Below are positions 1 through 64,000 of a stretch of DNA of 64,000 bases, piece after piece. The position numbers and the translations under genes were made by a program. Numbering within the stretch: the stretch's first letter is position 1; every line of letters starts with the position of its first letter. The notes beneath the pieces are model-generated. The model did no database searches. It was not told the origin of the DNA and saw only the letters and a program-made list of their open reading frames with translations. Origin of the DNA: Onthophagus taurus (taxonomy: Eukaryota > Arthropoda > Insecta > Coleoptera > Scarabaeidae); NCBI RefSeq assembly GCF_036711975.1, contig NC_091968.1, forward strand, positions 2,108,001 through 2,172,000. Reading direction: 5' to 3'.

Positions 1-1275
1 CTTGCTCTATCTCTCTTCCCTGCCACCTCCATTCCTCCTTCTTTCTTCTCTCCCCTTTGTAGAACTTCATTATCTTTGTTTTCCCTTCGCCTTAAAATAT
101 CTTTCCAGGGATCTCATCATCTCCTTCATCTCCACCGCCTCTTTAGCCACGACCACCAAATCGTCCGCATATACCAAAGCGTGCACTTTTGTTCCTCCTA
201 GAACTCAACCCAACCCAACCCAACCCCACACATTTGCCCCTTCACAAGTCTCTTTTCCATGTCCGCCGTATATATTGCAAATAGTATGGGACTAAGCAGG
301 CACCCCTGTCTCACTCCCTTTGTCGTCTAGAATACTTCACTTAATTCTTCCCCCACTTTAACCTTGGACATCGTCTCTCTGTACATCTCCTTCACCCTCC
401 ATATCACTTGTTCTGAGATACCTCTCTCCCTCATTTCCTCGCACAACTTCTCTCTATCCACGTTATCGAAGACAGCCTTCAGGTCAATAAACAATCCATA
501 CAGCTTTCCTCCCTTCTTGTTAAACTCCCTATCTACCAGGTGTTTCAGAATGTATATATTGTCAATTGCCCCTCTTCCTTTCCTGAATCATGCCTGCCCA
601 TCCGGAAAAAATTCCCCCCTCTTCATTTCCTTTTCCAACCTCCCCAGCAGTAACTTTGCATAAATTTTGAAAGTTGTGTCCAACAGGGTGATCCCTCTAT
701 AATTGCTCATCACCCTTTTACTCCCCTTTTTATACAGTTGGCATATTATTCCCATCCTCCACCTGTCCGGAAAACTCTCCCTTATCCATATGTCGTTTAT
801 TACCTTCCATAGCTTCTTCTTCACTGTCTGCGTCGCGTCCAACCATGCCTCATTCTGGATCTCATCCTCTCCTGGCGCCCTTCCCCTCTTCAGTCCCCTC
901 AACACTGCCCCCATTTCTTGCAGTGTTATCTCTTCTCCTCCTTGCACACCTTGTTCTCCCTCTCCCAGTCTTCCACCCCTCCCAACAATCCCATGAAGTA
1001 GGTTTTCCATTCAGCCATTTGTATATCTCTGTTGACTTCCTCTCTTCCCTTCCTCATCCTCTTTAAGTATCTCCATACCTCATTTTCCTCTTTCAACTCC
1101 CTAACCTTCTCGGCCTCGCTCTTCTTTTTCTTGCATTCTTCTTTGTATTTTCTCCTGGCCTCTATATATCTATCTATCTCTACGTCCCCTTTCTGTCACT
1201 GTCTCAATTTCCTTCTAGCTTCTCTCTTGGCCTCTCTGTATTCCCTATCCCACCATTCGTTCCTTCCACTTCAAA
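1..1275 (-). mobile_element. Degenerate non-LTR retrotransposon, linker plus reverse transcriptase
   Basis: Reading the minus strand from about 1275 down gives a charged linker with a WWD motif, then an RT finger region around 588-1010 (key blocks RAPGEDEIQNEAW and NYRGITLLDTTFKIYAKLL). Below 588, with stops and frame changes, come palm blocks such as FIDLKAVFDNVDREKL and GVRQGCLLSPILFAIYTADMEKRL. These are standard landmarks of insect endonuclease-type non-LTR RTs. The copy is broken and runs off the window edge. It lies just upstream of the splice acceptor at 1303, so it probably sits in an intron of the plus-strand gene that follows. Confidence 0.85.
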
Positions 1276-1303
1276 ATTAGTAAACAATTCTTTTTAATTT
1301 TAG

Positions 1304-1667
1304 ACCTCCATCTCTGCCAAAATTACAACATGATAGTATAACAACTTCGACGGTATCTTCTACTTCAACGAGTGAAGATGTTAAAAAACAAATTCCAAAG
1401 AAAACGTAATTGTTTTAAATTAATAGTAAATTTCTGTTATTATGGTAATCTTAATGTTTAGGATGACAAATATGTTTGCAAAGAGACGGTTAAAACCGAA
1501 GCAGAAACAAACTTTAAGTAGGTATGATTCGCTGAAACAAATTGAAAAAACTTCTAAATCACCCAGGTAAGATTTTTTGTTTTAATCTTTTGAAGTTTAT
1601 TTTTAAATTATCATTTTGCTGCTAAATAAGACCTGGACAAGGACTTGCACCGAGAGGGTGGCTTTAA
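1304..1667 (+). CDS. 3' exons of an unrecognised plus-strand gene
   Basis: Three exons can be joined: 1304-1405, 1462-1566 and 1631-1667. A pyrimidine-rich tract ending in AG (1302-1303) precedes the first. Donors are GTAATT (1406) and GTAAGA (1567); acceptors end at 1461 and 1630. The first junction is phase 2 and keeps the frame exactly: exon 1 ends in KKQIPKK, and the split codon leads into MTNMFAKRRLKPKQKQ. Introns of 56 and 64 nt match the short-intron class of the other genes here. The joined tail is Ser/Thr-rich, then Lys/Arg-rich, and ends at a TAA at 1665-1667, followed by AATAAA near 1732. I do not recognise the protein. The third exon is the least certain: another frame (1631-1690) is also open, so its phase is not proven. 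The start lies left of the window. Confidence 0.5.
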
Positions 1668-1833
1668 ATGCTGATAATTTAAGTGTAAAGTAAGAATTTT
1701 AGATTATAAATATAATAAAGTGTTTGAAGAAATAAATTTTTTGATCCCATTACATCTCCATCCTTAGATAAGATGAGATATGTTGTTGTAAGAAAAATGG
1801 GATATAAAATCAACCCAGGGCATCTACCTAAGA

Positions 1834-3600
1834 CAGGGGTCGGCAACCTATTGAAATGGAAGAGCCAAAAATTACAATTTACAAAATTTCCCAGTTTTTA
1901 CAGAGCCACTAAATTTTGCTTTAAATATGAAATGATATTTATTTATATAAAAACACATTGAGAGCATTGGCTTTGCATGCCTTTTGAAAGTTTGATTAAA
2001 TCTGGCTATAACTTGTTGTTTTAAGTTTCAAGCACGATTCTAGATTTTTATTTGTTAGTTGACTTCTAAGTTTACATTTTATTATATTCATGCAAGAAGA
2101 CGCTTGCTCGCACATATGTGTCGACCTAGAACTAGATACATTCAGATTTAGCCGCACGTCTCACAAGTCGGCTAAACTCGAATGATTCTAGTTCTGGTAT
2201 AAAACTAGAACTAACACTAGACCTAGAACTAGAAACATTCGGGTTTAGCCCGAAAAATCGTTAACACTCCATATGCCAACTTCTTCACCTGTAGCATTCT
2301 AGAAGACTATTCCATGCGCCGAATATGAGAACCTCAACTCGCGGAATTTCTTTTAGAGCTGTCCACTTGCGCTGCGCGATATGCATGCTTTTCTGGACTC
2401 CAACTCTTCCAACTTATGCTTGAGTTCTGTGAACTTTCAACTCCACAAGTCCTTGGTTTTCAAATCTACCAATAGCATTTGAAGCGATCCAGAATCAATT
2501 CCAAATGGCTCAAAGTTGATCTCATTAGTATTTGTGTTGAGAGGATTTACTATGAACGCGAGAGTACTTTTGTTCATTTTGAATTGCCCAAATCTCTCAG
2601 CGAATCCATCCTTCTTGTTTTTTAAAGCTATGCTGAAGTAATTCGTGTCAATAGTTGCATTGCCATTTCCTTTCAGTATTAGATTGAGTGCATTTAGTTT
2701 AATTGTGGTATCTGCCATAAAGTTGAATTTTTGCAGTCAATGCTTTTTTCATTAAGGAATGTTCTTATTTCACGCAAGCACAAAGCAACACGTTGCAATA
2801 CTTTACCTCTGGAAAGCCATCGCATTTTATTGTGCAGAAAACTGACTATCTATTTCTTCAAGGAAATCTTTAAACCGGCGATGGTGGAGTGCTTTTGCCA
2901 AGATGCTGTTAATAATCTTTATTACCAAGTTAATGACCTCAACTATTTCGGCCGAAAATGTTTGGGAGCAAAGTGCTTCTTGATGAATTACCCTGTCATA
3001 CTTCTGGCTCCATCAGTTACTATAGAAACGATTTTATTTATATCGATTCCATTGTCTTTCAGGCATTTTTGCACAGCATTTGCTAGTAATTTGGTAGTAA
3101 TTCTAACAGTTCTTCTTTTGGACCTTGGGTCGTGTTGAATTTTCTTTTATGTGGCAAGACTCATCTATAGCAAGGGATAAGGCAGAAGCTATGAAGACAT
3201 TTAAAGACATTTTAGCAGTTCTATCCTGTACTCTTTTAGCAGATAATGGCAAATCTTTGATTTTTTCATGATTTATGCTTTGCTTTTAAAATCACGAAAC
3301 AGTTCTTCAGATGCACGTATAAAACAATCTTTGACATAATCACCATCTGTGAATGGTTTTCCCCTTTTTGTAATTTCTAATGATACTGCAAAGCTTGCCA
3401 GATTTACGTTATTGGAAGATTGCGCACCGTTACTTAGCATGGAACTTGACTTTTTGGAGCTCTTTAACAGCTTTTCTTGGTGCGTCACCGGTTGGATGTT
3501 TACCAGCAAACTGGCTATGTTTTGTTGTGAAGTGTCTCTCCAAATTTGACTTCTTATTATTGCCATCAGTGTTGCATATATATGCAAACTCTAAATATTA
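1834..3600 (-). mobile_element. hAT-family transposon remnant
   Basis: The right end (minus orientation) is a hAT-like terminus starting CAGGGGTCGGCAACC at 1834. Minus-strand pieces give a hAT transposase of the GTF2IRD2/SCAND3/ZBED type: 3587-3273 (EITKRGKPFTDGDYVKDCF), then 3270-3120 in another frame (KIKDLPLSAKRVQDRTAKM, ALSLAIDESCHIKENSTRP), then 2718-2437 (ADTTIKLNALNLILKGNGN, LAFIVNPLNTNTNEINFEPF). Stops and frameshifts break it. No matching TIR was seen near 3600. A palindromic satellite unit (2127-2262) is inserted inside it. Confidence 0.8.
2127..2262. repeat. Isolated palindromic satellite unit inside hAT remnant
   Basis: One and a half copies of the palindromic repeat. Arms such as TAGAACTAGA...CATTC and GAATGATTCTAGTTCTGG surround a TTTAGCCGCACGTCTCACAA centre. 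The same family as the arrays at 21.4, 35, 45.5 and 10.0 kb. Confidence 0.85.
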
Positions 3601-3660
3601 TCATTTCGGCTTCAGGATTGGTCAAGGTATGATCAAATAAATACATAGTAAAGGTCCTAA

Positions 3661-4200
3661 TGAAAGAAGAATACAGCGTTTCTGAGTATTTGTCAAGTAT
3701 TGACCAAAGGGAAGTCTTCTGACGTTATCTGCCAGTTATGTCTAGTCTTTTGGCAGCAGTATCAAGTCTTCTTCAAGTAGTATTTAGTCATCTGCGGCAG
3801 TATCTTGTTTTCTGCAAATAGTATCTCTCAAGTAGTGTTGGTAGTATCTAGATAGGTCTCTGGAAAATAGTGCCTAGATTTTTACTGGTAGTATCTAGTC
3901 TTTTAAAAGTAGTATTTGGTCGTCTGTCAATAGTATTTTGTTTACTGTGCATAGTTTTTAGTCTTCTCCCACTTGTATCTGCTCTTCTGTTAGCAATATC
4001 AAGTTTTCCGCAAACAGTTATCTAGTTTTTTGCAAATAGTATTGGTCAAGTAGTGGTAGTAGTAGCTAATTACTGTACTTACTCTCTGGAGAACAGTGTC
4101 CAGCTTTTTAATGTCTTTTGCAAGTAATATTTAACCTTCTGCCAACAGCATCTGGTTTTCTGTCCGAAATAGTTGGTCTAAAAAATGTTGCAAAACAATT
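3661..4200 (+). repeat. Degenerate minisatellite downstream of MFS A
   Basis: Runs of variants of AGTCTTCTGCCAACAGTATC and CTGCAAATAGTATC recur about every 30-40 nt, strongly diverged. The reverse orientation of the same repeat lies 3' of MFS B (24440-24530 and 27930-28110). No gene was seen in this stretch. Confidence 0.65.
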
Positions 4201-4256
4201 GCTACTAAAAAATGATACATACAAAATTTCTTATTATTAATTAAATAGGCAAGTAT

Positions 4257-7200
4257 TTATTCAAGTGCTTTATTATCAGTATTTGGTAAGAAAAACGCCA
4301 ATAAAGAAGAAACTAAAATTGTACATCCAAACATTAAAAACGGCGGTAAACAACCAATTTGTAACAAAACTGGAAGAAGTATGTTTCCTACCAGAGTTCC
4401 CGTCCGAGCCATCATAAAAATTAAAGCTAATCCAATAGTTCTATAATCATAAAAAATAAGATTATCAATTTCTGGTTATAATTAATTTTTTGGCACCATC
4501 AAAAAATTACCTTAAGCTTGTTGGGAAGACATCAACAGTAATAGTCATAATTATATCGGTGCAAACCGTTACTAAAGCATTATTTATAGCTGATAAAGCT
4601 GTCATCATTTCGACATTTATCGAAAAATAGATACAAAATGCGGAAATTCCACTTATTCCACCGAGAAATATTAAAATCGGCTTCTTTCCAAGTTTATTTA
4701 TTATTACTTCAGTTATTAAAAACGCTATTATTGTCATAAATGATATAATTAACGAGTTTGTGTAAACTGAATTATCAGGATTCTATAAAAATGAGTTAAT
4801 TACAGTAAAACCTTGATTTCATGTTCATAGATAACATCGGAGATCGGGTATTCCCCGAGTTATCTATACGATTTATAAATCAAGGCTGCTTATTCTGGTA
4901 TTAATTGTTATTTAGCGCTTGTTGTATATTTTTATTGATCGAAAAGTAGAACTAGAAACATTCGGGTTTAGCAGTATGTCTCTTAAGACGGCTAAACCTC
5001 AAACTTTCTAGATCTAGTGTTAGTTCTAGTATTGCACTAGTATTGTCACTAGAACTAACAAGACCATGTGATGTGGCAATAAAATTACTTAATAGTGAAA
5101 TAAAAGTGTATAAATGGGAAGAAGAGCCCGGGTTTGTAGCGATAAAGACTAACATAGGTTTATGGATTGGATGTTTTTTGACACCTAATGAAACATTAGT
5201 AGAATATGAGGAAAAATTAAAAAAAATTGCTGTGGTAGTACATGGGAACAAGAGAAAAGAGATTTTTATTATGGGAGATTTGAACGCTAAATCAGCCTGA
5301 TGGGGTTCAAAAAGAGGAAAGAGTGGACGCAAGAGGAAAAATATTGTGTGAATGGATGGTACAGCAAAATATGGCAATAGCAAATAGGGGTAATAACCTT
5401 ACATGGAAAAGAGGAAATCAGGAGTCGTATATAGATATAACGATGTGTAAAGTTGATGTAGTTAATTGGATTGAAAACTGGGAAATTTTAGAAGAGGAAA
5501 ACCTTAGTGATCATGCTACTATTAAATTCGAAGTTAAAATTAGGAACGCAGAGCAGAGAGAAGAAATAGTTCAAGAAATGGGGTGGTTTCGGAAGGTAGG
5601 ATTAGTAAATGAATATTAAAAGGAAGTTAAAAGAAAAAAAGGAGCAGTGGATGTTCTTACTCCTACCAAGTTAATTACAGTAGTAACAGCAGCCTGTGAT
5701 AAAATGTATGGCAAAACAAAAATAAAATGTTACAAAAGAAGGCAATTGTATTGGTGGACAGATAAGGTTGCAGAAGGGAGAGTTAAAGCAAATGGAAACA
5801 GACGTATACTTACAAGAGTTAATTCACAGAATGGAAATGAAAGGGAAAAAGAAGTAGCAAAAACGGAATATGAATGTGGAAAATTATATGAAGTTATCCT
5901 GAAAGAAAGGATATTAGAAGAACTGATAAAAAACAAGGCATCTCTGATAATCAACCCAGTAAACAAGAAACCTCTGTGAAACATTTCAATTTTAACGTAC
6001 AGTGAATTAAATGAAACATATTAGAACTACGTTTCATATACGTGACAGATACGATTTTTACGAAACGTATCTAAAGATATGTATCAAATACATTTCAGTA
6101 GAAATATTTATGAAATATCATTAAAATATGTAGCAGAAACATTTCATTTGAAACATTTCGCTACAAATGTGTCTGAAACATGTCTGGAATATCTTCAGCA
6201 CCGCCTGTGAACTTATGTACAAACATTAATTAATGTTTAGGTAACATTCCTTCACGGTTTAATTGACAGTTCAAAAGAAAACTTCACGCTATGATTGGCA
6301 TTACTAATTACTAAAGAAAACTTCACGCTATAATTAATGTTTGTAAACAAAACTAACCTTACCTAACATTTCTTCACGGTTTAATTGGCATTTCAAAAGA
6401 AAACTTCACGCTATAATTAATGTTTGTAAACAGAACTAACCTTACCTAACATTCCTTCACGGTTTAATTGGCATTTCAAAAGAAAACTTCACGCTATAAT
6501 TAGTGTTTGTAAACAAAACTAACCTTACGTAACATTCCTTCACGGTTTAATTGGCATTTCAAAAGAAAACTTCACGCTATGATTGGCATTACTAATTACT
6601 AAAGAAAACTTCACGCTATAATTAATGTTTGTAAACAGAACTAACCTTACGTAACATTCCTTAATATGGTTTTAGAAAAGGAAAATCGACAGTGCATGCA
6701 ATTGAAGAAGTTTTGAATGCAGCGAGAAATACAGATAAATACAGGAGGGGGAAAAGAAATTATGTTGCTTAATAACATTTGATGTTAAAAAAGCGTTTGG
6801 CTCTGCTCCATGGGAGCAGATAGTTAGATATATGGAAGAAAAAAAATATCTATACAGTTTATTAACTGTATTAAAGACTACCTTAGTGAGAGGTATGTTG
6901 TTTGTAATAATGCCAGTTTCCCGATGACAAAAGGTGTTCCTCAGGGCTCTGTTTTGGGACCACTCCTTTGGAATATTTTTTTTGATCAAATTTTAACTGA
7001 TATGCAAATACAAGAAGTAAAGTTACTGGCACGTGCAGATGACTTGGCTATTGTAATTTCTGGTTGGAATAAGGAGAATATTACTAACATTACACAGCGT
7101 GTTATTAAAGTAATTGTAGATAAATTAGAGTTTATGGGTTTAAAGCTGGCCCCCTTAGAAAACGGAATGTGTTTTAATGAAAAGTAGGAAAAATAGAGGA

Positions 7201-10200
7201 GAGTTTGAAATTAATGTGGCAGGAAATGTTGTAAAATCTGGTAGCTCAAATACTTTGCTGTAATGATTGGTAGAGACCTGAAGTGGGGAGCTCATGTCGA
7301 ATATATATACATTAAGGTGCAGAAAACCGTAAGTGCATTGTACAGAATAATGGGTTCGACCTATGGGCCAAGTACGGAGAAAAGAAAGCTGATAGGTTCG
7401 GTAGTCTTCTCGCAGATGCTGTACGCCTGCAAAGCTTGGAGTGGGGCGTTTGAGATAAGAAAACACAAACAAAAGCTGACGAGAATACAAAGACAGATCC
7501 TGATAAGAGTTGTCAGTGCTTACAGAACCGTCTCTACGGAAGACTGTTGGTGATTGCAAACTCTTTTCCAATTGAGTTAATCGCAAAAAGACGAATGTTC
7601 ACATGGACAACAAAAGAAGATCGTGACACCATGGAGGAATGGAACAGTGGATGAGCCAAGTATTCCGGAAAAGCACAATGGACGAAAAGAATAATTCCGA
7701 AAGTTAAAACATGGGTTACTCGGCAATGGGGAGAAATGAATTATTATATGTGTCAATTCTTGAGTGGTCATGGCTGTTTTAAAGCCTACCTTCACAAACA
7801 CAAGAGAAGAGAGGAAGAAATGTGCGTTTTTTTTATGAAAGATGGAAAGAAATACGTGAGAAAACTGAATACTAGTCATGTTAGAGAGTGAAGAAGAACG
7901 GAAAAAGACTGTGGAAGAGTTTGTAAAGGAGGTCATTGTGACGAAGGAAAGGGAGGACAGAGGAACGGAGAGCAACGGAGATGGTACGGTGGGAGAGGGA
8001 ATAGGGTAAGAAGGGCGGCTTCATCAAGAAAGCCAATCTAAGACCAGGCCGACCAGGCAGTGCGGCTGAACGACGAGGAGCAACTCGAAGTTTTTCCGGC
8101 ATGAGAAAGAGAGAGAGAGAGACGATCAAGAGGGGCGTCGTGTTCACTACACTCCGAAGACAGCTCGTGCGAGAGTTAATAAAATAATAAATAATAATTT
8201 ATTGAGCCAAATTAGAAAAAACAAAATACAATAATAAGGAAAAGTACAATAATATTAAACTTAATTTATAGCTCAAAGGGTGCAAGGGCAGAAAAGGCAA
8301 AACAATGCCACTGATTTTACTTGCACCTAATGAGAGCAGCAGCAGAAAATAAAATAAAAGTTAAATCAAATCAAAACTGAGCAGTATCAATGAAAATGAG
8401 ATAATAAAAATAAAAACAAGTAGTATTAAATTACCAAAAGAATCAAAAGCAACATTATATCAATTATCACAAAAACCGATCAAACACCCTGTCGCGCAAA
8501 ACAATAGATCTAAACAACTGAACCGAGCGGGCACACCTCGCAGAACTGGGAATCGCATTCCAAAAACGAGCTACTTGATAGGAAAACGAGCACTGAAATT
8601 TTGACGATCTATGCAGCGGAACTGTAATACAAAATCCATGCCTAAAATTCAAATTGTGTACATCAGTTCTGAAGGTAATTTTGCGAGAAAGATAAGGAGG
8701 TTTACCAGAATAAATAATCCCATGAATAAAAGACAAGTAATGAAAAACAAATCTCTGTCGCATATTCAGCCAACCACAATTCTGAAGAGCTTGTGAGACG
8801 TGATCACCTCTCCTCAATTTATAAATAAAGCGAAGACACGAATTCTGCACGACCTGAATTCTTCGCAAACTCTCAAAAGATAGACATGGACCAAATACAA
8901 CGTTACAATAATTAAAGTGAGACAAAACTAGAGCATCACAGAGAAGGCGTTTGAGCTTTATCGACAAAAACATTTTACTAAAATAGAGGCTTCTAAGAGA
9001 CCCATACGCGCGCCTACATATCAACCTAATGTGATCACCAAAAGTAAGCCTATCATCAATGACAACACCCAAACTCTTGACCGAGTCCACCACTCTTAAT
9101 TGCTCCTCTAGCATACTAATGTTAATGTCATTTTTATTAACAGATAAGTTACCCTTTTTAGTAAATAAGATGCATTGGGTCTTGTCAGGATTGATCACAA
9201 GAGCATGCCTTTGTATCTCCACACATAAGTGACCCAATTCCTCAGTAATTCTGTCACATGCATGAGGCAACTCAGCAGGTATGCTACAATTGTAGAAGGA
9301 TCAGAACAAACGGATTTAACCTTAACCGATTGCATCCTGTTAGAAAGATAGCTCCGAAACAAGGAAACAGCACAATCAGAAACACCAATAAACCTCAGAA
9401 TAGCCAACAAAAGGTTATGATACAAAATATCAAATGCCTTGCTGAAATCAAGAAGCACAAGTACAGTAGATCTTCCCCCATCCAGAGCTCTAAAAACGTC
9501 ATCTGTTAGATCAAGAAGTGCCGTGGCACAGCTATACTGTCGCCTAAAGCCAGATTGTTTCTGAGGTAAAATATGATTAGAATTTAAAAAGGATTGTAGT
9601 TGTTCCGCCATAATCCTCTCCAACACTTTGGAAAGAACCGGGAGGATGGTAGTGGGCCTCAGATCTTTAAACTCCTTAACTGGATTGGCTTTAGGAACAG
9701 GAGTCACCAAACCAAACTTCCACGCACTCGGGTAAACTGACTCTTTCAAGCAGAAATTAATTATATGGCAAAGAACACTCAAAATACGAGGACAGCACAA
9801 CCTAACCATATCCAGGGAAATTCCATCAGAACCAACACTAGTGGACTTAAATGAAAGTAACATTCGCTCAACAAATTCCACAGAGACGTCGCTGAAAGTA
9901 AAAGTAGTACCTTCAGGATTTAATCTATAACTATCATAAAAATGTAATAAATCAGCGTCAGGTTCAACAACAACATCACCAATAGCTTCAGAAAAAAACA
10001 AATTAATATTGTCCGGATCGGCCAGGTGAGGAGGTAAATCTGATAGTTCTAGTTTTACACTAGCACTGTCACTAGAACTAACACTAAGCCTAGAAGTAGA
10101 ATAATTTGGGTTTAGCCGTCTTCAGAGACGTGCTTCACTAGTATTAGTCCTAGTTTTGCGTTAACACTGTCACTGGAACTAACACTAGACCTAGAATCAT

Positions 10201-11815
10201 TCGGGTTTAGCCGCACGTCTCTCAAGACGGCTAAACCCTAATGATTCTAGAATGATTCTAGGTCTAGTGTTAGTTCTAGTTTTGCACTAGTATTGTCACT
10301 AGAACTAACATAAAAGGTAGAACTAGAATCATTCGAGTTTAGCCGTTTTGAGAGACGTGCGGTTAAACCCGAATGATTCTGGTTCTAGATCTAGTGATAG
10401 TTCTAATTTTGCACTAACACTGTCACTAGAACTAACACTAAGCCTAGAAGTAGAATCATTTGAGTTTAGCCGTTTTGAGAGACGTGCGGCTAAATCCGAA
10501 TGATTCTAGTTCTAGGTTTAGTGTAAATTCTTTGGCTATAACGGACACTCTCTTTTCCGTATTAATCCGTTATATCAAGGTTTTACTGTATTAAAAAATC
10601 AAAAATAATTTGAAATTTACCTCATTACAATTAATTAATAATTCGCTTTGGGTTGAAGAATTCGCATTAATACCTTCAATCATTTTACAAAAATTTGCAT
10701 CTTTATCTTCGGGATTATTTAATTTATAATCGCTTAATATAGTAAAAATTTGTGGTAACCACAACCTTAAACTATTCATACTCATTATAAACCCAACTTC
10801 AATTATACCGATTAACAAGAAATTCCATAAATAAATTCTCGAAAATAACGGTTTGATCTGTTTAAATCCATTTTTTAAAGCATCAATCGAAGATTTATTT
10901 ATAACCCTTTTATCTTCATTAATAAGCATTTTAATTGGATAATCATCAATGCTTTTTCCCGTATTTAAATGGAAGATTTTTCGAAACACTTTTAAAGCTT
11001 CGTCGTTTCTCCCAGCAGTCATCAAATATTTTGGACTCTCCGGGATAAAAAAATGTCCAATCGAACTGATTATACAAGGAAACGAGCTGATTATTATAAA
11101 AAAGTTCCACGATTTTAACTGAAACGTTCCATTTAAAAATTTTACGTTCCAATTTAATGGTATTATCAACCACGCTAATAACGGCATGGTCATATTTGCC
11201 AAACCATAAATAAGTCCAATAAAAAGAACAACTTGGGCACGATATTTCGACGAATGATACTCGGATAAAACGGAAGTTAATGTTACAAAAGGTCCATTAA
11301 CTCTGTTAAAAAAGAAAATTTAAAACGATTAAATAATTTTTTTTTGTATTTACTTACATAAATCCAGTGAGAAATTTTAAAACCACCAACATTTCGTAGT
11401 ATTGTGAAAACCCTGCTAAGATAATTAAAAAGGCGTTTATCGCGTAACAAGAAACAATAATTTTCTTTCTTCCTAAAGTATCAGCTAGAAAACCCCAAAG
11501 CAAAGCACTCGGAACCATCCCTAAATAAGAAATACTATTTAAAAGTCCAGCTTGTTCTAAAGTTATTTGTAAATCGCATCGAGCCACTGGAATAACGTAA
11601 GACATCGTTGTGCTATCGAAATTAGTCGCAAAGTAACTTGGAATTGCTAAAAGTAGAAGGAGGATATTAAATTTTCCAAATTCCGCTGAAGAAATTGCTT
11701 TTTCAAAATCAGCTGGTTCTAAAAATGAAAAAGTAATAAATATATTAAAAAAAATTTTGTTAAAATTACCTTCATAATTTATAATTTCTTTGGTAGACTT
11801 TGTTTTTGATTTCAT
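4257..11815 (-). CDS. SV2-like MFS transporter A (synaptic vesicle glycoprotein 2-like)
   Basis: A membrane transporter of the major facilitator superfamily, SV2/organic-ion-like branch; the substrate is unknown. Exons (minus): 11815-11770, 11718-11358, 11302-10621, 4782-4511, 4440-4257. All junctions have GT/AG and phases match; the sum is 1545 nt, 514 aa. Start is ATG 11815 (MKSKTKSTKEIINYE). Motifs: EPADFEKAISSAEFGKFN at the N-terminus, GFLADTLGRKKII in the loop after TM2, and PESPKYLM before the central cytoplasmic loop. It ends FFLPNTDNKALE. Introns 1, 2 and 4 are 51, 55 and 70 nt; intron 3 is 5838 nt because a nested TE composite sits in it. The paralogue B has 51 nt at the same position and phase. 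No frameshift or stop is seen, so it could be functional if the long intron splices. Confidence 0.9.
4945..5060. repeat. Palindromic satellite unit, left block of composite
   Basis: One unit: arm TAGAACTAGAAACATTCGGG, centre TTTAGCAGTATGTCTCTTAA, then the inverted arm and a spacer with CACTAGTATTGTCACTAG. Confidence 0.85.
5043..8165 (+). mobile_element. Degenerate R1-clade-like non-LTR retrotransposon
   Basis: In order on the plus strand: an AP-endonuclease-like domain (5043-5560; motifs IFIMGDLNAKSA and LSDHATIKFEV), a linker (5647-5979), then RT from about 6660 (GFRKGKSTVHAIEEVL, TKGVPQGSVLGPLLWNIFF at about 6930-6990) and a palm motif reading ARADDLAIVI near 7030, where YADD is normal. 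A C-terminal domain follows with many stops and frame changes to about 7900. The GC-richer 3' end has an AATAAAATAATAAATAAT tail by about 8200. A block of unrelated sequence and 82-bp repeats (5990-6662) splits it between linker and RT. Not active. Confidence 0.8.
6225..6662. repeat. ~82-bp tandem repeat inside R1-like element
   Basis: Units contain CTAACCTTACCTAACATTCC then TTCACGGTTTAATTGGCATT and AAAGAAAACTTCACGCTATA. Copies near 6354, 6437, 6519 and 6646 give periods of 83, 82 and 127 (the last includes an extra half unit). The 5990-6225 stretch before it has several GAAACATTTC motifs and no recognisable gene. Confidence 0.8.
8170..10020 (-). mobile_element. Jockey/CR1-like RT fragment with active-site block deleted
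   Basis: Two minus-strand frames, 10001-9195 and 9270-8467, give an RT. The first has LDFSKAFDILYHNLLLAIL and ends inside SDPSTIVAYLL. The second begins within the thumb region (VINPDKTQCILFTKKG, SLGVVIDDRLTFGDH) and runs to the C-terminus (FSYQVARFWNAIPSS, FDRFL stop). The GVPQGSxLGPLLF and YADD segment between them is missing, so the copy cannot be catalytic. The 3' end is a TTA-rich tail near 8180. Confidence 0.85.
10036..10535. repeat. Palindromic satellite array, right block of composite
   Basis: About four units of the palindromic repeat, with centres in both orientations (for example GCCGCACGTCTCTCAAGACGG near 10210 and GCCGTTTTGAGAGACGTGCGG near 10340). It abuts the pogo-like right TIR (10536-10588). 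Confidence 0.9.
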
Positions 11816-11977
11816 CTTTGCTTCATTCAATGTTAAACTCCTTAATTTAGTCGTTATTAAATAATTATACGAAAAAGATAAGAATAATTTTATTTAATTT
11901 TCCATGTTAATTTTAGAAAACTCGGAAACACAAAGTGTATTGTCTGGATAACATTGTTTTTAAAAATATTTTTTAAT

Positions 11978-11983
11978 TTTATT
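11978..11983 (-). terminator. Candidate poly(A) signal of the P450 gene
   Basis: AATAAA on the minus strand, 51 nt past the P450 stop codon and just before the start region of MFS A. No other signal close by looks better. Confidence 0.5.
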
Positions 11984-12034
11984 AAAAAACAAATTACAAT
12001 TAACAATAGAGAAAATAAAGAATAATAACATAAT

Positions 12035-15000
12035 TTACACTTTATTATTTCTCGCTTTAAAATCAATCCACAATCCCGATTTAGGTATTGCCATAACAAC
12101 AAACGGGTTTAAATCAAAAGGATTTCCGGTTTTTGGGTTAACACTAATTTCGAATTCTTTTATAATAGCAATCGTGGATATTTTCATTAAATAAACGGCC
12201 AATTTCATTCCGGCACAATATCTTTTTCCAATTCCAAAAGGAATATAAGTCCCTTTTATAATTTTGTTTTTATTTTTTTCGGAAAATCGTTCCGGAATAA
12301 ATTCTTGGGCGTATTTAAAATATCTTTCATCGTGATGCATTCCAATAACTGAAGCAGCAATTGACATTCCCGGTTCTACACTAACAATTTCATCTTGATC
12401 ATTTTTCACTTTAAATTCGAAATAACCAGTACATCTTTTCATATTGATTTGAACAGCTGGATATAATCTCAATGTTTCTACAAAGAAATATTTTTATTTG
12501 TTGTGGTCTTATGATATAGTCTTGTGTCGATCTGGTATAAATGTAGCGTCTCGGCCACAAGCGACCTCGACTTATTACAGTGACATCGTTTATATTTCAA
12601 TGTATTATAATGTTTATATTTACGGGTCTATTCCCTATTGGCACGGGAAGGATAATATAAATGAACAAATTTACCATTTTAATATACAAATGTATAATTA
12701 TCTACGAAAAATAGGTCCTACGGGAAACAGTTATGTAGAAACAAATTCTTTAATTGGCAAAATAGATAATACTAGGGATGGTTTGCATGTTAGATTGTCT
12801 GGTAAACGTAAGTTATTGTTTTATATTGCTAAATTAATTGTTAATATCAGCGAGAAACATGGCTGTTCCAATGATCGGAACTTAATTAGGGTAAACGTAG
12901 TCGAACTTGATCGCGCACCAAACGAATCTCTGCTAAGTGCCCCCGGAAATCGTACTAAAAGTTTTTCAAATTTGCGCGTACACGAGGAAATGTCTTAGCT
13001 ATAAGTGGTCCGATTGTAAATCACTTATGTAATGGAGGGGGCGATGTTCATGCAAAGTTTGCGTAGAAAGATTTTTGAGCTAGAGGGTTTTGTTATAGAT
13101 AAAAAATATACACTGTTGGAAATAATTCACGAGCACACCCTGTATAATCTGAACGCGTGTGTCTAGCGGAATAAAATTTGGTATGGAAGTAGTACTAAAG
13201 TAGTGTAACTTACTCTCACATGGAGAGCGGCACAACTCTGCTGGGAGATGAAAACATCAATAGCGAGAGTATCCCCCGTGAGCTTCGCGTACCATCGCTA
13301 CACGACGTGGCATGGAGTCTATAAGTCGGTGTATTGTAGCGAGAGGGATGGCCAACTATGCCACCTCAACTCGCCTCCATAGCTCCAAAACGTTAGCCGG
13401 GGAAGCCGGATAACGTTGAAGTCTCCGACCAGTCATTTTCCAAACATGTTCGATTGGACTCAGATCCGGAAAACGAGCTGACCTAGGAAGCATTCGTATA
13501 CGGTGCTCTTCCGCAACGGTCTGTACAATACGCCCGATGTTCGTTCGGACGTTGTCGTGCATGTATAGGAGACCTGGACGCCGCCGAACGTAGGGAAGCA
13601 CAACGGACCGTAGCACCTCATCTACGTATCGTTGACCCGTCATGGTCTGCTATACACGCAGCAGACATGTACGTCCACCATGTGTAATAGCACCCCATAC
13701 CATAATGCTCGGTTGTCGGTGGATAGGGCATTCTTGCACGCACTGCTCGAGTAGACGATCACCACGTCTCCGACGAACTAAAATTCGCGCATCACCGGTG
13801 CTCAATTCGAATCTTGATTCGTTGGAAAACAAAATGTCCCTCTACTCGGCAATCTACTAATGCATAGCGTTGACCCGCTCGTGACGTATGCTGCGGTGCT
13901 CGGGTGTTACTGGAATCCGCTGTATTGCACGACGCGCGCGCAGTCTACTCTCTACCAAACGCCGCCATACAGTTCGCGTAGTGAGTGCGCCTTCCCCTGC
14001 CGGTGGCCAAACAGCTCCAAGTTGCCTTGAGGAGGACGCACACGACGCTAAAGCGCTGAGCACAAGAGTGCAATCCTCGTGTGCTGGGGTTGCGCAGGGC
14101 CGTCCCGGCCGCGGCTGTAGCTACCTATGTCCAACCTCAGACCATTCTCGCCATGCTCGTTGCACTGCCGATAACGACCGCTCGAGACGACGCGCAATTT
14201 CACGGAACGATACACCCTCAATGTGCATACCCACAAACATTCCTCGCCCAAACTCGCTTAAGTAACGCGATCGCTCATCCATTGCGCACAGAGTACGATA
14301 ACAATGTGGTCCCTCACATCATACTAAAAACGACCGGTATTTTCCATCCACTTCGGTCTCCATAGCGACGGAATGTTCCACTTGGAAGGGCGGCTCAGTC
14401 AACAATGCCGCGACGGAACAACTCGAAACTCACTGAATAAACTCGTCTACAGTAAAGCTTTGTGCTCCGCAAATATTATGGATTTATCTTCACGCGTTCA
14501 GATTATATAGGGTGTGCTCGTGAATTATTTCCAACAGTGTAGTATTTTATGCCTAAACGAGCATTGGTTATATGAAAATGGATCTAACATATTAAAGATA
14601 AGTGATTTGAAAATAATTTCTGGCTTTTGCAGATCGCTGCACTCCCATGGCGGAGTCGCTATTTATACTAGAAAAACAGTATCCCTTAGGTCCTTGTCGT
14701 TTGATATTGTGAGTTACTCCAATGAGCTGTACTTTGAGGTTGCAGAGAATAATTGTAATGACTAAGGCTCGTTACTACAATCTTCTGGTTAAGCTATCTA
14801 AGGGATTATTACCACGGTTACAAAAGATGGTAGTAATGGACCTAAGGCACGGAACTTTTGTAACAAGAGGATACGATTTCCCCCCTCCACTTGTTCTCAG
14901 TGGCTTCCTAGAAAACAAACCCAGAAGACTAGCCAATGAGAACAAGTGGAGGGGGGAAATCGAATCGTTTTGTTACAAAAGTTCTGTGCCCTAGTAATGA

Positions 15001-18000
15001 CATACAAATTGTAATCGTATATCGTTCTCCTCGGGGTAGTTTGACTCTTTTATGACGAGATTGGACATGTTATTGAGCAAACTAATTTTGAATAGGAATA
15101 TTGTCCTGACCGGCGATTTTAATGTACAGGGTCAGCCAAACTCGACGCCCCACTTTTTTTATGGGAAACAGGTAAATTTTCGAAAAAAAAATGTATACCA
15201 TTTTAAATAGTATCTTCTCAGCTTTAAGAAACATCAGGCGTTACAAATATTGGACGACGACGCTAGGCGTCGCGACGTACACAAATTAATTTTTTCAAGG
15301 AACACATTTTTTTCGGTTTAGCAATAGGATGCCTATATAATTCTTAGCAATGTTGAATAAGAAAGTTTTTTATATCTCTAATAGTTTTTAGCGGGATATG
15401 TAAATTAATATTGACGAGTGTTATCCTTATCAGGATTTTTTGTTTAAGATGTTCAACGTTGTTTGTGGGACTACTTTATACAATATTCTTGATTGTGCCC
15501 CATAAAAAGAAGTCCATGCAGCTTAAGTCTGGTGACTTAGCTGACCAACACACTGTACAAGATCTTCCTATTCATCTTTCAGGATATACGCGGTTCATAT
15601 ATTGCGTAACAACGCAATATGATATTGTGATAGGGCGGTCCATCCATTTGAAACCATACATTTTCCTGCATAAGAGGTATATCTTGCAATAAATCGGGCA
15701 CTTCATTTTCTAAGAAATGGAGACAGATTGGGCCATTAAAATTGTAATCGAAAAAATATGGACCCACTAAATATCGATCGATTATGCCGCACCTTACATT
15801 AATTCCAAAGTGGCCTTGATTTTTGACTTCATTAATCACATTAGGATTTTCAGTGGCCCAGTATCTTTCATTCTGCCTATTTGGAAGCCCATTACTTACA
15901 AATCGGCTCTCATCAGTGACATCAGTCCATCAAATGTTCTTATATATTCTTCTATTGTAGTCTTCCAATATGGCCATATCCGCTAAAAAATCTATACGTT
16001 TATTACGGTTATCTTCATTTAAAAGCTGCAAGTTCTACAATTTGTATGCAAAATATCCATTCGTCTTAAGTATTCGACGTATGGAGGAATAGGAAAAATT
16101 TAATTGTTGACTTGCCATATTAACAGATGCTCTAGGATTATGTTCAAAAAACTGACAAACTTCAGCTACGACGCCATCATTACATACGGTTTTTTTAATA
16201 GGAACGTGTTTCCTACAGGAAAACGCGTCTGTATTTTTCTTAAATTTTGTTACAATCGGGTAAAAAACTTGTGGCCCGGAACAGCTCGGTCTGGATACTT
16301 TTTGCGATAAAGTCGGACAGCTGCCCTTGAATTACTGCGATTAATTCACCCTAAATTAAAAGTATGTCAACGTTTTCCTGGTGATTTGCCATTTTTAAGA
16401 AACAAATGCAAGACTAAATTTGACACCGAGTCAAATTAACAAATGTTCATATACAGGGTGATTGACATCATAAAAAAATTTATATATATTATGTATATAG
16501 AAGGTCATCTCCCCACTATTTTTTGGTACAAGCGCTCCCAAGGGGATTGTGAGGGAACTAATTAGGTTAAAGCGCGAAATTTAAATATGAGTATTTCTAT
16601 ACCGGTTACCATTACTTTATTTTGAAGAGGTTAAGCGCATTTTCCAAATAAATAGCAAAAAATATTAATTTAAAGTTTTTCCAATATAATATTCATAATT
16701 TTTAACGTATATTGCTCTCATTGGCTGAGAGCGCCAATTTATCTATCGGATACACTTATCAAGAGGTAGTAAAAGTGGCCCTAACTTATTTAAATACTTA
16801 ACTAAAGGATATAAAACACTAAGCCAAAAGAACGTAAGGAAGAAAATTTGCTTATACAACGGGGTTATCACACTAAACGACAAAACAAAAATGTGACGTT
16901 TGCTTTCACCTCTGAGTTTGACGTTACACATAAATTTTTCTATGGTTACAAGCGCTTTGTTTGTGTAGATAATGCAGATTGCTGCAAATTCAGTTTACAA
17001 CGTCATCCAGTGGATTGTGAGGGTATTAAATCTCGGTCTACATTTTTATAGTAGTAAGATTGCACACCATGGTCCCAATGATGAGGATATTGAACACTGA
17101 GCTTTCTCTTATTTTCAAAAATATTATGAATACGTCTAGGATATAAGCTCTAAAAATACACAGCAAACGCATAGACCATAAGAATAGCTGGGCGTGGAAA
17201 GTGGTGTGACGTAGTTTGCGGGCAGGTTGTCACAACAATGGATGTAGCAGTCCTGTTAGATTCTACTGTCCTTGTATTTGTCAATTTTTTTCACCCATCT
17301 CGACTGTGAGAGATGCTAAAACACGCAGCTATCACAATCAACCTGAGGGTGCCGCCAGGGTTAAATTTAGGTTTGCGGAAGTGAGTTTTATCCAGCTACG
17401 TGAAGTTCTCTGTTCATTAAAAAATTCATCGAGTAAAGATGCCTATTCATTGAACGCTGCATTGGTGAGGCCTGTTGTTGATCTTATAAATGTTCCTCTA
17501 TGTAAGTTGATTAATCAGTGTATCGTTTCCGAAACATTTCCTTTCTGTCTCAAGGTCGCGAGAATTGGACCTGTGCACAAAAAGGGGCCTACTGACGATG
17601 TTGCGAACTTTTTTCGGATTTTCGGTAAAATTTTTTAGACTGTGCTGAAAAATCAAATTGTGTGTTTCCTAGAAGAAAACAGTTTATTGCACCTAATTTG
17701 GGTTTAGGAGAGGTAAATCGACGTCGGCTGCTGTCAGTATACTTATGGAATTTGTGTTGCGTTGCTTTGATGATAGGTTATATGCCCAGGTATCCTTTTA
17801 CGACCTGACAAAGGCATTTGACGGCGTCTCTCACGAGCTTCTTCTGCGTAAGCTCTGTCTACTTCATTTTGATAATAATAGTGTGAGTTTAATAAAATCC
17901 TATCTGGAAGATCGCGTTCAATATGTTACATATAATAATCAGTCATCTGGTAGTTTGCCTATCAAGTACGGAGTCCCACAGAGATCGGTTCTCGGCCCTA

Positions 18001-21000
18001 TATTATTCATAAACGATCTGTTAACCCTTAGTAATAATAACAACGAAATTATTCTTTTTGCCGATGACACTAGTGCATTGCAGAAATCTGGTAACCTGTG
18101 TGATCTGGAGCAACTAGTTGATGAATCCCAAAAAATATTTTTAACTGGTTTTCTGAGAATCGTCTTAGTGTGAATGAACACAAAACACAGTCCCTAATTT
18201 TCTCATTAAGGCCGCATACTTTAAATGACAATAGCTCAGTTAAATACACTGTTGGAAATAATTCACGAGCACACCCTATATAATCTGAACGCGTGAACAT
18301 AAATCCATAATTTTTGCGGAGCATAAAGATTTACTGTAGACGAGTTTATTCAGGGAGTTTCGAGTTGTTCCGTCACGGCATTGTTGACTGAGCCGCCCTT
18401 CCAAGTGGAACATTCCGTCGCTATGGAGACCGAAGTGGATGGAAAATACTGGTCGTTTTTAGTGTGGTGTGCGGGACCACATTGTTATCGTACTCTGTGC
18501 GCAATGGATGGACGATCGCGTTACTTAAGCGAGTGAGGAATGTTTGTGGGTATGCACATTGAGGGTGTATCGTTCTGCGAAATTGCGCGTCGTCTCGAGC
18601 GGTCGTTATCGGCAGTGCAACGGGCATGGCGAGAATGGTCTGAGGTAGGACATAGGTACCTACAGCCGCGGCCTGGACGGCCCTGCGCGTCCCCAGCACT
18701 CGAGGATCACGTTCTTGTGCTCAGCGCTTTAGCGTCGTGTGTGTCCTCCTCAAGGCAACTTGGAGCTGTTTGGCCACTGGCAGGGGAAGGCGCACTCACT
18801 ACGCGAACTGTACGGCGGCGTTTGGTAGATAGTGGACTGGCGCGCGCGTCGGTCGTGCGATACGGCGGATTCAAGTAACACCCGAGCACCGCAGCATACG
18901 TCACGAGTGGGTCGACGCTAGGCATTAGTAGATTGCCGAGTAGAGGGACATTTTGTTTTCCGACGAATGACCGTGATGATCGTCTACTCGAGCAGTGTCT
19001 GCAAGAACGCCCTATCCACCGACAACCGAGCATTATGGTATGGGGTGCGATTACATATGGTGGACGTACACGTCTGCTGCGTGTATAGCAGACCATGACG
19101 AGTCAACGATACGTGGATGAGATGCTACGGTCCGTTGTGCTTCCCTACGTTCGGCGGCTCCCAGGTCTGCTATACATGCACGACAAAGTACGACAGCACA
19201 TCGGGCGTGTTGTACAGACCTTTGTGGAAGAGCACTGTATGAATGCTTCCATGGCTAGCTCGGATTCCGCATCTGAATCCGATCAAACATGTTTGGGACA
19301 TGATTGGTCGGAGACTTCTACGTTATCCGGCTTCCTCGGCTAAAGTTGAGGAGCTATGGAGGCGAGTTGAGGTGGCATGGTTGGCCATCCCTCTCGCTAC
19401 AATATAGCGACTTATAGACTCCATGCCACGTCGTGTAGCGATTGTACGCGAAGCTCATGGGGGATACTCTCGCTATTGATGTTTCTCCTCCCAGCAGAGT
19501 TGTGCCGTTCTCCATGTGAGAGTAAGTTACACTACTTTAGTACTACTTCTATACCAAATTTTATTGCGCGTTCAGTGTATCTCGGAATTCACCTTGATGC
19601 CAAACTTACATGGGATTCTTCATTTGATTAAAAGGTTAAATACCAGTATTTTTTTGATTCGTAGCTTAGTGAGAGTGGTATCGCCGAAGATGGCACTTGC
19701 TGCCTATTTTGTACATTTTTATTCTCATATGACGTACGGCATTTTGTGTTGGGGGCATTCTGCTCACGCTTCGTTTGTCTTCCGTACTCAGCTAAGATGT
19801 GTGAGAGTTCTGGCAGGCATGGGTTTCGCGGAGTGTTACAGGGCAAAGTTTATTGAATTTGGAATTCTTACTTTTCCTTGTGCGTACATTTTCAATTGTT
19901 TACTGTTTATAAAGAATAACTTAAACGGTTACAGCAAAAATCGGGATTATCATTCTTATAATACCCGGAATAAAGGTGACCTTGTTTCAGATTTTACTCG
20001 AACGACAAGGGCTAGATATGGCGCAAATTTTTACGGTTTAAAATTATATAACGCTTTACCAGAACGAGTGAGAAATTTAGAAGCACTGAAATTTAAAGTA
20101 GTATTAAAAAGGTATTAACTTGATAAGGCCTTTTACAGTGTGGATAAATTTCTAACCAGTGATTTTACTGAATTGATGTGACCATCTCGCCATTCACTGT
20201 TAGTTGTTTAGCTAGTGCATATATCTATTATAATACATAATGTTTTTCCGTCATAACAAGAAACTATTGTGTTTGTCTAAATAATGTAGGTACATTTATA
20301 TTTTGTATGTTCTGCTGATGTATGACTTGTGAAATAGCTTCGGCTGACATATCATCAATAAAGAATTATTATTATTATTATTAACCCGAGGCAGTACGTT
20401 GTTTGACACCAACCTTGTGTTGATGTAGCGCTTCGGCTGCAAGCGACCTTGACTTATTATAATGACCATAAGGTAAACTGAATTAAGCGAAATGAAAGAA
20501 TTTTCACCATAAGCGAAGACACATTGTAAATACCATAAATAATAAAGTTATACTTTACCTGAAATAACACAATCTAAATAAGACATTTCTTGAATAGCAT
20601 CAAACGTTATTTTATCATCATATTTTTTTAAAACTTCATCTATTTCAATTTGAAGTTTCTTTTGAACTCCTAAATGCGAAGCTAAAGAATACAAAACGTA
20701 ACTTTCTTGGTTAGCCGTTGTTGGATCTAAAATAAACGAGAAAGCAAACGATAAAAGATTCATTTCATCACTCTTTTTATCGTTTTTTGTTAATTTTAAA
20801 ATTTGGTCTATAATGTGGTTGTTCTTAATTTGATTGTCATATCGATATTTTGTTGCTATCTTTATAGTTTTCTTGACGTATTCAACAAATGATGCAGATA
20901 TAATTCTAAAATTAAAAAAATATATAATTTATAATTTAAAATATTTTTTTTAAGTACTTTAAACGTAATAATTTGGCGAGATTTGGCGCAACTACCATAA

Positions 21001-23768
21001 CGAATATCTTCAAACCAAATGTTATTGTTGGATCCATAAATGTTTGAGACATTTGTCGAAACACAGCGTTATCATCTTTAAATGAGTTTCCTACAACTCC
21101 AAAAGCTGATAAAGCATTCGCATCGGCTACATATCTTGATATTAAATCACGAGCTTCTAAAGTTTTATTTTTATGGATATGATCAATAAGATCTTTAATA
21201 CCTTCTACTAAAAAGGGCAATACTTGTTTTATCTAAAATAAAATATAAAGTGAATTTCACTTAAGATACAATATACAAAAATATATTTCCATAGAAACCA
21301 GGAAACTTTGTCCCACATAAAATGCGACATGTCAATATAATTTAAAATTACAGTAAAACCTCAATATAACGGATTAATACGGGGAAGGCAGTGTCCGTTA
21401 TAGATCAATAAAAATATACAACTATATAGCGCTTAATAACAAATAAAACTAGACTAACACTAGCACTAGAACTTAGCGCTAGTTAGCATAAAATATCACT
21501 GTTACATATTTTTATTGAACCAAAACTAGAACTAACACTGGAGCTAAACCCGAAACTTTCTAGTTGTAGGTCTAGTGTTAGTTCTAGTTTTAATTGTTAT
21601 ACAGCGCTAGACTGTTGTATATTCTTATTGAACTAAAAGTAGAACTAACACTGGACCAAGAACTGGAATCATTCGGCTATAGCCGTTTTATGAGACGCAC
21701 GGCTAAACCCGAATGTTTCTAGTTCTAGGTCTAATGTTAGTTCTAGTGACAGTGTAAGTGTAAAACTAGAACTAACACTATACCTAGAACTAGAATCATT
21801 TGGGTTTAGCCGCACGTCTCAAAAGACGGCTAAACCCAAATGATTCTAGTTTTAGGTATACTGTTAGTTTTATATAGCAACAGTGCTAGTTTAAAACTAG
21901 AACTAATACTAGACCTAGAACTAGAAACATTTGAGAAACTTTGAAACTTTCTAGTTGTAAGTCTAGTGTGAGTTCTAGTTTTAATTGTTATACAGCGCTA
22001 GACTGTTGTATATTCTTATTGAACTAAAAGTAGAACTAACACTAGACCAAGAACTAGAATCATTCGGCTTTAGCCGTTTTATGAGACGCACGGCTAAACC
22101 CGAATGTTTCTAGTTCTAGGTCTAATGTTAGTTCTAGTGACAGTGTAAGTGTAAAACTAGAACTAACACTATACCTAGAACTAGAATCATTTGAGTTTAG
22201 CCGCATGTCTCAAAAGACGGCTAAACCCAAATGATTCTAGTTCTAGGTCTAATGTTAGTTCTAGTGACAGTGTAAGTGTAAAACTAGAACCAACACTATA
22301 CCTAGAACTAGAATCATTTGGGTTTAGCCGCACGTCTCAAAAGACGGCTAAACCCAAATGATTCTAGTTCTAGGTATAGTGTTAGTTTTATATAGTAACA
22401 GTGCTAGTTTTAATTGTTATACAGCGTTAGACAGTTGTATATTTTTATTGAACTAAAAGTAGAACTAACACTAGACCAAGAACTAGAATCATTCGGCTTT
22501 AGCCGTCTTATGAGACGCACGGCTATACCCGAATGTTTCTAGTTCTAGGTCTAATGTTAGTTCTAGTGTTAATGCAAAGGTAAAACTAGAACTAATACTA
22601 TACCTAGAACTAGAATCATTTGGGTTTAGCCGTCTTTTGAGACGTGCGGCTAAACCCAAATGATTCTAGTTCTAGGTATAGTGTTAGTTCTAGTTTTACA
22701 CTAGCACTGTTAGTATGTAGAATTAACACTAGACCAAGGACTAGCATCATTCGGGTTTAGCCGTCTTTTGAGACGTGCGGCTAATCCCAAATGATTCTAG
22801 TTCTAGGTATAGTGTTAGTTTTATATAGTAACAGTGCTAGTTTTAATTGTTATACAGCGTAAGACTGTTGTATATTTTTATTGAACTAAAAGTAGAACTA
22901 ACACTAGACCAAGAACTAGAATCATTCGGGTTTAGCCGTCTTTTGAGACTTGCGGCTAATCCCAAATGATTCTAGTTCTAGGTATAGTGTTAGTTTTATA
23001 TAGTAACAGTACTAATTTTAATTGTTATGCTAGATTCGCCGTTTTTAGAGACGACTAAACCCGTCTGGTTCTAGATCTAGTATTAGTTCTAGTTTTATAC
23101 TAGCACTATCACTAGAACTAACTAAGAAGTTTTAGGTCTAGTGTTACATCATCTTTTCCAAGCAAAACTGTTCCTTTTGCAAAACTACCCAATACCTGTA
23201 CTATTAAGCTATGTTGCATTTTATGTGGAACAGTAACTATGGTTATTGCATTAATATATTGCGAGTTATATGAAATTCCCGATATACTTTTCGTGTTGTT
23301 AATATTGGTGTAAATAATTCCCTATTTTTCTTCCATTTTTGACCAACATTTGAAAATAACATTCCTGCTAAAACGGGATCCAAACTTGGTTCAACGGTTA
23401 ATTCATTTTTCCAAAATGAATCAGAACCGTGCACAAAGGCTTCTTCAATAAGATCGGGTGTTGTTAATAAAAGACATGGTGTTCTCATTTTATAGAAACC
23501 AACAAATGGGGATTTTGAATATTTACTGAAATAAAATTAATTATTATATTTTTATTCAATTTCTTTTTGTATTTTATTACCGATATATCTCTCCAACTAT
23601 TTGAGGAATATTTTTGTGAAAAAATGCAGCGTCTTTAATACTCCCAAAAAATAATTTCGGTTGATCGAATGGAATCTTTTTCTTCTTCCAATAATCATAA
23701 TTACACGTTGAATATTTATACAACGCAATAATAAAAAGAACCAACAAAATTAAGTATAACATAGTCAT
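12035..23768 (-). CDS. Cytochrome P450, CYP6/CYP3-clan-like
   Basis: A microsomal heme monooxygenase, likely of detoxification or secondary metabolism. Exons (minus): 23768-23581, 23525-23288, 21232-20958, 20905-20559, 12477-12035; phases match and give 496 aa. Start is the first ATG, MTMLYLILLVLFIIALYKY, an N-terminal membrane anchor. Seen: helix C WKKNR; ExxR as ETLR, split by intron 4 one base into the Glu codon; FIPERF; heme loop PFGIGKRYCAGMKLA with the Cys ligand; C-terminus FKARNNKV. Odd: the helix I segment that normally reads [AG]GxET is SFILDPTTANQES here, keeping a Thr but with Pro where the acid residue should be. Introns 1 and 3 are 55 and 52 nt, introns 2 and 4 are 2055 and 8081 nt and full of mobile elements. 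The family name cannot be assigned by eye. Confidence 0.92.
13111..14538 (-). mobile_element. Tc1-like transposon, copy 1 (complete TIRs)
   Basis: 1428 bp, bounded by CACTGTTGGAAATAATTCAC and its inverse, flanked by TA on both sides. The minus-strand transposase shows a HTH region, FSNESRFEL (first catalytic Asp replaced by Asn), YMHDNVR (second Asp kept) and LSPIEHVWK (Glu kept). Frames are broken. Removing the element with one TA restores the retrotransposon reading DKKYSILCLNEHW exactly. Confidence 0.92.
15127..16450 (-). mobile_element. Mariner/Tc1-superfamily element remnant
   Basis: The left end is TA then CAGGGTCAGCCAAACTCG at 15127, directly after the retrotransposon motif TGDFNV. 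Minus-strand 15839-15579 encodes a DDE transposase core (GHFGINVRCGIIDRYLVGPYFF, ENVWFQMDGPP with the second Asp). Upstream pieces to about 16400 show degenerate HTH-region matches. The right terminus is unclear: a different terminus, ATACAGGGTGATTGACATC, occurs at 16455. The stretch 16456-17200 holds no gene I recognise. Confidence 0.7.
18247..19577 (+). mobile_element. Tc1-like transposon, copy 2 (right TIR deleted)
   Basis: 1331 bp, same family as copy 1 but in inverted orientation. The left TIR is CACTGTTGGAAATAATTCAC after TA. The right end reads TTCAGTG then TA: most of the TIR is lost between two CAG triplets. The transposase is broken: FSDE is intact but followed by a stop, YMHDKVR keeps its Asp, and NPIKHVWD has Lys where copy 1 has the catalytic Glu. 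Excision with one TA restores SVKYLGIHLDAK in the host retrotransposon. Confidence 0.9.
21250..23281. mobile_element. TIR element with palindromic core, filling P450 intron 2
   Basis: The end near the splice acceptor (AGTGAATTTCACTTAAGATA, then CCCACATAAAATGCGACATG near 21311) is an inverted match to the end near the donor (GGGAATTTCATATAACTCGC, then CCACATAAAATGCAACATAG). The TIRs are thus about 85-95 bp. Both ends are also homologous to those of the element in the Gr intron (44960-48886). The interior is palindromic satellite, with a pogo-like terminus at 21351. The element starts about 6 nt inside the donor and stops about 16 nt before the acceptor. Confidence 0.75.
21443..23140. repeat. 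Palindromic satellite array (P450 intron 2)
   Basis: About ten units with arms TAGAACTAGAATCATTCGGG / CCCGAATGATTCTAGTTCTA and centres such as TTTAGCCGCACGTCTCAAAA. Some spacers contain TTGTATATTTTTATTGAACT. Centres occur in both orientations. Larger blocks (about 430-450 bp) are themselves repeated, for example 21580-21800 and 22000-22220. Confidence 0.92.
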
Positions 23769-24439
23769 CGAAGAATAAGAATTTAAAATAATGAGTTTTT
23801 GTTTCACCTAATTTATATATTTTTCCAACATATCTTAATTTGATGATTACCTTTAATGAAGAAATAAAATTACACTTAAAAACAAAGTATCAGATATAAG
23901 AATGCATTATGCGGTTACCATAATTCATTGGCGTAACGGTAATAGGGTGTCGAAAAATAAATTTTAATACAATAACAAATGTCACTTAATAATTTTTTCT
24001 AAATTCTTCTAAATTTATACTTAATAATTATTTCTAAATTTATAATTAATTACTTCTTTCTAAATTTATCTAAACTCTTAAAAAATAAGGTAAAAAAATA
24101 ATAACATAAAAATAATAGTACAAAAATATACGGGAATGCACGCCATTGACAAATCAATGTTAATTATGCACTTTACGAGCCTAACATTAAACGTATCTAT
24201 TGTACTTTAACATATATCGCCAAATTATGATAACACGTTTAAAAAAATACGAAGAAATTAAATTAATTGGCGTTGTTTAAATTACATCTACAATATTACA
24301 ATGCAGTTAAACGATTTCTAAGGATTTATATCTTTAATGTAAAGCTACAAAATTTCAAGGAATATTTATCATCATGGTTGCAAAAGACTAAAAACTGATT
24401 GCAAAAAATAAATGCTATCTATAGAATGCTATATATTGT
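23769..24439. other. P450 upstream region, no gene seen
   Basis: Very AT-rich stretch 5' of the P450 start. It contains a few near-repeats of TTTCTAAATTTAT and no convincing coding sequence, TIR or promoter element. Confidence 0.5.
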
Positions 24440-24530
24440 ATGCAATAGTCTAGATACTGTTAGCAGAAGATTAAATATTGTTTGCAGAAGACTCTATATA
24501 CTGCTTCAAATAGTCTAGAAGGTTATAAGT
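24440..24530. repeat. Minisatellite, left part, split by insertion
   Basis: Contains CTATATACTGCTTCAAATAG and TCTAGAAGGTTATAAG. The same pair recurs at 28068-28108, on the other side of the hAT fragment and the 363-bp satellite, so those look inserted into one minisatellite. It is the reverse orientation of the repeat at 3661-4200. Confidence 0.65.
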
Positions 24531-24534
24531 AGTG

Positions 24535-24830
24535 ATGGAACAGATAGTGATTTTGCGAAAAGTCGGATACCCGATATTCGGCATCCCCTTCGGCCGGATT
24601 TGCGGTTATCCGGCATATCTATCCGGCCATTATGGTTATAATTTCTGGTACATTTCTGAAATGATACCCTACATTGCCACATTATTGCGATATTTGAATG
24701 AAAATGAAATTAATAAGAAAACTGATAAGGTATGTGAACTTATTTATTTGGATCCAAGATACAAAATGAACTTTTTTGATGCTGATTTAACTAACGAAGC
24801 AACTCTAAAAAGAGGATACTTTAAATGAAA
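24535..24830 (+). pseudogene. hAT transposase C-terminal remnant
   Basis: The plus strand reads EMIPYIATLLRYLNENEI, then VCELIYLDPRYKMNFFDAD. LDPRYK followed by FF is a signature near the C-terminus of hAT transposases. A CCGGATA/TATCCGG-rich stretch precedes it (24555-24630). The last residues (KRGYFK) already coincide with the first satellite monomer at 24811. Confidence 0.65.
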
Positions 24831-27790
24831 TGAATTTTATAGCGAATTTTGAAAGTTATCGATGAAAATTGCAATATGGAAAATTTTATCAAAACTTCAA
24901 ATATTGTTTTCTCAAAAACTAAAAGTTATTTTTCAAAACGGCTTTTTGCATTAAAAAGAGGATACTTTAATTAATAACTGGTGATATTTCCACAAGGATC
25001 CTTCAAGGAATTAATTTTATAGCGAACTTAGAAAATTATCGATGAAAATTGCAACATCGAAAATTTTATCAAAACTGCAAATATTGTTTTTGCAAAAACT
25101 AAAAGTTATTTTTCAAAACGTGTTGGTTTATTGGAAAGAGGACACTCTTATTAACACTTTGGGAAATTTTCTTACTCTTATTTCAAGAAGTGGATTTTAT
25201 ACGAATTTTTAAAACTTAATCGGCGAAAATTGTAAAATTCGAAAAAATTATCGATCATTTCAAAAATTTATTTCTCAAAAACTAACAGTGATTTTTCAAA
25301 ACGGCTTGTTGCATTAAAAAGAGGATGCTTTAATTAATAAATTTTGATATTTCCGCAAGGATTCTTCAAGAAATTCATTTTATAGCGAATTTTGAAAATT
25401 ATCGATGAAAATTGCAACATCGAAAATTTTATCAAAACTTTAAATATTGTTTTGGCAAAAACTAAAAGTTATTTTTCAAAACAGGATAGTTCATTGGAAA
25501 GAAGACACTTTTATTAACATTTTATGAAGTTTTCATACTCATATTCCAAGAAATCGATTTTATGCGAATTATTAAAATTTAATCGGCGAAAATTGTAAAA
25601 TTCGAAAAAATTATCGATCATTTCAAAAATTTACTTCTCAAAAACTAAAAGTGATCTTTCAAAACTGCTTGTTGCATTAAAAAGAGGATGCTTTAATTAA
25701 TAATTGGTGGTATTTCCACAAGGATCGTTCAAGCAATTAATTTTATAGCGAATTTTGAAAATTATCGATGAAAATTGCAACATCGAAAATTTTATCAAAA
25801 TTTCAAATATTGTTTTTGCAAAAAGTAAAACTTATTTTTCAAAACGTATTAGTTCAATGGAAAGAGGGCACTCTTATTAACACTTTGGAAAATTTTCATA
25901 GTCATATTCCAAGAAGTGGATTTTATACGAATTTTTAAAACTTAATCGGCGAAAATTGCAAAATTCCAAAAAAATTGTCAATCATTTCAAAAATTTATTT
26001 CTCAAAAACTAAACGTGATTTTTCAAAACGGCTTTTTACAATAAAAAGAGGATACTTTAATTAATAATTAGTGATATTTCCATAAGGATCCTTCAAAAAA
26101 TTAATTTTATAGCGAATTTTGAAAATTATCGATGAAAATAGCAACATCGAAAATTTTATCAAAACTTCAAATATTGTTTTCTCAAAAACTAAACGTTATT
26201 TTTCAAAACGGGTTGCTTCATTGGAAAGAGGACACTTTTATTAACACTTTGGGAAATTTTCATACTCATATTCCAAGGAATGGATTTTACACAAATTTTG
26301 AAAACTTAATCGGCGAAAATTGTAAAATTCGAAAAAATTAACGATCATTTCAAAAATTTATTTCTCAAAAACTAAAAGTGATTTTTCAAAATGGCTTGTT
26401 GCATTAAAAAGAGGATACTTTAATTAATAACTGGTGATATTTCCACAATGATTCTTCAAGAAATTAATTTTATCGCGAATTTTTAAGATTATCGATGAAA
26501 ATTGCAACATCGAAAATTTTATTAAAACTTCAAATATTGTTTTCACAAAAACTAAACGTGATTTTTCAAAACGGCTTGTTGCATTAAAAAGAGGATACTT
26601 TAATTAATAATTGGTGATATTTCCACAAGGATCCTTCAAGGAATTAATTTTATAGCGAATTTTGAAAATTATCGATGAAAATTGTAACATCGAAAATTTT
26701 ATCAAAACTTCAAATATTGTTTTCGCAAAAACTAAAAGTTATTTTTCAAAATGTGTTGGTTCATTGGAAAGAGGACACTTTTATTAACATTTTAGGAAAT
26801 TTTCATACTCATATTCCAAGAAATGGATTTTATACGAATTTTTAAAACTTAATCGGCGAAAATTGTAAAATTCGAAAAAATTATCGATCATTTCAAAAAT
26901 TTATTTCTCAAAAAGTAAAACTGATTTTTCAAAACGGCTTGTTGCATTAAAAAGAGGATGCTTGAATTAATAATTGGTGACATTTCCACAAGGATCCTTC
27001 AAGGAATTAATTTTATAGCGAATTTTGAAAATTATCGATGAAAATAGCAACATCGAAAATTTTATCAAAACCTCAAATATTGTTTTCTCAAAAACTAAAA
27101 GTTATTTTTCAAAACGTGTTAGTTCATTCGAAAGAGGGCACTCTTATTAACACTTTGGGAAATTTTCATACTCATATTCCAAGGAATGGATTTTATGCGA
27201 ATTTTTAAAACTTAATCGGCGAAAATTGTAAAATTCGAAAAAATTATCGATCATTTCAAAAATGTATTACTCAAAAACTAAAACTGATTTTTCAAAACTG
27301 CTTGTTGCATTAAAAAGAGGATACTTTAAATAATAATTGGTGGTATTTCCACAAGGATCCTTCAAGGAATTAATTTTATAGCGAATTTTGAAAATTATCG
27401 ATGAAAATAGCAACATCGAAAATTTTATCAAAACTGCAAACATTGTTTTTGCAAAAACTAAAAGTTATTTTTCAAAACATGTTGGTTCATTGGAAAGAGG
27501 ACACTGTTATTAACACTTTGGGAAATTTTCATTCTCATATTCCAAGGAATGGATTTTATACGAATTTTTAAAACTTAATCAGCGAAAATTATAAATTCGA
27601 AAAAATTATCGATCATTTGAAAAATTTATTTCTCAAAAACTAACAGTGATTTTTCAAAACGGCTTGTTGCATTAAAAAGAGGACGCTTTAATTAATAATT
27701 GGTGGTATTTCCACAAGAATCCTTCAAGGAATTAATTTTATAGCGAATTTTGAAAATTATCGATGAAAATTGCAACATCGAAAATGTAAT
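24808..27790. repeat. Dimeric ~363-bp satellite array
   Basis: Two related monomers of about 181 bp alternate. A begins AAAGAGGATACTTTAATTAA and contains AATTATCGATGAAAATTGCA; B begins AAAGAGGACACTTTTATTAA and contains AACTTAATCGGCGAAAATTG. Both end in CTCAAAAACTAAAAGT(G/T)ATTTTTCAAAAC. The A start recurs at about 25317, 25679, 26045, 26407, 26588, 26951, 27314 and 27676, giving periods of 362-366 except one of 181, where two A monomers are adjacent. The array ends within an A monomer near 27785. Confidence 0.93.
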
Positions 27791-27929
27791 GTGATGATAA
27801 ATTACAAGCGAAGAGAAAGAAACTAGACGAAACTGTAACAAGAGATTTTATATATCGTATTAAGATTGTTACAATGAGGTTGCTAAAGGCAAACCTGATA
27901 TTTTTCTTAAAACAGATAGTGTCCATAGA

Positions 27930-28110
27930 AGTCTATATGGTGTTTGAAATAGTCTAAAAACTGGTGGCAGAAGACAGATACTGCCTATAGAAGATTATAT
28001 ACTGCTTGAAATCGTCTAGAAACTGCTGGCAGAAGATTAAATTCTGTTGGCAGAGAACAAATACAAGTCTATATACTGCTTGAAATAGTCTAGAAGGTTA
28101 TAAGAGGTTA
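27930..28110. repeat. Minisatellite, right part, 3' of MFS B
   Basis: Variants of CTTGAAATAGTCTAGAAACT and GGCAGAAGATTAAATTCTGT recur about every 35-45 nt, continuing the repeat seen at 24440-24530. Confidence 0.65.
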
Positions 28111-28148
28111 TGTTTTGCCAAATTTTTAGTTTAAAATTATTAATCATC

Positions 28149-29898
28149 TTACTCAAGCGCTTTATTGTCTGTATTTGGTAACAAAAAAACTAGCATCGAA
28201 CATATCAAAATCGTACATCCTATCGTTAAAAACGGTGGTAGGCACCCTATTTTCAATAAAACGGGAAAAAGCATATTTCCGGATAATATTCCCACTCGAG
28301 CCATGGTAAAAATTATAGCTAATCCAACAGTTCTGAAATTAAAACAAATAATTAATTCCAAAAAAAGTAACAAGGTTAAGAAAGAACCTTAAACTTGTAG
28401 GAAAGACATCAACAGAAATAGTCATTAAAACATCAGTACAAACAGTTCCTAAGCCAGTGTTTATCGCAGCCAAAGCAGTCATCATTGCGATGTTGACCGA
28501 GAAATAGATGAAGAATCCAGCTAAACCGCTGATGACACCAATAACGATTAAAATTGGTTTCTTTCCCAATTTATTTATCGTTAATTCGATGATTAAAAAG
28601 GCTAATATGGTTGAGGTGAATATAATTGAAGAGTTTATGTAGACTGAGCTATCAGGATTCTGCGAAATTAAAATGATTATATAAAATCGGTAATAAATAA
28701 ATAAACTTACCTCGTTACAATTATCTAATTCCGCAGTCGAATTAATATTAGTAAAATTTTGAATCATTTTACAAAAATCAGCATCACTATTTGGATTATT
28801 TGTCTTATAATCAGTTAAAATAGTAAAAATTTGTGGCAACCAAGTCCTTAAACTATTCATACACGCCACAAATCCAACTTGAATCAAACCAATCAACAAA
28901 AAATTCCATAAATAATCTCGTTGAAACAACGGTTTAATTTGTTGAACCCCATTTTTTAAAGCTTGAATCGAAGAAGTACTCTCAACCCTTTTATCTTCGT
29001 TGATAAGCTTTTTAACCGGATAATTTTCGGGGGATTTCCCCGTATTCAAACAAAAAACTTTTTGGAAAACTCTTAAAGCTTCCTCATTTTTACCAGCTGT
29101 CATCAAATATTTCGGATTTTCCGGTATGAAAAAGTGCCCAATCGAACTGATGATGCAAGGAAACGAACTTATCATCAAAAAAAAGTTCCACGACTTTAAC
29201 GTTCCGTTTAAGAACTTAACGTTCCAATTCAACGGTATTATCAACCAGGCTAAAAGAGGCACCACCATATTTCCCGCCGCATAAACAAGCCCTATTAAAA
29301 GCACAACTTGAGCTCGATATTGCGAGGAATGATATTCAGATAACACTGATGTTAATGTACCAATGGGACCACTTATACTAAAAATTAGAAATGAAACGTT
29401 GACAAGTTGTTTAAAACGAAGTTTTTGTCTTACATAAATCCAGAAAAAAATTTTAAAACCACCAACATTTTATAAGTCTGCGAAATTCCGGTTAAAATAA
29501 TAAAAAAGGCGTTTATCGCAAAACAAGACACGATTATTTTCTTTCTTCCTATCGTATCGGCCATAAAACCCCATATAAAAGCACTCGGAATCATTCCTAA
29601 ATATGTAATACTATTTAAAAGTCCGGCTTGTTCTAAAGTTATTTGTAAATCACATCGAGCTATTGGTATAACATAAGACATCGTCGTCAAATCAAAATTT
29701 ATAGCGAAATAACTTGCTATTATTAATAATATGAGGAAAATATTGAATTTTCCGAAATGCGCCTCAGAAATTGCCGTTTCAAAATCGACTGGTTCTAAAA
29801 AAAAATTAAATAAAATTTTATTATTAAAAATAACACTTTAAAACTACATTTTTACCTTCATAATTAATTAATTCTTTGTTAATCGTTTTTGAAGTCAT
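28149..29898 (-). CDS. SV2-like MFS transporter B
   Basis: Tandem paralogue of MFS A, predicted 12-TM transporter, substrate unknown. Exons (minus): 29898-29856, 29794-29434, 29377-28711, 28659-28388, 28332-28149; 1527 nt, 508 aa, all phases consistent. Start ATG 29898 (MTSKTINKELINYE). Motifs: EPVDFETAISEAHFGKFN, GFMADTIGRKKII, PENPKYLM; it ends FLLPNTDNKALE. All four introns are short (61, 56, 51, 55 nt), so this copy shows the uninterrupted layout. Intron positions and phases equal those of copy A. The last donor is GTTCTT rather than GTAAGT-like, but exon length (272 nt) equals that of copy A. No defect is visible. Confidence 0.94.
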
Positions 29899-30249
29899 TT
29901 TTAGTTACACCGTGTGAGTTTCTAAAATAAAATATTTAAACCTGAAAAACCTTTTAAAACTCAGAGACAATTGCATGATTATAATTTTAAAATTTCCATG
30001 TTTTGATCTGTAAACAAACCAGAAGATAAGTTAAATATACAAAAGCGTAAATTTTCTCCACGAAACTAAATCTTTTTACACCGACGATCTAAAATTTTGT
30101 ACTAGAAACTTCCGCATTTATTAAACATCCTTTTGGATGTTGCAACCTTAATCTGAAGCATGTGCGAGATGAACTTCGTACTCCAATAAACCCGGAAGAT
30201 GTTGTTATAATATTATTATTGATTAATTATTTTCTTATGATAAGATAAT
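29899..30249. other. MFS B upstream region
   Basis: AT-rich intergenic sequence between the start of MFS B and the 350-bp satellite. No gene or convincing promoter element is seen. Confidence 0.4.
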
Positions 30250-33200
30250 TCAAAAAGTTTGAAAGTTAATAAATAAATATGCGAAATAGTTGGAACGAAA
30301 TTGTTTATGGATTATGTTTTTGTGAGTTATTATGAACATTTTTTATTAATATTATTCCCAACCAAACTCTTTAATTTTTGAGTTAATAACCATTTTGTTA
30401 TTAAAAGAATTTAATTTGAAATATTTGTGTTATTCGCTGGGTTGGTAATAATCATAGTTAGGTTATAATTGCTTGTGGATAATGATTTCTTGGTTCATAA
30501 CGAACAATTTTCATCCATAACATTTTCTCCCATCATCTTCACTTTGCGAGATATGATAAAAATGTTTATCCAAAAACGTCAATTTTGCCTTTTTCAGATT
30601 TTTTGGTTTATAACAAAAAATGCGAAATAGTTGGAACAAAATTGTTTATGGATTATGTTTTTGTGAGTTATTATGAACATTTTTTATTTATAAATAATTT
30701 TTATTAATATCATACTCAACCACACTCTTTAATTTTTGAGTTAACCATTTTGTTGTTAAAAACCTTATTTTGACATATTTGGTATTTTAATTCGCTGGGT
30801 TGGTAATAATCATAGTTGGGTCATAATCGCTAGTGGATAATGTAGTATTGATTCATAACGAACAATTCTCATCCATAACATTTTCTCCCATCATTTTCAC
30901 TTTGCGAGATATACCAAATGTGATGTTTATCCAAAATCGACAATTTTGCCTTTTTCAGACTTTTTGGTTTATAACAAAAAATGCGAAACAGTTGGAACGA
31001 AATTGTTTATGGATTATGTTTTTGTGACTTATTATGAACATTTTTATTAATATCACTCTCAACCACGTTCTATAATTTTTGAGTTAATAACAATTTTGTT
31101 GTTAAAAGCCATTAATTAGAAATATTTGGGTTTTTGATTCGCTGGGTTTGTAATAGTCATAGTTAGGTTATAATTGCTTGTGGATAATGCTTTATTCGTT
31201 TATAACGAACAATTCTCATCAATAACATTTTCTCCCATCATTTTCAGTTTGCGAGATATGATCATAGGATGTGATAAAAATGTTTATCCAAAAACGTCAA
31301 TTTCGACATTTTCAGATTTTTTGGTTTATAACAAAAAATGGGAAATAGTTGGAACGAAATTGTTTATGGATTATGTTTTTATGACTTATTATGAACATTT
31401 TTTATTAATATCATTCCCAACCACACTCTTTAATTTTTGAGTTAATAGCCATTTTGCTGTTAAAAGCCTTTAATTTGAAATATTTGGGATTTAAATTCGC
31501 TGGGTTGGTAATAGTCTTAGTTGGGTTATAATTGCTTGTGGATAATGGTTTCTTGGTTCATAACGAACAATTCTCATTCATAACATTTTCTCCCATCACT
31601 TTCAGTTTGTGAGATGTGATAAAAATGTTTATCCAAAAACGTCAATTTTGACATTTTCAGATTTTTCGGATTATAACAAAAAATACAAAATAGTCGGAAC
31701 GAAATTGTTTATGAATTATGTTTTTGTGACATATTATGAACAATTTTTAATAATATCATTCTGAACCCCGCTCTGTAATTTTTGAGTTAATAACCATTTT
31801 GTTGTTAAAAGCTATTAATTTGAAACATTCTGATTTCAAATTCCCTGGATTGGTAATAGTCATAGTTGCGTTATAATCGCTTGTGGATAATGTTTTATTG
31901 GGTCATAACGAACAATTATTATCCATAACATTTTCTCCCATCATTTTCACTTTGCGAGATATGATAAAAATATTTATCCAAAAACGTCAATTCTGCCTTT
32001 TTCAGATTTTTTGGTTTATAGCAAAAAATACGAAATAGTTGGAACAAAATTGTTTATGGATTATGTTTTTGTGAGTTATTATGAACATTTTTTATTAATA
32101 TCATTCTTAACCACGCTCTTTAATTTTTGAGTTAATAATCATTTTGTTGTTAAAAACCACCTTTAATTTGAAATATTTGGGATTTTAAATTCGCTGGGTT
32201 GGTAACAATCATAGTTAGGTTATAATGGCTTATGGATAATATTTTATTCGATCCTAACGAACAATTCTCATCCATAACATTTTCTCCCATCATTTTCACT
32301 TTGCGAGATATGATACAAATGTTTGTCCAAAAACGTCAATTTTACCTTTTTCAGATTTTTTGGTTTATAACAAAAAATGCGAAATAGTTGGAACGAAATA
32401 GTTTATGAACTATGTTTTTGTGACTCATTGTGAACAATTTTTATTAATATAATTCGTAACTACATTCTTTAAGTTTTGAGTTAATAACAATTTTGTTGTT
32501 AAAACCCATTCATTTGAAATATTTGGGTTTTTGATTCGCTGGGTTTGTAATAGTCATAGTTAGGTTATAATTGTTTGTGGATAATGTTTTATTCGTTTAT
32601 AACGAACAATTCTCATCAATAACATTTTCTCCCATCATTTTCAGTTTGCGAGATATGATCATAGAATGTGATAAAAATGTTTATCCAAAAACGTCAATTT
32701 CGACATTTTCAGATTTTTTGGTTTATAACAAAAAATGGGAAATAGTGGAAACGAATTTGTTTATGGATTATGTTTTTATGACTTATTATGAACATTTTTT
32801 ATTAATATCATTCCCAACCACGCTCTTTAATTTTTGAGTTAATAACCATTTTGTTGTTAAAAACCTTTAATTTGAAATAGTTGGGGTTTTAAATTCGCTG
32901 GGTTGGTAATAATCATACTTAGGGTATAATCGCTTGTGGATAATGTTTTCTTGGTTCATATCGAAGAATTCTCATCCATAACATTTTCTCCCATCATTTT
33001 CAGTTTGCGAAATATGATATAAATGTTTATCCAAAAACGTCAATTTTAACTTTTTCAGATTTCTTGGCTTATAACAATAACTGCGAAATAGTTGGAACGA
33101 AATTGTTTATAGATTATGTTTTTGTGAGTTATTATGAACAATTTTTATTAATATCATTCTCATCCATGGTTTTTAATTTTTGAATTAATAGCCATTTTGT

Positions 33201-33880
33201 TGTTAAAACCTTTAATTTGAAATATTTGAGTTTTTAAGTCACTAGGTTGGTAATAGTCATAGTTGAGTTATAATCGCTTGCTGGTAATGTTCTATTCGTT
33301 CATAACGAGCAATTCTTATCCATAACATTTTCTCCCATTATTTTCACTTTGTGAGATATGATAAAAATATTGATCCAAAAACGTCAATTTTAACTTTTTC
33401 AGATTTCTTGGTTTATAACAAAATCTGCGAAATAGTTGGAACGAAATTGTTTATGGATTATGTTTTTGTGACTTATAATGAACAATATTTATTAATATCA
33501 TTCTCAACCACGGTCTTTAGTTTTTGAGTTAACAACCATTCTGTAGTTAAAAACCTTTAATTTGAAATATTTGGGTTTTTGATTCGTTGCGTTGGTAATA
33601 GTCATAGTTAGGTTATAATTGCTTGTGGATAATGTTTTCTTGATTCATAACGAACAATTTTTATCCATAACATTTTCTCCCATCATCTTCACTTTGCGAG
33701 ATATGATAAAAATGTTTATCCAAAAACGTCAATTTTGCCTTTTTCAAATTTTTTGGTTTATAACAAAAAATGCCAAATAGTTAGAACGAAATTGTTTATA
33801 TATTATATTATTATGAGTTATTATGGACATTTTTTATTAATATCATTTTCCTTAATTTTTGAGATAAAACCATTTTAACA
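30250..33880. repeat. ~350-bp tandem satellite, about 10 copies
   Basis: Each unit carries GCGAAATAGTTGGAACGAAA, then TTGTTTATGGATTATGTTTT, GGGTTGGTAATAATCATAGT and CATAACATTTTCTCCCATCA. The GAAATAGTTGG mark falls at about 30280, 30624, 30982, 31342, 31690, 32033, 32379, 32738, 33087, 33428 and 33778 (periods 341-360). Open frames inside it are just repeat translations. It fills the gap between MFS B and MFS C. Confidence 0.93.
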
Positions 33881-34164
33881 ATACCCAGAAAATCCTCGTT
33901 TTTGAAGTACAATTTTTGCAAGGTTGGCAAATACACAACTTTGAAGGACAATTGGGAATAATCATAAAATTCTTCTGCTTTTTCGGAACTTTAGCTGTTT
34001 TTCCTTTCAAGGCTAAGGCCGTCCAAAAAACTTAGGAACGAAGTCTTACTGTTTTTTAAATCAATTAAACATTAATTAAAAGTTTTAAAATTCGTTTATT
34101 GACAAGATATATAAAATAAGAAAATCCTAATCTGAAATCTTAATTCTTGAAAATTCCACCAATT
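33881..34164. other. Spacer 3' of MFS C
   Basis: No feature is seen between the satellite end and the MFS C stop codon. Confidence 0.4.
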
Positions 34165-37100
34165 TTATTGTAGGGCTTTCATGTCAGTATTTGGTATCAA
34201 AAACGTGATGAGAACTGCTATTAAAATACATGATCCGATAAGAATAAATGGGGGTAAACAGCCTAATTCTAATAAAATTGGAAAAATTACGTTTCCTCCC
34301 ATAGCCCCCATTCTTCCTATCATTAAAGCTAGAGATATAGCAAATGTTCTGAAAAAAAAATTAGTAAAGATATGAATGTTGTTAAAACTTTTTTTACCTC
34401 AAAGTCGTAGGAAATAAATCGACAACAACCGATAATTGAACATTTATACAAACACCAAGCAAGGAAATAAATATTGCTGAAAGTGCAGTTGTAGTTGCAG
34501 TATTTTGGGCGAAATATATGCAAAATCCTGAAATTCCACTGATAGTTCCAAGAACAACTAAAATAAAATAAAAATATAAATATCATAAAAATAATAAATT
34601 TCGATACAAACCTAACAAACTCTTTTTCCCAACTTTATTAATAACAATACTAGCTATTATAGTCGTTATAATTGAAGCAGCACCAATAATTAAAACGTTC
34701 GTATAAACACCTCCAACAGATTTATTAACAATACATTCAACATTTGACGATACATTTTGATTTGGAGTAATAATTTCTAACATTTCACATAAACTCGCAG
34801 TTTTATCATATTTCGCTTGATAATCATTAATAGCTGTGAATATTTGTGGTAACCATAATCTTAATGTATTTGTTCTAAAAAAACATAATTAACCAAAATA
34901 ATTACAGTAAAACAAAAATGGATTAATTAGGGGGAAGGAATTGTCCATTATAGTTAAAAGTCCTTTATATGAAAAATTTTTAATGAATAAATAATTGATA
35001 ACTAACAATTAAAACTAGAACTAACACTAGACTTAGAAGTAGAAACATTCGGGTTTAGCCGAACGTCTCTTAAGACGGCTAAATGCGAATGATTCTAGTT
35101 CAAAGTCTTGTGTTAGTTCTAGTGGGTGGTGCAAAACTAGAACTAACACTAGATCGAGAACTGGAAACATTCGGGTTTAGCCGCACGTCTCTCAAGACGG
35201 CTAAACCCGAATGATTCTACTTCTAGGTCTGGTGTTAGTTCTAATGACAGTCAGTGTAAAACTAGAACTAACACTAGACCTAGAACTAGAAACATTCGGG
35301 ATTAGCCGAACGTCTCTTAAGACGGCTAAACCCGAATGATTCTAGTTCTAGGTCTTGTGTTAGTTCTAGTGGGTGGTGCAAAACTACGACTAACACTAGG
35401 CTTAGAACGAGAATCATTCGGGTTTAGCCGAACGTCTCTTAAGACGGCTAAACCCGAATGATTCTAGTTCTAGATCTAGTGTTAGTCCTAGTTTTGCACC
35501 AGCCACTAGAACTAATACAAGACCCAGAACGAGAATCATTCGGGTTTAGCCGCACGTCTCTTAAGACGGCTAAATCCGAATGATTCTAGTTCTAGATCTA
35601 GTGTTAGTCCTAGTTTTGCACCAGCCACTAGAACTAATACAAGACCCAGAACGAGAATCATTCGGGTTTAGTCGCACGTCTCTTAAGACGGCTAAATCCG
35701 AATGATTCTAGTTCTAGATCTAGTGTTAGTCCTAGTTTTGCACCAGCCACTAGAACTAATACAAGACCCAGAACGAGAATCATTCGGGTTTAGCCGCACG
35801 TTTCTTAAGACGGCTAAATCCGAATGATTCTAGTTCTAGATCTAGTGTTAGTCCTAGTTTTGCACCAGCCACTAGAACTAATACAAGACCCAGAACGAGA
35901 ATCATTCGGGTTTAGCCGCACGTCTCTCAAGACGGCTAAATCCGAATGATTCTACTTCTAGGTCTAGTGTTAGTTCTAATGACAGTCAGTGTAAAACTAG
36001 AACTAACACTAGACCTAGAACTAGAAACATTCGGGTTTAGCCGCACGTCTCTCAAGATGGCTAAACCCGAATGATTCTAGTTCTAGATCTAGTGTTAGTC
36101 CTAGTTTTGCACCAGCCACTAGAACTAATACAAGACCTAGAACGAGAATCATTCGGGTTTAGCCGCACGTCTCTCAAGACGGCTAAACCCGAATGATTCT
36201 ACTTCTAGGTCTAGTGTTAGTTCTAATGACAGTCAGTGTAAAACTAGAATTAACACTAGACCCAGAACTAGAAACATTCGGGTTTAGCCGAACGTCTCTT
36301 AAGACGGCTAAACCCGAATGATTCTCGTTCTAGATCTAGTGTTAGTCCTAGTTTTGCACCAGCCACTAGAACTAATACAAGACCTAGAACGAGAATCATT
36401 CGGGTTTAGCCGCACGTCTCTCAAGACGGCTAAATCCGAATGATTCTACTTCTAGGTCTAGTGTTAGTTCTAATGACAGTCAGTGTAAAACTAGAACTAA
36501 CACTAGACCTAGAACTAGAAACATTCGGGATTAGCCGAACGTCTCTTAAGACGGCTAAACCCGAATGATTCTAGTTCTAGATCTAGTGTAGTCCTAGTTT
36601 TGCACCACCCACTAAAACTAATACAAGATCCAGAACGAGAATCATTCGGGTTTAGCCGCACGTCTCTTAAGACGGCTAAACCCGAATGATTCTAGTTCTA
36701 GATCTAGTGTTAGTCCTAGTTTTGCACCAGCCACTAGAACTAATACAAGACCCAGAACGAGAATCATTCGGGTTTAGCCGCACATCTCTCAAGACGGCTA
36801 AACCCGAATGATTCTACTTCTAGGTCTACTGTTAGTTCTAATGACAGTCAGTGTAAAACTAGAACTAACACTAAACCTAGTACTAAAAAACATTCGGGCT
36901 TAGCCGAACGTCTCTTAAGACGGCTAAACCCGATTGATTCTAGTTCTAGATCTAGTGTTAGTCCTAGTTTTGCACCAGCCACTAGAACTAATACAAGACC
37001 TAGAACGAGAATCATTCGGGTTTAGCCGCACGTCTCTCAAGACGGCTAAATCCGAATGATTCTACTTCTAGGTCTAGTGTTAGTTCTAATGACAGTCAGT

Positions 37101-40100
37101 GTAAAACTAGAACTAACACTAGACCTAGAACTAGAAACATTCGGGATTAGCCGAACGTCTCTTAAGACGGCTAAACCCGAATGATTCTAGTTCTAGATCT
37201 AGTGTTAGTCCTAGTTTTGTACCAGCCACTAGAACTAATACAATACCCAGAACGAGAATCATTCGGGTTTAGCCGCACATCTCTCAAGACGGCTAAAAAC
37301 GAATGATTCTACTTCTAGGTCTACTGTTAGTTCTAATGACAGTCAGTGTAAAACTAGAACTAACACTAAACCTAGAACTAGAAACATTCGGGCTTAGCCG
37401 AACGTCTCTTAAGACGGCTAAACCCGAATGATTCTAGTTCTAGGTCTTGTGTTAGTTCTAGTCGGTGGTGCAAAACTACGACTAACACTAGACTTAGAAC
37501 TAGAAACATTCGGGATTAGCCGAACGTCTCTTAAGACAGCCGACTGATTCTAGTTCTAGGTCTTGTATTAGTTCTAATGACAGTGTTAGTGCAAAACTAG
37601 AACTACCACTAAACCAGAAATAGAATTATTAGGGTTTAGCCGTCTTGAGAGACGTGCGCCTAAACCCGAATGATTCTAGTTCTAGGTCTTGTATTAGTTC
37701 TAGTAGCTGGTGCAAAACTAGGACTAACACTAGATCTAGAAATAGAAATATTTGGGTTTAGCCGAACGTCTCTTAAAACGGCTAAATCCGAATGATTCTA
37801 GTTCTAGGTCTTAGTTAGTAACTGTGCTAGTGGTAAACTAGAAGAACTAGTTTTAGTATATTTATATATTCTTACCCACACATTCCTCCCATAAACATTA
37901 AACAAACCAAAACAATATTAATAAGATGAGGTGGTAAAAATAATGTTTTGATGTGTCTAAACCCTTCGCATAATTTTTCTTTGGTCGTTCTTTTATTATT
38001 ATTATTATTATTTCCCTCGATATAATTTTCATCGATTAAAATTTTAATTGGAAACTTTTCAGTAGATTTTCCAGTATTCATCGAATAAATTTGTTGAAAA
38101 ACTTTCAAAGCAACTTCATTTTTCCCACTGGTCATCAAAAATTTCGGACTCTCCGGTAAAAATGAATGCCCGATTGTGCTTATTAAACTGGGCAGAGTGC
38201 AAATTAATATAAAAAAATTCCAAGAATGCAAATTAAAATTATCTTTTGATACATCCCAATTTTGGGGGAGAATTCCCCATGCCAAGAGTGGCAAAAATAA
38301 ATTCGCAAAGTTGTAAATAACGCCCAAACTGATTAAGAGCTTCGCTCGGTATTTGGCTGAGTGGAATTCGGATAAAGCTGATGTTAACGCAGCGAATGGA
38401 CCATTTATTCTATAAATATTAAAATAATTTTTTTGTATAATAAGGTAATATTAACTTACACAAAACCCGTCATAAATTTAGCAGCCATCAACATTTCAAA
38501 ATTTTGCGACAATCCAGCTATAAACACAAAGAACGCATCCAAACCATAACCGATAACCAATAATTTTTTCCTTCCAAAAGCATCTGCTAAAAATCCCCAA
38601 ATAAAAGCACTTGAAATCATTCCTAAATAAGAGATTGCGTTTAACATTCCTCTTCCTTCTAACGACAGGTTTAAATCGCAATGGGCCGATGGTACAACAT
38701 AAGCCATTGCTGTGCTATCAAACATTGCAGCCCAACCACTTGGTAAAGCTAGTAAGATTAAGAGGAAATTAAATTTTCCAAAACCAGTAGCAGCTATTGC
38801 CGTTTCAAAATCAGCTTCTAAAAATATATTTAAAATTGGAATTAAAAGAGGTTCTTACAAAATTAGACTTATAAAAATGTTGTTGGTATGTGTCAAAATG
38901 TTACTAATCAATTAAAAACATCATCAAGCTATTTCAAAATGCCAAAGAAAGTTAATAACATATTTTGCAGAAACTTCAAAAACTCTAGAATACGGAAAAA
39001 AGTTAGTGGCATGGATCAAATTTGCTTTGGTTGATTATAAACATACCTGGGATGATTAAGGAGGATGAAGAAATGAAAAAAAAGATTGTTGGTGTTTTTT
39101 GCAAGTTTATCAAATAGCAGAAATTAAATATTATTTGGTGGTATGTGTCAAAACGACACTAATAGTTTGGAAAAATGTTGAAACGAAGGCTAAGTTGTTC
39201 GCAATACTTCTGGTGAACGTAATACTTGCTTTAAGTGTGTTTGAAAAGAAAACCACCATATAAACAGCACCACAATATTGTTAGTTGAAGAGTCCTGTAC
39301 CAGAATAAGACGCAAGAAAGTCGCATAAATGCGTTTGTATGAAAAACGGTGAAAATGGACTTTCTAAGAAAAGTATGCAGAGTATTAAGCTTGGATCATG
39401 TTCCAAATTAAATCGACATTGATGAGGTTGAATCCAAACAGTTGATAAGATATAATAATATAAATTGATGGCCAAAAAGAGCTTTTGATATGTACCTCAA
39501 TATAGAAGAAAGAGAGGTAGACCAAATACATCCTGGATTTAAGTGATCAGACAGATTATAACTGATCAAGCCTTACCAGAGGAGGGATGGAGGAATAGAA
39601 AAAAATGGAAAGATCGAAATGTGGGGTGCGGTAAAGGAACCGTGCCATTATATATAAGATAAAATTGTTGGTGTTTCTGGCAAGTATATCAAATAGCAGA
39701 AATTAAAAATTACTTGTTGGAATGTGTCAAAACGACACTAATCGATAGGAAAATTTATGAAACGAAGGCTAAACGGTTGTCAATAGTTCTGGTGAACGCG
39801 AAACTTGCTTTAAATGTGTTTGAAAAGAAGACCAACATATAAACAGACCCACGATAATATTAGTTGAAGAGTCCTGTCCGAGAACAGGATGCAAGAATGT
39901 CGCAAAAATGCGTTTGTATGCTCGAAACGGTGGAAATGGACATTCTAAGAATAGTAGGCAGAGTGTAGCGTTCTGTGGCAGCAGCTCCATTTGAAAACAT
40001 AAAATTGTAATTCATTTGTTATTATTTTTATATTCACACACAATTGTTTTTGAAGCAAAACATAACAGACGCAAAATAAAAAGTCTGCCAACAGTTAATT

Positions 40101-43100
40101 TTATAATTGTATTATTATGTTGGCTAATACCTCATAGCCACACAGAGTATCAAGCATGGAACGTGTTCCAAATTAAATTGAAATTGATGAGGTTGAAACC
40201 AAACAGTTGATATGGTATAATAATATAAACCGATAGCCAAAAAGAGCTTTTGATATGTATCTCAACATAGAAGAAAGGGAGGTAGACCAAATATTTTCTG
40301 GATTTAAGTGATCAAACAAATTATAACTCATTACCAGAAGAGGGATGGAGGAATAGAAAAGAATGGCAAGATCGAAATATGGGACACGGTAAAAGAATCC
40401 TGCTTTTATATATAAGATAAAATTGTTTCTCTTTTTGGCAAGTTTATCACATAGCAAAAATTGAAAATTATTTGTTGGTATGTGTCAAAACGACACTAAT
40501 CGTTTGGAAAAATGTTGAAAAGAAGGCTAAACTGTTGGGAATACTTCTGGTGAACTAAAAACTTGCTTTAAGTGTGTTTGAAAAGAAGACCACCATATAA
40601 ACAGAGCTACGACATTATTAGTTTAAGAGTCCTGTTCGAGAACAGGATGCAAGAATGTCGCAAAGATGCGTTTGTATGCTCGAAACGGTGAAAATGGACT
40701 TTCTAAGAAGAGTATGCAGAGTATCCTGAAACATGTTACAAATAAAATTGAAATTGATGAGGTTCAAACCAAACAGTTGATATAGTATAATAATATAAAC
40801 CGATGGCCAACAAGAGCTTTTGATATGTATCTCAACATAGAAGTAACATAGACTAAGTATATCCTGGATTTAAGTGATCAGACAGATTATAACTGATCCA
40901 GCCTTACCAGAAGAAGGATAGAGGAATAGAGAAGAATGGCAAGAGCGAAATGTGGGATGCGGTAAAGGAACCCTGCCATTATACAGGGTGTTTCGGTGAC
41001 TCGGGGAATAGTTAATCAAAGTTAGAAAATTTTAACACATTTTTCTAAATATCTTAAACACTATTTCACATAAAATCATTAGGCAATTTTTGAGTTGGAT
41101 CGGTACGCGGGAACAATGCTATACAGGCTGTTCCTAAAGTTTGTTTGCTCAGAACTTTTTTATTCTATCATTTATTTTTGCAGTTTCTAATAGTAAATTT
41201 AGTTTACAAACTTTATCATTCTTAGAGAATATTGATAAAATCCACCGTTTTCGAATTAAATGCAAAAATGTTAGGCTCCGAATTCAATAACACTAAAAAA
41301 AAAAAATAATCTGAATTGGCAATGACAAGTGAAAAATATGTTAAGTATAAGTTATGACAGCTCAGTTCGATTTTCACTTGTCATTGCCAATTCAGATTTT
41401 TTTTTTTTTAGTGCTATTATTGAAATCGGAACCCAACATTTTTGCATTTAACACGTAAACGGTGATTTTTATCAATAATATCTAAGAATAATAAAAGTTT
41501 CTAAACTAAATTTTCTATTAGAAACTGCAAAAATAAATGTAGGGTTATAATAGAATAAAAAAGTTCTGAGCAAACAAACTTTAGGAACAGCCGGTATAGC
41601 ATTGTTCCCGCGTACCGATTTAACTCGTAAATTGCCTAACGATTTTACATCACATTGATTTATACTGTACCAAATTTAAACGTTTTACTGTAAATAGTGT
41701 TTAAGATATTTGGAAAAATGTGTTAAAATTTCCTAACTTTGATGGCCTGTATGTTTGAAATTTGAAGACTTTTACTAATTTTTTTTACATGAATCGTCAT
41801 CATTTTCATTCTAGTATATGTGGTTAAATTTGTTCCCCGAGTCACCGAAACACCTGTATATAAGATAAAATTGTTGGTGTTTTTGACAAATTTATCAAAT
41901 AGCAGAAATCAGTAATCGTTTGGAAAAATGTTGAAACGAAGGCTAAACTGTTGGCAATACTTCTGGTGAACTCAAAACGAAGACCACAATAAAAACAACG
42001 CCACGACATTATTAGTTGAAGAGTTCTGTTCCAGAACAGGACTCAGAAATGTCGCAAAAATGCGTTTGAATGGTCGAAACGGTGAAAATGGACTTTCTAA
42101 GAAGAGTATGCAGAATATCAAACCTTAAACGTGTTACAAATAAAATTGAAATTGATGAGGTTGAAACCAAACAGTTGATATGGCATAATAATATAAACCG
42201 ATGGCCAAAAAGAGCTTTTGATATGTATCTCAACATAGAAGAAAGAGAGGTAGACCAAGTATATCCTGGATTTAAGTGATCAGACAGATTATAACTGATC
42301 GAGCCATACCAGAAGAAGGATGAAGGAATAGAGAAGAATGGCAAGATCGAAATGTGGGATGCGGTAAAGGAACCCTGCCATTATATACAGGGTGTCTCAG
42401 CGAGACCGGTCATTAGACGTTTCTGGGGTTCTGGCGAAAATAAAAATTTGAGAATTCAGACTTAAGTATTATCAAATACGATCTCTTCGTCTAAAATATT
42501 TTCAGATTTCTTGCACTTCCGGTTATACCGGAAGTCGCCACCAACTTTATTGTTTTAAATGGAACACCCTGTATATTTTTACATATTTGGACTTGTCTGT
42601 TTTCAAGATTTATAAATAACTTTACTTTTTGCAATTTGATTCGGCCGTTCTCGAGTTATTCGATTTTTTCTAGAAAAATCTGCTCCAGCAGACATTTGTT
42701 CAAAAAATCAGAGAACACTCGATTTTTGGGATATCAATTTAGGATTGAGAACATGCTTAAGCAACATGATGGAGTATGTTTTGGTGTCAAGAACTGCTGT
42801 CTAGAACGTTTGGTCACTGTACTATGGCACGTTATCTTTTCAAAATTTGGAAGTACCATAACTTCATTTTTTTAAATGGCACCCCGCATATTTTATTTCT
42901 TAGTCGTCTTCGGTGTCTCATTCTACATCTTTTATATCCCATATGTCCCATGCCTAATATTAATAGTTTGGGAGATAATTAGGGTTTTTTGAAAAATGCA
43001 CACATATCATATGGATATTTAGCCTAGTGTGCCATGAAGAGAACGTAATTGATAATACTCAAGTCTGCATTCTCAAATTTTTTGTTTGGCCAGAACCCCA

Positions 43101-43722
43101 GAAACGTCTAATGACCTGTCTCGCTGAGACACCCTGTATAAAATGAAATTGTTGGTGTTTCTGGCAAGTTTATCAAATAGCAGAAATTAAAAATTACTTG
43201 TTGGTATGTGTCAAAACGACACTAATCGTTTGGAAAAATGTTGAAACGAAGGCTAAACTGTTGGCAATACTTCTGGTGAACTCAAAACTTGCTTTAAGTG
43301 TGTTTGAAACGAAGACCACAATAAAAACAACGCCACGACATTGTTAGTTGAAGAGTTCTGTCCCAGAACAGGACTCAGAAATGTCGCAAAAATGCGATTG
43401 TACGCTCGAAACAAGGTTGCAAACATGGTTGATATGGTATAATAATATAAACTGATGGCCAAAAAGGGCTTTCGATATGTACCTCAACATAGAAGAAAGA
43501 GAGGTAGATCAAATACATCCTGGATTTAATTGATCAGACAGATTACGAGTATAACTGATTACCAGAAGAGGGATAGAGGAATAAAGAAGAATGGCAAGAT
43601 CGAAATGTGACAAGAAGATAAATTATTAATATTGTCTACTTTTTATCTATTATTTACAACATTTTACCTTTCTCTTTATCCTCATATTTTTCTTCTTTAA
43701 CGTCAATTTCTTTTGCCAACAT
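34165..43722 (-). CDS. SV2-like MFS transporter C
   Basis: Third paralogue, more diverged. Exons (minus): 43722-43668, 38817-38460, 38409-37876, 34874-34612, 34557-34398, 34348-34165; 1554 nt, 517 aa, all phases consistent. Exon 1 (MLAKEIDVKEEKYEDKEK) lies 4.85 kb upstream of exon 2 and joins in phase 1 to EADFETAIAATGFGKFN, exactly like copies A and B. Motifs: GFLADAFGRKKLL, PESPKFLM, and a run of six Asn in the central loop encoded by an AAT microsatellite. It ends IPNTDMKALQ. Intron layout differs: introns 3 (3001 nt) and 4 (54 nt) are absent from A and B, and the A/B intron at CNE|NPD is absent here. Intron 1 holds a 578-bp tandem repeat, intron 3 the palindromic satellite. No stop or frameshift. 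Confidence 0.9.
34905..34990. mobile_element. Pogo-like terminus next to satellite in MFS C intron 3
   Basis: TA then CAGTAAAACAAAAATGGATT at 34905, followed by a GGGGAAGGAATTGTCCATTA block parallel to 21351-21400. It lies about 28 nt from the splice acceptor. No matching opposite terminus is seen near the donor (37850-37875). Confidence 0.55.
34990..37850. repeat. Palindromic satellite array (MFS C intron 3)
   Basis: More than 20 units. Between 35510 and 35940 four nearly identical ~122-bp units follow each other (starts ACCCAGAACGAGAATCATTC). Elsewhere ~122-bp and longer types alternate. Nearly all centres are in the orientation GCCGCACGTCTCTCAAGACGG; the block near 37640 has the reverse, GCCGTCTTGAGAGACGTGCG. 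The array fills practically the whole intron. Confidence 0.94.
39965..40142. mobile_element. 178-bp insertion with CAGAGT duplication
   Basis: Interrupts copy 2 of the 578-bp repeat. CAGAGT flanks it on both sides, and other copies have a single CAGAGTAT there. No TIRs or tRNA-like promoter were recognised. Confidence 0.65.
40983..41857. mobile_element. Foldback element with ~390-bp arms
   Basis: Starts ACAGGGTGTTTCGGTGACTC and ends with the inverse, GAGTCACCGAAACACCTGT. The arms stay alignable inward to a central A-run/T-run pair (GGCAATGACAAGTGAAAA / TTTTCACTTGTCATTGCC). It is inserted in the TATATA stretch of copy 3 of the 578-bp repeat. No coding sequence. Confidence 0.9.
42387..43137. 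mobile_element. Second ACAGGGTGT foldback element
   Basis: Starts ACAGGGTGTCTCAGCGAGAC and ends with GTCTCGCTGAGACACCCTGT; the arms match for at least 100 bp (GTCATTAGACGTTTCTGGGG / CCCCAGAAACGTCTAATGAC). It sits in the same TATA position of another 578-bp copy. Non-coding. Confidence 0.9.
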
Positions 43723-44079
43723 ATTTAAAAAAAGAATAACTCACTGCCACTTTCACTGTCGATTTCAAGAAACTCTTAGTTCCATGGAAATATACTTAAA
43801 AGTAATTACATTCAAGTTGTGTTTCACAATTTATATTATAATATACTCACTCACCAAAGCAAATAAGATTAAAATTATTGTTATGACAGAACAATCGTTT
43901 TCGTTCATAAAAACATGCACACCATAAAGTAAGTGTAAATAATGATCAGGATATTTAAGGATTTTTTTGACATTAATGAGTTTTAAATAAGCACTTTGAA
44001 AATTGTTAAAATCATTGAGTAGAGTAGATTCAACCGTTTTTAATGGTTGTGTTGCCAAGAATAAATAAAATTTAAAAAA
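43723..44079. promoter_or_regulatory. Shared upstream region of MFS C (-) and Gr (+)
   Basis: 357 bp separate the two divergent start codons. It is AT-rich, with no clear TATA or initiator that I can assign. Any promoter here would have to serve both genes. Confidence 0.4.
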
Positions 44080-47000
44080 ATGGGTGAAAATCGATTAAAA
44101 TATATTAATATTTTCTTGTTTATAACAAATCTTTTTGGAATAACACCACCGTTAGATAAAACTTTTCGTCTTAAAACGTACTCAAAAAAGTTAAGAATTT
44201 TTTACATAATCGTAATAATTTTCACATTTCTTTTCACCTCCGATGGAAAAAGAAGACTTTTATACAGTTACATAGGTGGAACAATCGCCGTTTTGGATTT
44301 AACCCCCGTGATCGCATTTACAATCGCCGTAATTATTAATATTTTCCAATGCACCATCGTTAAACCGAAAAAATACGAAAACATTTATCACACTTTATAT
44401 TTAATCGAAGAAAAACTTTCAAATTACAACATAAAACGTACAAAAATCTTGTTTCGAATCTTACCAATTTATTTATCTTGCATATTTGGCGCAATAATCC
44501 TATTAATCAACTTAAAAGTTTGCGACGATTTAACACAAAGTTTGTATTTTTGTCTAATATGGTATGTACCACCGGATTTATATAAAATTGGGTTTATTTT
44601 TATTTATGGACAATTACACAGTTTACTTATTTATTTAAGAGAAAATTTTAGAGATTTATGCAGAGCTTTTGAAAGCGTTGTTAAATCATGTAATAATTAT
44701 AGTGAATGGAAATTTAATGACGAAATTCAACGTGTTATTAAAATATACGATCTTTTATGCGATGTAATGAACATGATTAATGAATTATTTGGTTCAACAA
44801 TTTTTCTTCTTTACGTCTATTCATTTATCACAATTTTATTCGGATTAAATCAAATATTTATGATTGGAGAGTTAATTTTTATATTTCAAAGGAACCAAAT
44901 TATTATGTATGTTATGGTTTATGCAACAGTCAGTCTTGCTGGTTTTGTAAGGAATATACCGAGAATTTCATATAATTCGCAATATATGAATGCAGTAATC
45001 ATAGTTATGAGAAACTACTTTGCACTTGCATTATCCCACATAAAATGCAACATAATAGTACAGGCATTGGGTAGTTTTGCATTGATAGTACTAGCACTAT
45101 CATTAGAACTAACACATGACCTATAGTTCGTTTTTTTTCTATAATACTTGTCAACGTAAATTTTTTAGGGTTTCTGTTGGTATTATCTAGGACCCTTATA
45201 AAATTTACGTTATTTTCCTGATTTTTAGTAACATTTTCAGTAACTAAATAGTTGAGGTTAAAATACTAATAAATTTGTAGATAAATACGATTTTAACGAA
45301 GTACATATTTATTGTAAAAACGTGCTAAAAAGTAATTAAATAGAACAAAACACCTTTTCTAGGTAAGTAAATGGCAAATAAACACCTCACAACATTTTTT
45401 ATGCACTTTTTCTTTTGGAATAACGAAAGCTCAAACGTCAGTGTGACGTATCTACTTCAAAACATGATAAAACAAAATTCCTTGTTAATTTTGCCAACTT
45501 TACAACAATTTCACAGGTATTATAGAAAAAAAATGAACTATAGAACTAGAAACATTGGGATTTAGCCGCACGTCTTTCAAGACGGCTAAACCCGAATGAT
45601 TTTAGTTCTAGGTCTAGTATTAGTTCTAGTTTTAGTTCAATGAAAATATACAACATAGATATCTAGTGCTAACTTGCACTATCTGGTATTGTCACTAGTC
45701 ACTAGAACTAACATTAGACCTAAAACTAGAAACATTCGGGTTTAGACGTGCGTCTCTTAAGACGGCTAAACCTGAATGATTCTAGTTCTAGCTCTAGATC
45801 TAGTGTTAGTCCTAGTTTTGCACCAGCCAATAGAACTAATATAAGACCTAGAACTAGAATCATTCGGGTTTAGCCGCACGTCTTTCAAGACGGCTAAACC
45901 CGAATGATTCTAGTTCTAGGTCTTGTGTTAGTTCTAGTGATAGTGCTAGTGCAAAACTAGACTTAACACAAGACCTAGAACTAGAAACATTCGGATTTAG
46001 CCGTACGTCTTTCAAGACGGCTAAACCCGAATGATTCTAGTTCTAGGTCTTGTGTTAGTTCTAGTGATAGTGCTAGTGCAAAACTAGACCTAGAACTAGA
46101 AACATTCGGATTTAGCCGTATGTCTTTCAAGACGGCTAAACCCGAATGATTCTGGTTCTAGGTCTTGTGTTAGTTCTAGTGATAGTGCTAGTGCAAAACT
46201 AGACCTAACACAAGACCTAGAACTAGAAACATTCGGATCTAGCCGTACGTCTTTCAAGACGGCTAAACCCGAATGATTCTAGTTCTAGGTCTTGTGTTAG
46301 TTCTAGTGATACTGCTAGTTCAAAACTAGACTTAACACAAGACCTAGAACTAGAAACATTCGGGTTTAGCCGCACGTCTTTCAAGACGGCTAAACCCGAA
46401 TGATTCTAGTTCTAGGTCTTGTGTTAGTTCTAGTGATAGTGCTAGTGCAAAACTAGACTTAACACAAGACCTAGAACTAGAAACATTCGGATTTAGCCGT
46501 ACGTCTTTCAAGACGGCTAAACCCGAATGATTCTAGTTCTAGGTCTTGTGTTAGTTCTAGTGATAGTGCTAGTGCAAAACTAGACCTAGAACTAGAAACA
46601 TTCGGATTTAGCCGTATGTCTTTCAAGACGGCTAAACCCGAATGATTCTGGTTCTAGGTCTTGTGTTAGTTCTAGTGATAGTGCTAGTGCAAAACTAGAC
46701 CTAACACAAGACCTAGAACTAGAAACATTCGGATCTAGCCGTACGTCTTTCAAGACGGCTAAACCCGAATGATTCTAGTTCTAGGTCTTGTGTTAGTTCT
46801 AGTGATACTGCTAGTTCAAAACTAGACTTAACACAAGACCTAGAACTAGAAACATTCGGGTTTAGCCGCACGTCTTTCAAGACGGCTAAACCCGAATGAT
46901 TCTAGTTCTAGGTCTTGTGTTAGTTCTAGTGATAGTGCTAGTGCAAAACTAGACCTAGAACTAGAAACATTCGGATTTAGCCGTATGTCTTTCAAGACGG

Positions 47001-49239
47001 CTAAACCCGAATGATTCTGGTTCTAGGTCTTGTGTTAGTTCTAGTGATAGTGCTAGTGCAAAACTAGACCTAACACAAGACCTAGAACTAGAAACATTCG
47101 GATCTAGCCGTACGTCTTTCAAGACGGCTAAACCCGAATGATTCTAGTTCTAGGTCTTATGTTAGTTCTAGTGATACTGCTAGTTCAAAACTAGACTTAA
47201 CACAAGACCTAGAACTAGAAACATTCGGATTTAGCCGTACGTCTTTCAAGACGGCTAAACCCGAATGATTCTAGTTCTAGGTCTTGTGTTAGTTCTAGTG
47301 ATAGTGCTAGTGCAAAACTAGACCTAGAACTAGAAACATTCGGATTTAGCCGTATGTCTTTCAAGACGGCTAAACCCGAATGATTCTGGTTCTAGGTCTT
47401 GTGTTAGTTCTAGTGATAGTGCTAGTGCAAAACTAGACCTAACACAAGACCTAGAACTAGAAACATTCGGATCTAGCCGTACGTCTTTCAAGACGGCTAA
47501 ACCCGAATGATTCTAGTTCTAGGTCTTGTGTTAGTTCTAGTGATACTGCTAGTTCAAAACTAGACTTAACACAAGACCTAGAACTAGAAACATTCGGATT
47601 TAGCCGTACGTCTTTCAAGACGGCTAAACCCGAATGATTTTAGTGCTAGGTCTAGTGTTAGTTCAATGAAAATATACAACATAGATATCTAGTGCTAACT
47701 TACACTATCTAACATTGTCACTAGAACTAACATTAGACCTAAAACTAGAAAAACTCAGGTTTAGACATGCGTCTCTTAAGACGGTTAAACCTGAATGGTT
47801 CTAGTTCTAGGTCTAGTGTTAGTTCAATGAGGAATATACAATAATTTAATGCTGAATAACAGTTAAAACTAGAACTAACACTAGACCTAGAACTAGAAAC
47901 ATTCGGATTTAGCCACACGACTTTCAAGACGGGTAAATACGAATGATTCTAGTTCTAGGTCTTGTATTAGTTCTAGTGGCTGGTGCAAAACTAGGACTAA
48001 CACTAGATCTAGAACTAGAATCATTCGGGTTTAGCCGTCTTAAGAGACGTTCGGCTAATCCCGAATGTTTCTAGTTCTAAGCCTAGTGTTAGTCGTAGTT
48101 TTGCACCACCCACTAGAACTAACACAAGACCTAGAACTAGAATCATTCGGGTTTAGCCGTCTTTATAGACGTGCGGCTAAACCCGAATGTTTCTAGTTCT
48201 AGGTCTAGTGTTAGTTCTAGTTTTACACTGACTGTCATTAGAACTAACACTAGACCTAGAAGTAGAATCATTCGGGTTTAGCCGTCTTGAGAGACGTGCG
48301 GCTAAACCCGAATGATTCTAGTTCTAGGTCTTGTGTTAGTTCTAGTGGGTGGTGCAAAACTACGACTAACACTAGACTTAGAACTAGAAACATTCGGGAT
48401 TAGCCGAACGTCTCTTAAGACGGCTAAACCCGAATGATTCTACTTCTAGCTCTAGTGTTAGTTCTAGTTTTACACTGACTGTCATTAGAAACTAGAAACA
48501 TTCGTGTTTAGCCGTCTTAAGAGACGTTCGGCTAAACCCGAATGTTTCTAATTCTAGGTCTAGTGTTACTTCAAGTTTTGCACTAGAACTAACACAAGAC
48601 CTAGAACTAGAATCATTCGGCTTTAGCCGTCTTGAGAGACGTGCGGCTAAACCCGTATGTTTCTAGTTCTAGGTCTAGTGTTAGTACAAGTTTTAGTTCA
48701 ATAAAAATATAGAACATAGTGATATCTTACGTTAACTAGCGCTACCTACCACTATGACTAGAATTAACATTAGACTTACAACCAGAAACATTTAAACATG
48801 TTGCATATTATGTGATACAAAGTAGATACGCTCTGGCTTCTACTAGAAATAAATTTTTGTATATTGCATTTTAAGTGAAATTCACCATATGGTTTATTTA
48901 GTTTAATTAATAATTTTTTTCTAGTTAATACTAATTTTATCATCGATTACATCTGAATCTATAAATAATGAAATGGTTTATTTATCCTCGATTATTTTAA
49001 AGACAATCGTTAAGCTTAAACGAGAAAATCCAATTTTAGAAAGAAACTCAAAAGAAGCTTTATTAATTTTATCAAATAGAATTGTTTATCATTCTCCGGT
49101 TATTTCCGCAAATGGATTTTTTAAGCTAAATAAAACTTTGTTATTTTTATTGCTTAATAATATATGTTCTTATTTAGTTGTTTTAATTCAATATAATAAC
49201 TCTAAAACTACAAATGTTTTTACATCAACGAATCATTAA
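44080..49239 (+). CDS. Gustatory receptor (7tm_7 family)
   Basis: A chemosensory ligand-gated channel of the insect Gr family, plasma membrane, gustatory neurons (family knowledge). Exons 44080-44946 and 48925-49239, joined in phase 0, give 393 aa. ATG 44080 (MGENRLKYINIFLFITNLFG). Exon 1 encodes TM1 to about TM5, ending TVSLAGF before the donor GTAAGG. Exon 2 starts after TTTTTTTCTAG with LILILSSITSESINNE and contains SANGFFKLNKTLLFLLLNN then CSYLVVLIQYNN, the Gr C-terminal signature (TYhhhhhQF-like, here SYLVVLIQY). Without splicing, the frame continues past the donor to a stop at 45126; that tail is translated mobile-element sequence, not receptor. The intron (3978 nt) is almost all a palindromic-satellite element. 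Confidence 0.87.
44960..48886. mobile_element. TIR element with palindromic core, filling the Gr intron
   Basis: The left end (GAGAATTTCATATAATTCGC, then CCCACATAAAATGCAACATA, then GTACAGGCATTGGGTAGTTT) is homologous to the donor-side end of the element in P450 intron 2. The right end (CATGTTGCATATTATGTGAT, then TTTTTGTATATTGCATTTTA and AGTGAAATTCACC) is homologous to its acceptor-side end. The element starts about 13 nt after the donor and ends about 38 nt before the acceptor. No transposase. Confidence 0.75.
45535..48800. repeat. Palindromic satellite array (Gr intron)
   Basis: About 24 units. From 45838 to 47640 units of about 127 and 117 bp follow a recurring order of variants distinguished by CGGATCTAGCC, CGGGTTTAGCC, CGGATTTAGCC and GCCGTATGTC. 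Centres are in one orientation up to about 47940; after 48010 most are reversed (GCCGTCTTAAGAGACG). Occasional spacers contain AATGAAAATATACAACATAG. Confidence 0.94.
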
Positions 49240-49294
49240 CAAGCCAAGACAAAGGCTGGATTTGAAAGGAAAGGATTTATTTTCCACTGGAGGT

Positions 49295-49300
49295 AATAAA
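49295..49300 (+). terminator. Candidate poly(A) signal of the Gr gene
   Basis: AATAAA 55 nt after the Gr stop codon. Confidence 0.5.
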
Positions 49301-49670
49301 TTGTTATTTTTATTTATTAATCTTAAATTATTTTATTATATTAATTATTATTTAAGTTTTGTGCAAGAATTCATATCCAAATGATTCTCAACACGGTAGT
49401 GGTACAATATTGGTTGTGACAATTCTTATATTAAAACTATAATAACTAACTTATTTAGATTTAAAAAAGATTGTATTATTGTTACCCAATTGACTTACAA
49501 TAAATAAAAATATATACATCAAATTGTCTTCCACATCCTCTTTTATACAACTTGAAAATCAAATTAGATCCGACTATTATTATTATTTTTTTCAATTATT
49601 TCCTCACAAAACTCAATCATCTTCCTCTAATCTAACACAAAAAATAATATTAACAATTATTTCTTACAAA
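49301..49670. other. Convergent spacer between Gr and mitochondrial carrier
   Basis: AT-rich 3' flanks of two convergent genes. No gene or repeat family was recognised. Confidence 0.45.
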
Positions 49671-52600
49671 CTACAAAACCTCCTCAGATCCCGATCTTTT
49701 ACTTATCTCCAAAGTCATCGAACTCGATGATTCTTTGGTTACTTGGTAAGTTGATTTTGGAGAAATTGTTGACGATTCGTAATTACTGAAATATTGTGAA
49801 TTAGCTAACCTGTTGAAAGCTATTTTACTGTGTTCGAATGTGGCAATCATTATCGCGCAAGCCGGGGCGACTTTAATCAATCTTGGAGCTAACCCGGTTA
49901 CAAGACCTCTATAACCATACTCTCGATATAAATGAGTAATTATTTGCCAAGTTGATTTCGGTTTTAATGAGTCACCTAAAATTAAAAAAAAAAGGATTAA
50001 AAACTTTAAATTTTCCGATTTATTTGGAATACCATTAATAACTCGTTCACCTAATTCAATTTGCTGATGAGTTTTCACAACATCAAAAGGGACTGTTAAA
50101 GTTGCAGCTATCTATAAATCATTAAATTTACTAAAAAATTTACAAAACTATTATCGGATTCAACAGTTTTTGCCCCTCACTTTGAACGCGAATAACAAAA
50201 AAACTACTGACAATGAGGTAATTGTCTCATCTGTGGTAATTTCAAATTTTTTATTATGGAAATTATATTGATAAGACAGTGGATATATAAGTAAATTTCT
50301 TTTATCTACAACTATTGAATTGATTTTTGACGAGTAATGACACGCATTACCCATGACTGACAAAGTGTTGAATAATGAAGCCATTATTCCACAGTTCTGA
50401 CACGGCCTACTAATCAAAAAATAAAATATTAACAGAAATGACAGCTTTCTTATATTGAGGTTATGTCTGAAATGTCTATCAAGTTTATTTTTTTTTCCTT
50501 TTTTTCGATTTTTTTCAAAATTAAATAGTTGTAGATAAAGTATAGTATTCAACTTGCGTATAATGGATGTTACACAATCAGATTACAAGACTCGCTCGCT
50601 CGTGTTGCAACTTCTTCTTCATGGGTAACAGCCGCCATTATACGCTTGTTGAATAATATACTGTTATCTACGACTGCTTGGATAAGTCATCATTACCACA
50701 CTCATTTGAGTTACGTAATGAAGTTCATTACCGCACTGGTTTCATTACGTAACGCATTTTTAGCTCAATCAGAACAGACTTAATTTATTGAAACAAGCAA
50801 CAATACAAAAGAAAAAGTGCTACCTATTTAAAGAGAAACTACTATTTATTATAAACATTACTTGTTATGTTTTTATATTTCGAAACACTTATTCCAGATG
50901 AGTAAACATGTTATTGAAACTAACATTAATTCAAAATTGTCAACAATCATTTCAAAATATTTTTATGAATGTCGAAATAGACCTTTTTCAAGAAATTGAT
51001 TTTTAAGTAATTTTTAGCAGTCGTAGATAAGATGTTGTATATCACATGTGGGCTAGAGCATAATTACAGTACTCGTGTGAGTACACGAGGAGGTCGTAGA
51101 CCGAGTCTTCTCCACACTCGTACAGTAATTATGTTTCTAGCCCACTTGTAATATAAATAACTATTAATTGCATTCATAATTTTGCAAACGTAATACAAGT
51201 AATCCTACCGACATGCCTAAACATTGTACGAAAGAAGTCAAAGAAGTAATTACTAATATACAATTTAAACAATTTTTAAACAATACATTTTACTTTTTAA
51301 ATAACCTCGTACAATTACAGTTGTTTGAGTAGGTTCTGGATGAATTCCAATACGTATATTTTGTGCCGGTTTTACAATACTACTTAATAATCTACTACCA
51401 AAACCAAATAATTCGTTAAAGCGAGGTTCTCCCGCTGTACTATTGCTACGGCCAGCATACGAAGTATCTTCTACACTGCAAGTGTTGGTGTTATCATCGA
51501 CGACACTGCCACCATAGATTCTTCTGAAGAATCTTCATTTGACGAAAAATTGTCATCAGAATTTTCATTATCATCAATATTAATAATGATAGGTTCAATT
51601 ACCTCACCTACAATGTGTGCTTTTTCTCTGTCTAAATGCATAAATTTAAAAAAACCTTTAATTTTAAATGTGTTATTTTTCTTTGTTGAATATAAAATAA
51701 TGGACAACTAATAAATCATTTATAAGTCCGAGCCTGAATGCACTTCGTAATTCGAGCAAGTTATCATTGTTTTTGAGTGTTTTTTTACATATGAATTGCC
51801 TACATTTACAGCATTTTTGTGTACTATTTGTATTTGTATACAATTTACACCTCCCTTTTCTAGATTGAGTTGGCTGTGTTTCGGACATCCCGCAATCAGC
51901 GCCCATATAGGACAGTTGCAAAAACGATCGATATTCTTTGGCAGCGTAATTATTTGAGCTCTCATAATAAGTTGCTCGTTCATTAAAGCAATTGTTAAAT
52001 TACTTAAGAAAATTCTTCATCGACACTGATCTCCCGCAGAATGTTTTGTGAAATACAACATTTGTGAGTTTATTCGATAGGCAGCGTACATCTTATCAAC
52101 TGTATCTACTGCTCCTTTTGTTTGATTATAACTTAAAATTATTTCGGGTTTATGTGATTCTTCGTCAACTTCCGGTAAGTCGTGGTTAAACTTCAAGGTT
52201 GCTGGTATCAAAAGATTTTGCATCGCACATGGCAAAAATTTTTATACCGTATTTAGCAGGTTTGCTTGGTATATATTGCACAAAACTACATCTACCTCTA
52301 AACGAGTGCAACATTTCGTCAATGGTTACATATTTGCTGACGTTATAGCTCTTTTTACAATTATTGGAAAAGGAATCAAGGATTGATTTGATTGCAGCCA
52401 ACTTATCCGTTTTCTTCCTTTCATTCCTTGTTGATTTATCATCAAACCGAAGACTTGTCAACAGAAATAAATGTCCGTGCCATCACTATTCCACAGATCC
52501 ATGACGTTTACACGCGATCCTTTCTTCGTAATAATCAAGAAAAAAATTTAAAATAAAGGTAATATTTCGCAAACTGTTGTATTTTGATAGTCTCGTTCCC

Positions 52601-55600
52601 TGGATGGATCGTTCGAATCTCTTTGTTTATAACACTGTTTTTAACAACGAGATCTATTACTTTTTCTATATGATAAGCTATTAGTGTAATTACACCATAA
52701 AGAGAAGTAACTCCACGCTTTTTCCAAGAATTATCACCGCTAACGGTTAAAACAGATCTCTTATTTTCTTCATTTAATTTTATTTTATTTTGTACAGCGC
52801 TTATGCAACAAAAATCAAAAACCTTTTTGGTAGACTCATATATATGCTGCACTATGCCTTCGTATGATTTTTTGCTCCCAAATCTATTATGCCATAAAAA
52901 ATGTTTATTACTTCTCGAGCTACTCCCAGTAGTATCATAGCGAAAATAACAATTCGATTTATCTCAAAACTACTGTAAATAAATAGTGCCGCACATGCAT
53001 CTTACAGATATTTTAAATCCAAGTCCTCTCTCTCCTGATTGTCCGAATGATAATTTTTGCTTACATCTTCTACAAACAGCTATGTCAGAAATAACAGAAA
53101 ACACGGTCCCAATTCTATAATCCGGTAGCTTCTCTTCTTCTCCTCCTGGTCCTTATGCCTGATTTCATTTCTATTGCTGTGATCTTTCCTTCTTGTTTAT
53201 CTTGGAGTGTCCATGATTCACTGGCATATGTTAATATTGGGACTGCCACCGCGTTATACACTTTCAATTTTATCTTTTTATCTATCTCCTTCTTCCCAAA
53301 AATTCCTCTATTTAAAGTATGATATACGTTGTTTGTTTTTCTTATTCTTGCATTTATGTCTAAATCTATCCTTCCATCTTGTGATATTATACTGACCAAG
53401 TACTCATATGATGATAGTTCTTCTATCTTTTGTTCCTTAATAAATATTTTTTTCGGGTTATTTCTTATTCCCTTTTTATTTATTATCACGATTTTACATT
53501 TATTTACGTTCAATTCTAGGCCCATCTTTTCAATTTCTTCTGTCCATATTTCAACTAATTTTTTTGCCTTTTTATGATTCTCTACTATTAGTACTATGTC
53601 GTCAGCATATAGTAAATTATTTATTTTTACTGGTTCCAAACGTTCATAACCTATTGCTGTATGATATTTATTTGTTCTTGTTCTTGTATTTTTTATCACT
53701 ATATTATAAATCACAAGGGGCTTAGGCTATCGCCTTGTTTTATTCCCTTGTTAATTTCAAAAGTTTTTGATGTTTCCCCCTTCATTTGTACTATGCCCTT
53801 GACTTTCTTGTACAAGTTTTCAATTATTTTTGTTACTTTTTGTGGTACCATTAGTTGTTCTAGACATTTCCATATAATACTATGGTTAACCGTGTCAAAA
53901 GCTGCTTTTAGGTCTAAGAATATTAGGTATAGCTTATTGCCAGTCTCTATTTTCCTTTCAAGGAAAAGTTTGTTTGTTTGCTTGCTCTGTATGCTGATTG
54001 TTCATCTTCTAGTTTATTTTCCACTACTCTTCTTAACCTTTTTTCTATTATCTTTGTGTATAATTTGTAATTTCTACATGATAGGCATATGGCTCTGTAA
54101 TTTTCACAGTTCGAGTAGCTTCCTTTTTTATGTATTGGTAAGATGATATTATCTTACCATGCGGTTTTATATATACTTAGAAGCCACACCTTCCCTTTTA
54201 TTCCCAAATATTTTATCATCTCCGGGTCGATCTTGTCTTTGCCGCAAGCTTTGTCTGTTTTCATCTTCATCATTGCCTCTCCTAATTTTTCTATTGTTCT
54301 CTCTTTAGTTGCTATGTCTGTAGTGTCTTCTCTTATCTCATCTTTTCTTCCCCCCTCGATTGTTTGTGTCTGTTTTCCATCCTTAAACTTTTTTGCATAA
54401 AAATCCGCCCCTATGTCCAGAGTTTCCCTTGTAGTTGTCTTTATCTCGTTGTTCTTATCTTTGACGGCTTTTATTTGTTTTCTTTGATCTCCCTTCAATT
54501 TTCTTATTATTCTTAGAACATAGATATTACCATATGCTTAGCTACATCTCTCTTCGTTCTATAGTTTGCTCTATCCTCTTCCGAATTCGTTCTTATGTAT
54601 CTTCTATGACTCTTCATTCCACCAGTGTGTTCTCTTTGTCTAATAATTATATTTTCTCATTCGTCACACCTCCAGGCTCCTAGCTTTATTTCGCATTATC
54701 TAAAAAACTGTCCACATTTCTTCTACTGTTAAATTCTGTTTGTTAAATCGTCGTTTTTTTTTTTTTTGGTGTTTTAGTCTTTCTTTCTCCTGCCTTAGTT
54801 TATGGATGTTTATTTTCGTGTTTTCATCCCTTCTCTTTCGATTAGATAGTTGATTCTCATTTCTGCTTCTGCTTCCGTCTTTACCTCCTCGAATCTGTTT
54901 TGGAGATTCCAGGTGTATATGATGTAATCAATAATACGTGGCGTACTGAAGTCTGAAGGGATTCCGGTAGTTCCGTCTCAGAATGTAACAGACGCTCAAG
55001 ACGCATTCCGCGCCCTGGAATATTTTTCGTATAATTATTTTGTATCTGTTTGTAATATTTATTTATTTCATTTTACCTTCGCGCGTATTTTTTTCAATAT
55101 CTTACAATATATTACATGGTATATGCGTGAATGGTAAAGGCAAAATGAAATAAACAAATACTACAGAAAAATACAAAATAATTATACATATATTATATAA
55201 TATATAATTATTCTATGACGCGTCTTGAGTGGTCTACCGGAATCCCTTCAGACTAGACTTCAGTACGCCACGTCGAAGCCAGTCTGGAACACACACACCA
55301 GCACCATCTTTTCCAACTGAACGGAACCCCTCTCTCCCCGCATGGCTTATTTCCGTTTCTTTTTAATTTATAGCTCGCGTAAATTGTTCTAAAAAAATTA
55401 AAGAGACAAAACTTTGAAAAACCCATAACAGGATTCGACAAACAGAATTATTTACCACATTTTGGTTAAAACCGCGTTAAAATCCAACCAGCCGTTTTCG
55501 ACTATACCGCATCTTACTAAACCGCGATTTTCCGCGAAACTATATGGAATATCGAAAAAATTAAATATGCACATCATTAAGAACACATCAGGGTACAACT

Positions 55601-57711
55601 TGTTCAAATTTGATTTTTTTTTGTCGGATAGTTTTTGACAAAAAAAATCGCAAAGTGGACAAAGTTGCCAGCACCGTCAAAAATAGGCTACTTTTTTCAT
55701 TTAACTCGCGATTTTAGGAAAACCGCGGACTCGGAAATTTTCAAATTCACATATGTTACGTAGAAATGTTCAGTGAATAGAACAAAGCTAACCGCGATTT
55801 TTTTCATCGGACGGTTCTCGATATATCGATCTTTAAACTGACGAGAATTGACTTTTCAAGTTATACCGAGATTTATTTAACTGGAGTTTATCTAGCGACT
55901 GAAGAACCGGCCCTTAGTGTTCCTTTCTTCCGCCACAAACGTATATTTATAATCCGGTAGCAAAAACTATAATTAAGAACGACGTCACACACCGACACTT
56001 TCAATTTTTTTGCTGAAGCACTTGCTCCGGAACTATTCGGTACCTCGTCCTTTTCAGGGTTTTGTACGTTATATTGATTGCCACCGTATCGCCGACGACA
56101 TGGACGGCTTGAACGATAATTGGGTTCACTTTCACTCACTTTTCACAACAACGATGTAAATCGACTTCACTGTATCAAAATCACCATTGCTTCTCAATTG
56201 AAAGGTAAAGCGCGCATAGCTCTCGTATACATACGTATGGAGCGCGTTACTGAGCAACTTTTTTCGACATCAAACAAGTTTTATTACCTTAAATAAACGA
56301 ATATTATGATATACAGATACGTTTAAAGATGCCTCTCTGCCACATAAAACTAAAGAGGCCCTTTGGAAACTTTGTCCGCTCCTCACACCCGCTCCATTAT
56401 AAAATCGTATTGAGTACTTCATGTACAATGAGGGTTAGGGTTCTATTCAATTTCATAAGGCAATTAGAGTGATGTTAGCCTCAATCTCATGCAATAACGC
56501 GATATCACTATTTCACATAGTGTAGTTTTTTTTTTAATGGGTTAGAAAAATAAAAAAATAAAAATACTGGCATGTTTAGTACACTTTAGGCAATATGTGG
56601 TCGAAATTTAGAGCTTCTTCGCCGATTGTACGAAATCGCGTACATTTTGTCATTCTACCTGTGACTATTACTATATGAGTGGGAGAAAAAATTTGAAATT
56701 ATCACACATTATAAAGAATTAAATTTCGCGTCCAACGAAGGTGGTCTCGATTTTTTCTACCAAGTAGTTTTTTTGTTATTCGCGTTCAAAGCGAGGGGGA
56801 AAAAACTTTTGAATTCGATAATAATTAGAAAATTTACAGAACCAGAAATTGCACCGGCCATAAAGCTATAACCAAATGAAGGAACACCAGGTCCAAAGGA
56901 CTTTATCGCTTCATAACTCGTCCAATACATAGCCGAAAACGGCACATCCCTTAATAAAGTAGCAAAGACACCTTTCCAAAGCCCCCAAATTCCGTCTTGT
57001 TTTATTAAAACTTTGAGAGCCTCGCCAATTTCAAAATAAGAGAGTCTAGTTGATTGCATTTTTGTTCGAATTAATTCCAATGGGCTAACTAACGATGCTG
57101 ATATGATACGGGCCGTTCCCCCTGCCACTAAAGGAATCCACATTGGTTGTTCTTTCGATAAGTTTTGATTTCGATTCAAATTGTGACGATCTTTCAAATT
57201 TAACCTTAACTGTTCGTAAGTTACAAAATAAATTACAGTCGCGGGAATTGCCAATACTAAAGTCGGACTTAAACCGCTCCACAACGATGAAAGGCCTTCC
57301 GATTTTGTAATTTTAACAAAAGCATCCTAAAAATTTGCAAAAAATTCTTAATATAATAAATTTTTTAATAATTTTTTATGTAACCATCGTTCCATTAAAC
57401 TGCCCCGGTCTATTAAACCATAAATTCTTTTGAGGTTCGCACCCACAAATGTGATCCATTAACCCGTTACAATATAAAAAACATCTTGACATCGCCTTTT
57501 TTTGCGCTTGCATGCGTATTTTTACGACGTCCAATGGGGTAACTACGAATTAAAGAAAAATTTAATATCGTTTTTAGTATATTTTAAAAAATTAAATACC
57601 AAAAAATGAGGTTATGACGGCGCCGGTGCAGGATGCGGCCACCTGCTGGGCGGGCGTTGTTCGAAATCGAGGATCATCGATGTCCCGTGTTTTCTCCACG
57701 TTATCATTCAT
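49671..57711 (-). CDS. SLC25A39/40: Mitochondrial carrier, SLC25A39/SLC25A40 type
   Basis: Inner mitochondrial membrane carrier; the family imports glutathione into mitochondria (established for SLC25A39/40). Exons (minus): 57711-57600, 57542-57385, 57326-56838, 50111-50033, 49975-49671; phases match, 380 aa. ATG 57711 ([20 protein letters not shown]). Three carrier signatures: [33 protein letters not shown]. Also [20 protein letters not shown] near the C-terminus, as in SLC25A40. The first matrix loop has four Cys (CFLYC then CGC), consistent with the iron-sulfur regulatory loop described for SLC25A39. Introns 1, 2 and 4 are 57, 58 and 57 nt; intron 3 is 6726 nt and holds foldbacks, piggyBac, Mutator and non-LTR debris. 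The C-terminal tail is Ser-rich. No defect. Confidence 0.94.
50531..50671. mobile_element. Small foldback MITE
   Basis: Arms GTAGATAAAGTATAGTATTC and CAACTTGCGTATAATGG are mirrored by CCATTATACGCTTGTTGAAT and CTGTTATCTAC. Non-coding, in SLC25 intron 3. The adjacent 50160-50530 stretch has an open minus frame without recognisable domains. Confidence 0.75.
51031..51160. mobile_element. Small foldback, GC-richer loop
   Basis: GTATATCACATGTGGGCTAG and CATAATTACAGTACTCGTGTG on the left are mirrored by CACACTCGTACAGTAATTAT and CTAGCCCACTTGTAATATA on the right. Non-coding. Confidence 0.75.
51270..51672 (-). pseudogene. Unidentified acidic ORF pair, one frameshift
   Basis: The minus strand reads [20 protein letters not shown] then an Asp/Asn/Ser/Glu-rich stretch. 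After a frame change near 51500 it continues [59 protein letters not shown] before a stop near 51270. It follows the piggyBac C-terminus on the same strand. I do not recognise the family; it could be part of the piggyBac element or a third mobile element. Confidence 0.35.
51673..52540 (-). mobile_element. piggyBac transposase remnant
   Basis: Minus-strand pieces in order: [14 protein letters not shown] (about 52510-52470), [20 protein letters not shown] to [20 protein letters not shown] (52461-52186), [20 protein letters not shown] (52170-52090), and the C-terminal Cys-rich domain [20 protein letters not shown] (51850-51780). These are DDE and CRD landmarks of PGBD-like transposases. Frame changes, a gap between the DDE pieces and loss of the N-terminus make it a dead copy. 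Confidence 0.88.
53129..54900 (-). mobile_element. Degenerate non-LTR retrotransposon, RT part
   Basis: Minus strand: 54498-54154 pre-RT region ([20 protein letters not shown]), then [50 protein letters not shown], and 53714-53115 with [20 protein letters not shown] (active-site YADD intact) and [20 protein letters not shown]. Several frame changes. It belongs to a different lineage from the elements at 1-1275 and 12500-20385. It ends at the 13-bp target duplication with a purine-rich tail. Confidence 0.85.
54936..55274. mobile_element. Foldback MITE with ~140-bp arms
   Basis: Left GTGGCGTACTGAAGTCTGAA, GGGATTCCGGTAG; right CTACCGGAATCCCTTCAGAC and CTTCAGTACGCCACG. Inner parts (CAAGACGCATTC / GACGCGTCTTGAG, then TATAATTATTTTGTAT and its inverse) also pair. 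No ORF. Confidence 0.88.
55290..55885. other. Unassigned insert sequence
   Basis: Inside the 13-bp-flanked insert. It has several ACCGCGATTTT-like motifs (55470-55810) and no coding potential that I recognise. Confidence 0.4.
56140..56837. other. Rest of carrier intron 3
   Basis: No gene, TIR or repeat recognised between the Mutator N-terminus and exon 3 of the mitochondrial carrier. Confidence 0.4.
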
Positions 57712-58013
57712 CTTAAACTTAGTTCGGTCGGTTAAAAGCTTATTTTGTGTCGGTTAAAGGTCCCGAAATGTAGCATGTTTCTTCAGAAACGTCAAAACAA
57801 CACGCGATGGTGACATTGCGCGTGCGCTCATTGTTCCGCCGTAATTTAGCAAGAAAATAAATTTACGATTACATCGCACAATTTTAAAGATAAAAATTAA
57901 ACGGGAACTGATTTATATGAAATTTTGTTGTTTTTTTTTGGATTTTGTAAGAGTTGTGGTTAGAGTTTTGATGACATTTGGACTGTCAAAATTTTGTTTT
58001 TCTTTTTCGTTGA

Positions 58014-58024
58014 TAGATGGCGGC
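58014..58024 (+). promoter_or_regulatory. CTCF-like motif upstream of mitochondrial carrier
   Basis: TAGATGGCGGC, about 300 bp upstream of the carrier ATG. It resembles the core of the insect CTCF site (AGATGGCGC). The stretch 57712-58190 has no gene. Confidence 0.35.
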
Positions 58025-58189
58025 GTATGAAAGATTTAATTCAAAATTTTTTATAGTTTTAAAAATTATTTTTTGTTTAATTCCTTTAAAGATAATAATA
58101 ATTTGATAATAACTTTGATATTTCCCACATGTAGGTTTTTTATTTGTATTCATCTTTTAATTTCTGTTTTAAAATTTCTTATTTTACAC

Positions 58190-58350
58190 TAGCAGCTAGT
58201 GTAAAATAAGTGACTAGGCAAAGGACTAGGCCCATCTTTTGTTGACTAGTTATTTTAAATGACAATATTTAATTGATTACAAACAAATATTAATTCTACA
58301 TAGATTGTTGTACATTTTTAATGAACTAAAAGTAGAACTAATACAAAAAA
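58190..58350. repeat. Decayed palindromic-satellite remnant
   Basis: TTTTACACTAGCAGCTAGTG, then TTGTACATTTTTAATGAACT followed by AAAAGTAGAACTAATAC, match array and spacer sequences of the palindromic family. Confidence 0.55.
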
Positions 58351-58612
58351 AATCAAATAATACGTGTTAAGAATTAAAATAGGAACAACTTTTATTAATA
58401 CAATTTTTTGAAATTATCACTTTTTAATTTCCCTGTGAACAGTACAGAAATGGAATTCAATGTTATCTTTCTAATTATTGTTTGTGTAAAACAAAATTTC
58501 AAATAAAACGTGTTAAGAATTAAAATAGGAACAAGTTTTATTAACACAATTTTTTGAAATTATCAATTTTAAATTTCTCTCTGAACAGTACAGAGTGATT
58601 CAAAAATTTGAC
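58345..58612. repeat. Direct duplication of ~140 bp
   Basis: CGTGTTAAGAATTAAAATAG through CTCTCTGAACAGTACAGA occurs twice in tandem (58362 and 58509 starts), about 90 percent identical by eye. 58613-59290 has no gene that I recognise. Confidence 0.8.
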
Positions 58613-59290
58613 ATTCAATTTGATGTCCAAATAGGCTAACTCGGAAACCATAAGAGTTAGAATAAAAGTAGCTTAAATGTCATGATCTCGATTTTCGAGA
58701 AACTGCTAATGCCGAAAACCACAAACCGCTATCGTCTTTTGTTTTTCCCCTAGAGGCCAAAATTGAAAATATCGTAAAACCAACAAGTGCAATTATCTTG
58801 GTTATTATTATAGGTGGAGTATTATAACTAAAACATTATATGGACACTTTTTTACAGAGAATTTCATGACGTGAAATTTAGGATTTCATGAAAAAAATTT
58901 TTTGGTTTTAGATTTTGAGATATCAAGACAATTTTCGTTTTTTTTAAATGGAAACAACTACTGATTATTTGCTTATTAAATTCGTTATTTTTTTCTGATT
59001 ACAAAACCATAGGGTTTAACAGGTCTATTGTTTTAGAATATAGCTAAAAATAAACTTTTTTTTAATGTCAAAGAAATTAAATTTACAGTTTCCTGTAAAT
59101 TATAACTAAAAATTAAAAAAAACTGATTTCTGATATTTGAAACAAATACATTTGTTGAACTATTTAATTTATATTTGTTTTACACAAAAGTTGTTATTAT
59201 TTCACATTTGTTATTAATATTTAATATTATTATTAAATATATATAATAAAATATTAATATATATTATTAAATGACTTAATAAATTATTGA

Positions 59291-59300
59291 TAGATGGCGC
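59291..59300 (+). promoter_or_regulatory. CTCF-like motif
   Basis: TAGATGGCGC, the best of three such motifs in the carrier-Arp1 region. Binding is not shown. Confidence 0.35.
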
Positions 59301-59592
59301 TCATATATCTTTGTTTTAAGGTTTGACAACTTGTCACTGCATCTCACCACTTATTTACAAAAATATTGCCGTCTTGTTGCCTTTGGTGTTGCAAAAATAG
59401 CAGTAAGAAGGTCTTTCGACTCTTAAGAGTACCACGAGAAAGAAGAATGGAGTTTTGGCGTAATGTTATCAACATAACTACAGAGTTTTAAATTTCCCGC
59501 TTGACTTTCGAGCCAAAATGGCGGCAACCCGCGGTACTTTGTAAATCTAGGGATTTTATTTTTTTTTAATTCAAATAAACATAGTATTATAG

Positions 59593-60100
59593 TGAGTTTA
59601 GACATGCATGGTTTTAGTGGCGCCAATAAAAACTGGCGCGCCATTAAAATTAAATTGCATGTGTAAACATCAACTGTCATGCAAGTTGAAATCATGCATG
59701 CATGGATCGGAAAAGTCTGCACCCTTCTGAAATCACTGGCGCCAGTGATGAGTTTAAAAACATGTAACCATGACAACATAGATGAGTACCTACAAAAACA
59801 CATAATTTTTTAATGTCAAATTTAGGTTATGTTTCATTGCATTCAAATTAAATCCCAATTACGTTAACACATTCAACGATAACGTTTAATTATCTACATT
59901 AAACCTAGAATATATCTATTTTCGTTTCGGTTGAGGTCCTAATTTGTGTATATAGTTGTAGTTTATATAGTTTATTATGGCTAGAAAAGTGGTCGGCAGA
60001 ACTGGCGTGTTATTTATTTTTATTTCGCATATGTAGTGTAAACCTTTACTGGCGTGCAAATTGAACTGGTGCCACTAAATCCATACATGTCTAAACCCAC
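59593..60100. mobile_element. MITE with ~50-bp TIRs
   Basis: GTGAGTTTAGACATGCATGG and TTTTAGTGGCGCCA on the left are mirrored by TGGTGCCACTAAATCCATAC and ATGTCTAAACCCAC on the right. The interior has further CTGGCGCC motifs and no ORF of note. 60101-60318 shows nothing. Confidence 0.85.
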
Positions 60101-60318
60101 CTTAAGTTGCAAGTTTTATTTTATTTTAATTGTTTCTATGGTTACATATTGTAAATTGAACTTGAAAAATTTTTAATTTAGGAAAAGTATAATTTTTTGC
60201 ACAAAAATGAGAATAATTAGTTAATTTCTATAGTTAGAATTTCCACTATTTTTAAGCCAGTATTTAGGTGCTTTGGAGCCAATCGCCAAATAGTGGAGTT
60301 GAAACTTTCATTGGCATT

Positions 60319-61200
60319 TTAAGTGTGGCCCCCCAAACATCTTATTAATAAATTTTCTCGGGATAAATCTTCATAAATTGAATATATGATATGTGTTTCT
60401 GAACATCTGGATGCAATGGCGTTGGATGCTTCATCAAGGAATCCGACCCATTTGATTACCTTTTTGCCACTCGCACCAGCTCTCGGATCCTGACGGACAA
60501 TATTGGTGATTTGGATGTTCATCTGTAGACCATATGTGGTAATAAGTACCCATTATCGCTTTTTTCATGTCCTCTGCACTGTTGATATTTCTACGGATAG
60601 CAAGACCGTAGTATGTCGTAAATTTTTTGATTAGAGCATCTGTCAATTTTCCTTTTCCGCCAAGTTTGTATGTATATTTATGTTTCGTAGTCGAGAGTTC
60701 GTCCTCTTTTCAACATGTCCAATACATTCATTTTTAATTACTGGAAAATCGTCGCCATATGGATTTTGTTCTAAAATTGATTTGAACGTTTTGGAATCTC
60801 CGTCCCCTATACAGTCGCCGTACTTTACACCAAACTTTTTTCGGATCTCAAAAACATCTCTACAATTGCATCGACTTCCATTTTACCGGCAGACCCTTCG
60901 TGAGTGACCAATAAATATATTTATATTTATACATAAATATATATCTTCTCTATTTTCTTTATTTTTATAAAATGTACAGGCTTGACAGTAACTGCTTTTT
61001 ACAGCTACATCGATAACTTTACCGGAATAGTACCCAATAAGCGATGTTACGCCGTATAATGATTTGAATCTGCGCTTTTCCAAGAACTATCACCAGACAC
61101 TTTTAAATTCAAGATTGGCCTTTCTTGCCCTTCGTTTTCTTTCTTTTCTTCTTTAACAACTGTTCCGCTGAAATACACGAACACCAATTTGGTGGCTGAG
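60319..61200 (-). mobile_element. Second Mutator-domain (MULE-like) remnant
   Basis: Minus strand in order: KRRFKSLYGVTSLIGYYSGK, VIDVAVKSSYCQACTFYKNK (61083-60940), EGSAGKMEVDAIVEMF (about 60900), GKLTDALIKKFTTYYGLAIR, NINSAEDMKKAIMGTYYHIW, then NHQYCPSGSESWCEWQK (60646-60450). These are successive blocks of the Mutator-like transposase domain, with frame changes. The 52.5-56.1 kb remnant is a related copy. Confidence 0.82.
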
Positions 61201-62078
61201 TGCTGATGTTTAACAATAAAATAAAAATTGCAAAATAAATTTATTCTTTAAATAATTTGAAATTAAAACTTCATAGAATCAAGAGGTTAAACAAGATGTT
61301 GCTATAAAAATAATCGATTTTTTTGATAACGTAAATCACGCGTGAGTCACGTGGTTCATATGTATGATATTTACGAAGAACGCGCACCGGGAAAATACGC
61401 TGTTTTAACGGAAGTACTTAGAACTTCGCTTTAAAATTTTGTTATCACATTCTTAAGATATTCAGGCAACTTTTTATGGAAAAAAAAAATGTTTGAGTTT
61501 TTTGACGGTTCTAAATGAATTTCCCCCCTTAAGACTGTTTTTCAGATTCACGAAAAAACGAAAAATAAAGAAAATATAGGCGAAAAAGTAATTTTTTTGT
61601 TTTTTGGCCATATTTTAAAAACTAAGGTTAAGTTGTGGTTCTGTTACGTTTGTTTTGGGGAACTACACCATTATATTAGTATTGATACTGGGTATAATTT
61701 TTTTTAATATTTTTTTTTATTATTCAGCAAATCTAAGTGTTCATATAAAAAAAATATTTTACAAGTATGATTATTTGCAACGCAATATAAGTAGCTCAAA
61801 ATGTTATCATTAGAAAATACAAACAAAAAATAAAAAAAAAAGTTTTAAAGCTGGGATTTTCACAGAAGTGCATATTTTTTCTTATCCTTTTTTTCTACAC
61901 CGATATAAATTATTAAATAGAAAAAATAACATTTTTTTAATATTACAGTTTAATCAGGGGGAAAGAAAATTGATTCAATTTGTGCAGCAACCACGTTTTC
62001 ACTTTTACTTATTATTAGTTTTATAGAAGCAGCACATTTTGAACATTTTCCTATCAATAAAAGAAAAAAATAGTCGAA
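61201..62078. other. Arp1 3' flank, no gene seen
   Basis: AT-rich with many A and T runs. No coding sequence, TIR or repeat array recognised. Confidence 0.45.
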
Positions 62079-63547
62079 CTAAAAGGTTTTTCTGTGAATT
62101 GCTCTTTGACCTTGCTCGTCATATTCGCGTTTCGTTACCCACATCTTCTTAAAAGTATCTAAAGCTGCCAAAATTGATCCACCTATCCATGTGGAGTACA
62201 ATCGTTCTTGTGGTGCTGAAATCTTTAAACAACAATTAAACATTTCTTTATAAGAATTTTTTTTATTAAAATTTCTTACCTTTATTTGTACATCTTTAGG
62301 AGCAAGCTTTTTAAATTCTGATAACAACCTTTCACCAAAACCCTTTTTTAAAAATAATTATAAATAATAAAATAAATTTATCTAAATAAAGTACTCACTT
62401 TAAATAAAGTAGATCCCCCAGATAAAACAATATTCCTAAATAATACTTTACGTAGATCCAAATCAGATTTTTGAATGGAATACATCAGCACTTCATGTAA
62501 CCCTTCACTTTCTTCTCCAATTAAAAACGGTCTAAATAACACTTCAGGAGCTCTATATCTAGCGGGGCCTATTTTAATTGAACTACCATCTGGAAGAACA
62601 TAATTTACATGCTCTGTTTCAACTGATTCTTCTTTAATTGGGTTGTTAGCCAAATAACAAATTTTTTCTTTTATTGTTCTTACAGTTTCAAATTCAGCTG
62701 TTGTCTTAAAATTAAGTCCTTCTTTACGAAGCAAAGTCCTTCAATTAAAATTATTAAATTAATTTAATATCACTAAAATAACTTATAACCTTACTTTAAG
62801 TATCTACTAACATCTCGACCAGCGACATCAATTCTCATAATACTATGTGGCATAGCAAAACCTTCATAAATAGGTACAGCATGTGTTACACCATCTCCAG
62901 AATCTAAAACTACACCTGTAGTTCGACCTGTTGAGTATCTAAACATGTTTATTATTAATTTATTTATTTTTAAAGGAAAAAAGTCTACATACAAACTTAA
63001 AACAGCTTGCATAGAAATAAAAAGAGCAGGCACGTTGAAAGATTCAAACAAAATCTCAGCTGATTTCTCTCGATTTGGTCTAGGGTTTAATGGAGCCTCT
63101 GTTAATAATACAGGGTGCTCCTCAGAAAATGTACTCAATTGCTCTTTGCTGTAAACATAACTCCAAATTTTTTCCATATCATTCCAATCGGTCACAATTC
63201 CATGTTCCATAGGGTATTTAATAGTGAGTAAACCACGGTGTTCTTCCGCTGTGGGGCCAATAAAAGTGTCCCCTTCTAAACCCCCCGCCATAACGCGAAC
63301 ATGTTTTGGAATTCCGATACTGAAAAATGAAAAAATACTATTAAATCTTATGAATGTACGAAAGTGATAAATTCGTACTAATTAGGAAATCTGCATTTTG
63401 GGATTTGATCACCGGCGAATCCAGCTTTAATCACTCCAGAACCCTACACAAACATAATTTTTTTTTTAATGTCTTACATACTAATTATATAACGCTTACG
63501 TTATCTATGACCACGGGTTGATTGAGAATCACGTCGTACGCTTCCAT
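62079..63547 (-). CDS. Arp1: Actin-related protein 1 (centractin, dynactin subunit)
   Basis: Forms the short actin-like filament of dynactin, which links dynein to cargo. Exons (minus): 63547-63500, 63443-63379, 63319-62993, 62938-62795, 62738-62399, 62342-62280, 62222-62079; 1131 nt, 376 aa, the length of animal Arp1. ATG 63547 ([16 protein letters not shown]). Actin-fold motifs: [19 protein letters not shown] (phosphate 1), [19 protein letters not shown] (phosphate 2), [34 protein letters not shown], ending IHRKTF. Arp1-specific features: [17 protein letters not shown] and the [14 protein letters not shown] stretch. All six introns are 54-59 nt and free of insertions. Confidence 0.97.
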
Positions 63548-63803
63548 TTCAACCCCGTTTTATAGGATTACACACCTAAATGTATGACAAATTACTAAAC
63601 TTAAGCACGGAATTGCAGGTTAACTTTTTTGACAGATAAACGTCACTTTTAGTTGGGAGTTTTCTTTAGAAATGGTTTATAACTATACTAAATAATAATT
63701 TTCTTTTCTTTAAATTAATATTGTAATTTATTTCGTCACTAGTTAATAAAAAGTAAAATTTTTTGATTTCTTTTAGAATAATTTCAATTAATTCTTGTAA
63801 TAA

Positions 63804-63814
63804 TAGATGGCGAC
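63804..63814 (+). promoter_or_regulatory. CTCF-like motif upstream of Arp1
   Basis: TAGATGGCGAC about 260 bp upstream of the Arp1 ATG, in a 400-bp stretch without other features. Confidence 0.3.
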
Positions 63815-63944
63815 ACTGGAGATATAATTAGCGTGACGAAAGCAAAAAGTAAAATTATTGTCTCTGATTATTCTGTAGCAACCAGTAAATAATAAATCAA
63901 ACTACATATAACAGTTATTGTGTGTTATTACTAAATAACTGAAG

Positions 63945-64000
63945 ACGCCCTGAACCCAAAACTTTCTAGTTCTACGTTTAATGTCAGTCTAGTTTTGCAC
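63945..64000. repeat. Palindromic satellite, start of a block
   Basis: CTGAACCCAAAACTTTCTAG then TTTAATGTCAGTCTAGTTTTGCAC runs off the window; same family as the arrays above. Confidence 0.75.

Follow-up and report, generated by a model that had tools for sequence, protein, structure and literature searches.

In Onthophagus taurus, the second intron of a P450 gene and the intron of a Gr gene contain copies of one repeat family, on the minus and the plus strand, respectively, of a 64,000-nucleotide stretch of contig NC_091968.1 (positions 2,108,001 to 2,172,000; hereafter the window). The family has the ends CCGGGAATTTCA...TGAAATTCACTG, which are imperfect inverted repeats around a palindromic satellite core, and is most likely a non-autonomous cut-and-paste DNA transposon that inserts at TA within ATAT. 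Very probably the element entered short introns that both genes already possessed, and the host remnant of the P450 intron shrank later by deletion. The coordinates of the respective features are collected in Table 1.

Table 1. Gene segments, element copies and element-related satellite, with positions in the window
Feature	Position	Strand	Remarks and basis
P450 exon 1	23581..23768	-	Intron 1, 55 nt
P450 exon 2	23288..23525	-	Pfam PF00067
P450 intron 2, phase 0	21233..23287	-	Between ...ILTTRK and IKQVLPF...; frame and paralog alignment
Left flanking TA (P450)	23283..23284	-	Read from sequence
Element copy in P450 intron 2, 2035 nt, TCGGGAATTTCATAT to GTGAAATTCACTT	21248..23282	-	Comparison with 26 left and 21 right ends
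Right flanking TA (P450)	21246..21247	-	Read from sequence; end comparison
P450 exon 3	20958..21232	-	Pfam PF00067
P450 exon 4	20559..20905	-	Intron 3, 52 nt
P450 exon 5, haem motif FGIGKRYCAG and stop	12035..12477	-	tblastn with L030 protein; sequence
Gr intron, phase 0	44947..48924	+	Between ...VSLAGF and LILILSS...; remnant 12 + 35 = 47 nt
Element copy in Gr intron, 3929 nt	44959..48887	+	End comparison
Palindromic satellite of the element, without recognisable ends	34900..37850	.	blastn with both elements
Fragment of the element's palindromic satellite	10041..10590	.	blastn with both elements

When the two introns were compared, the left ends gave an alignment of 132 columns with 71% identity (E 5e-19), and the right ends one of 104 columns with 80% identity (E 1e-19). 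This agrees with the original prediction that both hold the same mobile element: the strings quoted there as shared are present in both introns at the places indicated, and the intron boundaries were correctly drawn. Outside the satellite, AT content is high in both introns, and a chance likeness of two unrelated AT-rich sequences was considered for that reason; it is refuted by the end alignments and by hundreds of exact end-piece matches elsewhere in the genome against none for reversed controls, and its probability is practically nil.

The arrangement proposed for the element, with ends that are inverted repeats of each other around a palindromic satellite core, was also recovered. Alignment of the consensus left end with the reversed right end extends over ~95 bp and scores 89.5, compared with a mean of 44.6 and a maximum of 60.0 in 500 shuffles, demonstrating that terminal inverted repeats are present in the family. 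Within a single copy, the inverted repeat recovered by strict local alignment is no longer than 22 bp in P450 and 17 bp in Gr. Across the 26 left and 21 right ends compared together with their flanks, both window copies included, the ends read CCGGGAATTTCATAT... and ...AAGTGAAATTCACTG. The satellite core is palindromic, with units of ~122-127 bp. No open frame longer than 86 aa was found in six complete copies of 614 to 3929 nt, and these copies are therefore non-autonomous.

Exact matches to the end pieces are numerous in the genome (290.8 Mb searched, 33 contigs), with 401 for a 16-mer, which also occurs in some reversed right ends, 224 for a 23-nt left-end piece and 202 for a 22-nt right-end piece; these counts miss diverged copies, and the reversed patterns used as controls gave 0 genome matches. 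Examination of the flanks revealed T in 23/26 and A in 22/26 positions just outside the left ends, and T in 20/21 and A in 19/21 just outside the right ends, where the count for one end (L020) is shifted by one base. The TA stands in an ATA/TAT (ATAT) context. It is found on both sides in 13 of the 16 copies read at both ends, the exceptions being L048, L060/L061 and L062/L063; this count excludes at least five further copy pairs with a truncated or diverged left end (L051, L052/L053, L054/L055, L058/L059 and the copy in a PMS2-like gene). Because no empty site was found, we infer, rather than observe, that the TA is a target duplication. In three groups of copies (L115-L118, L133/L134 and L144/L145) the flanks contain near-identical open frames; these copies either were duplicated along with neighbouring sequence or are located in other repeats.

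The family belongs to a known kind of element. Non-autonomous MITEs of the Tc1/mariner type have TA at their ends, inverted ends and no coding capacity, as does this family, which differs from them in reaching up to 3.9 kb through its internal palindromic satellite. TA flanks are typical of the Tc1/mariner superfamily and suggest a transposase of this type as the putative mobilising enzyme. A Helitron with a CTRR end was considered and rejected in view of the inverted ends and the TA context; to our knowledge, Helitrons have neither inverted ends nor target duplications. DINEs, which PMC9659126 classes as Helitrons, resemble the family in being mobile elements with a tandem array able to become satellite, and differ from it with respect to the inverted ends present here. 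TCAST-like elements of Tribolium castaneum, as described in PMC3411249, likewise represent a beetle repeat with inverted ends and satellite sequence within, hairpin-forming, dispersed and often intronic (29 of 68 lie in introns). They differ in that the TCAST satellite lies in ends of ~269 bp and the reported duplication is the 3-bp ACT, whereas the family analyzed here has ends of ~95 bp, satellite in the core, and TA.

The joined P450 exons, with the last three residues omitted, encode a protein that matches PF00067 (E 8.5e-65), and judging by the reading frame the gene is presumably spliced as given in Table 1. A pseudogene, whose intron would be free from constraint, was rejected on the grounds that exons 1-4 join without a stop, exon 5 is open and contains the haem motif, and the protein has the PF00067 match. 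Introns 1 and 3 are similar in size to the CYP6BQ introns of T. castaneum (~44-54 bp according to PMC3682917). Intron 4 (window 12478-20558), in comparison with these introns of 55 and 52 nt, is ~8 kb long.

In P450 intron 2 the element accounts for 2035 of the 2055 nt, starting 5 nt past the donor and stopping 15 nt short of the acceptor; in the Gr intron it starts 12 nt past the donor and stops 37 nt short of the acceptor (one TA is included in each figure). The two introns had been described as the same element end to end, which is correct as to the element and incorrect as to its exact fit to the introns. Similarly, the sequence left after removal of the element is small in P450 and normal in Gr, as expected, with the lengths corrected from ~22 to 18 nt and from ~51 to 47 nt. 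The P450 remnant consists of GTATA and TATTTTATTTTAG, one TA being counted once, and ends in a T-rich tract followed by AG. Translated in the exon frame it reads VYILF and then an in-frame stop (TAG), and the exon 2/3 junction aligns with that of the nearest paralog (L030) with zero missing or extra residues. Given the stop, the clean junction and the T-rich tract with AG, the 18 nt are intron and not exon. Neither splice site is part of the element. Replacement of the intron, the other origin originally suggested, thus describes the 2035 nt of element and does not extend to the donor, the T-rich tract and the acceptor, which are host and not element sequence.

The Gr protein matches PF08395 (E 2.6e-18), and both splice sites of its intron are again outside the element. 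Outside the window, a dynein heavy chain gene carries a copy (L146/L082) between ...LLKQTFVQ and SGRLLIHLGDSDVDYD..., which has TATA on either side and gives the impression of simple insertion into a short intron; its length of ~460 nt is derived from the end coordinates. The remnants in Gr (47 nt) and dynein (44 nt) are of normal intron size.

Searches of the window with the end profiles (E <= 1e-3) gave matches in the two introns alone. Besides the two stretches of element satellite without ends listed in Table 1, further such stretches occupy positions 4890-5066 and 2123-2250, and the largest one, nearly 3 kb at 34900-37850, is perhaps a satellite that outgrew or lost its element. Two other tandem arrays, at 24813-27785 and 30275-33847 (units of ~180/363 and 345 bp), showed zero blastn matches to both elements.

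The age of P450 intron 2 was assessed from paralogs in the same genome. A protein search with the exon 2-3 region returned 43 rows, from which 16 regions were fetched and 14 paralogs read, after dropping L043, which gave no alignment, and L044, which seems to represent an upstream portion of the L036 gene; judging by coordinates, the other 26 rows, L043 included, span the site in one stretch. In four of the 14 paralogs a phase-0 intron interrupts precisely this site, between K and (L/I/M/V)K, with lengths of 46 nt (L031), 50 nt (L034), 48 nt (L036) and 48 nt (L037). The intron of L034 reads GC-AG. The remaining 10 of the 14 paralogs read have no intron at the site, among them L030 (53% identity), which has kept intron 1 and lacks intron 2. 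On the phylogenetic tree, the window P450 and L030 are paired with full support and the deeper forks are weak; the presence of the intron requires a minimum of three changes, a value as low being obtained in 54 of 500 shuffles, so that it is not clearly clustered. This distribution fits an old intron position with repeated loss, from which we infer age rather than regain. That the window P450 independently regained an intron at this very position is conceivable, though it would require a coincidence.

These data bear on the possibility that the element itself made P450 intron 2 within coding sequence, in the manner of introners, with both splice sites co-opted from the insertion site. Introners, as described in PMC9860276, include DNA transposons with inverted ends that make up nearly a whole intron, as well as types that bring no splice site of their own and recruit both, and such an origin would be consistent with the predominance of element sequence in the intron and with its absence from L030. 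Nevertheless, introners create new intron positions, whereas here four paralogs carry ordinary introns at the same position and in the same phase (4/14, with 10 lacking it) and the ends show no excess of splice motifs. Moreover, removal of the insert does not restore coding sequence, as the remnant is non-coding, being interrupted by an in-frame stop, and nothing in the paralog exons, that of L030 included, corresponds to it; nor do motif counts reveal many copies coinciding with introns. We therefore consider this origin very unlikely, and the proposal that the element created the intron is not upheld, the site and phase being common to four paralogs, the splice sites lying outside the element and the motifs being at chance. 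Somewhat less improbable, though still unlikely, is insertion together with target deletion in one event, by which the 18-nt remnant would have been fixed at once with no later shrinkage. In its favour, both ends and both TA are present, so that no deletion extended into the element. Against it, TA on each side is the pattern that a simple duplication would produce, while deletion at insertion would usually remove one side, and the Gr and dynein remnants are normal in size.

The genome-wide counts of splice motifs were as follows. In the 30 nt preceding the left-end piece, the donor motif GTAAG occurs in 2/224 cases versus 4.9 expected and its control CTTAC in 4/224 versus 5.3 expected; in the 30 nt following the right end, the acceptor motif TTTYAG occurs in 6/202 versus 6.6 expected. 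Expectations were taken from the distal portions (more than 60 nt out) of 80 right flanks and are slightly too high for the left end, because the gap there includes about four bases of the element. In smaller sets, TTTYAG was found at 3/21 right ends within 30 nt, the P450 copy included, and at 0/80 within 36 nt. This is a blunt test: neither the actual donor of the P450 intron (GTATA) nor the actual acceptor of the dynein intron (TTGTAG) is counted by it, and a weak excess could easily escape it. Next to exact-match ends, splice motifs are about as frequent as chance predicts, and the large excess expected of an introner family is absent. As measured by splice motifs instead of annotated sites, exact-match copies thus show no enrichment next to splice sites, an outcome that the original prediction had named as one that would refute it. 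One of the six acceptor-motif matches precedes a convincing exon (AGKIGLGPTGHPGAALPFFCHANG..., L166, C1:5508369), which we take to be TCF/pangolin-like and whose acceptor lies 27 nt downstream of the right end.

Exons near the element were also sought in the 80 right flanks (300 nt each, some near-identical), which contain 166 open frames of at least 40 aa. Among ten frames chosen by eye for a Pfam scan, four matched (AAA_9, Spb1_C, JHBP and FERM_N) and six had no match; a further frame among the ten resembles PMS2 when compared with solved structures (E 1.4e-31). In 2/80 right flanks a recognised exon starts no more than 40 nt from the element, at 23 nt for the dynein heavy chain (AAA_9) and at 40 nt for the PMS2-like frame, and the other three start ~100 nt or further away. 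Inspection by eye of 18 newly fetched left flanks revealed zero recognised exons at the edge. The figure of 2/80 is perhaps above random placement, and the family may have a mild preference for short introns. In the PMS2-like gene (L147/L083, C1:40289950-40295089), an in-frame TAG directly precedes the truncated left end, and a right end is followed by an exon at a distance of 40 nt. Presumably ~14 residues are missing in comparison with PMS2, and the gene is probably a broken copy.

Insertion into pre-existing short introns, followed by deletion in P450, may be pictured as follows. AT-rich short introns would supply ATAT sites for insertion at TA, and the P450, Gr and dynein heavy chain introns would have been entered separately. 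In P450 the insertion point would lie inside the donor (GT-ATAT); with the host donor, T-rich tract and acceptor retained, splicing would continue. One later deletion of ~25-30 nt between the element and the acceptor would then have left 18 nt of host sequence. Such a loss, harmful in an intron of 45-55 nt, would be harmless here because the element now provides the intron length, and the likely order in P450 is insertion and then deletion.

A further and more tentative suggestion, which we regard as doubtful, is that the P450 gene has come to depend on the transposon. The 18 nt would be too short to splice, and the element would provide length, a putative branch point and a stem, formed by pairing of the inverted ends, that lets the 2-kb intron act as a short one. 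A candidate branch point, CTTAAG, was noticed by eye within the element ~30 nt upstream of the P450 acceptor. In the predicted fold of the P450 intron the innermost bases of the inverted ends are paired with a probability of 0.98-1.0, and the fold energy is -1003 versus -441 to -460 in four two-base shuffles. The predicted donor-acceptor distance of 11 falls within the range of the shuffles (8 to 28), and base pairing is predicted for the donor as well (0.73-0.95); for these two reasons the predicted fold gives no support for easier splicing.

If such dependence were true, loss of the element would break the P450 gene, a neat case of a gene trapped by a mobile element. The P450 intron is also a worked case of a near-pure transposon intron that resembles an introner and is most likely an old intron overrun by the element and then whittled down, and the tools that separate the two are the paralogs, the frame of the remnant and the genome-wide flanks.
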